Origin: Bifiguratus adelaidae
Lineage: Eukaryota; Mucoromycota; Endogonomycetes; Endogonales
NCBI GenBank assembly: GCA_002261195.1
Contig: MVBO01000001.1
Location: forward strand, 192,264 to 256,263
Reading direction: 5' to 3'
Length of the DNA: 64,000 bases
Of the stretch, positions 1 to 64,000 are shown one piece after another. Position numbers and translations under genes: made by a program. The notes below the pieces were generated by a model that searched no databases, was not told the origin of the DNA, and was given only the letters and a program-made list of their open reading frames with translations. The first letter of the stretch is position 1. Each line of letters begins with the position of its first letter.

Positions 1-1157
1 TTTTGGCCCACGAACGTCTTGTACAAGAAGGAACGTGCGCGTTTCCTGAGGCAAGTAGGGTGGTGCGTGCATGGTGATGGGTTTATTGACAAGTCTTGAC
101 AGAACATTGAAACGTGTCTTTCATCCATCCTTGTTTGCTGAAGTCTTTTTTGTCGACATCATCTTGGCCGATATCTTGACGAGTTTTGCCAAGGTCTTTG
201 GAGACATGTGGGCTACAGCTTGCGCCTTGATAGTCGGTCGTGGAAGCGTCAACTTTCTCATCTTTGAGGATCGCAGTCGATGCTATGCTGACATTATGAG
301 TCCCATCTTCACAGCTATTCCCTATATGGTTCGATTCCGACAATGCTTATCAGAGTACATTGCCTCCAACTATACCGCCAAACGTCACCTTTTCAACGCT
401 CTCAAGTACGCTTCAGCCTTTCCCGTCATACTATTTTCAGCGTTACAGAAGGCGAGTGCTATACGCATGGAAGACAGTTCAGAACACCGATATTTTTGGA
501 TTGGCGATGTTGGCTTGTTTCGTATATGGTGAGTCGTCGCGCATGGGCAATTGATCTGTGGACTGACCGGAGGACAGGATATTCTTTGTGCTTGTCAACT
601 CGCTCTATTCCTTTTATTGGGATGTCGTGTGCGATTGGAATCTCGTAGAACCCAGCAGCACCCTTCCCGCATCACCTCTACCATCACCCAGTCTTTCTCG
701 ATCCTCCTTCATCAACACGTCTCATCCATCTCATCAACGAACACCTAGCCGCTCTCTTATTGGCAACACGTTTGCCTTCCTCTCGCCTAATGCTTCCACC
801 ACCTATCGACCGTCCATCCTTCGGTTCCGACAACATTTGTATTTTGGTGACCCTCTCATCTATTACCTCGCCATCGCCGTAGACTTTCTCCTCCGAACCA
901 CCTGGTCACTCAAACTCTCTTCCCACTTGTACATAGCCCAACTCGAGGGATCTATCTTTCTCATGGAGTTTTTAGAAGTCTTACGGCGTTGGGTCTGGGT
1001 CTTTTTTCGGCTCGAGAGTGAATGGGTACGCAAAAGTCACACCTTTCGAGGAGAGTACATTATGGTCTCCACTGGTACGAGGGCCAACCATGAACCTAAT
1101 GAAACAGTAGAGACAGTATTTGATGCCGATGCGTTGGAGTTCAAGGCCAATGGCTAG
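1..1157 (+). CDS. ERD1: EXS-domain membrane protein, ERD1-like (5' end outside window)
   Basis: Reading from the left edge, the translated exons give the EXS (ERD1/XPR1/SYG1) signature: a run ending FVDIILADILTSFAKVFGDM near 150-210, then RFRQCLSEYI near 330-360, RHLFNALKYASAFPVILFSA near 385-445, and WDVVCDWNLV near 620-650. The C-terminal part (815-1155) holds further hydrophobic segments and a basic-acidic tail. In yeast, Erd1 is a Golgi membrane protein needed for retention of ER lumenal proteins and for glycosyltransferase and phosphate recycling; XPR1/Syg1 relatives export phosphate. The lack of any visible SPX domain and the short length favour ERD1, but the true N-terminus is outside the window. 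At least two short introns are needed, one near 55-100 and one near 530-580. The stop is TAG at 1155-1157. The next gene starts 46 bp later on the same strand. Confidence 0.82.
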
Positions 1158-1203
1158 ATGGAACACGCCATAGAATAGAGATTTGTCTATTTGTCACACT
1201 CTC

Positions 1204-2100
1204 ATGGCCACCTATGGTGAACGAGCGGCCAAGCATAGCAGTGCATGTGCACGGGCACTGCTCCAACTGATGGAACGCAAGCAGACCAACTTGTCTGTGG
1301 CAGCTGATGTGACCACCAAGGGTGAATTGCTCGCCATTGCTGATCAGACTGGACCTTACATTTGTGTGTTCAAGGTAGGCATGCCGTGTCTTTTGCTTTC
1401 TACATCGCCTCGATCAGAGACTGATGCTTCACCCCTGAGACGCATATCGACATTGTCAAGGATTTCGACGCTGATCTCGTTGCCCAGTTGCAAGCCTTGG
1501 CCAAGAAGCATGACTTTATGATCTTTGAAGATCGCAAGTTTGCCGACATTGGTAAGCACTTGGACGACGCTTGGAGGATGCCCGCTCACCTCTCTGACTC
1601 GCTCCCTAGGTAATACGGTCAAACTCCAGTACAGTCAAGGTATCTATCGGATAGCCAGTTGGGCGGACATTGTCAATTGCCATACCGTGCCGGGCGAAGG
1701 CATCATAGAGGGACTCAAAACGATTGGCGCTCCACTGAACCGTGGACTCTTGCTCCTGGCGGAGATGTCCTCTGCCGGCGCCTTGACCAAGGGTTCCTAT
1801 ACTACCGAGACGGTTGAGATGGCTAGACGACACAAGGACTTTTGCATTGGATTCATTGCTCAACACAAGATGAACGAGCGAGAAGATGAAGACTTTATCG
1901 TCATGACACCGGGTGTTGCCTTGGAAGCCAAGGGAGATGCGCTTGGTCAGCAATATCGCACGCCAGAACAAGTAATTGTGCAGGATGGATGCGATATCAT
2001 TATAGTAGGAAGAGGCATCTATGGAGAGGGCAAAGACGTAAGAGCAGAAGCAGAGCGGTATAGAGATGCTGGATGGAAGGCCTACCTGGCCAGACTGTAA
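1204..2100 (+). CDS. URA3: Orotidine-5'-phosphate decarboxylase
   Basis: Catalyses the last step of de novo UMP synthesis, decarboxylating orotidine monophosphate in the cytosol. Three exons fit cleanly: 1204-1374, 1440-1551 and 1610-2100, with GT-AG introns of 65 and 58 nt. The start is ATG at 1204, giving [13 protein letters not shown], which matches fungal family starts. Visible motifs are [13 protein letters not shown] in exon 1, the catalytic [10 protein letters not shown] box (1524-1551, Asp-Lys-Asp charge network) spanning the second splice junction, and the phosphate-binding end [11 protein letters not shown] near 1993-2025. The translated product is about 258 residues, normal for fungal URA3/pyrG proteins. 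It is flanked by same-strand genes with gaps of 46 and 83 bp. I see no break. Confidence 0.97.
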
Positions 2101-2183
2101 GCTTGTCACCTATAATACAATAGACAGCGTTGCACGCTGAAGTGTTCCATTTCGTATCTAAGAGCGACGGGCAGGCGAAGACT

Positions 2184-3650
2184 ATGGCCGATACAACCTG
2201 GGCAGAGGAACAAGAAGCGTGGTCAGAACAAGCGAAAAGGAAAGAGACACACGACAAGGACGAGTTGAAGGAGGTGGAAGGCGACCAAGAGCTACTCGAG
2301 ACAAGTGACGCGATGGAAGCGACGGCAGATGCCTCGGACGACAAGGTGGACGATTTTGATGACTTTAGCGCATTTGCAGAAGCTGGGCGGGGAGAAGGCT
2401 TTGGCGACGACGACGACGACTTTGGAGACTTTGGCGAGTTTGCTGGTGAGGTGGAACAGCCGGACGTTGCAGTAGAACCGACCTTGGAGTCACCAGAGAC
2501 CGTTGCCTTTGACGCGAGCGAGTATCAACACTATGTGAGTATAGAGAGCATGCGATGCTCAGCTAGAGATCCGATGGACTGATAAAATGCTAGATATCAT
2601 CGCTCAACGAAGCCTCCGACGATATCGACAAGCTACACGATACCATTTCATCCATGCTCGCCAAGGTCTTGCCATCTTTTGAACCTATCGCAGCCTCCTC
2701 ACCCATTGCCACCGCCAATCCACCACCCATCACGCTTATTTTACAAGAGTCGAGTTCTGCTGAAGGGCTAAAAGAGCGCAAAGAAGCTGCCAAGGCACTT
2801 CGGCAGGTCATCCTATGCACCTCGTGTGGAGAAGAGCTCTGGACGAAGCTTTCTCAGGATTCCGTCTTTTATAACCCAGCTACCGGACATGTTGGTCAAT
2901 TCCAATGGCGACGATCAGAGACGCGACTACGTTATCTCGAAGCTCTGGGCATTGATATTCCGGATGAGGTGAGTGAGCCGATGATTGTCTCGCTGGTTTG
3001 CCTGACACGGCATTGGTGCAGCAAATGCCCATCACGCCGGCCGGTCGTAGCAACGTATTTACGTCCTCGTCAACCACACATCTCCGCAAGCAGCGAGACC
3101 TTTCTCCTCATGCCTCTTCCTCCTCTCCTGATCTGAACGGTAGCTCTTCCCCCGATCTCACCCGTCAATCCACAACACCAAAACCGGCCGAACCTGAACT
3201 GGACCTGGTTATTGCCAAGGCATATCTCGAGCTCACAGAAGGTAAGCCAACGTCAGGAACAGCTAAGTCAACAAAGCTCACACACGCATCTCTCCAGAAA
3301 CACTCCAGATATATCCCACCGAAAAGCTCAAATCCATCTTGCAAGATTTGGAACGATTACATCGACAATCGGCAAGTTATCTCCAGTATCTCCTCGACCA
3401 ACGCGAATCCTTACTCATGGATTCCGAAACCTACAACGACCTCATCTCCTGTATCATTGGACACGCCCAAAAAGTACACCATCTCTACGCGCCAAGTCAA
3501 TCCACACCAGCCCATGTAAAGCACGTCAAGAAACGCGGCTTTCTCAAACGCAATTCCTCCTCATCCTCAGCCTCTGCACCTCGATCCAATTCCCCCAAGA
3601 GCCACGTAGCGACCATCATCCAAGAGGAACAGCGGAGACAATCCTTGTAA
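2184..3650 (+). CDS. LAA2/aftiphilin-like clathrin adaptor accessory protein
   Basis: The start is ATG at 2184 (MADTTWAEEQEAW). The N-terminal third is strongly acidic with repeated DDFxxF-type peptides (DDFDDFSAF, DDFGDFGEF), short motifs of the kind used to bind clathrin adaptor ear domains. A central region carries VILCTSCGEELWTKLSQDSV followed by FQWRRSETRLRYLEALGIDI, a WRRS...RL..LxALG pattern seen in aftiphilin and in fungal LAA2-type proteins. The C-terminus is Ser/Pro-rich, contains a helical segment (ILQDLERLHRQSASYLQYLL), and ends in a basic Ser-rich tail. Four exons are needed, with introns near 2537-2592, 2969-3021 and 3242-3297. By family knowledge it should help AP-1 trafficking at the trans-Golgi. 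That role is inferred from motif layout, not from a full-length match. Confidence 0.6.
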
Positions 3651-3686
3651 TTAAGCCAAATGTCACACTCCATGTTTTAGGGGCAC

Positions 3687-4673
3687 ATGGCGCACGCTGC
3701 ATTCATTGCCACACTGACCATAAAGTCGCTCATTGACTCGAAGGCAGAGACAGAGTTGATTGACTTGCCAGAGACAGCGACGATTGAGGAAGCGTTTGAT
3801 ATCTTGCTTGCCAATGACATCTTGTCGGTCCCCGTCTATCAGCCGAATGGCAATACCAAACGCTATGTTGGTATCGTCGGCGTTCTGGACTTGGTCAGGT
3901 ATACCGTCATACAACCATCTTTGGAGCAACTCAAGGGTGACCCGACCGCAGACTTGCCCACCTTGCGACACCTTCGACAAACGGCCACCTTTCTCGACTC
4001 GCCTTTATCAGCCATCATTGGCTACAATTCAACGTCTACAGCCGATGCGATAGGATCTGAGCTCAAGACCTTGACTTCCTCTACGCCCTTCTTAGAACTC
4101 TTGACCTACTTTACCACCCATCGTCTCCACAGAGTCCTAGTAATCGATCCGGACAAAAATCCTGTTCTTGTCTCCCAAAGCGACGCCGTCCGCTTCTTGT
4201 TTGCTCATAACCATCAATTGGGCAAGATCTTGGACATGTCGGCGGCTTTGGTGGCTGGTGCGGCCGCTAGACGTCAACCTACGCCGACAGCGCCCTTGAC
4301 GCCTCCCCATCGACATACAGTCGACACCGTGTCTTTTCATTGCACAGCCCTACAAGCCTTCTCTCAATTGATCCATTACCCTCACTCTGCTCTCCCCATC
4401 CTAGATGACGGCGGTGAGATGGTCGCTGAAGTGTCTGCCGAGGATCTACGAGGCTTGAACCATGATCGCCTCGGAGACATGTTGAAACCTTTGCTCTATT
4501 TTCTCAAGCTATCCCAAGGACGCCTTCGACCTCCCTTGACCTGCAACGCCAAGTTTACCTTGTCGCAAGTGATGGCTGGGTTCACGAGAGCAAACGGACA
4601 TCGCATGTGGCTGGTGGATGATACGGTGCAAGGTGTGATTACATTGACCGATGTGCTGAGCGTTTTCTTGTAA
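3687..4673 (+). CDS. CBS-domain protein, AMPK-gamma/SDS23-like
   Basis: A single uninterrupted exon of 328 residues from ATG 3687 to TAA 4671-4673. The N-terminal part reads as a CBS pair: KAETELIDLPETATIEEAFD, ILLANDILSVPVYQ and YVGIVGVLDLVRY, then a second unit with TPFLELLTYFTTHRLHRVLV and a LVSQSDAVRFL end. A further, weaker CBS-like unit is visible near the C-terminus (HSALPILDDGGEMVAEVS; GHRMWLVDDTVQGVITLTDV). CBS repeats bind adenine nucleotides; the layout resembles AMPK gamma subunits and fungal SDS23-type regulators, but I cannot place it in one subfamily. The gaps to both neighbours are tiny (36 and 70 bp). Intron-free structure is unusual next to intron-rich neighbours. Confidence 0.78.
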   Translation: MAHAAFIATLTIKSLIDSKAETELIDLPETATIEEAFDILLANDILSVPVYQPNGNTKRYVGIVGVLDLVRYTVIQPSLEQLKGDPTADLPTLRHLRQTATFLDSPLSAIIGYNSTSTADAIGSELKTLTSSTPFLELLTYFTTHRLHRVLVIDPDKNPVLVSQSDAVRFLFAHNHQLGKILDMSAALVAGAAARRQPTPTAPLTPPHRHTVDTVSFHCTALQAFSQLIHYPHSALPILDDGGEMVAEVSAEDLRGLNHDRLGDMLKPLLYFLKLSQGRLRPPLTCNAKFTLSQVMAGFTRANGHRMWLVDDTVQGVITLTDVLSVFL

Positions 4674-4743
4674 ATAGCTTTCATGGCCCTCATGGCCCTC
4701 ATAGCATCGCCTTGTCTATACGTGCCCTCCTTGGTCAGTTCCC

Positions 4744-6096
4744 ATGGCCTTTAATGGCTTCTCGTTGTCCATGGTCTTGAGCGCGTCAAAGTGGGAATTT
4801 CACACTTTTATGAGTCGCACCAGGTTTATCGTCTATGCCTTGGTGATTGTTCTCGTCTATCAGTTGACGCTATGGACCAAGGACAGGCAGAGTGTGGACA
4901 GCACTGCACAGGACAAGGAACTATTCAATTACCCCAGAAAACGACCATCCCATCCGACATCATCCCATCCTCCGTTACCGGGATCAAAACGGTTAGGCAC
5001 CGCACAAGAACGACAAAAGGAGGCCAATGAGGCAGCTGACAAGGTGCGCCATCGTGCTCGGCAACAGTTTGCGTCGTTGCAAGTGAGCGGAATACCCGGA
5101 ACCCGCATCAGGACCGACACCGAGGCTCAGACGGTCCATCAGACGATGGATTGTTGGACGCAAGGTACCTGGGATTACGACGATAAGCCGAGGCCTTTGT
5201 TGAGGCATTGGCAAGATACGGCCTATGGAAAATGCAATAAACGCTTTGTTCGCGAGCACGGCACGTCTGAACGCACTGACCAGGGAGCATGGAATGTGCG
5301 CGAGGAAGTGAAGTATGTTTGGACACCGTCAGGGTCATGTCCACCGCTCAAGCCCATGGATCGGGATCGATGGTGCCGACTGTTACAAGGGCGCGACATT
5401 TTGTTGGTCGGCGACAGCTTGCACATGCAATTGCACGATCTGTTGATTGATGCTTTTCGGGATGGGCCCGTGGTCTGCTTTGGAGAGCTCAATTGCAAAG
5501 ACCATACGCTCTGTGCAGCGACGGATCCCAATGACCCCAAGTCAGCCTCCCACTTACGGTATTTGCGCAACGATCATCTCACCATCGTCAGTCGCCATCC
5601 TCAATTGTCGGATGTCGAGCATCGTACCGTCAATATGATTGAAGGGCCTTGGGTGACGTCCAATATCCTTGGTGTCTATGATATTGTGATTCTCAACCGC
5701 GGCTCCGTCTACGTGGACGACGACGAGTTTACAAAAGGCTTGTTGCGAACCATAGTCCATATCCGCTCAAGACGCCCCGATCTCCTCATCATTTACCGCT
5801 CTACTCACCGCGGTCACCTCGATTGCAACAATTATACTCGGCCACCTCAAGACGAGTCCGACATCAACACGAATCCCGACACTCAGCTTCCCTATCACTG
5901 GTCAGACTTTTCCCGCCAAAATGCCATTGCCAGAGAAATCGTCCGTGCCGCCGGCGGTCTATACGTGGACGTGGCTGCCTTGACCGATAGACGACCGGAT
6001 GGTCATATTGGCGGCCGTGATTGTCTACGGTATTGTATACCCGGACCCACCGATGCATGGCTCACACTCCTGTACAATACCTTTGAACTGTTATAA
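4744..6096 (+). CDS. PC-esterase / SGNH acyl-esterase-like type II membrane protein
   Basis: Single exon of 450 residues from ATG 4744; ATG 4774 or 4810 are alternative starts. A hydrophobic anchor (FIVYALVIVLVYQLTLW) lies near residues 28-45 with a short basic N-terminal side, so a type II Golgi or ER protein is likely. A charged stem follows. The family signature W..R..W...LQGRDILLVGDS lies near 5370-5415 with the GDS serine present. The C-terminal motif reads RDCLRYCIPGPTDAW near 6017-6060. In PC-esterase/TBL relatives this motif is normally DCxHxCxPG, with Asp and His completing the catalytic triad. Here the His position is Arg (CGG), so hydrolase or acyltransferase activity is doubtful. 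A Cys-rich lumenal region (NCKDHTLCAA) is also seen. The substrate is unknown. Confidence 0.72.
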   Translation: MAFNGFSLSMVLSASKWEFHTFMSRTRFIVYALVIVLVYQLTLWTKDRQSVDSTAQDKELFNYPRKRPSHPTSSHPPLPGSKRLGTAQERQKEANEAADKVRHRARQQFASLQVSGIPGTRIRTDTEAQTVHQTMDCWTQGTWDYDDKPRPLLRHWQDTAYGKCNKRFVREHGTSERTDQGAWNVREEVKYVWTPSGSCPPLKPMDRDRWCRLLQGRDILLVGDSLHMQLHDLLIDAFRDGPVVCFGELNCKDHTLCAATDPNDPKSASHLRYLRNDHLTIVSRHPQLSDVEHRTVNMIEGPWVTSNILGVYDIVILNRGSVYVDDDEFTKGLLRTIVHIRSRRPDLLIIYRSTHRGHLDCNNYTRPPQDESDINTNPDTQLPYHWSDFSRQNAIAREIVRAAGGLYVDVAALTDRRPDGHIGGRDCLRYCIPGPTDAWLTLLYNTFELL

Positions 6097-6254
6097 ACAA
6101 CATGTTAGCGTGAACCAAAGAAGTTGTCCCGCCTTGGTCATCCCGTCTGCATCCTCCGCACCATGTATTTTGCCCATCTTCTCTTCCGTTGGGTCTTAAC
6201 GTCATCCAGGCGCGAAAAGGTGCGAAGTGTTCGATTTGGCTCGTTGAATTCTTT

Positions 6255-8286
6255 ATGGCAGACTTTCCTTACACCATGAAAGACACTCCCACAGAACGCA
6301 TAGAGTTGGAAGAAGACTTTGACGACCTGAGAGAGGTCGACGATGATGTTGCATTGCTCCAGGGAGCGCCCGTGCATCGGTCACCTCGGAAACCAATGGT
6401 GAAGGTAAGTGCATCTCGCACTCGCACTCGCACGGGCCACCGGCGGAGACTTATTGTCGGTAGCAATGGCTGGTCTGTGCCCTGGCGACGGTAGCGACAG
6501 TGTTGGCAATGACCATGACCGCAGCGGCCTTCTTTTATCTCTTTCAACTAGGTACGTCAACGCAATAATGAGCCCGAGTGCCTGACGAACGTTTTGCAGA
6601 CACCACCTTGCCTCCACGACCCAAAAACATCATATTCATGATCTCGGATGGCTTTGGACCAGCTTCTGAAACCTACGCACGATCCTACTACCAATTTATC
6701 CACAATCTCACCTACAATCATCCCATGCCGCTCGATAAGATGTTGGTCGGACAATCACGCACCAGGAGTGCGAGTAGTTATGTGACGGATAGTGCAGCAG
6801 GTGCAACGGCCTTTAGCTGCGGCATCAAGACCTACAATGGAGGTGTTGGCGTGGATCCGCAGGAGCGGTTGCCGTGTGGTACGGTGCTTGAATCGGCCAA
6901 AATTCATCGACAGATGCATACTGGTCTGGTAGCGACGTCGCGTATTACGCATGCGACCCCAGCGGCATTTTCGGCCCATGTAGTGGATCGTGATATGGAA
7001 GATGCCATTGCGGAGCAGCAGATTGGGCTCTATCCATTGGGTCGTATGGTGGATGTGATGTTTGGCGGAGGATATTGTCATTTCATGCCACAGAGTGCGA
7101 GCGGTAGTTGTCGAAGGGATGATGTGGATGTGTTTGCGGAGGCTGAGCAGATGGGATGGAGCGTTGGGCACTCCAAGGCCGACTTTGATGCCATTCAAGC
7201 CGGTACCACGCAGTTACCGGCCATGGCATTGTTTACACCGGATGTGAGTGCGAGATGTGGGTCCAATGGTATCAAGACTCAGACGAGCTTTTTCAGCACA
7301 TGTCGTATGATATCGACAGAGATCCTGCCGTGGAGCCGTCACTAAAGGAAATGAGCGAGAAGGCACTTCAACTGCTAAACCACGCAAGCGAAGAATCAGG
7401 GCATGGCTTCTTTCTCATGATTGAAGGTAGTCGCATCGATATGGCAGGGCACTCGTAAGTTGATGGACATAGCGGGGGCAATGCGTCGGACTGACACGCC
7501 ATTTACTTTAGCAACGATCCGGGAAGTCACCTCCTTGACATTCTCGCTTATCAAGAAACGATTGATCTGGTTCAGACTTATGTCGACATCCATCCCGATA
7601 CCATTCTCGTGTCCACTAGCGATCACGAAACCGGAGGTTTGTCGCTCGCCAATCAAGCGCCTGGTGCCAAGGGTTCTCCAGAGTATTTATGGTATCCCAA
7701 CGTGCTCACAAGATGTCACAATTCGACCATCAAGTTGGCTGAAAGCATTGCTCTCGGCGACGACACTCATCACTACTTGATTGGGAATACCAATGTGACG
7801 AGAGCTGATTATCTTACCACCGCCATCTTTAAGAATGGTCTTGGTATTACTGATCCCACTTCAGCGGAATTGGCTTGGTTCACGCCAAGCAGAAGTACAA
7901 GCGCCATGGACAAGTATCTGGCCCAAATGATTAGTGATCGAGCTCACATTGGAGTAAGTGAAGAGAGGCATATGTTGCCATTGACGGAGTTATTATTCAC
8001 CTCTCTTTTGCAGTGGACCACTCATGGCCATACGGGTGTCGATGTCAACCTGTACGCCTACCCACCCACGCATCCAGCCGTCCAGACACACCTCACCGGA
8101 TCTCACGAAAACACCGACATTAGCCAATTCTTTTCAACCCTCCTGTCACTCGATATAGACGCCGTCACCGCACAACTCGTCAGTAACAGCAGCTTTGTAG
8201 GCAAAAGCGGCAAACTGGAGAAGCGAAGGTTTTGGGAGGGCATCAAGAGACTCTCAGAAGATCATCCAGATCACACTTGTCACTGA
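6255..8286 (+). CDS. PHO8: Vacuolar-type alkaline phosphatase
   Basis: Start ATG 6255 (MADFPYTMKDT). A short acidic cytosolic tail is followed, after an intron (about 6404-6463), by a single transmembrane segment (LVCALATVATVLAMTMTAAA). The catalytic domain begins NIIFMISDGFGPAS near 6625-6670, whose Asp binds metal. The nucleophile box VTDSAAGATAFSCGIKTYNG lies near 6782-6842 and carries the phosphorylated Ser. Metal ligands appear in IEGSRIDMAGHS near 7420-7457, across an intron, and STSDHETGG near 7612-7640. Introns also sit near 6550-6598, 7243-7290, 7458-7512 and 7955-8014. Domain order and the N-terminal anchor match yeast Pho8, a nonspecific vacuolar phosphomonoesterase. All catalytic residues I can check are present. 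It ends 40 bp before the next gene. Confidence 0.93.
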
Positions 8287-8326
8287 ATAGAACAACACTT
8301 GTAAATATACCTGCACAGTTCAAAAC

Positions 8327-8811
8327 ATGCGCTTAAGTATTCTCGCCTTCCTTGGCGTCATTCTCCTTGCCATGGCCATCCTTGGCTTCGCTCCCATCCA
8401 CGTTCCCATCAATGACAAAGTACTCCATTGTTCATGCTTTGGTCTGCTCGCAATCACCCTCTTTCATCTTTGGGATCTCGGGTTACGACGTGACCTGGTC
8501 TTGACCTCAGGCTTGATGCTAGTTGGGTCACTGGGTAGTGAGTTTGTGCAGGGACTCTTGCCGGCAAGTATATTGACTTTTTGCTGCCCTCTCCAACTGA
8601 CACTTCCTAGTACCGAACCTTTGATTGGGGTGATATCGCCTTCAATCTGCTGGGAAGTACTATAGGGATAGGATCTGCGGCTGGATGGGCTATCTATCGA
8701 GAGCGCAGACAAGGACCAGGCAGGCAAGATTATGTATCGCTCTTGTCCAATGGAGAAGAGGAGAATAGGGAAGAGCGAACCGAACACCATGATGGGATGG
8801 GAGAGCCATGA
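8327..8811 (+). CDS. VanZ-like small multipass membrane protein
   Basis: Two exons, 8327-8563 and 8611-8811, encode about 145 residues. The N-terminus is a hydrophobic segment (ILAFLGVILLAMAILGFAPI), followed by VPINDKVLHCSCFGLLAITL, a loop, LTSGLMLVGSLGSEFVQGLLP, and after the intron YRTFDWGDIAFNLLGSTIG with a last hydrophobic stretch and a hydrophilic tail. The pattern DK.LH...F..L...F, then E..Q..LP.RTFD..D...N..G, is the VanZ-like family signature. The intron (47 nt) starts GCAAGT and ends CCTAG, so it is a GC-AG intron; splicing there keeps the conserved LPYRTFD motif in frame. Function in fungi is unknown. The stop at 8809-8811 faces the ECM29 stop 72 bp away (convergent genes). Confidence 0.75.
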
Positions 8812-8882
8812 AGAGATATCCAAGGGGCGAGTTCTACCTATAGTGTACACTAGTATGATCTACATGTATATAAAACACACGT

Positions 8883-11800
8883 CTATAAAGTATCTCGCAC
8901 AGTCTTTGCTTCTGCGGCTATCAATGGAAGTGGATCCTTATGGATCGCATTGTCTAAATGTTGTCGGATAGTGGTCACTGTCGCAGGATCCAGCAAGCCA
9001 GCATCTACAGGCGTTGGGTTGAGCAAACGTCCAAGTCGACTTGAGTATCATTTACCTTTCCACTTTGGCAGACAAGTCTTCAAGTTGTTGATGCAGGCTG
9101 TTCGATTGGCGGAATACTTTAGGTCGTTCAAACCCTGCCAAGATGCACCCAGGATGGCATCTCGGCAATTGGTATCCATCATGCTGGACGGTAAATGAGA
9201 TAGCAAGACACCTAAGGACTCATAGATGGCCAATTGAACGTTCCAGACGTTGCCGAGAATGTGCTTGGTTAGGACATCCACCAAGCTGCCGACGTGTGTT
9301 TGCTGCGACGGAAAGACGTCTCCACGGAAAGATGCAGCAAGAGCTCGGAAGGCGTTGGCCTTGATCAAGAGGACCAGAGGCTTTTCACGATCATCGTCTT
9401 GATCCATCATTTCGTTTTCGTCGGCTACGCAGATTTCTACAAGGAACTCTTGCACATCATCAAGAATGTCGATATCCTCATTGAATACACCCAAGAATCT
9501 GGTCATTGAAACGATGGCGTGTCTCTTGTAATCCTTGTTGTTGCGCTTTGCTTCACGGATGAGAATCTGGATATGCCAATTATGGATGTGCTCTGCAAAG
9601 TTCAACCCGTTACTCACCTCGGCAATCTCCTTCAAAGTTGGCTCACGGGCGCCGTCCTTTCTCCACCAGTCTTTGCAAGCGATGCACAAACGTACAAAGG
9701 CATCCAAGACAATCTCCTTACCAGCCCAAGATCTGCTGGAAAGCGAGCTCAGCATGATGGGCATGATGCTGTCCATATGATCCGACATCTTGGGACCTGT
9801 ACCGATTTCAGTAAGTCCTCCCAAACATTTAATAACATTGACGACTTGCCAGTAGATTTGCACATATCGGCCACGGTCAACGCAGCAGCTTGCTTAATGG
9901 TCCAGGACTGAGAGCTCAGGTGCGGCCGAACAAGCTCCAAGATTTCAGTCATATAGAGCAGGATAGGCCCAGTGGTACCTAAGCATCTTTTGTGTAAGCG
10001 TTTCAATGCTGTGATATTAAGCAGTACTCGCCATTGGTCAAGGTATCCCAAGCCTCTTTCCAAGATGCGTTGATTTTGTCATTGGGATCATGCACACCAA
10101 AATATGTCAGTGGAACGACCTCTGCTGAAAGCGATTTCATCATGTCGGTTGCATGTTTCATCATTTCTGACATGGTGATACCGGCTGCCGATCGCACGTC
10201 GTCATCTAGCGAATTATAAGTCTTCGTGGAAGCACAAGCGATGGAAATCATGAGACGTACCGTCATTTCCGAAATATATCTTGGCAAGGTGCTTCACAAA
10301 GGCCGTACTACGACTAACTGAAGCTAGACCGGCGACATAGCCCACGGCTGTTGCGTATGTTTTCCTTACGGCAGCGTTCCTATCTTGAATAGCACCACTC
10401 AGAGCTTTCAGAGTGTTGTCTGCATGCGGTTGGAACGCATGTCGCTTGCTCAAACACAATGCCACAATGAATCGGGCACAGCCGGCCTGGTAAGGATGGT
10501 CAGTGCACTTTGCCGAGAACAGAAATCACGAATTGCCATCCTTACTTTTGTCGGTAATCCAGTTCCCTTGCGCACAATGTTCAAGAGACGAGGTGAGAGA
10601 TGATTCATGGTCTCATCGTCAATGTATTCCACGCAATGCTCAACACCTTCCATCATTGGAGAGTTTTTCGCACCAGATAAGCGAGCATTGTCAAGCTATC
10701 ATTGAATGATAAGTGCCTGAAATCTTCCGGAATCCTAGGTCCTACCTGCTCCTCTGAAACATTATACTTGTCCGCATGGAAGGTAAGATAATTCATGACC
10801 TGCGGTTCCATGGCTGTGCAATGTCATTCATTGTTAATTTGGGAATCACCACCTTCAAGTAAAAGCACTTACAAGACAATGACTGCAAAAGGGTATCCAC
10901 GATATCAGGTATATGGGGCTTGAGCAGGTTTCCAGCTGTCTTGCAGATCTTGAGAATGGTATCAAGACTGAATTTGCGAACATCTTCAGCGTCGGAAACA
11001 ATTCCGTTTTCCAAAAGGAAAGGCATCACAATACGCATGATCTTTGCGCCATCTGAGGGAGAAACTCGGCTTGCATCACAGTAATAGACGGTGAGTCTCG
11101 CCAAACTTCTGCACGTGGCAGTGGCAGCTTGTCGCACAGACTCCTTGATGTCGTCTATAGCTCTGAATGCCATTTGCCAGAGCCGTTCCAGATAGGGTTC
11201 CACTTGCGATAGTTGCCGTCCTTGCAACAGATCTGTGATAGCCAAACAACTTGACTCGCGAGTCCTCCAAGTGGGACTACCCATTTCATTAAGCAGCTCT
11301 TCCATGATTTGATTGAAATACTGATCAACTGTCTTCTTTGAGTCCTTCACAAGCGCAGTCCAGATCATCTTCATGCTAGCGTTGACATTAGGGTTGGGAT
11401 CAAATTGGTAGCGGTAGAGTTTAGGAATGAGCTTTGGGAGATAGTGCTGCAACTCCTTCTCAGAAAGGGCTATGATAGATTGGAATCCGAAGGCAGCGCC
11501 GCGGCGTGAGGTCCACATAGCATTGTGATTGGCCAGGTTCATGAACTTGTAGATAAGGTCAGGTTGATTCATTTCACTAGCTAGCGAGCATAATTCCTTG
11601 TACGTTGTGATCGAACCTCCCTCAGGCGTTGACCCAAGAGCGCCTTGTTCGAAAAGGACAGTGCCAGGTGTCATGGACTGCGCTTGTATCTTTTTGCCTT
11701 CCGTAAATGTGCCAACGAGGGAATAAAGAAGATCTTCCTTCATTTTTGAATCACCAGTCTCGTAGACAAGACCAAGTCCCTTGGAAGCGACTTCTTGCGT

Positions 11801-14800
11801 GAAGTCGTCTCTATCGGAAAGTAATCTTGAAAACCCGGCGTGCAGGCGGTGAAGATTCTTTTGAATGATACTGGAGGACTGGCAAAATTTGATCAAACAA
11901 AGCAGCCAAATGCTTGCAGCTTTCCGTCTGGTGGCTTTGTCGCTCACGACATAGGTTGTAAAGATGGTTTCCAGAATCTTTTCAAACAGCGCTCCATCGC
12001 CTGTCGACTTGGGATCGTCGGGAACCTTGGCATCCACAATGTCTTTACATTTGGACATGGCCTCCGAATTCCAACCGTACGCGAGAACGGATAATGCGTC
12101 GCCGCTCGCGAAATATAAGTCAACTTGCTTAGTGTTGGCGGTTTCATAAAAGGCAGTGATGATCTCATCGAGAGCGGCCGCATCCGTGACAAATATACTC
12201 AACTGTCCCAAACATTGGGTAGCTTGTTCCTGGACCTTATTGTCCTTGGCATTCTTCGCCAACGAAGCCAATTGACGTATGATGGACAACTGTGTCGTCA
12301 CATCGATTTCCATATTGTCGGCAGCTCCGTCGATTTCTTTCCCCTTCTGCTTGTTGTCTGTTGTGTAGTTGCTTGCTGGATAAGGAAGTTGACGGAAATG
12401 CCCTATTTCACCAATGGAGTGACATGACGCTGATATCAAGGATGCGTTGGCCGCCGTTTGTGTAATTTCAAGCTGATCCACCAAGACATTGATGACTTGC
12501 TTCAACAGGTCTTCATGAATGTTACGTCCACGGTAAAGACACCGACCAACGAGATGACCCAAGGCCAAGAGAGCGCCATGCTTCTGATCGAATTCTGTGT
12601 GTCCCGACGTGATAACTGGCTTTTTTGCAGTCTGAATGAACTGTTCAATGTTTTGCCGCACAACATCGTCGGGGACATTGCTCTCACTGCCGATCAGGCC
12701 GAAAATGTGAGACATGCATTCCCTGGTCTCTTGCTTGGGAGAGAAGACGAATGACTTGAAGAAGTCGATCTTCGAGGTAAAAGCGCTAGAGAGAGTAGAT
12801 GGTCCCAGCGATATGAGTTCCAATAAACTTTCGGATGCGACCGAATGTAGGATGGCATCTGGAAAAGGAGGTCATGATTAGTACGCCATTCTTCTGCGTG
12901 GTCCAAAAAAAAACTGAATGCTTACCATCAATGCTTGAACTTAGGCCCTTCTCCACCAATGTCAGCCACTGATTCAAAGAGGTACGTTCAGTGCTGTTCT
13001 CGTCGGCTTGCCACCACCGTCGAAGCTGTTCGCTTAAAGTTCTTCGCATGTTTGGATCTTCTGATATGCCATCAGCTACCTTTTGTTCAATGTCGTCATC
13101 AATGATCATGGTCTGACCATTGGCTTCGACCATGGCAAGTATTCGTAAGAATTTGAGAATCTCCACGAACACCTCAACCGGATATCCGTTCCACACAATC
13201 GGCGTTCGCGACGCCCGTATATATTCTTCTGAAGGCTTGTTGCCGGAGATGTATTGTACCATGCTTGCGAAACTAGGAAAGACATCTGGCTGGAACGCCG
13301 CAACCCGTGAGCTCGAATAGAAGTCCTTATCATGCGAAAATGGTCGAAGTCCGCGTGAAGCCTCCTCACGGACTTCAAGCTTAGTCACGGTGGACGAGTG
13401 ACCAAGAAGACAAATGTATCTGGCGTACACATTCGAGAATGGGTATATACTGTTGGCGTACTTGAGAGCAATATACCTCGAGCTAGGATTGCTGGTCAAG
13501 ATATTTTCGAGTATGATCTCTCTAAGAGTTTGATCTAGCTCAGAGCCCTCTTCCGGATCCTTGTAGATGACCATGATGGATGAAAGCGCATCTTGCACAT
13601 ATGTTCGAACATTTGGAGGCTCTGTTGATAGGCTGTCGAAGAATAACCTCAACACAGCGGTATCCTTGCGAGCTGTTTCCGGTACTTTACTGGCGATGAG
13701 ACCGCAAGCAACATAAGCATATCCTTTTGTGCTTTCGCTCTCGTTGCCAGAAACGTTATCGTTCTCTCGAATGTACTTAAGAAGGCCAGACAACATAATT
13801 GGCGCTACCGTGGCGAGCTTGGAGCTGTCTGCTGACTTTGCTACCCACTGCAGGTAGGCCATACTTTGCTGCTTTAGCTTGGACGATGATTCTTCGCCGA
13901 ACAAGCCATCAAACACTGTTTGTAATACATTCACCACCGAGTTGGCAGCTGTTTTCGACTTTGCAAGTGATTGGAGTATGCGGATTTTGAGGGGATTTGA
14001 AGCATATCGTCTGCGCGCTTTTGCATCAACCTTGGAGTTTGATGGTGTTCCTAGATAGAGACTATACAAGTGCTGAACCAACGTTGAATCCTCCAGATCG
14101 GCTTTTGTTGTCCAGCGTCGAAGTCCATCTTCACTCGTCGTCACGACTTGATGGTTGGAATCTACAGTGCCCGCCAAAAGTATCTCGAATCGCTCATTAT
14201 CGGTGAACACGGATGTGAGCAGAAATTTAAGGATACCCAGCTTGGCCGTCACCAGATCCGATGTCCATAACTTTTTGTTATTGTTTGTCAACTCATCAGC
14301 ATCGGCAAGGGAGAGTCCAAATGGTGGACCCGTTCCGCTGGCTCCTTTCTCCTCGCGTTCTTGCTTTGACATGCTTCCTGATACGGGAGAATACAAAATC
14401 ATTCGCAGAAAAAAGCGTAAAATGTATGCCAAGTCCGCGGGGTTACTGTCGAAATGAAAGATTCGTGATCGAGCATTGACCTCTTGATCTGGCTTCAGCT
14501 TGTACCTATCTAGCATCTGGGGTCTGGTAAGAAACTCTTCAGGGCATGTAGAGACTGCGTACCGGAATAATCATATGCATAATGGTCGTTCGTTGCGTGG
14601 CCGGTCTTGCGGCGATATCTCGGAGAAGAGCGGGCACATGATCCATCATATCCTCCACCTTGAGTCTTGAGAATCCCATCTCGAGATACAGTATGTCAAA
14701 GTTCTTGACAATAAAGAGTGTCTTTGGATCATTGTATTGCATCAGTAGAGAGCTGAAAGGCAGCTGTATGTTTGTATTCGGCCTGACTCGCTTGTTGATG

Positions 14801-15099
14801 TGGCCAAGGACTTGCATCACCTGAAAGAAAACGAACAGCCTGCTGTTAATGACCGGCTCACTGGACATTACAACGACCCACCTTATTCCGTACATTCTCA
14901 TGTGGACTAGATAGTTTGAGCAGTACCGGTGTCAAAAAGAGGCCGACATTCTTTTCCAGTTGAGCGTCCGTTTCGGACAAGGCAAGCCGAAGCTCGACAT
15001 TCTCTACAACACAACATCAACACGACTTGACCAGGTGTGTAGCATTCCTCTCAGCGCAGACGTACCTAAAAGCTGTATTTCGTCGCCGGCAGTTGACAT
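8883..15099 (-). CDS. ECM29: Proteasome adaptor and scaffold protein ECM29 (HEAT-repeat)
   Basis: Start ATG at 15099 (MSTAGDEIQLL, then a splice at the LL codons). The protein continues with NVGLFLTPVLLKLSSPHENV and VMQVLGHINKRVRPNTNIQL, diagnostic for the ECM29 N-terminus. Alpha-helical HEAT-type repeats fill the rest, for example the long exon 10,793-12,823 and ALSGAIQDRNAAVRKTYATA near 10,330-10,400. The C-terminus needs a last small exon (about 9010-8883): after PKWKG an intron leads to DAGLLDPATVTTIRQHLD and the stop TAG at 8883-8885. About 1,780 residues in many exons fits fungal and animal ECM29. It binds 26S proteasomes, stabilises core-regulatory particle association and links them to membranes. 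I see no break, though I did not check every splice site. Confidence 0.92.
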
Positions 15100-15373
15100 G
15101 TTATAGACAGAAAACACGAATGCGTCAACCGAAGCAAACGTACGTCAGCTCTTGAACACGCGTCGAAATCGCTCTATTTGGAAATCATTGTCTTGGAGTG
15201 TTCCATTCGGCCATTGTTTCTGTCGTTTGGAGGCAACCATGCTGGACAAGAGTTGCTGACTGGATTATAGTGCATGGAAAGATTATAGAGACGACAGTTT
15301 CCTGGTATATAAGCCTACATATTATCAAAAACAACGAAAAGAGGTCTTATGAATATGCCTTCTGCAAAGGCGA
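15100..15373. other. Intergenic: ECM29 promoter side and FAD monooxygenase 1 3' side
   Basis: About 270 bp between the ECM29 start codon and the downstream end of the next minus-strand gene. It must contain the ECM29 promoter. I see no clear TATA box, repeat or RNA gene. An open frame at 15,198-15,380 has no recognisable content. Confidence 0.5.
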
Positions 15374-17175
15374 TCAATAGTATAGAGGATGTTCCTTGGG
15401 TTTCACACTGCCTTTCAGAGGAGGAGCCGGAAGCCACTTGAGCGTAGGCATGATTTCATGAAACTTGTCTAGCAAAGGCACAGTGAAAAAATAGGGTAGT
15501 TGAAACAGCACCTTGCCGGCGATTCGCCAGAGGGTGTTCGGCCAAGTACAGAGATTGCCCATGCGACGTGCGTCATCGACAATGAACCTAACTCGGTCAT
15601 GACGTAGACTAATGAACACCTTGAATGCGGCCTCATAGTCTTCTCTCGTCATTGGAACTTCCTTCTTAGCTTTCATGGCCTGATACAGGACATTCGTCAA
15701 GATCCTAGTGGACATGATAATGAGTGACTTGAGTGGCAAAATGACCGCAACACTTACACCGCGCCTTCGATGCCTTGATTTGATCCTTGACCTAGCCATA
15801 TTGGATGAGCATTATTGTATCCCCAAGAGTCAAGCTTACCATTAAAAGGAGACATCTGGATTGCCAGCGGGAAGGTCCCAACATATCAATGAGGATCCAG
15901 TAACTACAGTCCTAATAGCGGTCTTACCTTGTGTGCGGCTAGGAGGAAGTAATGAGTAGCTGTGACTCCGCGCTGATAACTCACTTACCATCGCCAATCA
16001 AGATTGTTCGGCCATAGGTCCAGCAATCTGTTACAAGTTTGATGTTAACCCTAAAGCACTCGATGCACACAGCTTACCGAAACAGCGTTCTTCCAGGTTG
16101 ACCTTCACAAGAACATCCGCTTCTGCTGCAATCTGACCGAAGCGCACATTCGTATGAGGCGTCAACAGATTCTTGTACTGTTCAGACATTTCGTTGGCAT
16201 CTGCCTGAGACCATTGGAGCTTTAGTGATTCGGCTGGATTCTCGATCCGGTTAAACAATGCAAAACCGACTCTTGCCGACCCCTCTTCCTCTGGTGAGAC
16301 CGCAAGGTATTCAGATCATGCCGTTGCAAAAACCAGTGTTACCCACCTTCGGCTGGGCAGGCGATGGTATTCAACATGTAACCTCTTCCATTCATCCAGT
16401 TAAAGCGATTATTGATCTCGATACCTTGCATAGGTTTCGAGAATCCAAAGATGGCATGATACCGACATTGAAGCCCTTGCTTGTCACCTTCGCTCAACAA
16501 CTTGGGTTCTTCGATCTCAACGTTACGAAACATGGCTCTTCGAACATGCGACCAAGCACCGTCACAGCCAACGATGAAATCACCTGTGAACTCAGAGCCG
16601 TCCTCACATATGGCAGTGACGTGGTCCTCTTCTTCCCGGATACTCGTCACCTTCCTGCCGCTACCATGACATGCTCAGATCAAGACCGACTAAAACCGCC
16701 ATGCTTACCAATAGATGTGATCATCGTCCACCTGTTCCCATAGGGCGATGAGCAAATCACTTCGAAACAGGGATAGTTGTGGGTATCCCCAACGTTCCTC
16801 GTACCCCATACCAGTCCCTGCTTCCAACTTGGTCCAAACCTTCAACCTATCGCCGCGTTGCTCCCAGAAATAGTTGGCGGTGGCACTGGTCCCTTTTTCC
16901 TTGAGTCTCTCGTACAAGCCTGCATCGGGCGCTTAGCTAGTGTCTGGCTCTCGGACAACCATCACGCACTTACCCAACTGATCAAGAATACGAAGGCCAT
17001 TGGGAACAAGAAAGACGTTGGAGCCGTGAGATCGATTAGCCATTTCAGCATGCTCAAGGATAACATAATCAATGTCGGCTTTCGCAAAGCAGTTGGCCAG
17101 CGTGAGTCCAGCTACACCGGCACCCACAATGATGGCTTTTGGCCTGGAGGTCTCTTTACTGTTGCCCTTTTCCAT
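15374..17175 (-). CDS. FAD-dependent monooxygenase (tandem copy 1, downstream)
   Basis: Start ATG at 17175 (MEKGNSKETSRPKAIIV). The FAD dinucleotide fold GAGVAGLTLANCF lies near 17,080-17,130, the DG motif FIVGCDGAWSHVRR near 16,530-16,575, and the GD motif is assembled across tiny exons as GDAAHKMSPFNGQGSNQ near 15,785-16,020. It ends KPKEHPLYY with TGA at 15374-15376. Around ten exons are needed, some only about 11-40 nt. The family is class A flavin monooxygenases (PHBH fold), NAD(P)H-dependent hydroxylases common in fungal secondary metabolism and aromatic catabolism. The copy at 17.4-19.2 kb is a clear paralogue. In copy 1 the family-conserved NQAIEDAV reads NQGIEGAV, a relaxed or altered flavin-side motif. 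The substrate cannot be told from sequence. Confidence 0.82.
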
Positions 17176-17374
17176 GCCAAGGAGAGAGAAGGAGGAAGGT
17201 GGTGCAACATCGAGGTGAAGATAATGTAACACGAATCCTTTGTGCGCAAGCCGGAGCCGAGTAGCTGGAATTACGCACGGAAGTTTAACGGGTTACGATC
17301 AGTTAGAGCTTAAAGTGCTGGAGTGCTTTATCGGAAACGCATAGTATGAGCGCTCATCTACGTGAAGGGGTATA

Positions 17375-19179
17375 TTAATAATACAAGGGATGCTCCTTGG
17401 GTTTAATTTTGCCATTGACAGGTGGAGCAGGCAAGCATTTGAGAGTAGGCATATTTTCATGAAGTTTGTCACCAAGAGGGAGACTGAGCAAGGCGGGGAG
17501 TTGCAAAAGAGTCTTTCCAGCCCACTTCCAAAGGCTGTTTCGCCAAGTGACCAAGTTGCCGAATTGACGGGCTTGATCGACGCAGAATTTGGCTCGCTCA
17601 TGTCGGTGTTTGACAAAGGTCTGGAAGGCTTCTTCATAGTCCTTGGTCGTCATTAACTTCTTTTTGGACATGGCGTGCACCAACACGTTGGTCAACACCC
17701 TATATAGGAGGACAATCAGTTATACTGTGAAAGAGTCCGGCCACAACGTACACGGCATCTTCAATAGCTTGATTGGCTCCTTGACCTGAGGTAGATGATC
17801 AGTAGTATGGCGAGAAGCGCAGCTCTCTGCTAGACATACCAACGAAAGGCGACATCTAGCAAAGCAAATCAATCGCGATGCACATAATGAGTTGGGTCTC
17901 AGTTGTCCTACATGACAGGTCTTACCTTGTGGGCAGCTAATGAAGATCATCAGTATTCATCCCTGCAATGGCTTACTTTCACTCACCATCACCAATCAAC
18001 ACTGTGCGACAATATGTCCAACAATCTATGGATGTCATTAGCATCCCTAAGGATACGGACGAGAACCATCCACGAACCAAAGCACCTCTCCTCCAGGTTG
18101 ACCTTTGACCAACACTTCGGCACCTTCCGCAAGTTGGCCAAAAGTAATGTTGTTGTGAGGCGTCAAATGGTCTCGGTACTTTGTAGACATTTCATTGGCG
18201 TCCGCAGCCGACCATTGTAATTTGAGCGCGTTCTTGGGGTCATCGATACGGGCACAGAAGATAAAATCGACCCTCGGCGGAGCACCTGGCTCTAATATCA
18301 CTCAACTCAGATGATGCCTATGGATGAGACGAGCACTTACCCTCGCTCTCGCAAACAATGCTGTTCATCATACAACCCTTGCCGGTAATCCAGTTAAAGT
18401 GATTGTTGACCTCGAGACCTTCAATTGGCTTAGAATATCCAAAGATGCCATGGTACTGGCATTGAAGACCTTCCTTATCGCCATCGCTCAACAATTTGGG
18501 ATCCTCAATCTCTACGTTGCGGAACATTGAACGGCGGACATGAGACCAGGCACCATCGGCTCCGACAATGAAATCGCCAGAAAACTTGCTACCGTCGTCA
18601 AAAACGGCGGTGACCTTGTCTTCACCGTCAACAATGTTGGTCACCTTCTTGCCACTGTCTGAGAGTGAGTTTGCTGTTTACACAAGACTGTCAAGCACTT
18701 ACCAATGGATAAAATCGTCATTGATCTGTTCCCACAAGGCAATCAACAGATCTTTCCGATACACCGAAAGCTGAGGGTATCCATATCGATTCTCATAACT
18801 ATGTGCCACAGAAGCCGATACGGTGTTCCAAAGCTTTACAGTATCGCCCCTTTGCTCCCAAAAGTCATTGGCTACCGCCTTTGTACCTTTGGCCAATATT
18901 TTGTCCCAGAGTCCTATCCCGAGGTCAAATTTGTGTCAAGACGACGTTAGACTTACCTAATTGTTGGAGAACCCGGCTACCGTTGGGTACCAGAAAGACG
19001 TTGGATCCGTGAGCTTGATTCGCCCTCTCTGCGCGTTCCAGAACCACGAAATCGATGCCGACTTTCAAGAAACAGTTGGCGAGCATAAGTCCGGCTATAC
19101 CGCCTCCAACAATAACCGCTTTGGGCCGTCTGGCTTCAGCCGAGTGGCCATTTTCGACATGACCGTTGCCGCCTTCCAT
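17375..19179 (-). CDS. FAD-dependent monooxygenase (tandem copy 2, upstream)
   Basis: Start ATG at 19179 (MEGGNGHVENGHSAEARRPK). FAD-binding GGGIAGLMLANCF lies near 19,065-19,105, the DG motif FIVGADGAWSHVRRSMF near 18,530-18,590, and GDAAHKMSPFVGQGANQ with AIEDAV is spread over several tiny exons near 17,745-17,985, including a GTAAGA...TTTGCTAG intron in the middle. The end is IKPKEHPLYY with TAA at 17375. Exon order and small-exon structure match copy 1 closely, so the two genes arose by tandem duplication. All three flavin motifs are intact, making this the better candidate for an active class A hydroxylase. It lies 200 bp upstream of copy 1 and 130 bp downstream of a Gfo/Idh/MocA gene on the same strand. 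Confidence 0.85.
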
Positions 19180-19201
19180 GACTGCAACAGGCTAAAGTAG
19201 G

Positions 19202-19243
19202 CGGAAGAAAAAAAAAGATAGGAGAAGGGAAGGGAAGGAAGGT
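19202..19243 (-). promoter_or_regulatory. CT-rich promoter tract upstream of FAD monooxygenase 2
   Basis: A 42-bp almost pure purine run on the plus strand (A9 plus repeated GGGAA/GGAAG), hence a pyrimidine tract on the coding strand, ends about 25 bp before the ATG at 19179. CT-rich tracts just upstream of starts are common in fungal promoters without a TATA box. Confidence 0.45.
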
Positions 19244-19308
19244 TGCGCACGGCGTTCCTCAAGAAATGTATACCGGTTACACAACATCAGCGTCTATGTA
19301 CCAACACG

Positions 19309-20623
19309 TTACAGTCGTGACACTTTTACTTCTTTGCCAGTCTTTGCACTTTCAAGAGCGGCTACGAAATAGGCGAGATGATGGTAGGCCTCTTCGGTCG
19401 TGATCCCTAATTGACCACCCTGGCGCAGCACAGAATAAAAATTGCTCAAGACACCCTCAACGTCCTGTGGAGTATCTTCGTTCACGTTCACAACTTGAGA
19501 TTGACCTTCCGCATTCGTTAATGTGAACTGGTTCTTGCTGGTTTGATGCATGCTGGAGAACTTGTCGGAAATCTCAATGGAACCTTTGGTGCCATAGATG
19601 GCAAAAGTGGCGTGTCCTGGTGGAGTTGCACACTAGCTGAGGTTAATGTCCGTGCGTCAGCCACATTTACAGTCACTCACGTAGGTGAATGTGATGGTGC
19701 CCAAGGCGCCGTTGGCCATCTTGACGGCAGACATCAAGTTGTCTTCTGCACCATGAATTGCATACTTTTGATTTGCCATGGCCGTGACACTCTCGATGGG
19801 TCCAAGGATCTTAACAATGGTGGTCAGGTTGTGGACGCCGCCGTCGGAGAGGTAACCTCCGGGATGTTCCGGCTTTTGCCTCCATGCGGTAGCATAATAA
19901 GGCGACTTGGGGTTATAGGGTCTGACGGCGGAATAGTTGAACGTGATCACCTTGGATGATCATAAGTCATTAGTCCGGCATAATATGCCATCGACTAACC
20001 TCGCCAATCTCGCCGCTCTTAATGAGTTGGGCCACCTTTGCGGTAACGTTGTTGAAAGCAAAGTTTTCCGCGATCATAATTTGGGTTTTGGCCTTGCGAG
20101 AAAGCTCGACGATTTGACGAGCATCCTCCAGAGTATGAGCTATATCGGTGTCATGGGCTGAGTCATTCCTTGTCTGGAAGCAGGAGACTTGCGCACATAC
20201 CTATGGGTTTCTCAATCACGAGATGCTTTCCATGATTAACCGCAGCCTTGGCCATCTGTCCCTCAGATTAATAAGCAGCACAAATGACACGAGCAGCTAT
20301 CGGCTTACCTCTAGATTGTACTGGACGGGGACCAAGACGTCGAGAGCATCAATTTCAGGGTTCTTTAGGATGACACTCGGGTCGATATACACAGCGTCTT
20401 GGGGGATATTGGCCTGCGTAAACGCATTTCAGCCTACTCAACTCGTGGCAACATGACAAACGGACCGAACACTTACGGCCGTTGCAAACTTTTCCGCCTT
20501 CTCCCGCGAACGGTTACTACAAGCTACCAAGTTGTACTTGCCGGGGAGCTCATTGTAAGCCTCCAGGTGACGGTGGGCGAAAATACCAGTACCGATGATG
20601 GCAATGTTCACAGGTTGAGACAT
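19309..20623 (-). CDS. Gfo/Idh/MocA-family NAD(P)-dependent oxidoreductase
   Basis: Start ATG at 20623 (MSQPVNIAIIGTGIFAHRHL), a Rossmann GxGxxx(A/H) motif. Following exons give VACSNRSREKAEKF, then DALDVLVPVQYNLEMAKAAV and the family hallmark HLVIEKPI near 20,195-20,230, whose Lys is the catalytic/cofactor lysine. Next come IAENFAFNNVTAKVAQLIKS and the long central exon ending at 19,657. The C-terminus (GTKGSIEISD..., ending KEVKVSRL) fits the dehydrogenase-like beta-sheet domain. Five short introns are visible. Members oxidise or reduce sugars, inositols or dihydrodiols. Substrate cannot be assigned. Position between flavoprotein genes on the same strand suggests a small catabolic or secondary-metabolism group, which is inference. 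Confidence 0.85.
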
Positions 20624-20778
20624 GTTGGGCTGAGTAGAGGAGAAAGAGAGCAAGGGATGAGAGACGTCGAAGCGTGAAGTTTATGACGACGCGGGATGGG
20701 AAGGACTTCCGTAAAAGGAAGTTTGATCGGACCACCGAAACGACAGTGAACTCGCGCGCTCCTTACATCCGTAGAGAA

Positions 20779-22341
20779 TTACATGAACCACCCTTCACGG
20801 TCATCCCGTCTCAATCTACATCCATAAGCTAGTGCTAAATAGGAACTGAAAAGTCGTTTCATACCCTGGTTGTCCAGGTATGGATAACTTGCTCCTAGGC
20901 GATACGCTGCCGCCATTCCTGAAACAATGGCAATTTCGTGTATGTTCACCAGTGTCCATGATCCAGCAAACGTGGTGTGATTTTTGCCATTGATAAACAT
21001 CATTTGTGGACTGACAAGCAAGAAATGTTGCCATCGGTGGGAAAGTTGATGCCACCACTTTTCCAAGATGACCTTGTCTTTGGCAATTTCATCGCGTGAC
21101 CACAGTTCGTCGTGTTCCGCGTTGAGGAATATGGTTTGAAACAAGTGATCAGAGAATGGTCGGTCTTTCGGCATTTGTGGCTGATAGACGTTGAGATCAA
21201 AAGACATTTCGATCCATTGCGGTTGCGAGTCATAACTGCGAGTGAAGTACAAAGGCGAGAAATGCCTCCTGCCAAATTCGAATGATTCTGTGGTCGTCTT
21301 GTCCATGTCTGTTTCCGGAATGATTGCCTTGAGCTCGTCCTTAAAAGCGGTCTCATAGTGTTTGCTCATATATTGGTCGTCATTATGAGTAACCGTAATG
21401 TCGTCCTTGTAGACGACGTTGCCTAGTACTCACGTTTCCATAAAGGTAGCGTCTGTACCGAGGATCTTTAAGCTGGTTTCGGCATCACATGCTAGCACGA
21501 GCTCGCCAAATGTATCAATCCGCACCTCACCCGCTTCAACTGTCGCCTTCTCCTTGCCGTAAATGTCGACCTTGGCATCTCTGTGTTGAACTTTAATTGG
21601 GCCTTTGCGGCGATTGCTGATGCCTACTACTTCGTGATTGGTCTGCACATGAACACCTCGCTTCAGAAGGACATCCCTCCATTCACCGTAGACTTGGCGT
21701 AATTCTGGAAAGGCGTACATGGTTGGAACATTGGCCAACAGCGTCTTGTCACTGTAGTCAAACAACTTGACCCTTTGATCAAGAAAGAGATGGGCAGGGA
21801 TAGCGGAAGCTACATATGGCGTCTGATTTCCCGTACCCAAGAACAGCGCAATGAGTTGGTACGCCATTTGTTGAAATTCGGGCGAAAATCGGAACATCGG
21901 CAACAGGACTTGGAGCGGCACCAATCCAAAGATCAGCTCAAAACGCTTGATTAATCGAAGCACTTTGCCAAACTTTTTGATAACCTTTTGAAGCCGATGA
22001 ACGCGTTCAGAGGGAAAGACGTTACTCCAAAACTTGTCCGATCCTTTGTCGAACGAGATCTGCATCTCCACTTCTGTAGCCCTTCCCTTCTCCTCCCCAG
22101 CAACATCCTTGAAAATCTTAAATGTATGTACAAAAATGTCGCTTCCGCCTTGCACTCCGTCGTTGATATAGTCTGCGCCAAATTTGCTAGAGTCTATGCC
22201 TCCAGACGTTGCTTGACCACCACATGCCGGCTGACGTTCAAACAAGGTAACCTCATACTTTTCAGGATGATTCGATAAGAGATATGCCGTAGCCATGCCT
22301 GCAGCACCACCACCGACTACTAGTACGCGCTTCTTGTCCAT
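20779..22341 (-). CDS. Flavin-dependent amine oxidase-like protein, interrupted by an in-frame TGA
   Basis: The frame is open from 22449, but ATG 22341 (MDKKRVLVVGGGAAGMATAY) places the FAD-binding GxGxxG at the very N-terminus as usual. Further family features are YEVTLFERQPACGGQATSGG, YINDGVQGG and, in the C-terminal part, VVYKDDITVTHNDDQYM and SWTLVNIHEIAIVSGMAAAY. The two halves lie in one frame separated only by a TGA at 21430-21432 (context MET-stop-VLGNVV). No intron explains it: a GTGAGT follows, but the nearest AG acceptors break the frame. So this is a recent nonsense allele, a readthrough site or a sequence error. Intact homologues are long-chain flavoproteins with an NAD(P)-binding Rossmann-like domain. 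It shares a 22.34-22.58 kb divergent promoter with TFIIIC. Confidence 0.72.
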
Positions 22342-22578
22342 GGCAAGTGTCAAAGAAGAGAGTCGCAAATGGAAGACTTCTTCATTGACAGGCGCATCGA
22401 TCGGGCGGATGATTGCCATATAAGGAAATGAGCCAGCGTTGCGTGTCATGGTCTTGAGACAGCTTGGCGACTGTACACTTCTGTGGAAACCTTGTCCATC
22501 GAGTTAATTGCTTGCAACTGAGACAATCTCGTCGAGCTTGACGCGCTTTCTTCACAACCTGTATACACCATTGCAAGC

Positions 22579-25083
22579 ATGCGTCTGCGGACGCGTTCAG
22601 AGCGACCTTCCTATGCCAACGACGGCATTGACCTTGAACTTGACGAGGAGCTCGCAAAAGTACTGAATGAAGAGGACAATGAAGCTGCGGGTAACGGTGG
22701 AAAGACGTCCAAAGGGAAAGGCAAACAGGGAAGACGACGAAAAGCAACGCAGGAGTCCAGCGACGAAGAGTTTGCGGAAGAGGATCAGCAGCTCTCGGAA
22801 GAATCTGCCGTGTCTGAAGGCGTGCCAGAGGATGAAGACGATGGTAAGGTTGCCTTTGCGTCTATCGACACTGACTAACTATATCTATAGAAATTGTGAG
22901 TGATCCAGAGCCTGCAGACGAAGAGCGGCCGAGAGGCAAAGCAAAGGCGCAGGCGAGTGCCCCTAGAAAATACAAACGGACGCATCGTGAGGCATTTGAG
23001 GGGCCTATAGCCGCTTGGGAAGACTCTGTGAGCGGGCCGAGAGCAGAAGATATAATCGACCTGGATGAGATTGATGGTCTGATGACTCATGAGAGCATTC
23101 AATGTCGATTGGAAGATTGGCATGTGCTATCAGAAGAGTAGGTGTAGCCAGTATATGCAGCATGAAGCTGAGATCGACGTTTTTCGCATCCATCAGAGAT
23201 GGCAAGACGTATTTACCTGACCGACAAACAGCAATATCTGTTCGCATAGGTCGAGATCCAACACCCGTGGATCTCGAAACATTACAGAGCATCGCGCTGG
23301 GTAAGTCAAAGCCCCCCGTTCCTCGGTATACTGAGTTTTCGTGTGCAGACGGACGAGTCCCAAACAAGCGTGGATTTGTGATCAACACAGGAGGTTCAAT
23401 ATGGGCCTTGGATTGGTGCCCCAAGGTCAAAGGTCAGGAGGAAAAGATGAAGCGACAATATCTAGCGGTGGCGGGGTATCAAGGTACTATGGAAGAGAAC
23501 CATATTGTAGGCGCGACTGGTGTTGGCAAGAATGCCATTCAAATATGGAGTGTTCCAACATCAGAAGGGTAGGGCTGCTCACTCTCTTCCACTTTTGCCC
23601 TTGCTTAATCTCTGCGCTTTGCAGGAATGAAGTGCCCAGGTTGGAACTTTGTATATGTCACGACTTTGGATGGGTGTGGAATATGAAATGGTGTCCATAT
23701 GGAGCTTATGAGGTAAGCCGTTCCAACGAAACGGCGCCTTCTAACATCCTGAACAGGTACCAGGAAAGAGTGACAGCTCGCCGTCCACCATCGCCAAGCT
23801 TGGTATTTTGGCAGTGGCTTTTGGCGATGGCATCGTCCGGCTGTATACAGTACCCCATCCGCTAAACCTCTCGCAGACCATTGAAGAACAGTATGGAGAT
23901 GGCGGGATGGAGGTCGATGCGCCATCTGACACATTATTTGGTAGGCGCTCGGATGCAATGTTCGGTCGCCTGCGTGTTGTTCACACTGATTTGCTCACAG
24001 TATCATGTCCAAAGTCGCTTGTTGAATTGGGCAAACCGAAGCCTTGTCAATGGACCCTTTGCTGGGCGGGCGTTAATCGTCTGCTGACGGGGGATGTATA
24101 TGGACGTGTATTTCTTTGGGATATTGAGCGAGCCAGCCGAAACAATGACGGTAAGCGACAATGCATGCGTACCTTAAGGGTGCTTATCGCTTTTGAAACC
24201 AATTAGATCATCCGCAGCCCACCTTTATGGTCCAAGCCCATGAAGGGTGTGTTCGCTCTATTGCCGTGAATTGCCTCAGAGATCCTGTGTACTTTACCAC
24301 CGCAGGGTTCGATGGAAAGGTAGTGGTTTTTGACATGCGAGATCCTTGGACTCCGATGATTGTGTCACGGCAAAGGAGTAAGTCGATAGTCTTCAAGCTG
24401 ACACTATACTGAGACGCCTCCTAGCTTTACAACACACGGTGGCGTGGCCTACGCGAGCAGATAAAATTGCTGCCATGACACAAGACGAGAGCATCAAAAA
24501 GATCTTCCTTACACCGGGACCCATGTGCAAAGCAAGTATTACACTCGTATCCATGGATGGCGTGACATGGATGCTTGCGTCTGCGCAGCGGCATTGTTAT
24601 GTTGCTGGCGTGACAAATACAGGTCTCCTTCGCATGGTGAACTTTTACCGCGATCGAAACAAGTACTGGGTGAGTATAATTGTGAGACTTTCTCTCCCTA
24701 GATCCCTCGTTTACCAAAAGAACCCTCTAGCTTCCCGTCTCGGTGACACTGTACAAGCTAGAATACAATCGATCCACATCTACATTTCGTTATGTGGATG
24801 CTATACCCCTCAACGTGAGTTGGATACGCCAAGTTTTTGAGCACGTCATACTTACACATATTAGCCGGAGCCAAAGGCTACCAGTTCCGCCTTTCATACC
24901 CTACTCTCCAAACAAGAAGTATCGTTACAAACGGTAGGACGTCGTGACAGGAAACGTACGCTTCAAAGTTCTCATGTCTAACATATCCAGGTCGCATGGA
25001 ATCCAAACGCTGACACGGCGTCATGGATAGCTTCAGGAGGAGTAGCTGGCTTGTGTAGAATAGAAGAAACATTGCAGGAATGA
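22579..25083 (+). CDS. TFIIIC WD40 subunit (TFC6/Sfc6/GTF3C2-like)
   Basis: Start ATG 22579. The N-terminal part is low-complexity and acidic/basic (LELDEELAKVLNEED; KTSKGKGKQGRRRKATQ), typical of this subunit. Then comes a WD-repeat region: GGSIWALDWCPKVKGQEE near 23,395-23,440, AIQIWSV, FGWVWNMKWCPYGAYE near 23,668-23,712, LGILAVAFGDGIVRLYTVPH, HEGCVRSIAVNCLRDPVYFT, and a final exon AWNPNADTASWIASGGVAGL ending RIEETLQE with TGA at 25081-25083. This final W..N......WIA.GG..GL.R pattern is characteristic of TFC6/GTF3C2. The protein is part of the tau-B module that binds B-box promoters of tRNA genes for RNA polymerase III. About ten exons. The stop lies only 15 bp before the next open frame. 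Confidence 0.82.
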
Positions 25084-25098
25084 TGAAAAGTTTCACGT

Positions 25099-28000
25099 AT
25101 GTATCATACGCGCAGAAGGTGTTCAAAAATTGACGCGTTTTGGCGCGACATGCTTGCGAGTCCACGTCGACACTTTAGTCCTTTCAGCGAGCAATCCGAC
25201 GTTTACACGCTCTATTCCGCCAATGTCTTTGAGCATGCAGTCGACAATGAGGTTCTGCGGGAGCCTTCAGACAGGCCGAACAAGAAGGCGCGTGTAGGTT
25301 CTGAATTCTTCAGCCTACCAGAAGAAACGGAACATGAGCAGGAATCGCCAGCTATACAATTGAGCCTACCTGAAGAGGAGTTGCCAAGTACCGACAGTTA
25401 CCTGCTGGAATTGCCAGAGCTCACTTCCCCGGTCGACGTTATCAGTTCCGCCCTAAGCAAGCAACAAACTTGGCGGGAGCCAGTGAAGGAGGTACACATC
25501 GTTTCGGAACCTCAGAAAATACCAGACGCAAAGTCACCTCACAGAGACATATGGCTGGAATGCCTGGACCTTCCTCAACCTACGGGATGCCTGATATCCT
25601 GGGACTCGCGAGAAGCGAAAGCAGATATACAAGTTCCATCACCCTACATTACAGAAGCGAGCATCGATGCATTCGACCGCATCTGTCGAAGGTAAGTCTA
25701 CAAGCTCTTGCATTGCGCTGATAGCATACTGATATTCAGTCGAATAGGGATTTGGAGCCAAATCATCCGACGCAATACCACGTTGTAGACAACAAGACCT
25801 TGATGAGAAATCTGAAGGATGTCGCGATCGGCAATTGTTGCTCTTTGTTCTTCTTTGCTGAACAGCAAAGGCAATTCAAGCCTCGGTACTTGAATCTTAG
25901 GACTTTCGGTTTATCTGGCAAGGCTTTTGAAAGGTAGGTCGTTACTCAATGCCTTTGCTGCGCTCTTCAATATCTGACTTAATGCTCAGATGCGCCGAGG
26001 AGTTCATGGCTGTTGGTTCACATTTTAGAAACATGCAACAAATGATTGATCGCGTTCGCAAGCATCCAAGGTGAGGCACAATCAAAGAAACCCGTAATAT
26101 GCTGAAATAAGCCACGTTAGCAAATACGGGCAAACAGGAATTGCCTTTGTATGCGCCTTGTCTGAGCAGCTGTCCCATTTACAGGCCTCTATCTTGGACG
26201 AAATAGAAGACCAGTTGGACATTCCTTCAACTGGCATACTCTCCTTGTGTATGGGTCTCAAGAATCTGTTCGCCATCGTCCAACGATTGGCAGAATTTTG
26301 TCAAAGCGTGCGTATTCACACTAGGCTACTTGTCCATTACGTCAACTCTAAAACTTCTCTACAGAATTCGGAAGACGCCATGAATGCTCCAATGAAATAC
26401 GATATACCTTTTGGATCAAAGCTCCTGACAAACCTATATGAATGTCTGTCAATAACCGACTTTTCCGACCCAGAGGACGCGCACTTCAAAACCTTGATGC
26501 GCGAGCTTCTTGTCCGATCAAGTACACCCTACTTTCATATTTTGCAGCAATGGTTGGGTGGAAAAGCGGACAATGGTGGCTGGATGGATGTTGGCATGGA
26601 TTTTAACATGATTGATCCGCACAAGGAATTCTTTATCCGACAGACTGAAAATCCAAGCGACGATCTAGAATACGAGGTAAGCGCCATGTCGTGGTAGTCG
26701 GATATGCAAATTGCGAAATTCTCAAATCTTATAGCTCGCAGGATCCGAGTCGACACCGACATTTATAACACAAGGATTAGCCAGACATTTACTGGCGGCA
26801 GGGAAAGCATATCGTATTCTACAACATCTACACAAAGAGCAAGAGCTTTCTGAGACTCACCCTATGATTGACTTGCGATGGGCTTTCGATACCGAGGCTG
26901 CTGCTGGGTAAGTATAGATATAGCGACTCAGAGACTAAAGAATCCCTTTTCCCAGCGTGGAATCCAGTCTGATTCACCGATCAGCTTTTCAAGAAGCTGA
27001 CACGTCGTTTACAGTTCTGACAGGAGTGACCTTAGGAACCGACGATCCTGCACTTGACAATCGCGCACAGCTTCCTGTTAAACCTAACATCGCGCAATTC
27101 ATCCGCCCTTTCGATAATTCACTCGACACTGTAATGCCTATACAGGTTACTGGTGGCGGCGAGGAATTGACTCCGCCAACCGAGAGTCTGCACCTCCTAT
27201 CTATTTGCTCTGATCCCGCTATACATGGAAAGTCAACCAACATCGACACTTTAGCCACCGCCTGTACCCAATCGATAGAGTCTTCTCTTCGTCATCATGC
27301 TGAACAGGACAAAACCGTCATGGACTTACCCATGGCGGTCGCTAGCGAACTTTCCGTCGAACGTGCTTTACTTTGGAGATGTCAGCAAATTAACCAAAAG
27401 CTTTTCAAAAGTCTATTTGAGCACGCAATGCTGATGCATCATCTCGACACAATTGCCAATCACTTCTTACTTCGAGACGGCGAATTCGTCGTTCGACTCA
27501 AAGAGGCTCTCTTTTCCAACGAGGTAATGGTGAACCAAGGCAACGCGCTATCTCCAATGTCACGAGCTGCGGTGGGATTACGGTTAGGCTTTTATGTTGA
27601 CAAAAGCTGGCCTCCTCTCGGACAAGGACTTGTATCGCAACTAAAGTCGGTTCTCTCCTCGTATGAAGCTTCCCAGCGCGTGTCCTTTCGCATCCATCGA
27701 AGTGACACGCTGCCGAATGATCCCAAAGGTACGACCCTGTATGCCATGTTCCCAAACTAACCGGCTGGTAGATTTTCATGCTACTGATTTCCTGCTTCTT
27801 CATTATGATGCACCATTTCCCATTGATCGTATCCTCACTGCCGACGTTATCGGCAAGTTGAACAATGTGTTCTCGCACCTGATTCGCCTATTACGCGCGG
27901 AGGCAGTAGTCAACCAAATGTATAAACATGTGCGCTGGCTCGAGCGTCATCGAGGCTATAGGCTACCCCAGCATACCAAGGCTCAAGTCTTTGTCAGCTC

Positions 28001-28247
28001 TCAACGTGTCATTTCAGCCCTCTCTGAAGCCCATTATCGAGTGGACATCAAATGGAATGCTCTTATTGAACGCATCAAGGCCACCTCTCGTCTTCCAAGC
28101 TTTGAAATCTTGTCTTCAGACTTGCAGGACTGCGTCGATGCAATGTTACATACTCATGACGATCTGACCGAGATACTCACAATGGCACAGCATCTTGCTC
28201 GATTATTAAGGCAACGGCAGAACGATTACCCAGACTCGCAGGGTTAG
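25099..28247 (+). CDS. Gamma-tubulin complex component, GCP5/GCP6-like
   Basis: The best start is ATG 25099, with ATG 25150 as an alternative. The N-terminal 200 residues are acidic and poorly conserved. The GRIP1/GRIP2 GCP fold then appears: KTLMRNLKDVAIGNCCSLFF near 25,795-25,850, a helical stretch to 26,440, STPYFHILQQWLGGKADNGG near 26,520-26,580 with DPHKEFFI near 26,615-26,640, and the C-terminal helices DFLLLHYDAPFPIDRILTAD near 27,790-27,850 and DLQDCVDAMLHTHDDLTEIL near 28,120-28,180, then a stop at 28245-28247. The pattern 'F..LQ.WL..G...D...EF(F/I)' is diagnostic for GCP proteins nucleating microtubules at spindle poles. Assignment to GCP5/6 rather than GCP2/3 is a judgement from the divergent N-terminus. 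Confidence 0.78.
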
Positions 28248-28327
28248 GGAAATAATGGGGTTAGGGGAGGCTGTCCAAATCCGCATTACCAAATTTGGAA
28301 GCATTGTTACTATATGCAATGGTATAA
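28241..28327 (+). promoter_or_regulatory. HPD promoter: two telobox-like TTAGGG motifs and a TATA box
   Basis: Two copies of GGTTAGGG lie within 28 bp, at about 28243-28251 and 28260-28268, the first overlapping the TAG stop of the GCP gene. A GGTATAAAGAG TATA box at about 28320-28330 is about 45 bp before the HPD start codon. TTAGGG-type teloboxes bind Tbf1/TRF-like factors in fungi; that role here is inference. Confidence 0.45.
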
Positions 28328-28372
28328 AGAGGGCTTTAGAGGGCTTATTGGCATTGTTCTTGCCTCTATGCC

Positions 28373-29707
<1,335 letters not shown>

Positions 29708-29762
29708 ATGCATTTGTAACATCAGGAATATACAACAAAATATGGACAAAATGCAGCGTTTT

Positions 29763-32700
29763 CTACACGGTAAACCGAACCTTTTTGGGTGTGCCATTGT
29801 CTACTTTACGTGCCTTGACTTTCTTCCACGTATCAAAAGGATGGGTTTGAACGGTTCCCGGTGGTTTGGTCCCGAAAGGTGGATGAGGCACAGGGATCCG
29901 CTGATGATAGGCTTCGTAGGCTTGTTCCTGTCCATGTGTGCCTACTAAGCCGGATATGGGAGCGTAGGTGTCGTTGTAGGTGGCCGAGAGCTTTCGTTTG
30001 GGTGCTGGCTTATGCGGTTTGCGCGCGAGCGAGGAGAGTAAAGCGTTGAGATCTTTGGGTTTTCGGGGAGGGCTTGCGCCATCAAATGTCTGGGTCGGGG
30101 ATGAGTGAGCAATAGCGGGGATGGGTGAGGTGGGCGAGATAGGTATGTCGGTGTGTGATGAAGTGGAAGAATGCGGTGACTGGGTTGTAGTATTTTGTAT
30201 ATTAGGCGGGTAGTCAATGTTGATGAGATTGGCTTCCTCAGCCAAGTCACTATCAATAATTGGGTCCATTGTATCGGTGCTGGCTATCAGGTCAATATCA
30301 TCCTTTGGCGGAACTGTGAACGTAACATGCCGCCCTTCGCTGGATTTGGGCTGACTTTGTTCTTGGATGGGCTCCATGATCATCTTTGGCGCGTAGATGG
30401 GTAAGGAAGGTTGTAAAATGCAAGGAAAACGTGCACCGCGACTATCATGGGATGCGTCTTCTTGCGCCTCTTCGAAGGGTAGAGGAATAAACTTGGTAGC
30501 TGACAGAAGCGTCTTCATTTTACGATCTTCTGTCATTTTGACATCTAGAAAGAAATGTGCTTCAGCACTCCAAAGAATTCCTGGCAAGGTGTGAGGTCAC
30601 TTACTGTCGTGATATCCAGGCTCCTTCTTGCGTTGCAAGATCTCTTCCTCCAAAGAATTGCGGATGACCAACGTTTCTACAGATACTGGCCGTGTTTGAC
30701 CAATACGATGAGCTCGTTTTATCGCTTGTCGTTCCATAGCAGCTTGCCAAACAGGACTGACAAAGAAAACACGCGTGGCTGAGGATAGATCGATGCCATA
30801 AGCTGTGAAGAGAGTGAGTGAAGGAAAACGTGAAGCGGAAGCTTGACGCACCTGCCAACTTAACCTCCATAATAATAACACGGTCAACCTCAGAAGTGTT
30901 GAACGTAACGATATTAGTTGCGCGCTCCTTGGGAGTCTATGAAGACTGTCAGTAACTAGCATCGATAGAAAACCTCGACCTCACCATTCTCGTACTGAAT
31001 AACAGACAACGAACGTTTGCGAGAATAAGTGCTTCGTAGATCACCTGAATCTCGTTAAACCAGTTCGAGAAGATGATACACTTGTCTTCGGGAATGGCTT
31101 TTAGAACTGCGCTGACAAGGTAATCAATCTTGCTACTGGTCGTGGAAATAATCTTGGTATTTGCAAAATCATCTGTTGTGTACTCGATCGCAGGCGAAGC
31201 GTTCGTCTCTGATTTCGAGACCGGTTCAGCTTTTGTACCTTTCTCTTGCTTCTTATGCGAAGGTAATGGATCAGCATCTATGGTAGACAGATCCACGGAA
31301 GTGTTGCCGCCTGATTGTGCAGAAGATTCGCTTTTACCGGCTTCTTGTCGCAAAACGCGCTGCTGCTTGCGTTTCTTCTCTTCGATAAATGAAGACTGAA
31401 TCGCCTTAGGTTCCTGAACGGAGAACGTGGACTTTTCAGGACGAGGTTTGGAAACTTGCTGCATCAATTCCGCAATCATTGGCGCTTCCATGACTGATAC
31501 ATTTTCTCCGAGAAAATCGGACAGAGAATTGTTCGTGCTTTGTAAGCCTTTTGAAGGTAACATTGTCCAAGCTTCATCCAATTCTGCAGGCAAGCCTTGG
31601 ACGAAATAACCAAGCTGATGAGTGGCCATAAGCCTGTTCCACAAGGTATCTCGCAGGGCAATTTCGAAGTACTTGTGACAGCGGTTGAGAAGTTCTTTAT
31701 CTTCTGGTGTCAGCTTTCGCTTGCCCTCTTGGTGCTCTTTCAGAGCTTCAGTACAATTCTCGTCGGAGAATCGTACGAATTCTTGCATGGTATCGGTTGC
31801 ACTAGAATACCAGAACAGACTCTGCCAAAGATTGGCGACGACTCGTTGCAGTGCTGTTGCGTTGGATGGATGGAAGAAGTAGTCTTGATCGCGGCGATCG
31901 GATAATACTGCATTCACCGCGACAAATGCCGTTATACAATTGTAAGTCAGGCACTGATAGTATCCGATATCAAGCACGACGATGCGTTCGGTCAAGGATG
32001 GTAGCGAGACCTCCTTTTCAATCTCGCTCCTTTGATTGCGTACCATGACACGTTGCATGATATTCTGCAGTCGTTCTGTAGCACCAACCGCGTTTTCCAG
32101 AAAGGGCTTCTCGATAGCTCGTACCCATTCACCCTTCATCGTTGCAAAAGGTTGCAAAAGTAGGAACGACCGCAACAGCGATCCAAGTCGCTTTAGATCA
32201 GTTGTTTGATTCGTGATCCATGTACTATCGCTCGCGTTGGTGTGCACCGTATCCGTCATGTTGTGGGTCGGCGTACCCGTGCAGCACCATCGCCGAGACA
32301 CAAACAATTTCTCCGCCATCAAGACCTGCCGTGAGCTCTCACTAGACATGGAATGGCCTTCATCGATGATGAGACGCTTCCAGTGGACTTGGAGTAAAGA
32401 CGAGATGTAGTTTTCAGGCGTTTGACAACGACAGTCCACCTCCCGGGTGGATCCTTTATACGGGCAACGACACTTTCGCAAGATGCCTACAAAATAGTCA
32501 AGAAATTCGGATCGTCGGCTCGCAGAGACAATCAACCTACCTTCAAAATTAAACCCGGCATCGTACTCTTTCCCAAAGTGCGTATGACTCATCAACACCA
32601 TGTCATATTGTAATAGTTCCGTTGGTGATGGAATATCACTTCGATCTTTGTTCAGGACCAGTACTTTCAGCGTAAAGTCGTATGCATGCTAATGCGTGTA

Positions 32701-34583
32701 AGCATACTTTAGGTGTCGATATTCAAGACATTTACCTTGTAGATCTCTCGCTGCCACTGATCCATGAGAGCGTCTGGTACAATGACTAACGTCGCACTCG
32801 AGACATAGACTTTCATGGGCCTTACTGTGCTTGCACTCCTCTTTTCCTTTTGGCGTTTGCTGCGCGTTGTCGCATATTTGAGGTAATACCGTGGATTCTT
32901 CTCTAGATAGTCGAAAACATCGGCTGACATGTAATCTTTGTATTGCCAATAGTTGATGCCGTTACGAATGACTGATGAAGCCGAAATTTGTCTCAGACTA
33001 GGTGCGTCCTTTCGACGTAAAATCTGATGTTCTATTGCCTCCACAGCTTCAAATGTGTCCATGTCTGTACCTTCCCTTTGGGTAACTGATGCAACACCTA
33101 TGAGGAAACCACCATCCGATATTCCATCTTCATCAATGAGGACAAGCTGCTTCATTATCGCTTCTGGAAAGGGATCGATGTCACAGGTCAGATATAGTTC
33201 GGGTGGCAAAAGCGGCAATAAGTTTTCATGCAACGTATGGACAATCAGAGCGATACAGATGCAAGTTTTCCCGGTACCCTATGTTCGTGGAGGTTAAAAA
33301 TGGAGACAATAAAGATCAAGGTCCGACACTTGCCATGTCTTCGCAAATTATGCCTCCTAGAGCATCCTCATAGGTAGCAGGTTCAAGATACACATCAAAT
33401 GTCCCAGGGTCAAGATAGAGAGGCCGATCGTCGATGGTTGTTAGGCGTAATAGTGATGGATCTACAATGTTCGCTGGTGCCAATTCTCGCTGGATGAGTT
33501 TATACAGTGACGACTATAGGAAATTGCGACAAATCAGTCGGTTGCGGCCAGATTGGTTCCGCATACCTACCTTTTGGTATTGATATAAGGCCGTCCGCAT
33601 CCCTTTTGGCGCGGTGCGGTCTAACACATCTTCCAACAAGCGTGAAACCTCTGGTATCTTGCATCTAGCCAACGCCGACATATCCGGCTTTGGCGATGGC
33701 ATGGATAAATACATGTCGACAATGGATTTGGGTTTCTGCAAATGGTAGTGTGTGGTTAGAGATATGACTCATGAGTTAACAATCACACTTTACCTCTGCC
33801 GGGAGCAACCCTAATCGAACATCATCGTCATGTGGCAAATTGTGACATTCGTATGCGCAGCGACGAGTGTCCAGTCGTTCCAGGAGAAGACGGCGTAGTG
33901 CTTTCTTGGCATTCTGAAGTCGTCCGAACGAGAAATTAGGAAAGAATCGTCTCCCAGGAATGTCTCGTGGAACGAGTTGCACAGAAAAGCGGTATAATCT
34001 CTCACTTTGCTCGTGGTCCAACTTCCTTGTCAATAGTCGCAAGCAGAAGGTTGCGAGATAATGCGTATGAGCAATCTGTATGTCTTTAAGTATATGTTGC
34101 GTCTCGATATCGCCATTTGCCGCTTCAGCTACGAGCTGATCAATGACAGCTTTCGAAGCGCGAACCCAGCCTTGTTCCTCTTTGACGACGGAGACGTGGT
34201 CAGTCGTGGGTATAGAAACATCTATCACGCCCACTGGCAGTACATTGGCCGGGCAAGACAGCGCATCTTCCATGATTGCCCCTAAATGTCTCCCGTGCAC
34301 GCCCCGAAGATAGCTTTGGCCGATTGCTCGATTAGGTGAAAATGGATACTCTTTGGATTCACCGATCGCGAGGAAACTGTTCCCTCTTCCTCCAGGACAA
34401 CGCCATGCAGGACACTTCTGCTTCTGATGCCCTGAATTGACCTCGTTTGTGGCTTTCCAATATGTTTCTGCAGCGGCTGAGTATCTTTGCTGGTAACAAA
34501 CGAAATCATTGCAATCCTCAATGGCACGATCTGATCAACTCCTTTTTCATAAAATCATATCTTTGTACATCATTCTGCTCCAT
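29763..34583 (-). CDS. SNF2-family DNA-dependent ATPase, Rad5/Rad16-like
   Basis: I place the start at ATG 34583 (MEQNDD): a 52-nt intron after codon 5 joins in phase to CNDFVCYQQRYSAAAETYWK, then KCPAWRCPGGRGNSFLAIGE and the downstream frame. Helicase motif I (GTGKTCICIALIVHTLHEN) lies near 33,225-33,280 and the Walker B box RLIIDEGHSMSS near 32,330-32,365. The C-terminal helicase half runs to the motif VI box QAIKRAHRIGQTRPVSVETL near 30,690-30,740. A C-x-C...C-x-C cluster (CRCPYKG, DCRC) sits between motifs I and II. After the helicase a 270-residue low-complexity tail ends PKKVRFTV with TAG at 29763. DEGH rather than DEAH and the large insertion between lobes fit the Rad5/Rad16/SHPRH branch, involved in DNA repair or chromatin remodelling. 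I see no clear RING finger. Confidence 0.8.
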
Positions 34584-34892
34584 ACTACACTTTCAGCGGA
34601 AGCAGCATACCGACAAGCGATTGGGAGAAAGGCCATTTAGTCACTCTGTCGAGAAGGCAAAGCAGTACTTGACGACAGCATGATGACGCTATATTGAGAG
34701 GTTACGCGACCATCCGCACGCAACCTTGTCCAATCGAGGTGTACTCCATCATCACATCGTTGGAAGGGTATCCGTCCTCTCAGTTGTTAATAGTAATGGG
34801 TCCAATGTGGTCAACATTAATCTCTCTCTCCTCTTCTTTTGCTTACGCACTGCTGGAGTTTGGGCTTTACATACATCTGCGAAGGCAGCAAC

Positions 34893-35426
34893 ATAGAAGG
34901 CTAGACGACTACCTTCATGGCAAAACTTACGGGAAGGCAATGCGGCCGTGGATACAGTCTTTAAAACGCCAACAACGAGAGCAGTTGCATTAACAACGTA
35001 CAACGGTGTTTTTCCAATCGGGACATCCACGTTACTATCAAGCTGTCTACTTGCATGGAAGCTGTGGCAATGTATATGGGCCTTAGAAGAGTTGCGTTTC
35101 ACCAGAGAGGAGGACACCGAAGACTTCGACTGCTTCAGCAGCACTTTACGCCTTGTCGTCCACTCTTCCGAAATTGACAAGCTCAAGAAGTCAATATGGA
35201 ATATGACGCTCAGACATCCTGGCTTTATCGCATTCATCGCCTATTGGATTCGGACCACATTTGACAGCCAAATCCAAAACGGTGACCCTGTTACCTACGG
35301 CGGACTTTTCCTCTTCTTCAAAGGTTCCCGGATTCATAAACAGCTTAACGAAGGTAAGAGCAAATCAAAAATGCATGCATGTTTAAAGTCTGTTTTCCTG
35401 CAGCTCCGAGCAAACCCCACCCCTGA
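34893..35426 (+). CDS. Unassigned gene, poorly resolved (strand uncertain)
   Basis: A plus-strand frame is open from 34,893 and reaches a canonical intron (35354-35403: GTAAGA ... TTTTCCTGCAG). Splicing then ends the protein a few codons later (APSKPHP, TGA 35424-35426). The translated part contains SEIDKLKKSIWNMTLRHPGF, IAFIAYWIRTTFDSQIQNGD and PVTYGGLFLFFKGSRIHKQL, with no ATG in frame early on, so an upstream exon is needed. A candidate upstream exon on the same strand starts at the ATG near 34,796 (MGPMWSTLISLSSSFAYALL, a hydrophobic anchor). The minus strand also has an open frame (34,752-35,237) with a plausible intron. I do not recognise either protein. Confidence 0.3.
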
Positions 35427-35898
35427 GACAAACTGTCATGTGATGAGATTACATTTTGACGCAGTTTTTCGCCCCCCTTGTGTCATCAATCCCAATAATG
35501 TTCCTCGCGAATTGGTAACTTACCCCCTCTCCCCCTCTTGCGCTCGCTCTCGATGGACGTATTTGCTTAAGCAGTTCAAGATCCCAACCTTGAGATATGC
35601 CTGGACTTCCCAACTCCAATCTTATGAGCCTTGTTTCTGTACAATTGACATTATCTTCCCATCTTGCTTACCTTCTGTATCTCTTGGTAAAATGTCAGCG
35701 AATTGAGATTGTCGTAGATGTGAAGAAACGTCACCATGCTTGAGTAGGTTATATTTTGGTACTTCGACCCGCTAAGGTGCTTGTCAATGTTAGTTGGATA
35801 TAAAGGCTACCAAACAAGGGCTCCATTGTTTAGCGTGTCTTTCAAAAAAGGAAACTGTTCAGTTACATTGCGAACCTTGTTTAGCTCGCTCTCTAGCC
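35427..35898. other. Intergenic, promoter side of GH47 gene
   Basis: Roughly 470 bp before the GH47 start. Open frames on the plus strand continue through here but contain nothing recognisable. No RNA gene or repeat seen. Confidence 0.4.
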
Positions 35899-37998
<2,100 letters not shown>

Positions 37999-38018
37999 TT
38001 GTACCCTGTCAATATAGC

Positions 38019-39507
38019 ATGTATTGTTCTCGTTGCTTGCGACTTGCGAGTGCCAGAAGTGTCTCTCTACTACGGAGTACGTGGCAAGCCCGTCCGGAGG
38101 TTGGCACTCTTATAGTCGGCGCGCAGATCAGGCGCCGGACAAGCCGGTCATTTACCACGGAAGGCAGAACTTCATTTGCAGTGAGTATGGTTTCCGTACA
38201 GGATCATGACAACACATGCTGATCAGTCCTAGGCTCACGGCGTCCCTCACCCGCTCTCAGCATCCCTAAAGCAAAAGTTTGACATATCTACTCCGACACA
38301 AACGCAAGCTCAAGTGCTCGACCATGTCTTTGCGGGAAAAGATGTATTGGTACGCGACGCACCAGGGACAGGGAAAAGTTTCGGCTTAGCGGTTGGATTG
38401 CTGTCACTTCCTCGGACGTCAAGTAGTTCGCCGACTACGCTACTTGTTGTGCCGAACCGTGAGCTCGCCTTGCAGATAAAAGGATGGATCGAGAGATTGG
38501 TGCCATCCAGCATGGACATTGACGATATCGTGCAATCTCTCGTATCTGACACTGATGTATTAGCCTTTCAAAACTCGCCGCTTACACGCATTCCTCCACA
38601 CATCCTTATTGGCACACCTAATCAGCTTCTTCGCATCATAGACGGATTGGACTTGTCTGAGCTTTCCAATGTGGTTGTAGACGAGGCGGACCAGGCTTTA
38701 CGACTTCCAAGGCGCTTCGCTACGACCCGTGAGATAAGAAATCGGCAAAGGCACCCGAAATCGACCGAGCTCTTGCTTGATCGCATCCTCAATACCGGAC
38801 GACACCCCAGAATGATCATGTGTTCGGCAACATTGAACCATGGCTTCAGAGACTTCGTGATTCGGCAAAAGGCGTGGGTGAGCAAGGATGCAGTCTTTGT
38901 GGATGGAAGTTCCGGCATCACAAACATGTCCAATATCAAACACCAATGTCTTATTGTGTCTGCCCAACACATTCGGAACCTACGTCCTCACCGCGTTCAT
39001 GAAGACGAGCCATCCGCAAACCTTGACGAATCTGACGAGGCAACATTCTCATCGGTAGATCGGTTTGCGGATGATGATGATCGGATGTTGTCTTCTGTTG
39101 CTCAATTGTGTGACGTTGAACGTATCACGAAAGCCATTGTCTTCATCAACAACAATGTTAGCTTGCAGGATTTGCAAGAACGGTTTTCCGGACATGGTAT
39201 CAACGCCTCTCAACTCTTTGACATCATAAGCCATCCGACCATCTTGTCCACATCCCATCCGCAGCTCTTATTAGCCACGGAATTCACTTCGAGAGGTGTT
39301 GATCTTCCCGATATCTCGCATGTCTTCATCCTCGGCATACCCAAATCCATTGCAAGTTACCTTCATATGGCGGGAAGAACAGGAAGATTTGGACGGCAAG
39401 GAACAGTGATCACCCTGGTACGAGAGCAAGGACAAGCGGAAGCACGAATGCGGGGTAATTACAAGTTACTGGGCATCCATGTCTCCCCTTCAGAACACGT
39501 CTCTTAG
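38019..39507 (+). CDS. MRH4: Mitochondrial DEAD-box RNA helicase, MRH4-like
   Basis: Start ATG 38019 (MYCSRCLRLASARSVSLLRS), an Arg/Ser-rich, acid-free presequence that fits mitochondrial import. One intron (donor near 38,181, acceptor TCCTAG about 38,231) joins ...TEGRTSFA to AHGVPHPLSASLKQKFDIST. Helicase motifs: APGTGKSFGLAVG (I), PNRELALQI (Ia), IGTPNQLLRI (Ib), VVVDEADQAL (II), CSATLNHGFRDFV (III), ATEFTSRGVDLPDISHV (V) and HMAGRTGRFGRQG (VI). TAG is at 39505-39507. The protein is about 490 residues. Yeast Mrh4 is needed for late assembly of the large mitoribosomal subunit. The short spacing, divergent Q region and presequence support MRH4 over other DEAD-box families. It lies 20 bp after the mannosidase stop and 15 bp before OTUD6. 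Confidence 0.82.
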
Positions 39508-39522
39508 AATTTTTGCTTGTAC

Positions 39523-40702
39523 ATGGACTCGATAGACATAGAGACGCTCGGAGAGCTTGAAGCTCGGCATCGAAAGGAACTTAAAGAGCTGCAGGGCAAG
39601 ATTGTGGGTCTGAAGAAGTCCGCGGGCAATGACAAGAAGCGAAAGAAGGAGGTGCAGGTAGAGATTGCACGACTAGAAGCCGAGATAGATCAGCGTCATG
39701 AGGCGGAAAAAGCAGCCTGTATAGCTCGACAAGGAGACAAGGCAGCAGAGGCGACAGAGAACCAGGAAGAGGTGGGTCGCGATTCCGCAGACTAGATTGC
39801 AACAAGAAGCTTGCCTAACCAGCGTACTCAGACACTTCCTGACGTTGATACCTCGAATATCAATGACGATACCACTCACAGTACGCCACAATCCACGGGA
39901 GGCCCAAAGAAGAACAAAGCCAAAGCCAGGCAGCAGCGACGGAAAGCCGAATTACAGAGAATGCAAGATGAAGCAGCTCAGGAAGCAGAAGGGCAAGTAG
40001 ACATGCAAGCCTTGGAGAAAAAGGCCATCATTGATCTAGTGGCCGCCAAGGGACTTCAAGTCAAGGACGTAAGTTGTATTGGATAGACATGATACGATTA
40101 GCAAAGTAGACTGATTGGGATACTGCTATCTCTAGATCACAGCAGATGGGCATTGGTGAGTCTCCATGATGAATAGTGTCTTTCTCGCGCTCATTTGCAA
40201 ATTATAGCCTCTACAATGCAATCAGCGATCAGTTAAATGTACGACAAGGAAAGCAAATATCATACCAGAAGCTACGTGAGCAAACCGCGCAGTACATGCG
40301 CGAGCACCGAGATGAGTTTTTTCCCTTCATGGAGACCGACGATGGTGGCATAATGACAGAAGGTACGCGTTGCACATGGATGCGTATGATATGCTTGTAA
40401 TTGAACCTTGCTGCCAACAGATGCATATGAGAAATACTGTAGTGACATTGAGAAAACACCTAGATGGGGTGGACAATTGGAGATATTAGCCATATCGAAA
40501 GTTCATCAAGTTCCGGTGCACATTGTGCAAATGGGCTCACCCATGATCAGGATATCAGAAGAGGAATTCAAGGACGCAAAGCCCATCACGGTTTCGTAAG
40601 TTTATATTCCAAATTCACACACAGGTCGCTCATCAGTGTTCTAGGTACCATAAGTACATGTACGGTCTTGGTGCCCATTACAATTCGTTACGGGATAAGT
40701 GA
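39523..40702 (+). CDS. OTU-domain deubiquitinase, OTUD6/OTU2-like
   Basis: Start ATG 39523 (MDSIDIETLGELEARHRKEL). A long charged coiled coil (RHRKELKELQGKIVGLKKSA; KARQQRRKAELQRMQDEAAQ) occupies the N-terminal half, as in OTUD6A/B and yeast Otu2. The OTU core begins VKDITADGHCLYNAISDQLN; the catalytic Cys codon (TG|C) is split by an intron (about 40,154-40,207), preceded by the catalytic Asp (TADGHC). Then WGGQLEILAISKVHQVPVHI and a last exon YHKYMYGLGAHYNSLRDK, whose GAHYNSL provides the catalytic His. TGA is at 40700-40702. Otu2-type enzymes act on ribosomal ubiquitin marks and translation initiation. Five exons. Convergent with FAN1; the stops are 74 bp apart. Confidence 0.93.
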
Positions 40703-40776
40703 GGGGCTCTATTTTGATCCGTATAGAATTGTATTTGTAGATTCAACCTTGTCTATGTACACATTTTAAAGTACAC

Positions 40777-43700
40777 TAGTCTTCTTCTAGCAGTTCGTTC
40801 TCAGCAGTCCATTCTCTGACTTTGCACAATTCCACATCCAGCCCAGCGCTCAGTAAGAGATCAATCCAGACCTTGAGCAAAGCGTTGGCGGTGCGTTCAG
40901 ATTATTTTCGTACCATGCCTACCTTTTGTGTCTCAGAGAGCCTATCACCTGGCCCTTTGACTATAAGAATCTCTGTGAGGATTTGTGCATCATGTCCAAT
41001 TTGTCCTCCTACCTTCTACAATCTTTACTTTCTTGGCCGCGTAGTCCCAACAACTAAGAGAATCAGTCATCTATACGAACGCCGTCAGATGCTTTCCTCA
41101 TTCACTCACAACAAGTCCGGAAATCCTCCACAACGCTGCTCGTACTCTTCTGCAAAAGCGCGACATATTTGCGCCAAAGCAGGTCCTCCAATACACTAAA
41201 CCAGCGTGGATGAGGCGATGCCGCAATGGGATTCATTGCGTACCTCTGCAATTTGTAAGAAGTCTTCTTGTTCAAAGCGCCAGGACAGCCCTCGACATAA
41301 AGTGAGTTTTGGACGTTCTCGATCGTCCACCGTCTTTATGGGATTCAGAAAATGGCCATTGGAAATGTCTCGTAGTCGCTCATTTATCTCATGGTAACGA
41401 CCTATACTATTGTGAGCAGACATTCACGGGATCTGCCGGTACTCACCGAAATAGAAGGCGTCGGTTGTCAAGTCCAGGGGTGCTGTTTGGTATTGTGTCT
41501 CAAACACACCCTGACACGGCATAAACAGAATGTCCCAAAAGAGAAGGGCGAACTTTGGACCTGTAAGCGAAGTAGACGAGGATGAATACCTGCTTACCAG
41601 AGATGTAATGATGCTATTCTCCGAGTGGAAGCTATCATCCAGAATGTGAATCAGAATGGAACGTCTTGCTGTGGATCACCACCATGCTCACCCTCGATAT
41701 CCCTGACGAACGTAGAATCCAAGTGCGCACTCTTCAACAGAACATTCTGCTCCGTCGTCTCCTCTCCAAAGGGACTTGAAGCCAGTAGTCAAATCAGATA
41801 GCCGCTCACCATATACCGTCCTCTCAAAGGCTCTCCTCATGACAATGTATGAAAAGTCGTGTTGCTCGCGTTTTGGAATCTTGAGCTCGGACTCTAGACG
41901 CATGATGCGACGCTGCAGCGGCTGTAGATATACTAGGAATGATCAGAACTTCAGTATGACATAGCTAGAGGAGAGAAACACTTACCCAAATGCATGCCAA
42001 CCTCCTCGACTCCTTTCACGCAGACTTCCAATGCCTTCTTCTTGCCAGCACGTCCGCCAACGTGAAAACCCCAGAGCAGAGCTAGCCGATCGTACCATGC
42101 TCCGCGCTTACCCACGCGATATTTCTTTTGTGCAAGCAATTGATCCAAAATCCATCGTTCATGATCATGATCGTGTAATCTACCGAGCAATGCACAGGCA
42201 TGTTCGATAATATGGGTATATATCCAGCCCGCTTCAAATCGGTGCAGGAAGTAGTTGATGTTTGAGAAGGGAGCAAGTGGATCTTTTTGGTCTTGCTTGT
42301 CCTTTTCCTTGCTCTGAGAGAGTTCTAGCCAACGCGGTATAATGTTCTCCGCCATTTCGAAGGAGCGCAACAGTAGCTCGCGCTCCTTTTCTTTCCAATC
42401 GCCAGGCTTATGCATGCTCGGCTTTCGTCGTGGTCGTCGGCGCGTCGGCGGGTCGTCAAGATATGCTACTTCTTCAGATTTGGTATCGGTCTGATAAAGT
42501 CTTCGGGTATCATCAATCGCCATGACCGAGTCTTCAAAGACCTTTTCGAGCTTGATCGCAGCCTCATATTCTAGCAGTTGGTCGCGCGATTTCCAAATGT
42601 TGTGGGTTCGGCACACCAGGTATGATGGATAATACCGTTTTGATATTGATGCTAGAATTGATGTCGTCAGCGCTTGCTCGTTGTATTGCGTAGACCGGTA
42701 AAAGACCAGATGTAAGCGATGAAACAGAGGGGGATATTCGGGATTGATTGCGATGACCGGGCCTACGATTCATTTGCGTTAGGCAATGCACTTTGGATGC
42801 AGAACCAACATACCTGTCTTCTCCAACATTTTCTCCAAGAGTAACGACTCACGGCTGCTTGTGCTATTCGACTGAGCAAACTTTGTCAGGGTATTTTGCG
42901 AGGAGATCGATTTGCAGATGTACTGGATAAATGAATCGCGCTAAGACAGAGATATTAATATCTTCATCCACTCTCGATGTATTGGCAAAACTTACTCTCT
43001 TTGAACTCGCTTGGTGGAGCATTGCGTTCCCAAATACTTCTTTCACGATGTCCTTGATCTCATCAAGAGATAGACATGGTAACAACTGTGACCAGAGGAG
43101 GACATCCTTTGTGACCAGAGCGAATCCTGCTTCCGCCAATTCATTGCAAGTCCCGGCGAGGTCCTTGATACCGTATAATGATGTGATTGTGGGTCTCGTA
43201 TAGTGAGTAAGTTTCGAGAGTTGGAAAAATCTCGGTCGCTTAGCCTCTTGATTCAGGACAGGACTCTGCGCGTCAGGTAGTTGTTTTGAAGACTCGTCGG
43301 GTTTCAATTGCGGAAATACAGTTTTGATGGATTGTGGGTTACTAGTGTCAAATGTTGGCGAGCCGGAAGGGCTTGATGGAGGCGATGTAGGGTCATTGGG
43401 CAATGCCTTTCGCATAAAAAGGCGAATAAATAACAAACGAGCATCCTCTGAAAAGAAGATGTCAGGTCGAGATGTCTTTGAGATATATTACTTACCGCTA
43501 AGCGCTCGAAACCTAGAAAAGGCCTCTTTTTCTTCCTCTGTAAACAGATACGCCTCACCGTCCAAAACTGTGCTCAAGATAGTATCAGAAGCCTCCACGT
43601 ACATCGACTTTCGTATGCGCGACTTGGCGGCATTGAGCTCTTCTCTATCCACAGAGTTCAGACGTTGATCGTCTAACGCTTGCAGGTTTTCATCCAAAAC

Positions 43701-44162
43701 ACCTTCAAGATTGTCTGAATTCTCGGCGTCTTCCATGTTCAAGGGTGTGACAACACCTGAAGCTCTCCCAGACATTAGTGCATCCGAGCACTCGTTGCTA
43801 CCATCTGAAGACTCCTCTGGATGACCCAATTTCCTATTCATGCTTTCGCAGTCGGTTGCAGGCGATTCCGTGGTCAGACTTTTTGGACTTCCACCTAAGC
43901 TTGGAAAGTCAGGCGTTTCAGTTTCGGTGACCGAACTAGATTCTGAAGCAGCCTTGAGCGCACTGTCCGAATCCTCCAGTTTTAGCCGCTTTCTGCGCCG
44001 GTCCCTTGAAAGAGGTGGTTTTTCGCCATTCCTTGCAACGATGGCCACTAGTGCGCCATTTGAATCGCTTAGTGGACGATCCTGTTCGCTTGCAATGAAA
44101 TCCCACAAGCTGGTTTGCATTTTGCCTGGAACAGTTTCTCGTCTCTCCGGGCAAGCCATCAT
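40777..44162 (-). CDS. FAN1: FAN1 structure-specific nuclease (VRR-NUC)
   Basis: Start ATG 44162 (an MM start; M2 equally possible). Near the N-terminus, QTSLWDFI (residues 16-23) resembles a PCNA-interacting PIP box. An acidic disordered region follows to about 43,500. The conserved core has FFQLSKLTHYTRPTITSLYG, LSLDEIKDIVKEVFGNAMLH, a helical TPR-like region (HNIWKSRDQLLEYEAAIKLE; GWIYTHIIEHACALLGRLHD), and the nuclease end: CIGGPALAQICRAFAEEYEQ with CGGFPDL, then EVKGPGDRLSETQKVWIDLL and WTAENELLEED with TAG at 40777. The PD...ExK motif, required for 5'-flap and interstrand-crosslink repair, is intact across three small introns. No N-terminal UBZ finger is seen, as in other fungal FAN1. 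More than ten exons. The gene marks the edge of the repeat-rich island. Confidence 0.93.
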
Positions 44163-44554
44163 TGAGCGCGCTCCTAAGCGTCAAACTTCCACATGTTTCT
44201 AGGCACGCGACCGCGCCAACTCAACGAATTGCCAATTTGGGTGCTGCGCAACAAATTGTGATTGTTCTGGCACGTGCAGATCACCTGATTTTTTAATGGT
44301 TCTCCTTTTGACTTGTTTATTTAGTTTCTAACATACTGTATTTTTTGAATTGATTTGCGCCAAGGGGATAGGACATTTTGCGAAAACGGAGGTACAAAAA
44401 AAATTGGAGAAAAAATCAGCCCATGGCGTAATGCAGACAGAACATAAGAAAATAGAGTCAAATTAATGTCTGTAATATGAGCATAACAGCACGCTGCCAA
44501 GTCTTACCGTGTTACCGTATCTAGATGTGGGCAGGCGATAACCTGACCGGAAAA
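44163..44554. other. Gap between FAN1 start and Fanzor A 3' end; candidate element end / omegaRNA region
   Basis: About 390 bp, AT-rich from 44,290. It must hold the FAN1 promoter near 44,163-44,290. The Fanzor A downstream flank is here; in TnpB/Fanzor systems the omegaRNA derives from the 3' end and flank of the gene. At 44,356-44,374 the sequence has GCGCCAAGGGGATAGGACA, which resembles, in inverse orientation, GCGCTAAATTTTAGGACA just upstream of Fanzor A (about 46,717-46,734). These could be imperfect terminal inverted repeats. Confidence is low because only the GCGCyAA and TAGGACA blocks match. Confidence 0.3.
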
Positions 44555-46685
44555 TCATGTGCGAGTAACAGGAAATGTCCTTCTTCGACTGAATCTGACA
44601 GGCACAACACCAGTGTCGCGGAGGCTTCGAACAATATGCAACATGTTCAGGCAAGCTGCAAGATCCCGATTCCATAGACGATGGCTGGCTCCTTGACTTT
44701 CCATGGCTTCTCTACAAGTTAGATTGGTACATCTAAAACAATGTAAGATAAGTAAATTAGCAGCAAGCTTTTGCTCTTTGATAGCCGACTTACCTGAGAA
44801 GGCCATGACAAGTCACGATGGGCATTTGCTGTCGTCGATATGGACGAGGATTTGGGATTCGCTTGTACGTTTCCACTGCTATCGTGTTGGCAAGTTGGGC
44901 AACATCGGGAAGTTTTGAATACGTCGAAATCGTGCTTCTTTAGCATCTTTCTCATTCCTACACCTCGTATTGGTTCATGGTATCGCGTATGGGGGGCAGA
45001 CCAGTTCCCCATTATGAGCACAGCATTCTCAAATTTTTCTCGCAAAGCCCTGACTATTTTCTGGTCGGCTTGTACTCGGTTGATATACGATGACATGCGA
45101 AGTTTTCTAAACAGAAAGTTGCTATTGACATGACTAGTTCGGCTTTCTGCGTAGAAGGCTGTGAGAACGGCTGCTTGTTGTCCGCGCGTTTGCAAAAAGT
45201 TGTTGAAGTTATCGATATGTATGGTTTGGCTGAGCACTCGGGAGAGGATGGTCTCAGCCTCCTGTATAGCAGGGTTGGCGTCCTTGACCGCTTGCCTTAT
45301 GCCGGCGTACTTGTTCGTTTTTCTCATTTTCTCCTCGCAATTTCTGGTAAAGCGGAACTTTCGAGGCGTTTGCGCAGTCGAGGTCTCGTGCACGCAATAG
45401 ATGAGATCTCTCCTCCCTGGATCTACAGTGACACAACGGCCTAATATCTGTTGATGCTGCCGATGTCCAAGAGTCGTAACATACGGGACATCTGGTTCTA
45501 TGACCGGTGCGCGTGTGGCGCGCTCTGCTTCGTTGCTGTCCCTCGTATTCTTGATGATGGAAACGCCAACACCATCCGTTTGGATGGTGCCACGGAATTG
45601 AAGTTGACCATTTACACCTTGGCTTCTAAAGGCTTTGGCATTCAGGTTAACGACAGACCTCCAAACGAACAACTTTTCTGTGCCGTTCATCCAGCGGCTG
45701 CCCAAAATGTTTTGCGAAAGAATTTTCGAATCAATCTGCACATAACAAGGAGACCACGACTTTCGGATGGGAAAGCAACAGAATAGGCGCATTTCTCGAA
45801 GCTCAAGAGTCGAGCAAGCTGGTGGAAGGCCCTGAAATGGTCAACGGGAGATGCTTTAACGTCATAGTAAATATTATCTCTTCGAAATTGGTATCCAGTA
45901 TTATACGCCTCTAAGACTGGTTGGAGTGTGTTGTAGGCCTCAACAAATATTGGAAGACTTCTAAGCAGCTCTGGCAAGACAACGCGGCGGTGTGAAATTG
46001 CTTCTTTAAACTGCGTGGCTGGAAGGATAATTGCCTGACGCACAATATCTTTGGCCTCTTCAGCAGATAGACCACCATCAATGAGTTCACGATTCATCTG
46101 TTGCTTCCTGTTGTTAATGTCGAGCAATACATTGATCACCCGTTGTAAGTGTTGACCAAATCTCATTTTGATGTTGGTGTACGCGACATACATTTTTTTG
46201 CCTTCGATGAGAGCACTTTGCTGAGCGAATTGAAGTGGAATTTTGACGTATCCTGTTATTTGCAGATATCCTTGTAAATGCCGTCGTATAAGCCCGCGAA
46301 AACGTGCTGTTCGCTCGCGTACACGGCCTTCCTGATATTGCACAAGAGATAGCCAGATCTCAGAAATGAAGTCTTTGTTGATCCAAGGCGCCATATCGAA
46401 CTCTGGGTGTTCATCCAGCTCAGCCATGAAAATATATTTCGCAAATGAAAAGGCGTGAAAAGTTGTCGTATGGACGGTGGTAACAAATTCTTGGAGTACC
46501 GGTATGAGGTCATTACGCCAACCAATGCCAGTGATGGAGCCCTTTACTACCATTATGCGGTCCCTTGCCTCAACTGCATCTCCATCTGCATCGGCATCTC
46601 CCGGTGGTCCTGCATCTGGGTCACCTGAATATGGTTTTCTTTTTCCCAATGTGCTTGCTTGGGCTCGGGATGCGGCTTCCATCAT
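44555..46685 (-). pseudogene. Fanzor-like RNA-guided nuclease, locus A (decayed)
   Basis: An N-terminal frame from ATG 46685 (MMEAASRAQASTLGKRKPYS) carries a bipartite basic/acidic leader, then an unbroken 330-codon stretch rich in helices (WINKDFISEIWLSLVQYQEG). The nuclease half has RuvC-I CVTVDPGRRDLIY near 45,395-45,440, GNWSAPHTRYHEPIRGVGMR near 44,945-45,015, a zinc ribbon (CCPTCQH; HGLLRCTNLTCRE) and RuvC-III LWNRDLAACLNM near 44,637-44,677, ending at TGA 44555-44557. One GTAAGT...TTTTAG intron (about 44,744-44,806) fits. Breaks: a frameshift near 45,792 (AAA run), a second near 44,850-44,870, and a short deletion before FKTSRCCP (about 44,915) that removes the Asp-Glu normally preceding (Y/F)KTS, the relocated RuvC-II glutamate of Fanzors. 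Inactive as it stands, unless the frame errors are sequencing artefacts. Confidence 0.85.
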
Positions 46686-46689
46686 GATG

Positions 46690-46741
46690 AAAAGCGCCAG
46701 TCTTATATCATAGGCGTGTCCTAAAATTTAGCGCTTTTATA
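46690..46741 (-). promoter_or_regulatory. Fanzor A promoter: TATA box and 8-bp inverted repeat
   Basis: On the minus strand TATAAAA (46735-46741) lies about 50 bp upstream of the Fanzor A ATG. An exact 8-bp inverted repeat AAAAGCGC (46690-46697) / GCGCTTTT (46731-46738) with a 33-nt spacer spans the leader. It may be part of an element end. Confidence 0.4.
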
Positions 46742-46820
46742 ATGCACCTTATCGAATCAAGTGCAATCCAGCAGAATGCTCCAAAAAAACCCCCTATCCA
46801 CTGGATTACAGCTGAGTGTC

Positions 46821-48082
46821 TCAGTTAGAGTCCATGCTGGAAGCGATGATTTTTATACGAATAGACCTTGTGCCCTGGATCATATTATTATTGTTGTTCC
46901 AGTTGTGTTCTTGTTGGATACATGTGTTTCTCATAAGAGAAAATATCCCTTCCACTCTAAACTTTGTATTTCTAATTTCTGTTCTGCTTTCCGTGCTTCC
47001 GTTTATTTCTTTGCTTCCTACCAATGTTCCTCGGACTGGAAAATGGCGGCATCCCAAATGCAGGTCGATGTTGACATTACAATTTCCAAATGGCAAGACG
47101 CCTGAACTTGACTTATTCAGCTTGCCTTCACCAATTAATGACACTATCGCCATGCGCTTTACGTCGTCATTCCTGAGATGTAGAATCGCCTCATTTGGGC
47201 AAACTGAGACCTCATAACTGCGAGGCACTTTATAATGGCTGTCAGGTAAGATGCGGTATGATTATTTTTGTCGAAACGAGTGTAGGCGTTTCTTGTGCGC
47301 TGTCTACTCACGTATGAGGTTCCTTGACGCGAAGCTTCCGTTGAGTTGTTTGTTGATGTAGGTATTAGCATCGCGCGGTGTTGTGCGTCGGATTTATTCC
47401 CTATATTGACTCTATGCCATATCAGTTCCCCAGTTCTATGTGCTGTGCGAACAAGACAGTGGATCTCAAGACAGCAGTGCTTGGGTTTTCTGACCTTTTT
47501 GAAGCTGTGTCATACTTTCCCAAGGTGACATCCGTTTGAGATGATGAGCAAGATCAGAAATATTCCATCTTGCGGACCGATCTTTCATAGGGAGAGGTTT
47601 TTGCTTCTTGAGACCATTTGCGACTGCCTGCACTTTCGGAAACTGTCCAAAAGATTGCCCATTGACTTTCGGTGTGTTCATTGAGATTGCGGATCTTAAG
47701 TTTAATATGGACCTAGTGGTAAGATGACTGTTACTAGCAACATAGGGCTAGGCATTGCAGACGTTGTTGACAAGTTGTTTCCTGGGGGGTATATTGCGTT
47801 TTGTATGCACCACTGCTAGTAGCTTTCTCGGTTGACTTTCGCCTGATCCTGTTCTTCTCGCTTTTCACACTTGCTGTTGGTACCTACAGAAGTATTCAGG
47901 TGTTAATATACTATACAGTTGATTTGACCTTTTGGCTAAGTGTGCTGTCAGTACCTCGAACAAACAGTTTGAGCAATAATAGGAAACGACTTCGTCTTGA
48001 ACGCAGGAAGGGCATCGTATTTGATGATAATCTTCACAGAAGTATAACCGCGACAACGGATATAGTGAAAAACCGGTTTCGG
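46821..48082 (-). pseudogene. Dynactin subunit 4 (p62) relic
   Basis: On the minus strand near 48,080-47,955 the translation GFSLYPLSRLYFCEDYHQIR followed by CPSCVQDEVVSYYCSNCLFE matches the Cys-rich N-terminus of dynactin p62 (DCTN4). A GTACTG...CTGTAG intron (about 47,953-47,881) then restores VPTASVKSEKNR in phase. After that the expected RNCFxCPxC zinc ligands are missing (reads IRRKSTEK) and the frame closes. Upstream, no initiator exon is intact, and a Cys in CEDCHQ is Tyr. Further downstream open pieces (47,681-47,466; 47,371-47,159; 47,228-46,821) have the spacing expected for decayed exons but weak similarity, so only the first 250 bp are firm. This gene normally encodes the pointed-end dynactin subunit that links cargo to dynein. 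Confidence 0.6.
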
Positions 48083-48139
48083 AGGCGGCTGGGATATCGA
48101 AAGGTAGCAAACATTCCGAGTCAGATGAATAGGGGCTAA

Positions 48140-48545
48140 AGCAGACGTCAAGTTATTGACTTCGCTGCCCTTATTTGAGCCTTGATAGACATCATCAGGG
48201 CATCCACAGTGATAAAATACAAAAGAATTTATTGTTCCGCACCAGCGCAGCAGTTGAGCTTCTATACAATGTCCAAGTGAAGCAATGCTGCTAGTATCAT
48301 ATCAAGTTGTTGCCCCAATCGATGGAGGCATGATATCCCGACATGAGGAAAACACAATGTAGATCTGCATCAAGTGATGAATCCGATTTCCAATTTAAAA
48401 ATCTCAACTTTGACATAAACGGCAGGAACCTTTTATTGATTTCTATCATATGCCTAAATTATATCTTCAATCTTAACTCAAACTCGGCACAACAAACGTG
48501 CTGCAAGTATATAAAGCATACATTCGTTAAGAAAGAATAAACAGC
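48140..48545. other. Intergenic, downstream of sulfatase
   Basis: About 400 bp of AT-rich sequence between the p62 relic and the sulfatase stop codon. An open frame at 48,343-48,540 has no recognisable content. No RNA gene seen. Confidence 0.4.
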
Positions 48546-51500
48546 TTAACTGTTGCCATCACCGTAGAATCCATATCGAGGCCAATCGATGTCGAGATCC
48601 AATAGTTCTTGTGGAACGGCAACTGCTAGCTTTTCAACGTCTCCGACAGACTTTACAGCGCCGGGGATGTCTGTGGGTCTTGGCAGAACATCGTATGCGC
48701 GCTTTACTTCCACGGGGACCCGCATGTTCCACTTCTGCGTCTCTGCAAGATGGAGGAGTTCATCGAGTTCATGTTGCGACAGCGGGTGACTTTGGTAAGT
48801 TCCGTCCGGGGAAAATGGCGTGAAGCCTGGGAAATGAGGACTTTCATTGTCCCACGACTGCACCGTCAGACAGTGCTTGTAAGCCGTCTTCGTTTATAGA
48901 AAAGAGAATTGATATTAATATGTCTGTTTCGTCATTCTGAGGGTCCTGACACAGCCCTCATTTCGAGAGTTGATTTCAATTTACCTTCGGCAACGAAGCA
49001 TAGTACTTGTCATATTTCGAATCCAAAGCCTCCTTGAGGTTGGTGACTTCTCCATTGGGATGAAGCGCGGTCCATGGTTCACGACAGTAATCTTGTTGAC
49101 AGTCCTTTGCGACCAGGAGAAGCGCGTCGAGACGATCAATCAACGACTTGCTGGAATTTTTGTAAAGATTTTTGATCTGGTATGGATCAGTCTGATGGTT
49201 GACAACGGACAAGGAAAAATCAATTAGTTATGTGTCGACGTGTGCAGCATCCAAAATGCCAGAGACAAGGCACAACCGATACCTACTTTCAATTCATACA
49301 GTTCATGTTCGTTGGTACACCAAGTTGAGTAGAAGTAGTTATAGTCTTCAGCAAGAACTCTAAGAGCTCTGTAGGAGTTGTTCTTGTAGGTAACGATGTC
49401 CAAACCAGCACCTTGCTACACACAGGTACGACATTAGAACCACACTGTCCAAGTATCTACCACTTAGTGGGTACACAACATACCATGTTTAAGTTATCCC
49501 AAAATTCCAGCTCCACCACTTCGCTAGGAGGCTTTTCTTGGTTTCTAGCCGACTCGTGGATTGGAATGACTGAGCCATCTACAAAGTCAGGAATGGATCC
49601 ACCAGCAATATCAAGAAACGTGGGCGCCAGATCAAGATGGGAACTGACAACTTGACTCGAGATTCCCACGGGGACGTTCGGACCACGAACAATGAATGGC
49701 ACATTGGTATCCTCTGTTATTAACAAAAGCACCATCCGTTAGTTTTCTATTCGATACCAAGCAAAGTTCATCAAAATTATCTCCTCAAACCTTACCCTCG
49801 TATGGCAATTCTTTGCCGCCGTAAACGCGATATTGTCCCAGATGGTATCCATTGTCCGAAGTGTAAAAGATGTATGTGTTATCAAGTACGCCAGATTCTT
49901 CGAGCTGACCGACAACATCGTCAATCAATTCGTCCAGAGCCTGTAGCGTTCTGATACGTTGTCGATAGAAAAAGTCCAAGAAATCTTCTTCGGTTTTGTT
50001 CAACAATGGAAGCGTCTTTAAATAGCTTGGTTTGTCTGATTGATCCACCGGATTCTAAACACCAACGATTTACACACAACGTCAGTAAATGCGGTAATTG
50101 ACAAAAATTCGGCCAGTAAATCAACAAGTAGAGTTACACATACGTAGTTTGGACCTCTGGGTGCCTTCAGATTCGGGAATAAGTTTGCATGACGCTTAGC
50201 AGGCAATGGAGGCGTAGTGTTTCTCGATGACGTGGCATTCGTGTTGTTGTAGTAATATATGTTCTGATGAGGGGCAACACTAGCAACTACAAATTTACGA
50301 TGTAAGGTGAATATGTTGTAATTAGAGTATGTACCAAGCACCAGCTTCAACTCACTTTGGAGATAAAACGGCTCTGCATTCCCAGCTTGCTCTTTGATAA
50401 CAGCCTTGGCCTTAGCAGCGATAAGGTCAACCTGATACTGGTCTGGATAGTATACAGGCGGTTGATCTATAAACGTAGATTTAATGCAGAGGAGTCATTA
50501 GAATATAACTCTGGGAGACTGTGCTATTTATATGCATCCATGAGATTGGTTATACGTACTGTTGTTAGTGAAAACTGGCAAATAGTAGTCATAACAATAT
50601 GGGTCCACCAAAAATTGAGAACTGTTCCATCCTTGCGGGCTATACGATTGTCAGCCCAATCAGATCTTCTGATAACTCGGCATCTTGCACAAATGTAAAT
50701 TTATGCTTACCTCGGACTGTTATAATTGTTGATAGCATATCCATTCATTAATTTGCCAATGTAATGAGTACTGTATCCAGCCTGTATTCGAACATAAAGT
50801 CATCAACAATTGAACGCACGCGGGAATTACACTGAGGTTGATGATGCACACCTGTTGCAGCCACACCGGCAAGTAGTCTTTTTGATATCCAAGCGCTGCA
50901 AACTTTGTGTAGGAACCACCCGGAAGAGCATTACCAGTCACCTGTATATGAATGATTCGATCGTAAGTCAGTTGCTCAATGTTCAATGCACCATATTAAA
51001 CCACTCAAATATACTGTTGCCTACATTTGTGTTGTGGGGGTACTGCGATCGTAAGATGCTGACTCGACTAGAAGAGGAAGAAAAGGTTATTGATTCATAC
51101 TGTCTTCGTTTTCTTACAAGATCCTTCCGCGTACCTTGGGCAGCAAACCGAAATGGTCGTATAGTGATTAAAATATTGTGTGCCCTAAGATCAGTGTGGT
51201 TCACGTTTAATTATTATTCGCTCTCACAACCACAGTCACCGCATATCAAAATACATGCACCACACCTTTTGGATCAAATTTTTATGCAAAAGTGGCATGA
51301 AGGCCAAAGAGTTTAAATGTAGATCCTAATAACCGAAAGTAGCAAAAGTCAGTTAGTGGTTTCCACTTCTTAAATCCACAAAACAATCTCATTAACCTGG
51401 TCGTCAGACAAGATAAACACAATATTAGGTCTCTTGTCTTTACCCCCGTGCGCCACATTATTGGGACTACTGGCGCCTGCTTGTACAAGCAAAGCCATGA

Positions 51501-51555
51501 AGGCTACGAAAATAATTGCTCTTGCGGCTACAGAATACCTTTTCTTGCTGATCAT
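48546..51555 (-). CDS. Secreted arylsulfatase / N-acetylglucosamine-6-sulfatase-like
   Basis: Start ATG 51555 (MISKKRYSVAARAIIFVAFM), a signal peptide ending near QAGASS, then KRPNIVFILSDDQ, the N-terminal metal site of sulfatases. The formylglycine motif is built across an intron: ISVCCP (near 51,125-51,145) plus SRVSILRSQYPHNTNV (near 51,015-51,062) gives C-C-P-S-R, so the Cys to be converted to formylglycine is present. Then YTSDNGYHLGQYRVYGGKEL near 49,810-49,880, DTNVPFIVRGPNVPVGISSQ and SSHLDLAPTFLDIAGG near 49,620-49,710. The C-terminus ends DWPRYGFYGDGNS with TAA at 48546. More than a dozen exons with introns of 50-90 nt. It hydrolyses sulfate esters outside the cell; exact substrate unknown. 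It is the only apparently intact cellular gene inside the repeat island. Confidence 0.85.
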
Positions 51556-52850
51556 CCGAATTCTATCTGCGGGTATACCGACAAAAGTAAGAATCTCGTA
51601 CCCTTTTATAGAAGAAGTGAATCTATTTGAGCTACATGTTTTGAGTTTCCGGTAACGCAGGATTTGCCGTACACTTCAGTCAATTTTTAGATGACAGAGA
51701 AAACTAAGTTTGACAATATCGCGGATAAACTCGCATTTGCTTTTAATTCGCCAGACAGGTCGTTCCTCATCGATTTCGGAAATGACGCGATCTTAAAGAA
51801 CTTCATTCGCACCAAACCTTTTGGAAAGAAATGTCTTGGTAGATCACGAGCTACGCGATACCCGGGAAAAGGTTGATCGACGCCAGCTATTCAACAAATT
51901 ACAGTCAGCTACGCCGAAATTCTCGCATGACCTCAGGCAATGTCATGGTGATATGTGTACGCCTTGGAAGGCTACGTAAAAAGCCCTAAACCAGAGCCCT
52001 TCCAGAAAACTGGTCATCTGGTAGCTTTCCAAAATAGGAGTGGCTAGCTTTACTAAATACGAGTGGCGTGCATAAATTTAACCGAATTTGGAAAGGTCTT
52101 AGAATTGTTAATGTGACACGTGTCCGGCAATAGCTTTGAAAAATTAGCACGATTCAATCTACTTGTCTTGCAAATAGAAGAGATGATGATCAATGTGTTG
52201 TGATCCACAGTCTCTACGTCGCTTACCGTCATTGTGAATTATTATCATATAATCTCATATATGAGGCTGAGAAAATGCATTAGCGTCAGTTGGGTCACTA
52301 TCTCCTTTCAACCCACCGCTTTGTTACATAACATCATCTGTCAAATCACTAAATCTTGACCTTAAATGGCAAATCACGCAATTATTGAGCTGTTTGACAC
52401 ATTCGCGCCCGTAAATTAACACCAACGCGCGAGACTTACGTACTTGATGTCGCCATAACAGGCTGTGCTGAGAGTTCACACTATTCGTGAGCAATGGACA
52501 ATTAAGAGCGTTTTGCCGACAGGGGGGCTGCTTGGGACACGTTCCAATGTGTAGCAACCATCCAACGGTGAAGTCGTTCGCGTGACGTGCTTTCCAATAC
52601 CAATATTACTGTACTAAGCCTAGGTGACAGTGTATTTTCTATATGCGTTCATATCGCTATACGATAGCTATATAATCTTGGCGAAAACATCAAGAAGCTG
52701 TTTCACTTTTCGTGGCCAAGTAAAATCAGATTTGAACTTAACAGACGATCGAGGCAATGACATTTTCGTTTACGCCAAAGGTAGTAGTACACGTCAATAT
52801 CCCTCACACTAGTAGCCAAATTTTGACCACATAGATAAGCATGTGTTGAT
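51556..52850. other. 1.3-kb AT-rich gene-free stretch
   Basis: I find no coding region, tRNA or rRNA here. It includes the sulfatase promoter side. A 12-bp palindrome CTCATATATGAG lies at 52254-52265, and partial repeats of the word AGTGGC occur at about 52,040-52,075. Short open frames on both strands have no family resemblance. It may be eroded transposon DNA. Confidence 0.5.
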
Positions 52851-54296
52851 TTATACAAGCTTCTTATCGAAAAGCATATATTTGATCCATTTAAACGAGG
52901 AAAAGATGCAGAAAAAAATAATGCAAGTGAGATAACGAGGTTCCTTCTTCCCTTCTCTAATTATCGGACTACTGGTGTTTAATTTGTTGATTATTCCGAC
53001 ATACACAAGTTTTAAATAAGTGGCAGATGGCAAGTACCCTCCATATCCATATCCATATCTGTCTGCAAAATCTGAAAACGATTCAACCGTTACTGGTACT
53101 GCATGATCCATAACCGACGGCTGAGATTTCCTTTGCTGCAGTGCGTACAAGTGTTGTAGTTCTAGTCTGTCATGTCTAAGCATATGCAATTCTCTTAGCA
53201 ACTTGGATAGTCTATTTGGTCCAACCGAATTCTGTGCAAGAGGACGCATCAGATCTGCTAGAGTCTTGGAGATGCCACTTCTGTGTGTAAGAATGGCTGG
53301 AAATTCTAATTTGAGGTGGCCAGGCAATTGCCGAAGCAAGCTAGGGTCATAGCCATTCAGTGTCTTCGGACAAGATCCGGACGAGCAGCGATACCGATAA
53401 GACATCAAATAGAAGCAGCTGGAAAGATTGGACGCAGTGTTTGAGTTGAAGCCCTGATTTGTTGCTGTAAGATGCATTCCTAGTTACATACCCATACAAA
53501 TCTATGACTCTATGTGCGTAAGGCTCTTTGTTCCATCCTTTACAGCGAAGTTTCGCCTTGCAAACAGGACACTTAAGCTTTCTACTGGAACCAGGAAGTG
53601 CGGGATCCAAAGGAAGACTCTTGGTGAATACAAATTGGACGGGGATAGGCTTTTGCGCAGAGCAAAGTATGGCTGTGGTGGATCGATCCAAAATGTGCCA
53701 TTACGGTATGCCTGAGGAGGACTTTCCTTACTGATACGCTCTTGTACCTTTCGCAGATACTCACAGATAGCGCTGTTAGTTCCTTGACTTGGGTTATTCT
53801 CCATCATACTCTCAACGTTTGCAATGTTGACATGTTCTTCTTCTATCTCTTCATCGATTTCGATAACATTTTGAGTATCATTTCAAAATGATCAGTATCT
53901 CCACTGTCAAGTAGTCATAGCCAACATGTTGTAAATCTCACCAGCTTCCTCATCAGCTGCCCCAAATAAGCTGCCTTCTTTTTCTTCACCTTCTTCTTCA
54001 TCATCATCATCTTCTTCTTCTTCCTCGTCCATATCCTCGGGTCTATCCTCCATGTACGCTTGTTCGATGTTCTGGAGCTGCTCCATGGTTTCGCTGTCTA
54101 ACTCAAAGTCATCAAACTCGGCGTGTTCTTCAGAAACAGGGTTTGACGAAAGGCGGTGGCTGGAGGAAGTGGAAGCTTGTCCCCGGCGATTGAAATTTAA
54201 TTGAGTCTGATTCTTGTCTATTACTGGGCGTTGCTTAGGACGACCGGCTTTATGATTATGACGGTTCTTTTGGCCTATGGGTCTACCAGTTCTCAT
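52851..54296 (-). mobile_element. AT-hook plus DUF6729-like transposon gene, damaged
   Basis: Start ATG 54296: MRTGRPIGQKNRHNHKAGRP has two GRP AT-hook cores, then a Glu/Asp run from a trinucleotide repeat. Further on, NGTFWIDPPQPYFALRK, KLKCPVCKAKLRCKGWNKEP, VIDLYGCFYLMSYRYRCSSG (joined over an intron, 53,408-53,495), NGYDPSLLRQLPGHLKLEFP and FPAILTHRSGISKTLADLMR. This zinc-binding region resembles the DUF6729-type domain that recurs in multicopy genes of mucoromycete and basidiomycete genomes; the name is from memory. A frameshift near 53,660 splits FALRK from PIPVQFVFTK, and the C-terminus fades out after YLPSATYLKL (about 53,030), so it is truncated. It lies downstream of Fanzor B on the same strand, 568 bp away. 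Confidence 0.6.
53991..54030. repeat. (CTT/CAT)n microsatellite
   Basis: A 40-bp trinucleotide run of CTT, CAT and CCT units. On the minus strand it encodes a Glu/Asp stretch (EEEEEDDDDEEE) in the AT-hook/DUF6729-like gene. Confidence 0.85.
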
Positions 54297-54299
54297 TTT

Positions 54300-54863
54300 C
54301 TATAAAATGTAAGGAATTCTGACCGAGGAACAGGTTTATTTTATAGAAATCTGACTAGTTCTCGATCACTGGGCGGACTATTATAGCACTATGTGAACAA
54401 AACCATTCCTAGCATTTCCTCTCGGTGGCTAGCTTGCTCCATGGCATTGAAGAATAATTGATCCAATATTGTTTCGGGCAACGATACCGAGCTCCACATT
54501 AGGATGAGAGGTATCTCATTGGTTTAAGAGTGTTTCACAGATCGATACCTCCCTCCAGATTAGGATATGGCTTCCATATATGTAACTGCGTTCGAGGAGT
54601 TTCAATAAATTTTGAAAGCTGGTTGGTTGGGTGTTGGTCCAGACATAAGAGCCGTGCCATTTCCTCCTCCTAGTTTGATCACGTGAACCTAGATTTCCTC
54701 AATTGTCAATTACATTACCCAATGAGAATTTGATGATTTTATTTAATGATTCTCTCCCCCCCAAGTTTGATCATGTAACGTACATTTGGAAAATAAGCAA
54801 CCGTTATCACGTGATGTTCCATATGTGATGAACATGAACCAGCACTTACTATAACGACGAGGT
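54300..54863 (-). other. Fanzor B 3' flank with spaced direct repeats (candidate omegaRNA / element end)
   Basis: No coding content. Two pairs of imperfect direct repeats: CGATACC..CTCCA.ATTAGGAT at 54,482-54,506 and 54,543-54,566, and AGTTTGATCA(C/T)GT at 54,671-54,683 and 54,770-54,782, the second pair about 100 bp apart. Two TATCACGTGA-like palindromic sites (about 54,675 and 54,807) accompany the second pair. In TnpB/Fanzor loci the guide-bearing RNA starts inside the nuclease 3' end and runs into the flank, so a conserved structured RNA is expected here; I cannot fold it by eye. Confidence 0.35.
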
Positions 54864-57800
54864 CTAACCAGGTGGCAAATTTGCCCCTCTTTCCTCGACA
54901 GACAATCTTTTAAAGGGCTCGGGCCTTTGATTATTATGGAGAGCCATATATCTGAAGATATATGCCATATTCCTGGCTGCCATCTCATCCCGATTCCATA
55001 CCGTGTCACAGTTGTGGCATCTGAGCACAGCATGTATCCTTTCATTGGAATGACCGCCAGAAGTATTTTTTTGCTTCACATTATCGACCGACTTTGTGTG
55101 ACAGCGGGGACAAACTTTGGATGTGTTATATTCGTCGATCATGCACAGGGAAACCCTGCAATGTGGCATCCTGCAAATATCACGTAGTTTTTGAAGGAAG
55201 GTTTTAGACGGCCCTGGCCGCTTTCCTGGCAAGTTACCCCATGAAGCGCTCCCATACGCAATCACGTAATGTCTGTTTTTACCGTCAGAAGCACGGTAAC
55301 AAGCGGGTGAAGGTGTCCATTTTGGCCTGGTTGGCGTGATCGGGTTCGTCATATGTGAATGACAGGGAAGAGGAACCTGGCCGTACTTGGAACTTCCATG
55401 CGTCAATCGTCGTGATATTTCTGCAAGAGCTTTCTGCTTGCCTTTGTACGACTTAAGCTTCAGGACGTTGAACCTTCGACCTTGATCGTAATATCCAACA
55501 ATGACGGAAAAATGGGTCATACGATACTGAATGGCACTGGTAAGGCTCCTCACGTCGGAAGTCTTCAAGGACGGGATGTCATCGATTATCTTTGTTGTTG
55601 TCGAATCGGCAGAGTGTCTCCACATCTCTCTTCTTTTAGTAGCAATGTTGTGTCCGGCTAGATCATAGTACTCTTTAGTACTGGTTCGTCAAATTCGTAT
55701 CGGTGATACGTCGTCATAGTGATCCACAGCTACGAACAAATCTGTGGCTCCTGGGTCGACGCCCCATACTCTTGTATACTCCATGTTGTTCATAAGCAAG
55801 TCTTTGAAGTTGGATGGCTGCACTTGGATGGCAGTTCGATTCTTTTTTTTGAAGCAGAAGCCCACATCCACCCCATCGCTGGTAATCATATTCCTTTACA
55901 ATGAAATAGTCAGGAACATGTTGAATTAAAACTGGATATGCTTCTGATTCACGCTTACCAAAAAATTGCGACGGCTTTGCTCCAAGTTCTCCCGCTGTTC
56001 AACGCCAATCTTTGTAAAATCGAAATTCCGCCAGAAAATGTCTCGCAATGCCTCTTCATCTATTCTATGGCCTCTAAAAAGGCCAGCTTTTCTTAGCACC
56101 GGAAAAAACGTTCGACTGTCAAACTGTATATGACGTTGTTGGAAGCTATAAACGGGCACAATGGTGAATCGGCGGGCGCCTTTCGGATCCGTGAACTTCA
56201 TAGGTTGGAATGAATTGCTTTTTATAGCGGTTGTTACTTGCTGTATGAATTCGTGGAAGGCCATGTAATGGCCGACTGTCAGATATGTACAACTTAGAAC
56301 TTTCTTTCCATATAATGGAAGTAAGTCATTGTTGATGGCTTGCTGAACTGCGACAAGCAAGCTCTCGCAGACCTTTTTGGGCAGAGGTATTGCTTTGGTC
56401 ATCTGTGCGTGAGAAGATTTAGCATGATTATTCAGTCTTCCTAGGACAAAGCTACACGCGCTCACTTACGCTTTTAAGTTGTCTATAGACATATCCTCTG
56501 GAAGCATAGGTTTGCGGTTGTGGCTCTTGTGCAAACACCTTTTGCTCTATTCTTTGCAGGGTTTTATAAAACCAAGGCAAATACAAGTGTGCATGTGCAG
56601 ACAAATTGTTTGCGTTAACAGGACGAGGACCTAGCTCTATTGATCCTGGAAAGCCGTCAATGGTAGACTGTGCAACTGTAGACTCCATATCGCTGGGCCA
56701 TTTGAATTCATTGAGAGCGGCTTTTTCATAGCAGTAGTTTGCCAGTTTTTTGCGAGATTTGACAGTCAGGTTTGCGAGATACCACGAATCGCTGCTGTCG
56801 GAAAATCTGCAGAAGAAATACTGTTCGGATTTCTTTTGGAAATTGTGCACAATATGATTGATAGAGGTGGTAGCGTATTGGCTGGCATGTACTGAAATGA
56901 GCTCCGCATGTATGCGCATGTTGTCTTTGATGTGCTGCGGTATCATTGGTGCAAATGATCTGTATGCCGCCTTTACCCATTCAGGCGCTGTTGCTCCTAG
57001 TCCAACAAGCTGGCTGAAGACTTGATAACAGAATGTTTGATTTATTGGCGGCAATGGGAGATTGTCTGCCAATCTGCTTGCTGTTAGGTACAGCATAAAC
57101 AGTGAAGCGACGTAAGTGAAGTTTCTTGACTTCAAGACAGTATCTTGCATAGTGCGTTTGAGAATATCATTCAAACAGCAATTGTCCAGGCCAGTCTTGA
57201 TTATTGAAACTCTGTTAAGCGGACAGGTCACCCTTTTTCTTGGTAGATATTGAGGACAGTTTTTATTGCTACGTCGTGCATGGTCCCACGCACCACAACC
57301 CGGGCAAGGTTCGGCTTCTGGATCATGTAATCGTATCTCTGCTCTCCTAGCCTTTTCAGCTTCGGCTTTTGCAGCTCGCTTCTCCCTTGCTACTTCCCTT
57401 GCTATTTCCCGTTTGTTAGGTCTGCTGCTTGATGAGGAAGTGGACGGTTCTATATAGAGAATACACAATTATCAATTGGCTTAGTAGCTCGTAAGGATGC
57501 TATCCCTATTGCTCATACCGGAAGTTGCAGCTACACTGGATTCTGGGACTTCTGACTCGGAATCTTGTTCAATTTCTTCAACATTCTCAGTATCGTCTGA
57601 GAACAAATACCTGTTACATCTTACTCGTAAAAGATTTATACACCTCAAAAGTTGTACCTGTGTTATACCAAGGATCTTTTTGTCTATAGTTAGCTGATTT
57701 GTGTGTTTGGAGAACAATTAGTCTACAAATATGAATAGCATGTGCTTACAAATATCATCATACAATTCCTGTGGAAATTGGCGGCGACGATTTGCATCTT

Positions 57801-58268
57801 GATGGTATGCATATTAAAGTCAAAATTGTGCGGTAAAATGTATTCATGTTAATAGACATACCATCGGAAACAGGCCAAGGAAGTTGCCGCCTCTGTTTAC
57901 GAGATTCTCTAAGCATATCAAACAGCGTAAGTTTTTGATGTACAGATGCTAAAAAAATGTCACCAATATGTACCTCGATTGAGTCTCGGTTTGAGGTTGA
58001 CGGTGCACCCTCTGGAACGGACGGGTTGTTGTCTGGTATTCGGAGGAAGGTGTTGCTAATGCAAGGATAACAAATCGGTGAGTTAAGACTGTGCGATCAT
58101 ATGTGTGAATATAAACATGGCTATATTGTGGGTGACTATCGGCTTACGTGAATCAGATATGTTGTCAAAGAAATCGTCATCGGCTATGCAGTGTAGGTCT
58201 GTCACTAGAGGTTTTATTTTCTTGGAAGACGACCCTTCTCCTGGGGAGGAGGATCGTTTCCTACTCAT
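54864..58268 (-). pseudogene. Fanzor-like RNA-guided nuclease, locus B (nearly complete, one nonsense and one frameshift)
   Basis: Exon 1 starts ATG 58268 (MSRKRSSSPGEGSSSKKIKP, basic/NLS-like). Small exons follow with NTFLRIPDNNPSVPEGAPST, ESRKQRRQLPWPVSD, ANRRRQFPQELYDDI, LTIDKKILGITQ and an acidic exon. The large exon 56,480-57,450 has a charged helix (REIAREVAREKRAAKAEAEK) and a zinc knuckle (EPCPGCGAWDHARRS). Nuclease: RuvC-I YTRVWGVDPGATDLF near 55,745-55,790; RuvC-II MIDEYNTSKVCPRC near 55,095-55,140 with Glu present; second Cys pair LRCHNC; RuvC-III VWNRDEMAARNM near 54,965-55,000; stop TAG 54864. Two breaks: TGA at 55689-55691 (IRI-stop-RTSTKEYYDL), and the 55,960 splice that only keeps frame if a run of six T is one base shorter. 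Both RuvC metal sites are otherwise intact, so decay is recent. Confidence 0.85.
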
Positions 58269-58426
58269 CAAACTTGAACAGTTGTTTCGAGTAGGGTATC
58301 AACTGCAAAAAAGAGAGAAAGGAGATAGTGTAGTAGATTTTTTTTCACGACAATTTATCAGCGTCAGTGTACGCCTCTGGATTTTCGATTTTTTGTCCGT
58401 TGTTTAGACATGAGATGGCACAAAAC

Positions 58427-58476
58427 AAATCCATTGTGATGTACACAGTATAAATCTCAAGACTATGAATGGATTT
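58427..58476. repeat. 9-bp inverted repeat upstream of Fanzor B
   Basis: AAATCCATT (58427-58435) and AATGGATTT (58468-58476) form an exact inverted repeat with a 32-nt spacer, about 160 bp upstream of the Fanzor B start. Possibly promoter or element-end structure; chance is not excluded. Confidence 0.35.
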
Positions 58477-58479
58477 CTT

Positions 58480-59600
58480 CATAATCATAGGAAGCCTTTA
58501 TTTCTACCACTATTGTTACAGTAAATCAAGTCGCTCCATCCACCTTTCCCACAGCTGTCTGAAATGCGACTGAAAAAAGGCTTGTGGGATCCGATATCAA
58601 GGGGTAAGGGGCTGAAACTCTTTAGTAAGACCTCTTGGTATGCTGCTAACATAGATGACAGGTGGTTAGCTCATCAGTCATGTATGCGTTCTTTTGCTTG
58701 AAGAGAGGTGCCCCGTGTATACATGTGCCTCTTTTTCTAGTTGTCGATCCTTTATGACGAGCATTGGGCGCAGGTTTTGGCCATATTCTGAAAACACAAG
58801 ACCGGACCCCTTGCCCTTATCTCAATGGCCCTTCTGATCGGCATAGCGAGGCACAATGGCGTTTCGTCAAGCATGCGACCCTTTTTGCTCTTGGTAAAAG
58901 AATCGCACTTTTTCCTGATTATGCTGTTGCAAAGGGGAACGAGCTCTGTTAATGCCAGCAGTACAAACTCTCTAAGAAAGCTTGTGTCTACGAGGATTAC
59001 GTATAGCCAGCCAGTAGAGGCTCGGAAGTGTTGTTGGTTGACTAGTTTGCACATGTTGTCTTGGACTTCCTTATAGGAACTGTATAGCATGTATTGATTT
59101 CCATTGACTCATACCAAAGGTCTGTAATAGAGTGGTCATTTGGAAAAGCAACCTTCCGGACGGGAATATTGCCTTGATCTCAACTCAGATCACACTTGAC
59201 AATATGATTGGTCAATGTTATTTGCCTATTCGGTTGCTTACTTCATGAACTTTACAGTAAGCCTTTTGAGTGCCACAGTGGGCCATAGCGGACCGGTAAT
59301 TTACTGTTTATTGACAAATAGTTATTTATGATTTTGCGTCAAAAGTTAATTTTACGGACGGCCAGGCCAGGAAGATTATACCAGGAAGATATTATACATT
59401 ATACTATACCAAGAGGAAGATATTATACGTTAGTATGGGATTTGCTTTGCGTTTGATTAAAATGAAAATTACTTCTTTCCTATATCCAAGAACATGGAAG
59501 TAGCAGATTATTCAACGTGAGTCAGTGCCTATCAGCTTGTTTTCGAACAGCTATAAATGAACTTACGAGTATCCTTTTCCGAAGAAAACGCATGGGGCTT
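58480..59600. other. 1.1-kb gap with eroded sequence and short tandem repeats
   Basis: No recognisable gene. A minus-strand open frame of 112 codons (58,752-59,090) has no family resemblance. At 59,367-59,428 the words CCAGGAAGA (twice) and AGGAAGATATTATAC (at 59,383-59,397 and 59,414-59,428) make a degenerate tandem array with about 31-bp spacing in AT-rich sequence. It reads like a transposon end. Confidence 0.5.
59367..59428. repeat. Degenerate tandem repeat, GGAAGATATTATAC units
   Basis: Two near-identical 15-bp units spaced 31 bp plus two 9-bp partial units at the left. Seen directly in the sequence. Confidence 0.7.
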
Positions 59601-60213
59601 TCACAGCACCCTGTGGTAGATTGGCAAGTTCCATGCCGGTCTAGCTCCAGTTTGGGCATAATGTTGGACGATGCGGCGCATATTGAACGCAGCCATCACA
59701 TCTTTATGCCATACAGCTTTGTCATCTTGTCGGCTATGACATTTGTTGGCGAGATATACCTTCCAAGGAACAGCTTCATTCTGGAGAGAGCCATTGTCGT
59801 ATTCTTCGCAGCAATGGGTACACATTCTGTGACGAATAACTGAAAGGTTCTCTTTCACCTGAACGTCCGGACAGTCTCTAAATGGATGTAGGTACTTGAA
59901 GCCTCCCTCGCCCCTTTTGAAAATAGTGGTCAATGTATGTAAAATTAATATCCATGACATTTAATAAGTCTTACCGAAAGCAGCACCATTTAGACCTCTT
60001 ATGCCAGTGTTTACCAGGCGGCCGGCCTTCGTACTGGTTACGCATGATATGCTCACAGATGATGCCTCGCCGTACCTCGTACTGCTGAGTTCGTGTATCA
60101 CAGGGACAGGTGATGCTAGTACGAAACTCTGATACCTTGATGACATCAGGCTGTGCGTCGCTATATCTACTATAGTCTACAAGGTCACAAGAAGATGGAT
60201 GCGTCGGATACAT
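59601..60213 (-). pseudogene. 5'-truncated divergent Fanzor-like C-terminal fragment, locus C
   Basis: On the minus strand the frame reads DVIKVSEFRTSITCPCDTRT near 60,095-60,150: Glu followed by (F/Y)RTSxxC as in Fanzor RuvC-II/zinc-ribbon starts. A GTAAGA...CAAAAG intron (about 59,909-59,977) then leads to LHPFRDCPDVQVKENLSVIR, HRMCTHCCEEYDNGS and KAVWHKDVMAAFNMRRIVQH near 59,640-59,680, the RuvC-III x(K/R)DxxAxxN box, ending at 59601. No RuvC-I or N-terminal half exists upstream, because the DDE transposase begins at 60,195 on the other strand. The distance from the RuvC-II Glu to the RuvC-III Asp is about 120 residues, against about 50 in locus B, with extra Cys pairs. It is therefore a separate subfamily, and the Fanzor label here is less certain. 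Confidence 0.5.
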
Positions 60214-61744
60214 CCGCCAAAGACCTTTGGATCACTCCGTCTTCCCACTACAGGGCCTACGCCATTCGTCAATGGGAAAATGAATATCTGGAGCTTGGAT
60301 ATGTTTCACTGCAGCGTCAACGCAATCGTGAGAAGCGAACGTCAACATTAGCCGATGAAGATCTCGCAGAAAAGGTGTGCAGTTGGATTCGGAACGTAGA
60401 AACTTGATCAAAATCTTATATATCAATGAAGAAGCGATACCGGAAATGCTTGGTGTCCCGGGTGCCATGTCTCAGACGACGTTGTGGAGATATATGCTGG
60501 ATTGGGGATACAAGCACCGAAAAGCCTCCAAAGATATATATTTTGACGGCCATGAGAGACCCGATGTAGTTGAGTATCGGGAAAAATGGGCTATTCGGAT
60601 GATCGAATACTCCAAGAGAATGGAAACTTATTCAGGAGACGAAAAAGAAGAGGTTATTGAACCTTTCCTTTTTGCCCGGTCAAAGGAAGATCGTCATGGC
60701 GACGCACGACGAGTCAACCTTTTACGCAAACGATGGGAAGCAAACGATTTGGCTCGGTGAAGGAGAAAGCATCCTGAGAAACAAAACTCCTGGGCAATCG
60801 ATAATGGTCAGTGAATTCCAGTGCGCTTGCCACGGTACAATGCGAGTCGGAACGAGGACTTCCCGAGTCTACTTTTACGCCGGTGCTGCACGCGAGGGAT
60901 ACTGGACACATCAGGATATGCTCAACCAGCTAACAGAGGACGCCATACCTATTTTCGAAGATCTGCATCCTGATTGTGTTGCCGTCTTTATCTTCGATCG
61001 GAGCAGCAATCACAATGCATATGCTAGCGATGCCCTTTTCGTCCAGCGTATGTCAAAGAGAAAAAAGATGTGAGCCAGACGATAAGTACGTGTTTAGAAC
61101 ATGACACTTCTACCACAGAGAAGAATCTGGAGGGTATCGTATCCCTCAAAGCATGTACAAGGAGAAGCAGGAAATTGTCCTGAAGAGAAAGGGGGAGTGA
61201 CGATACTGACGGCTGAGAAGCAGTCAGTCCGTTACTTCAAGGGCATAGAAGGAATACTTTCTGAACGATGCCTCTGGTTGGAAGAAGACCCCTATCGCCC
61301 GGGAAAAGTCTGGAGGGTGGACTGCAAGGGGGACGCCATCGATGACCGCCTGTGTTGTGCTAAACATTTGTTGGCGGCACAGCCAGACTTCCTGGAGCAA
61401 CGCACAGCCATCCACGAAGCAGTTGAAAAGGCCGGTCATATCTTCGATCTATATCCCAAGTTCCATTGCGAATGCAATTTGATAGAAAGATACTGGGGAG
61501 CAGCGAAAAGAATCGCCAGAGTCAACTGCGACTACAGCTTCCAGGCTTGAAGGCGAGTCTGCCAACTTTTTTGGACGAAATCTCCCCAGCTGATTCCACA
61601 CCGACGATGGTAAGAAGATGTTATGATAGATTATGGCGTTACATTGCAGCCTATGCTGAAAAGCTGCCCGCCGATGAAGCTGTTGTCGAGAAATTCTCAG
61701 CTCGACACTATAGAAGTCATCGTAGAAATGGAGTGCATGACTGA
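60195..61744 (+). mobile_element. Mariner-like DDE transposase, multiply frameshifted
   Basis: From ATG 60195 (MDASDTSAKDLWITPSSHYR) pieces in three frames make one transposase: WENEYLELGYVSLQRQRNRE; SQTTLWRYMLDWGYKHRKAS; IYFDGHERPDVVEYREKW; VMATHDESTFYANDGKQTIW (first catalytic Asp near 60,700); VAVFIFDRSSNHNAYASDAL (second Asp near 60,990); LYPKFHCECNLIERYWGAAK (Glu near 61,480); and a tail CYDRLWRYIAAYAEKLPADE. The Asp / Asp / NxIExxWGxAK layout is that of the IS630-Tc1-mariner DDE_3 type. Frameshifts lie near 60,385, 60,665, after 61,070 and near 61,545, with stops in between, so it cannot make a full transposase. Its 5' end abuts and overlaps the truncated Fanzor C on the opposite strand. 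I could not find convincing terminal inverted repeats. Confidence 0.75.
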
Positions 61745-62011
61745 GTATAGTTTTATCTTGTCTTTTTTTCCTCGAATTTTTTTGTTTCCCTAACTTTTCG
61801 TTCAATAGAGACGGCAATCAATGATCCACTAGGATATATGCCAACAGTCTCTTCAAAAACCATCTTTCTTTAACCTGAGTATCCTTTAATCGGAGTTTCA
61901 GCATCCAAAAAGGGAACCGGCGTTTTAAATCATAAAATTGAAACAAAAAAAGGTTCATGTCCATTACAGATCCTGAGATGATACTTTTTATTACAATTCT
62001 GAGATGTTTCC
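61745..62011. other. Intergenic, AT-rich
   Basis: About 270 bp between the transposase relic and the Hsp20 stop codon. Nothing recognisable. Confidence 0.5.
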
Positions 62012-62557
62012 TTAATCAATATTGATCTTAGAGGAGGCCTTTTGAGCCTTGGGAACGGTGATTGATAAGACTCCATCCTTGTAGGCAGCCTTGATGGTAT
62101 CAGTTTGAACAGATGCAGGGAATGAGAACGACCTTGAGAATGTGCCAGTTATGCGCTTGTTGCTCCACCAGTGAGGGGTCAAATCCTTGTCAGTATTGTC
62201 CTTTTGAACGACGCTCGTTTCTCCAGCTTCGCTATTGACAACATCTGTACTGTCCGTTGCGGTATCAGCTTCTGGAGGCTTGTCTCCTTGCTGGAAGTTT
62301 CGATCGACCTTGCCACGTAAAATCAATGTATTGTCTTGGAATTCGATATCGACGTCCTCCTTTCGAATGCCAGGAAGTTCGGCCTCCAAAATATAGGCAT
62401 CATGGGTTTCCCGGATATCAGTGGCAGGATAGCGCATCAGCGAAGAAACGGATGGAAAACCATTGCGGCGAGCGACGTTGAACATGGGCTCCTCCAATAG
62501 TGCAAATGCACGAGAAGCATCGCGGAAGAACTCTGGGAAAACTCAATTGAGTGACAT
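62012..62557 (-). CDS. Small heat-shock protein (Hsp20 / alpha-crystallin)
   Basis: The alpha-crystallin domain is clear: PATDIRETHDAYILEAELPG, DVDIEFQDNTLILRGKVDRN, a Gly-poor insertion, then ITGTFSRSFSFPASVQTDTI and KAAYKDGVLSITVPKAQKAS with the C-terminal KINID. Stop TAA at 62012. The first in-frame ATG of the open frame is 62485 (MFNVARRNGF), but in the same frame upstream the sequence reads VFPEFFRDASRAFALLEEP, a typical Hsp20 N-terminal arm, preceded by TGA at 62543-62545 and then ATG at 62555-62557 (MSLN-stop). So either translation starts at 62485 with a four-codon upstream ORF, or the natural N-terminus has acquired a nonsense codon. Cytosolic chaperone holding unfolded proteins in stress. 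Confidence 0.88.
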
Positions 62558-62616
62558 TGCTTTTTGAGAGAGAATTTTGTATGATGCAGATGATTCAGAC
62601 AACAAAAGATGGGAGC

Positions 62617-62691
62617 TTATTATACGGTTTATGCCAAAAATAATGTCTCAATGTCTCAAAGCGTCAATGCTGGAGAACACTCGAAATTTCT
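62617..62691 (-). promoter_or_regulatory. Hsp20 promoter: TATA box and heat-shock element
   Basis: On the minus strand TATAATAA (62617-62624) is about 60 bp before the ATG at 62557. AGAAATTTCG (62682-62691) is a perfect nGAAnnTTCn heat-shock element core about 125 bp upstream, with another GAA nearby. This fits HSF-driven control. Confidence 0.6.
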
Positions 62692-62762
62692 ATACCATAA
62701 ATGGTAATCCAATGTAGACACTGTCCGAATTTTCTGAGTCATAATGGGGGAATGCCAGCCCG

Positions 62763-63831
62763 TCAGAGTTCTTCTCGAACAATCCCCAACTTGCTAGGCC
62801 ATCTTTTACCGGTGGTCTTGATTTCAACTCGCTCTCCATTGTTAATGGCCACTACCTTATCACCAATAATTTCAAGAGCAGCTCGATGTCTTCCGTAAGC
62901 CTTGGAAATTCCGATATCAATGAGAATGGCTTTGCCATCGCACCGAGAGTGTATCTTTCCATCATGCTGTACGGTGTGCCCCATCACCATTCTGTCGGCC
63001 TAGGCAACATCGATGATCAATATTAGTTACCAGTGCAAAATCTTACAAGCAATCATTGTTACATACATCCAACAAACCAAGTGCGGCTTCCAACAGGGGG
63101 CATTCGTCCTCTTCAGGGCCCAGAGCATACCCTCTGTACCATGTTGGTCCGTTGCCTCCAAATACACCATATTCGTCACCACGCTTCCCTTTAGATTCCA
63201 TATATTCAGGAAGGTTCTCATGCACGTAAGTGTTAATCCAATCCAAGCCAGCTTGACCATGAATGAAGGCAGGGTGGATGCCTCCATGGCAAAATATCGT
63301 CCTATTCACTTTTGCAGTCATATTAAGATGCGTAAGATAGCGTCCAATGAAACCATCGGCTTCAAATGCCTTGACACGTGCTTCAAAGCTGCCGAATGTT
63401 TCAACATCTTCAGGATAGACATATCGCCAGTCTCCAATGAGGTTCATAACCTCGTGATTACCCAGCAAGGGAACTACTTGTCCCCCAGCTTTATACGCTT
63501 CATTTCGTAGGCGCTGGAGCATATCGTACAGCCGAATAGTGTCTGCTCCTCTATCGACGACATCTCCCTTAAAGAAGTGCAAAAGTCAATATCGCCGAGC
63601 TGTAGTCACTACACAAATTCGCTTTCTATATACCGTTTGAACAAATATTGTGTTATTTCCACCTTTCCATTTGGCCTTCACATCAACGAGATCAGCCATT
63701 TGTAGAACAGACAAGCTATTATCGTAATCGCCGTGTAGATCTGCCACTGCGACGATCCGGACTGGTTCCTGGCACAGTGCCTGAATTATAGCATGTGTTA
63801 GAAGGAATAAGCACTGGATTCCAAAACGCAT
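62763..63831 (-). CDS. Secreted calcineurin-like metallophosphatase (Shewanella-like phosphatase type)
   Basis: Start ATG 63831 (MRFGIQCLFLLTHAIIQALC), a signal peptide; an upstream in-frame ATG at 63912 is less likely. Metallophosphoesterase motifs in order: RIVAVADLHGDYDNS near 63,725-63,765 (D-x-H), GDVVDRGADTIR near 63,535-63,570 after an intron (about 63,571-63,635), VPLLGNHEVMNLIGDW near 63,425-63,475, IFCHGGIHPAFIHG near 63,255-63,300, and after a second intron RMVMGHTVQHDGKIHSRCDG near 62,930-62,995, ending KLGIVREEL with TGA 62763. All metal-binding Asp, Asn and His are present. The layout matches Shewanella-like protein phosphatases, PPP-related enzymes. Substrate unknown. Length of about 310 residues is normal. 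Confidence 0.87.
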
Positions 63832-64000
63832 TGAATTCGTGAAGAGCAGTGGCCGGGTTTGGAAAAGGCAACAAAAGGCACCATCACTTGAACCAACTCC
63901 GCATTCATACATGCGAAAGTCGGCGCATGGAGTTGGCGCTCAGTGTATAATACAAGTAGTGACGCAGCCAAAGGACCACGTGCTGATATGGCTGTGGCAG
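63832..64000. other. Upstream of metallophosphatase, window edge
   Basis: A promoter-side stretch with a TATA-like word (GTATAATAC near 63,945) and a CACGTG site near 63,979. No gene visible. Confidence 0.3.

Follow-up and report, generated by a model that had tools for sequence, protein, structure and literature searches.

According to the available excerpts of the literature, characterised Fanzor1 proteins combine a RuvC nuclease with a NUC domain of the zinc-ribbon kind, and an omega-RNA selects the sites at which they cut DNA (PMC10432273, PMC11423790). In the excerpted account of PMC3627910, Fanzor1 is carried by mariner, MuDR, Helitron, IS4 and Sola elements, among fungi it occurs in Rhizopus, Phycomyces and Mucor, and the protein is recognised by the motif D ... 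[TS][TS]XX C4 finger ... RD. The Endogonales are described, in the accessible part of PMC10386755, as rich in transposable elements. Our literature search gave no report on Fanzor in Endogonales and, among the entries as listed, nothing on Fanzor pseudogenes in genomes like the one studied here.

We analysed a 64-kb window (C1:192264-256263) in the draft assembly of Bifiguratus adelaidae (Mucoromycota, Mucoromycotina, Endogonales; 18.6 Mb, 286 contigs). A stretch in its right part, flanked by FAN1 on the left (FAN1_TPR E 7.8e-14) and HSP20 on the right, contains Fanzor-like loci and a transposase around a sulfatase gene (Table 1). It is likely that at least two, and probably three, DNA transposons bearing Fanzor1 were acquired independently, that they inserted between genes on either side of the sulfatase gene, and that the present loci are their relics.

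Table 1 Features of the stretch, with positions in the 64-kb window
Feature	Position	Strand	Evidence
Locus 1, PpFz1-type Fanzor1 relic	44555-46685	-	PpFz1 E 3.4e-49, SpuFz1 E 1.2e-15
Locus 1, intron near the end	44793-44733	-	GT-AG, GTAAGT...TTTTAG, 61 nt, good
N-terminal fragment of dynactin p62, either a relic or a partial duplicate	47937-48059	-	PF05502 positions 1-41 of 477
Host sulfatase gene, many introns, between loci 1 and 2	48546-51555	-	PF00884 E 2.2e-32 (GenBank model)
AT-hook-like exon and DUF6729 gene	52851-54296	-	PF20499 E 2.6e-14 joined frames; E 8.5e-9 single frame
Locus 2, intron-containing Fanzor1 with N-terminal CCHC-like knuckle	54864-58268	-	TNB PF07282 E 4.6e-9
Locus 2, TNB	55199-54966	-	
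Locus 2, in-frame TGA	55691-55689	-	
Locus 2, RuvC-I, GVDPGATDLF	55763-55734	-	
Locus 2, intron common to GenBank model BZG36_00041	56469-56403	-	
Locus 2, CCHC-like knuckle, CPGCGAWDHARRSNKNC	57306-57256	-	
Locus 3, only a zinc-ribbon fragment from the C-terminal part of a Fanzor/TnpB-like gene	59601-60147	-	own-genome TNB profile E 6e-7
Broken DDE transposase, IS630/Tc1-mariner-like	60195-61744	+	439 homologues at E <= 1e-3 among 5472 candidates

Fanzor-like loci in the window and in the genome

Five Fanzor copies, none of them on the contig of the window, provided a profile of the zinc-ribbon (TNB) domain that excluded loci 1, 2 and 3; it was used to search the six-frame translation of the window. 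All 11 matches at E <= 1 were confined to three loci, with best E values of 1.1e-10 for locus 1, 7.4e-21 for locus 2 and the value given in Table 1 for locus 3, while the reversed window gave one match with an E value of 0.46. The three Fanzor-like loci of the preliminary description, all on the minus strand, were thus recovered at exactly three places in the 64 kb. With Pfam alone only locus 2 scored above the TNB cut-off (36.7 bits for PF07282, cut-off 26.3), and a plain Pfam TNB scan would therefore miss loci 1 and 3.

Loci 1 and 2 have diverged strongly in sequence: in a profile-profile comparison they shared 15 % identity over 350 columns (E 1.7e-10), which bears out the earlier statement that the loci are too divergent to be copies of one element. 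They fall in different subfamilies, locus 1 with copies on C210 (40 % identity) and C28 (37 %), and locus 2 with one on C251 (27 % overall). Local duplication of one Fanzor was ruled out on the basis of the low profile identity of loci 1 and 2 together with the absence of common flanks. A viral origin was also considered; 222 and 47 pattern matches were obtained in viral contigs, none of which was confirmed as a relative.

The genome contains at least 16 Fanzor loci, the three in the window and one each on C210, C28, C111, C203, C68, C278, C251, C202, C27, C229, C156, C162 and C211. Weak matches on C59 and C124 (E 0.006-0.007) and on C2 (E 0.025) were left out of this count. With about 16 loci genome-wide, it is normal for B. 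adelaidae to carry several Fanzor families. The location of three of the 16 loci inside 15.6 kb has a p value of 0.0012 under uniform placement, but transposons are not uniformly placed and the window was picked after the fact. The term hotspot used previously is not upheld by one cluster alone, with neither ends, target-site duplications nor an empty site.

Fanzor loci compared to described proteins and elements

Locus 1 resembles PpFz1 of Parasitella parasitica (PDB 9cf0-9cf3), to which it aligns across the WED/RuvC/TNB part; its sister copy on C210 matches PpFz1 with an E value of 1.2e-102. The RuvC part of locus 1 matched only PpFz1 and SpuFz1 in the PDB at E <= 0.01, and no TnpB or other RuvC family. 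A third PDB match of C210, to a FYVE/RhoGEF protein (E 0.0069), was taken as chance. Unlike PpFz1, both locus 1 and C210 are without about 110 residues between the RuvC halves, where the available description of PpFz1 places its cyclophilin-binding FRI insertion. Locus 1 further differs from PpFz1 in having frame breaks. Its catalytic RuvC part and TNB sit in different frames, and every piece of the Fanzor1 motif is there, but the RD and the latter half of the finger are read in other frames. Compared to C210 and PpFz1, five residues are missing just ahead of the RuvC-III Asp. The integrity of the genes was assessed by joining conserved anchors in open frame, allowing no more than a single GT-AG intron of 40-250 nt between them. 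In locus 1, two of the 11 anchor links could not be joined in this way, and in C210 one of eight failed, at an in-frame TAA. As it cannot be spliced into an open frame, locus 1 is, judging by its reading frames, dead.

Locus 2 carries the Fanzor1 motif as GVDPG, about 210 residues and NTSKVCPRC ... CHNC ... WNRD, with one in-frame TGA between. The nearest solved chain is SpuFz1 of Spizellomyces punctatus (PDB 8gkh), which was the sole PDB match of locus 2 alone (E 1.5e-4) and the best match, across RuvC and TNB, of a two-sequence profile of locus 2 and C251 (E 9.1e-18). The same profile, with 13 PDB matches at E <= 1, ranked GtFz1 (2.3e-8) and PpFz1 (9.2e-5) next and then a TnpB-like chain (3.2e-4), i.e. 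the TnpB-like and Cas12 chains came after the three Fanzor1 proteins. By these alignments locus 2 is closer to Fanzor1 than to TnpB/Fanzor2. In neither locus 1 nor locus 2, the loci for which this was run, did a non-Fanzor family match the RuvC/TNB region better than the Fanzor1 chains. Locus 2 differs from SpuFz1 in its low identity, its many introns and its N-terminal CCHC-like knuckle. In addition, SPu-1 has 33-bp inverted repeats according to the accessible part of PMC3627910, whereas none were found at locus 2.

In locus 2, eight of the ten links passed, the one across the TGA only through a 57-nt intron. The link before a TDG-like motif failed, and passed with a shortened anchor by one 54-nt intron with the donor GTTTTA. 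The 5' exons gave no open join with one or two introns, and locus 2 is probably broken. The C251 copy, by comparison, could be joined open at 15 of 15 links, with one anchor shifted. The CCHC-like knuckle is present in locus 2 and in C251 and was not seen in C202; C251 has two knuckle-like motifs, of which the upstream one falls within a different exon or beyond the gene. A CCHC-like zinc knuckle is a nucleic-acid-binding module, and no report of a Fanzor with a zinc knuckle was met in the literature searched. A search of 5.8 billion proteins with locus 2 returned a single match, BZG36_00041 of B. adelaidae itself (96 % identity over 40 % of the query). No relative outside B. adelaidae was found among these proteins with locus 2 alone or together with C251, 8000 word-sharing candidates being scored in each search, a selection in which distant kin may be missed, and no relative was confirmed in viral contigs.

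Locus 3 is Fanzor-like by the TNB profile and by hhalign (probability 93.8 % over 29 columns). It scored under the cut-off with PF07282 (E 0.096) and has KD where the motif has RD. No RuvC-I-like segment with the catalytic Asp was found upstream, where the sequence runs into the transposase, and no sister copy was found in the genome apart from one weak match (E 0.025). A gap of 47 bp separates locus 3 from the transposase, and the two start in opposite directions. In the Fanzor1-bearing mariner elements (PGv-1 and others, as far as described in the accessible part of PMC3627910) a DDE transposase likewise adjoins the Fanzor. Unlike in these elements, locus 3 is only a zinc-ribbon fragment, and a TA duplication and inverted repeats were not found.

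The transposase resembles those of the IS630/Tc1-mariner-like kind in Circinella, Phycomyces, Mucor and Rhizophagus. With a protein of Circinella minor it shares 53 % identity across 99 % of the query, and with Phycomyces 48 %; the best identity among the matches listed was 55 %. The 120 homologues listed of the 439 include proteins of Circinella, Phycomyces, Mucor, Absidia, Rhizopus and Rhizophagus, and eight of these 120 carry DDE_3 (PF13358). From these matches the family is common in Mucoromycota and Glomeromycotina. Unlike its relatives, the copy in the window is broken, with a DDE_3 score under the cut-off (E 0.18) and three of nine anchor links not joinable, and from this reading it is dead. 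Its DDE core occurs once in the genome, which has 22 matches to other DDE_3 transposases. One further DDE_3 transposase lies to the right of the window at C1:273611-274096, and mobile elements thus go on in that direction.

Other genes and boundaries of the stretch

The sulfatase gene between loci 1 and 2 is an apparently intact host gene. All 19 of its links were open when introns of up to 500 nt were allowed, and its first exons, including the CCPSR motif that straddles an intron, matched PF00884 with an E value of 6.5e-12. All six links of the DUF6729 gene were also joinable. The latter may be a host or a transposon gene; its DUF6729 domain has a single match in the genome and no mention in the literature searched, and the AT-hook label was read by eye from GRP/RP motifs. 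Of dynactin p62, a longer copy is found on C150 as four pieces spanning PF05502 positions 4-464, two of them with in-frame stops that may be introns.

The preliminary description had named the DDE transposase, the AT-hook/DUF6729 gene, the dynactin p62 fragment and FAN1 as left neighbour, and all of these are present. It had also regarded 17.6 kb as one graveyard in which all the genes named carried frameshifts, and this has to be revised. GT-AG introns account for several of the frame changes of loci 1 and 2. Splicing can also give the DUF6729 gene an open frame, and the sulfatase gene sits mid-stretch and can be read open, so the stretch is not one continuous island. Nor was a sharp border of the gene-dense region confirmed: the fraction of sequence within ORFs of at least 150 codons, per 4 kb, was 0.25-0.55 at 44-64 kb compared to 0.23-0.88 in the left 44 kb (0.23 at 16-20 kb).

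An ungapped scan found no terminal inverted repeats beyond chance around each locus or the whole block. Two of the 24 tests exceeded the maximum of 20 shuffles, both at length 25, for locus 2 (19 vs 18) and for the whole block (20 vs 18, an A/T run). No common 5' or 3' flanks were detected between copies in 25 comparisons (lowest 3/100 shuffles). There was no Rfam match in 44-64 kb, an omega-RNA was not found, and a bacterial-code scan gave no tRNA in the window.

Origin of the loci and their meaning

The simplest account is that several Fanzor1-bearing elements landed beside the sulfatase gene and then decayed. The claim that several families landed here agrees with the divergence of the loci and with the transposase relics; since neither element ends nor shared flanks were found, and neither a target-site duplication nor an empty site was established, we infer the landing of several elements and the insertion as such. 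By analogy with characterised Fanzor1 proteins, the RuvC nuclease of each live Fanzor would have been guided by an omega-RNA and would have aided the persistence of its own or another transposon. Locus 3 and the divergently oriented IS630/Tc1-mariner-like transposase may have been one mariner-type Fanzor element. The end state would be a dead locus 1 and transposase, a probably dead locus 2 and a fragment at locus 3.

A different arrangement would be one composite element of about 52.8-61.8 kb that bore locus 2, DUF6729, locus 3 and the transposase, with locus 1 alone separate. No recognised host gene is present in 52.85-61.74 kb, the DUF6729 domain and the transposase core each occur a single time in the genome, the kin of locus 2 in it are all distant, and the close, divergent starts of locus 3 and the transposase would fit such an element. 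However, bracketing inverted repeats were not found, the parts differ in their stage of decay and the combination is without a sister copy in the genome, and we regard the composite element as unlikely. Alternatively, if locus 2, with its cousin C251, were not a transposon gene but a Fanzor gene kept by the host, it could still be expressed via unusual introns, since both the TGA and the frame break can be spliced around under lenient GT-AG rules and C251 can be joined throughout. The introns required in locus 2, however, start at weak donor sites and remove residues that have a counterpart in C251, and the 5' exons of locus 2 resist joining, which makes retention by the host rather improbable. 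That the lesions are sequencing or assembly errors is conceivable in a draft of many contigs, but it is very improbable: by the same procedure the 3 kb sulfatase gene amid the loci was open throughout and locus 1 and the transposase were not, and other PpFz1-type copies also have stops. Several separately landed and decayed Fanzor1-bearing elements remain our preferred explanation.

Fanzor1 relics are expected in a Mucoromycota genome, and the transposon graveyard in this stretch, although real, is a rather ordinary one; the host gene that it surrounds appears normal. The loci do not show a new mechanism. Through them Fanzor1 is now recorded from a compact genome of the Endogonales, where two or more diverged types of it lie next to each other, and two deposited proteins were shown to be Fanzor/host-gene chimeras. 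The most interesting part is the knuckle-bearing Fanzor1 group, which may be undescribed, because the protein searches gave only B. adelaidae's own protein and the viral contigs no relative. We tentatively suggest, as a possibility rather than an expectation, that locus 2, C251 and probably C202 represent a so far undescribed subfamily of Fanzor1 that is rich in introns, carries one or two CCHC-like knuckles in its N-terminal part and has no relative found outside B. adelaidae, and that C251, which can be read open, may encode an RNA-guided nuclease that is active or has been adopted by the host. With its apparently open frame, the C251 copy is a candidate for RNA-guided cutting.

Composition of two deposited proteins

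The deposited protein BZG36_00041 is a chimera built from parts of three genes. It combines half of Fanzor locus 2, the intron-containing Fanzor1 of the window, with the DUF6729 gene's AT-hook exon and the greater part of the sulfatase. In BZG36_01106 the C251 Fanzor, a relative of locus 2, is fused to a plasma-membrane H+-ATPase, and this joining is probably a gene-model fusion. No TNB (zinc-ribbon) match was present in the Fanzor portion of this deposited protein. Two motifs resembling CCHC knuckles precede the C251 Fanzor; the Pfam zf-CCHC_6 score was 21.5 bits, slightly below the cut-off of 22.

Deposited proteins and knuckle motifs (L024, C251 sequence)
Feature	Location	Strand	Description
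BZG36_00041 (GenBank; P0001)	window 48546-56919	-	deposited protein, 955 aa
BZG36_01106 (GenBank; P0002)	L024 (C251)		deposited protein, 1396 aa
Two CCHC-like knuckle motifs	L024:6954 and L024:6709	-	ahead of C251 Fanzor

PpFz1-type Fanzors

Parasitella parasitica PpFz1 carries a cyclophilin-binding FRI insertion in a stretch of about 110 residues, whereas the Bifiguratus Fanzors of this type (the C210 copy and window locus 1) lack that stretch.

Surroundings of the loci and other mobile elements

Within the left part of the window, which the preliminary description had called gene-dense, positions 16001-20000 form a second low stretch, with an ORF coverage of 0.23. The dynactin p62 fragment (window 47850-48060) and its C150 copy share approximately 80 % DNA identity over 97 bp; the window fragment contains an intron-like gap, while the C150 copy has none at that point. 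Approximately 19 kb to the right of the window, a DDE_3 transposase occupies two adjoining open frames of 261 and 194 aa (L049:7288-8655, minus strand). DDE_3 matches were also found on C28 (L019), where a Fanzor relic adjoins apparent Ty3/Gypsy retrotransposon frames, judged by eye to be gag-, protease- and RT-like.
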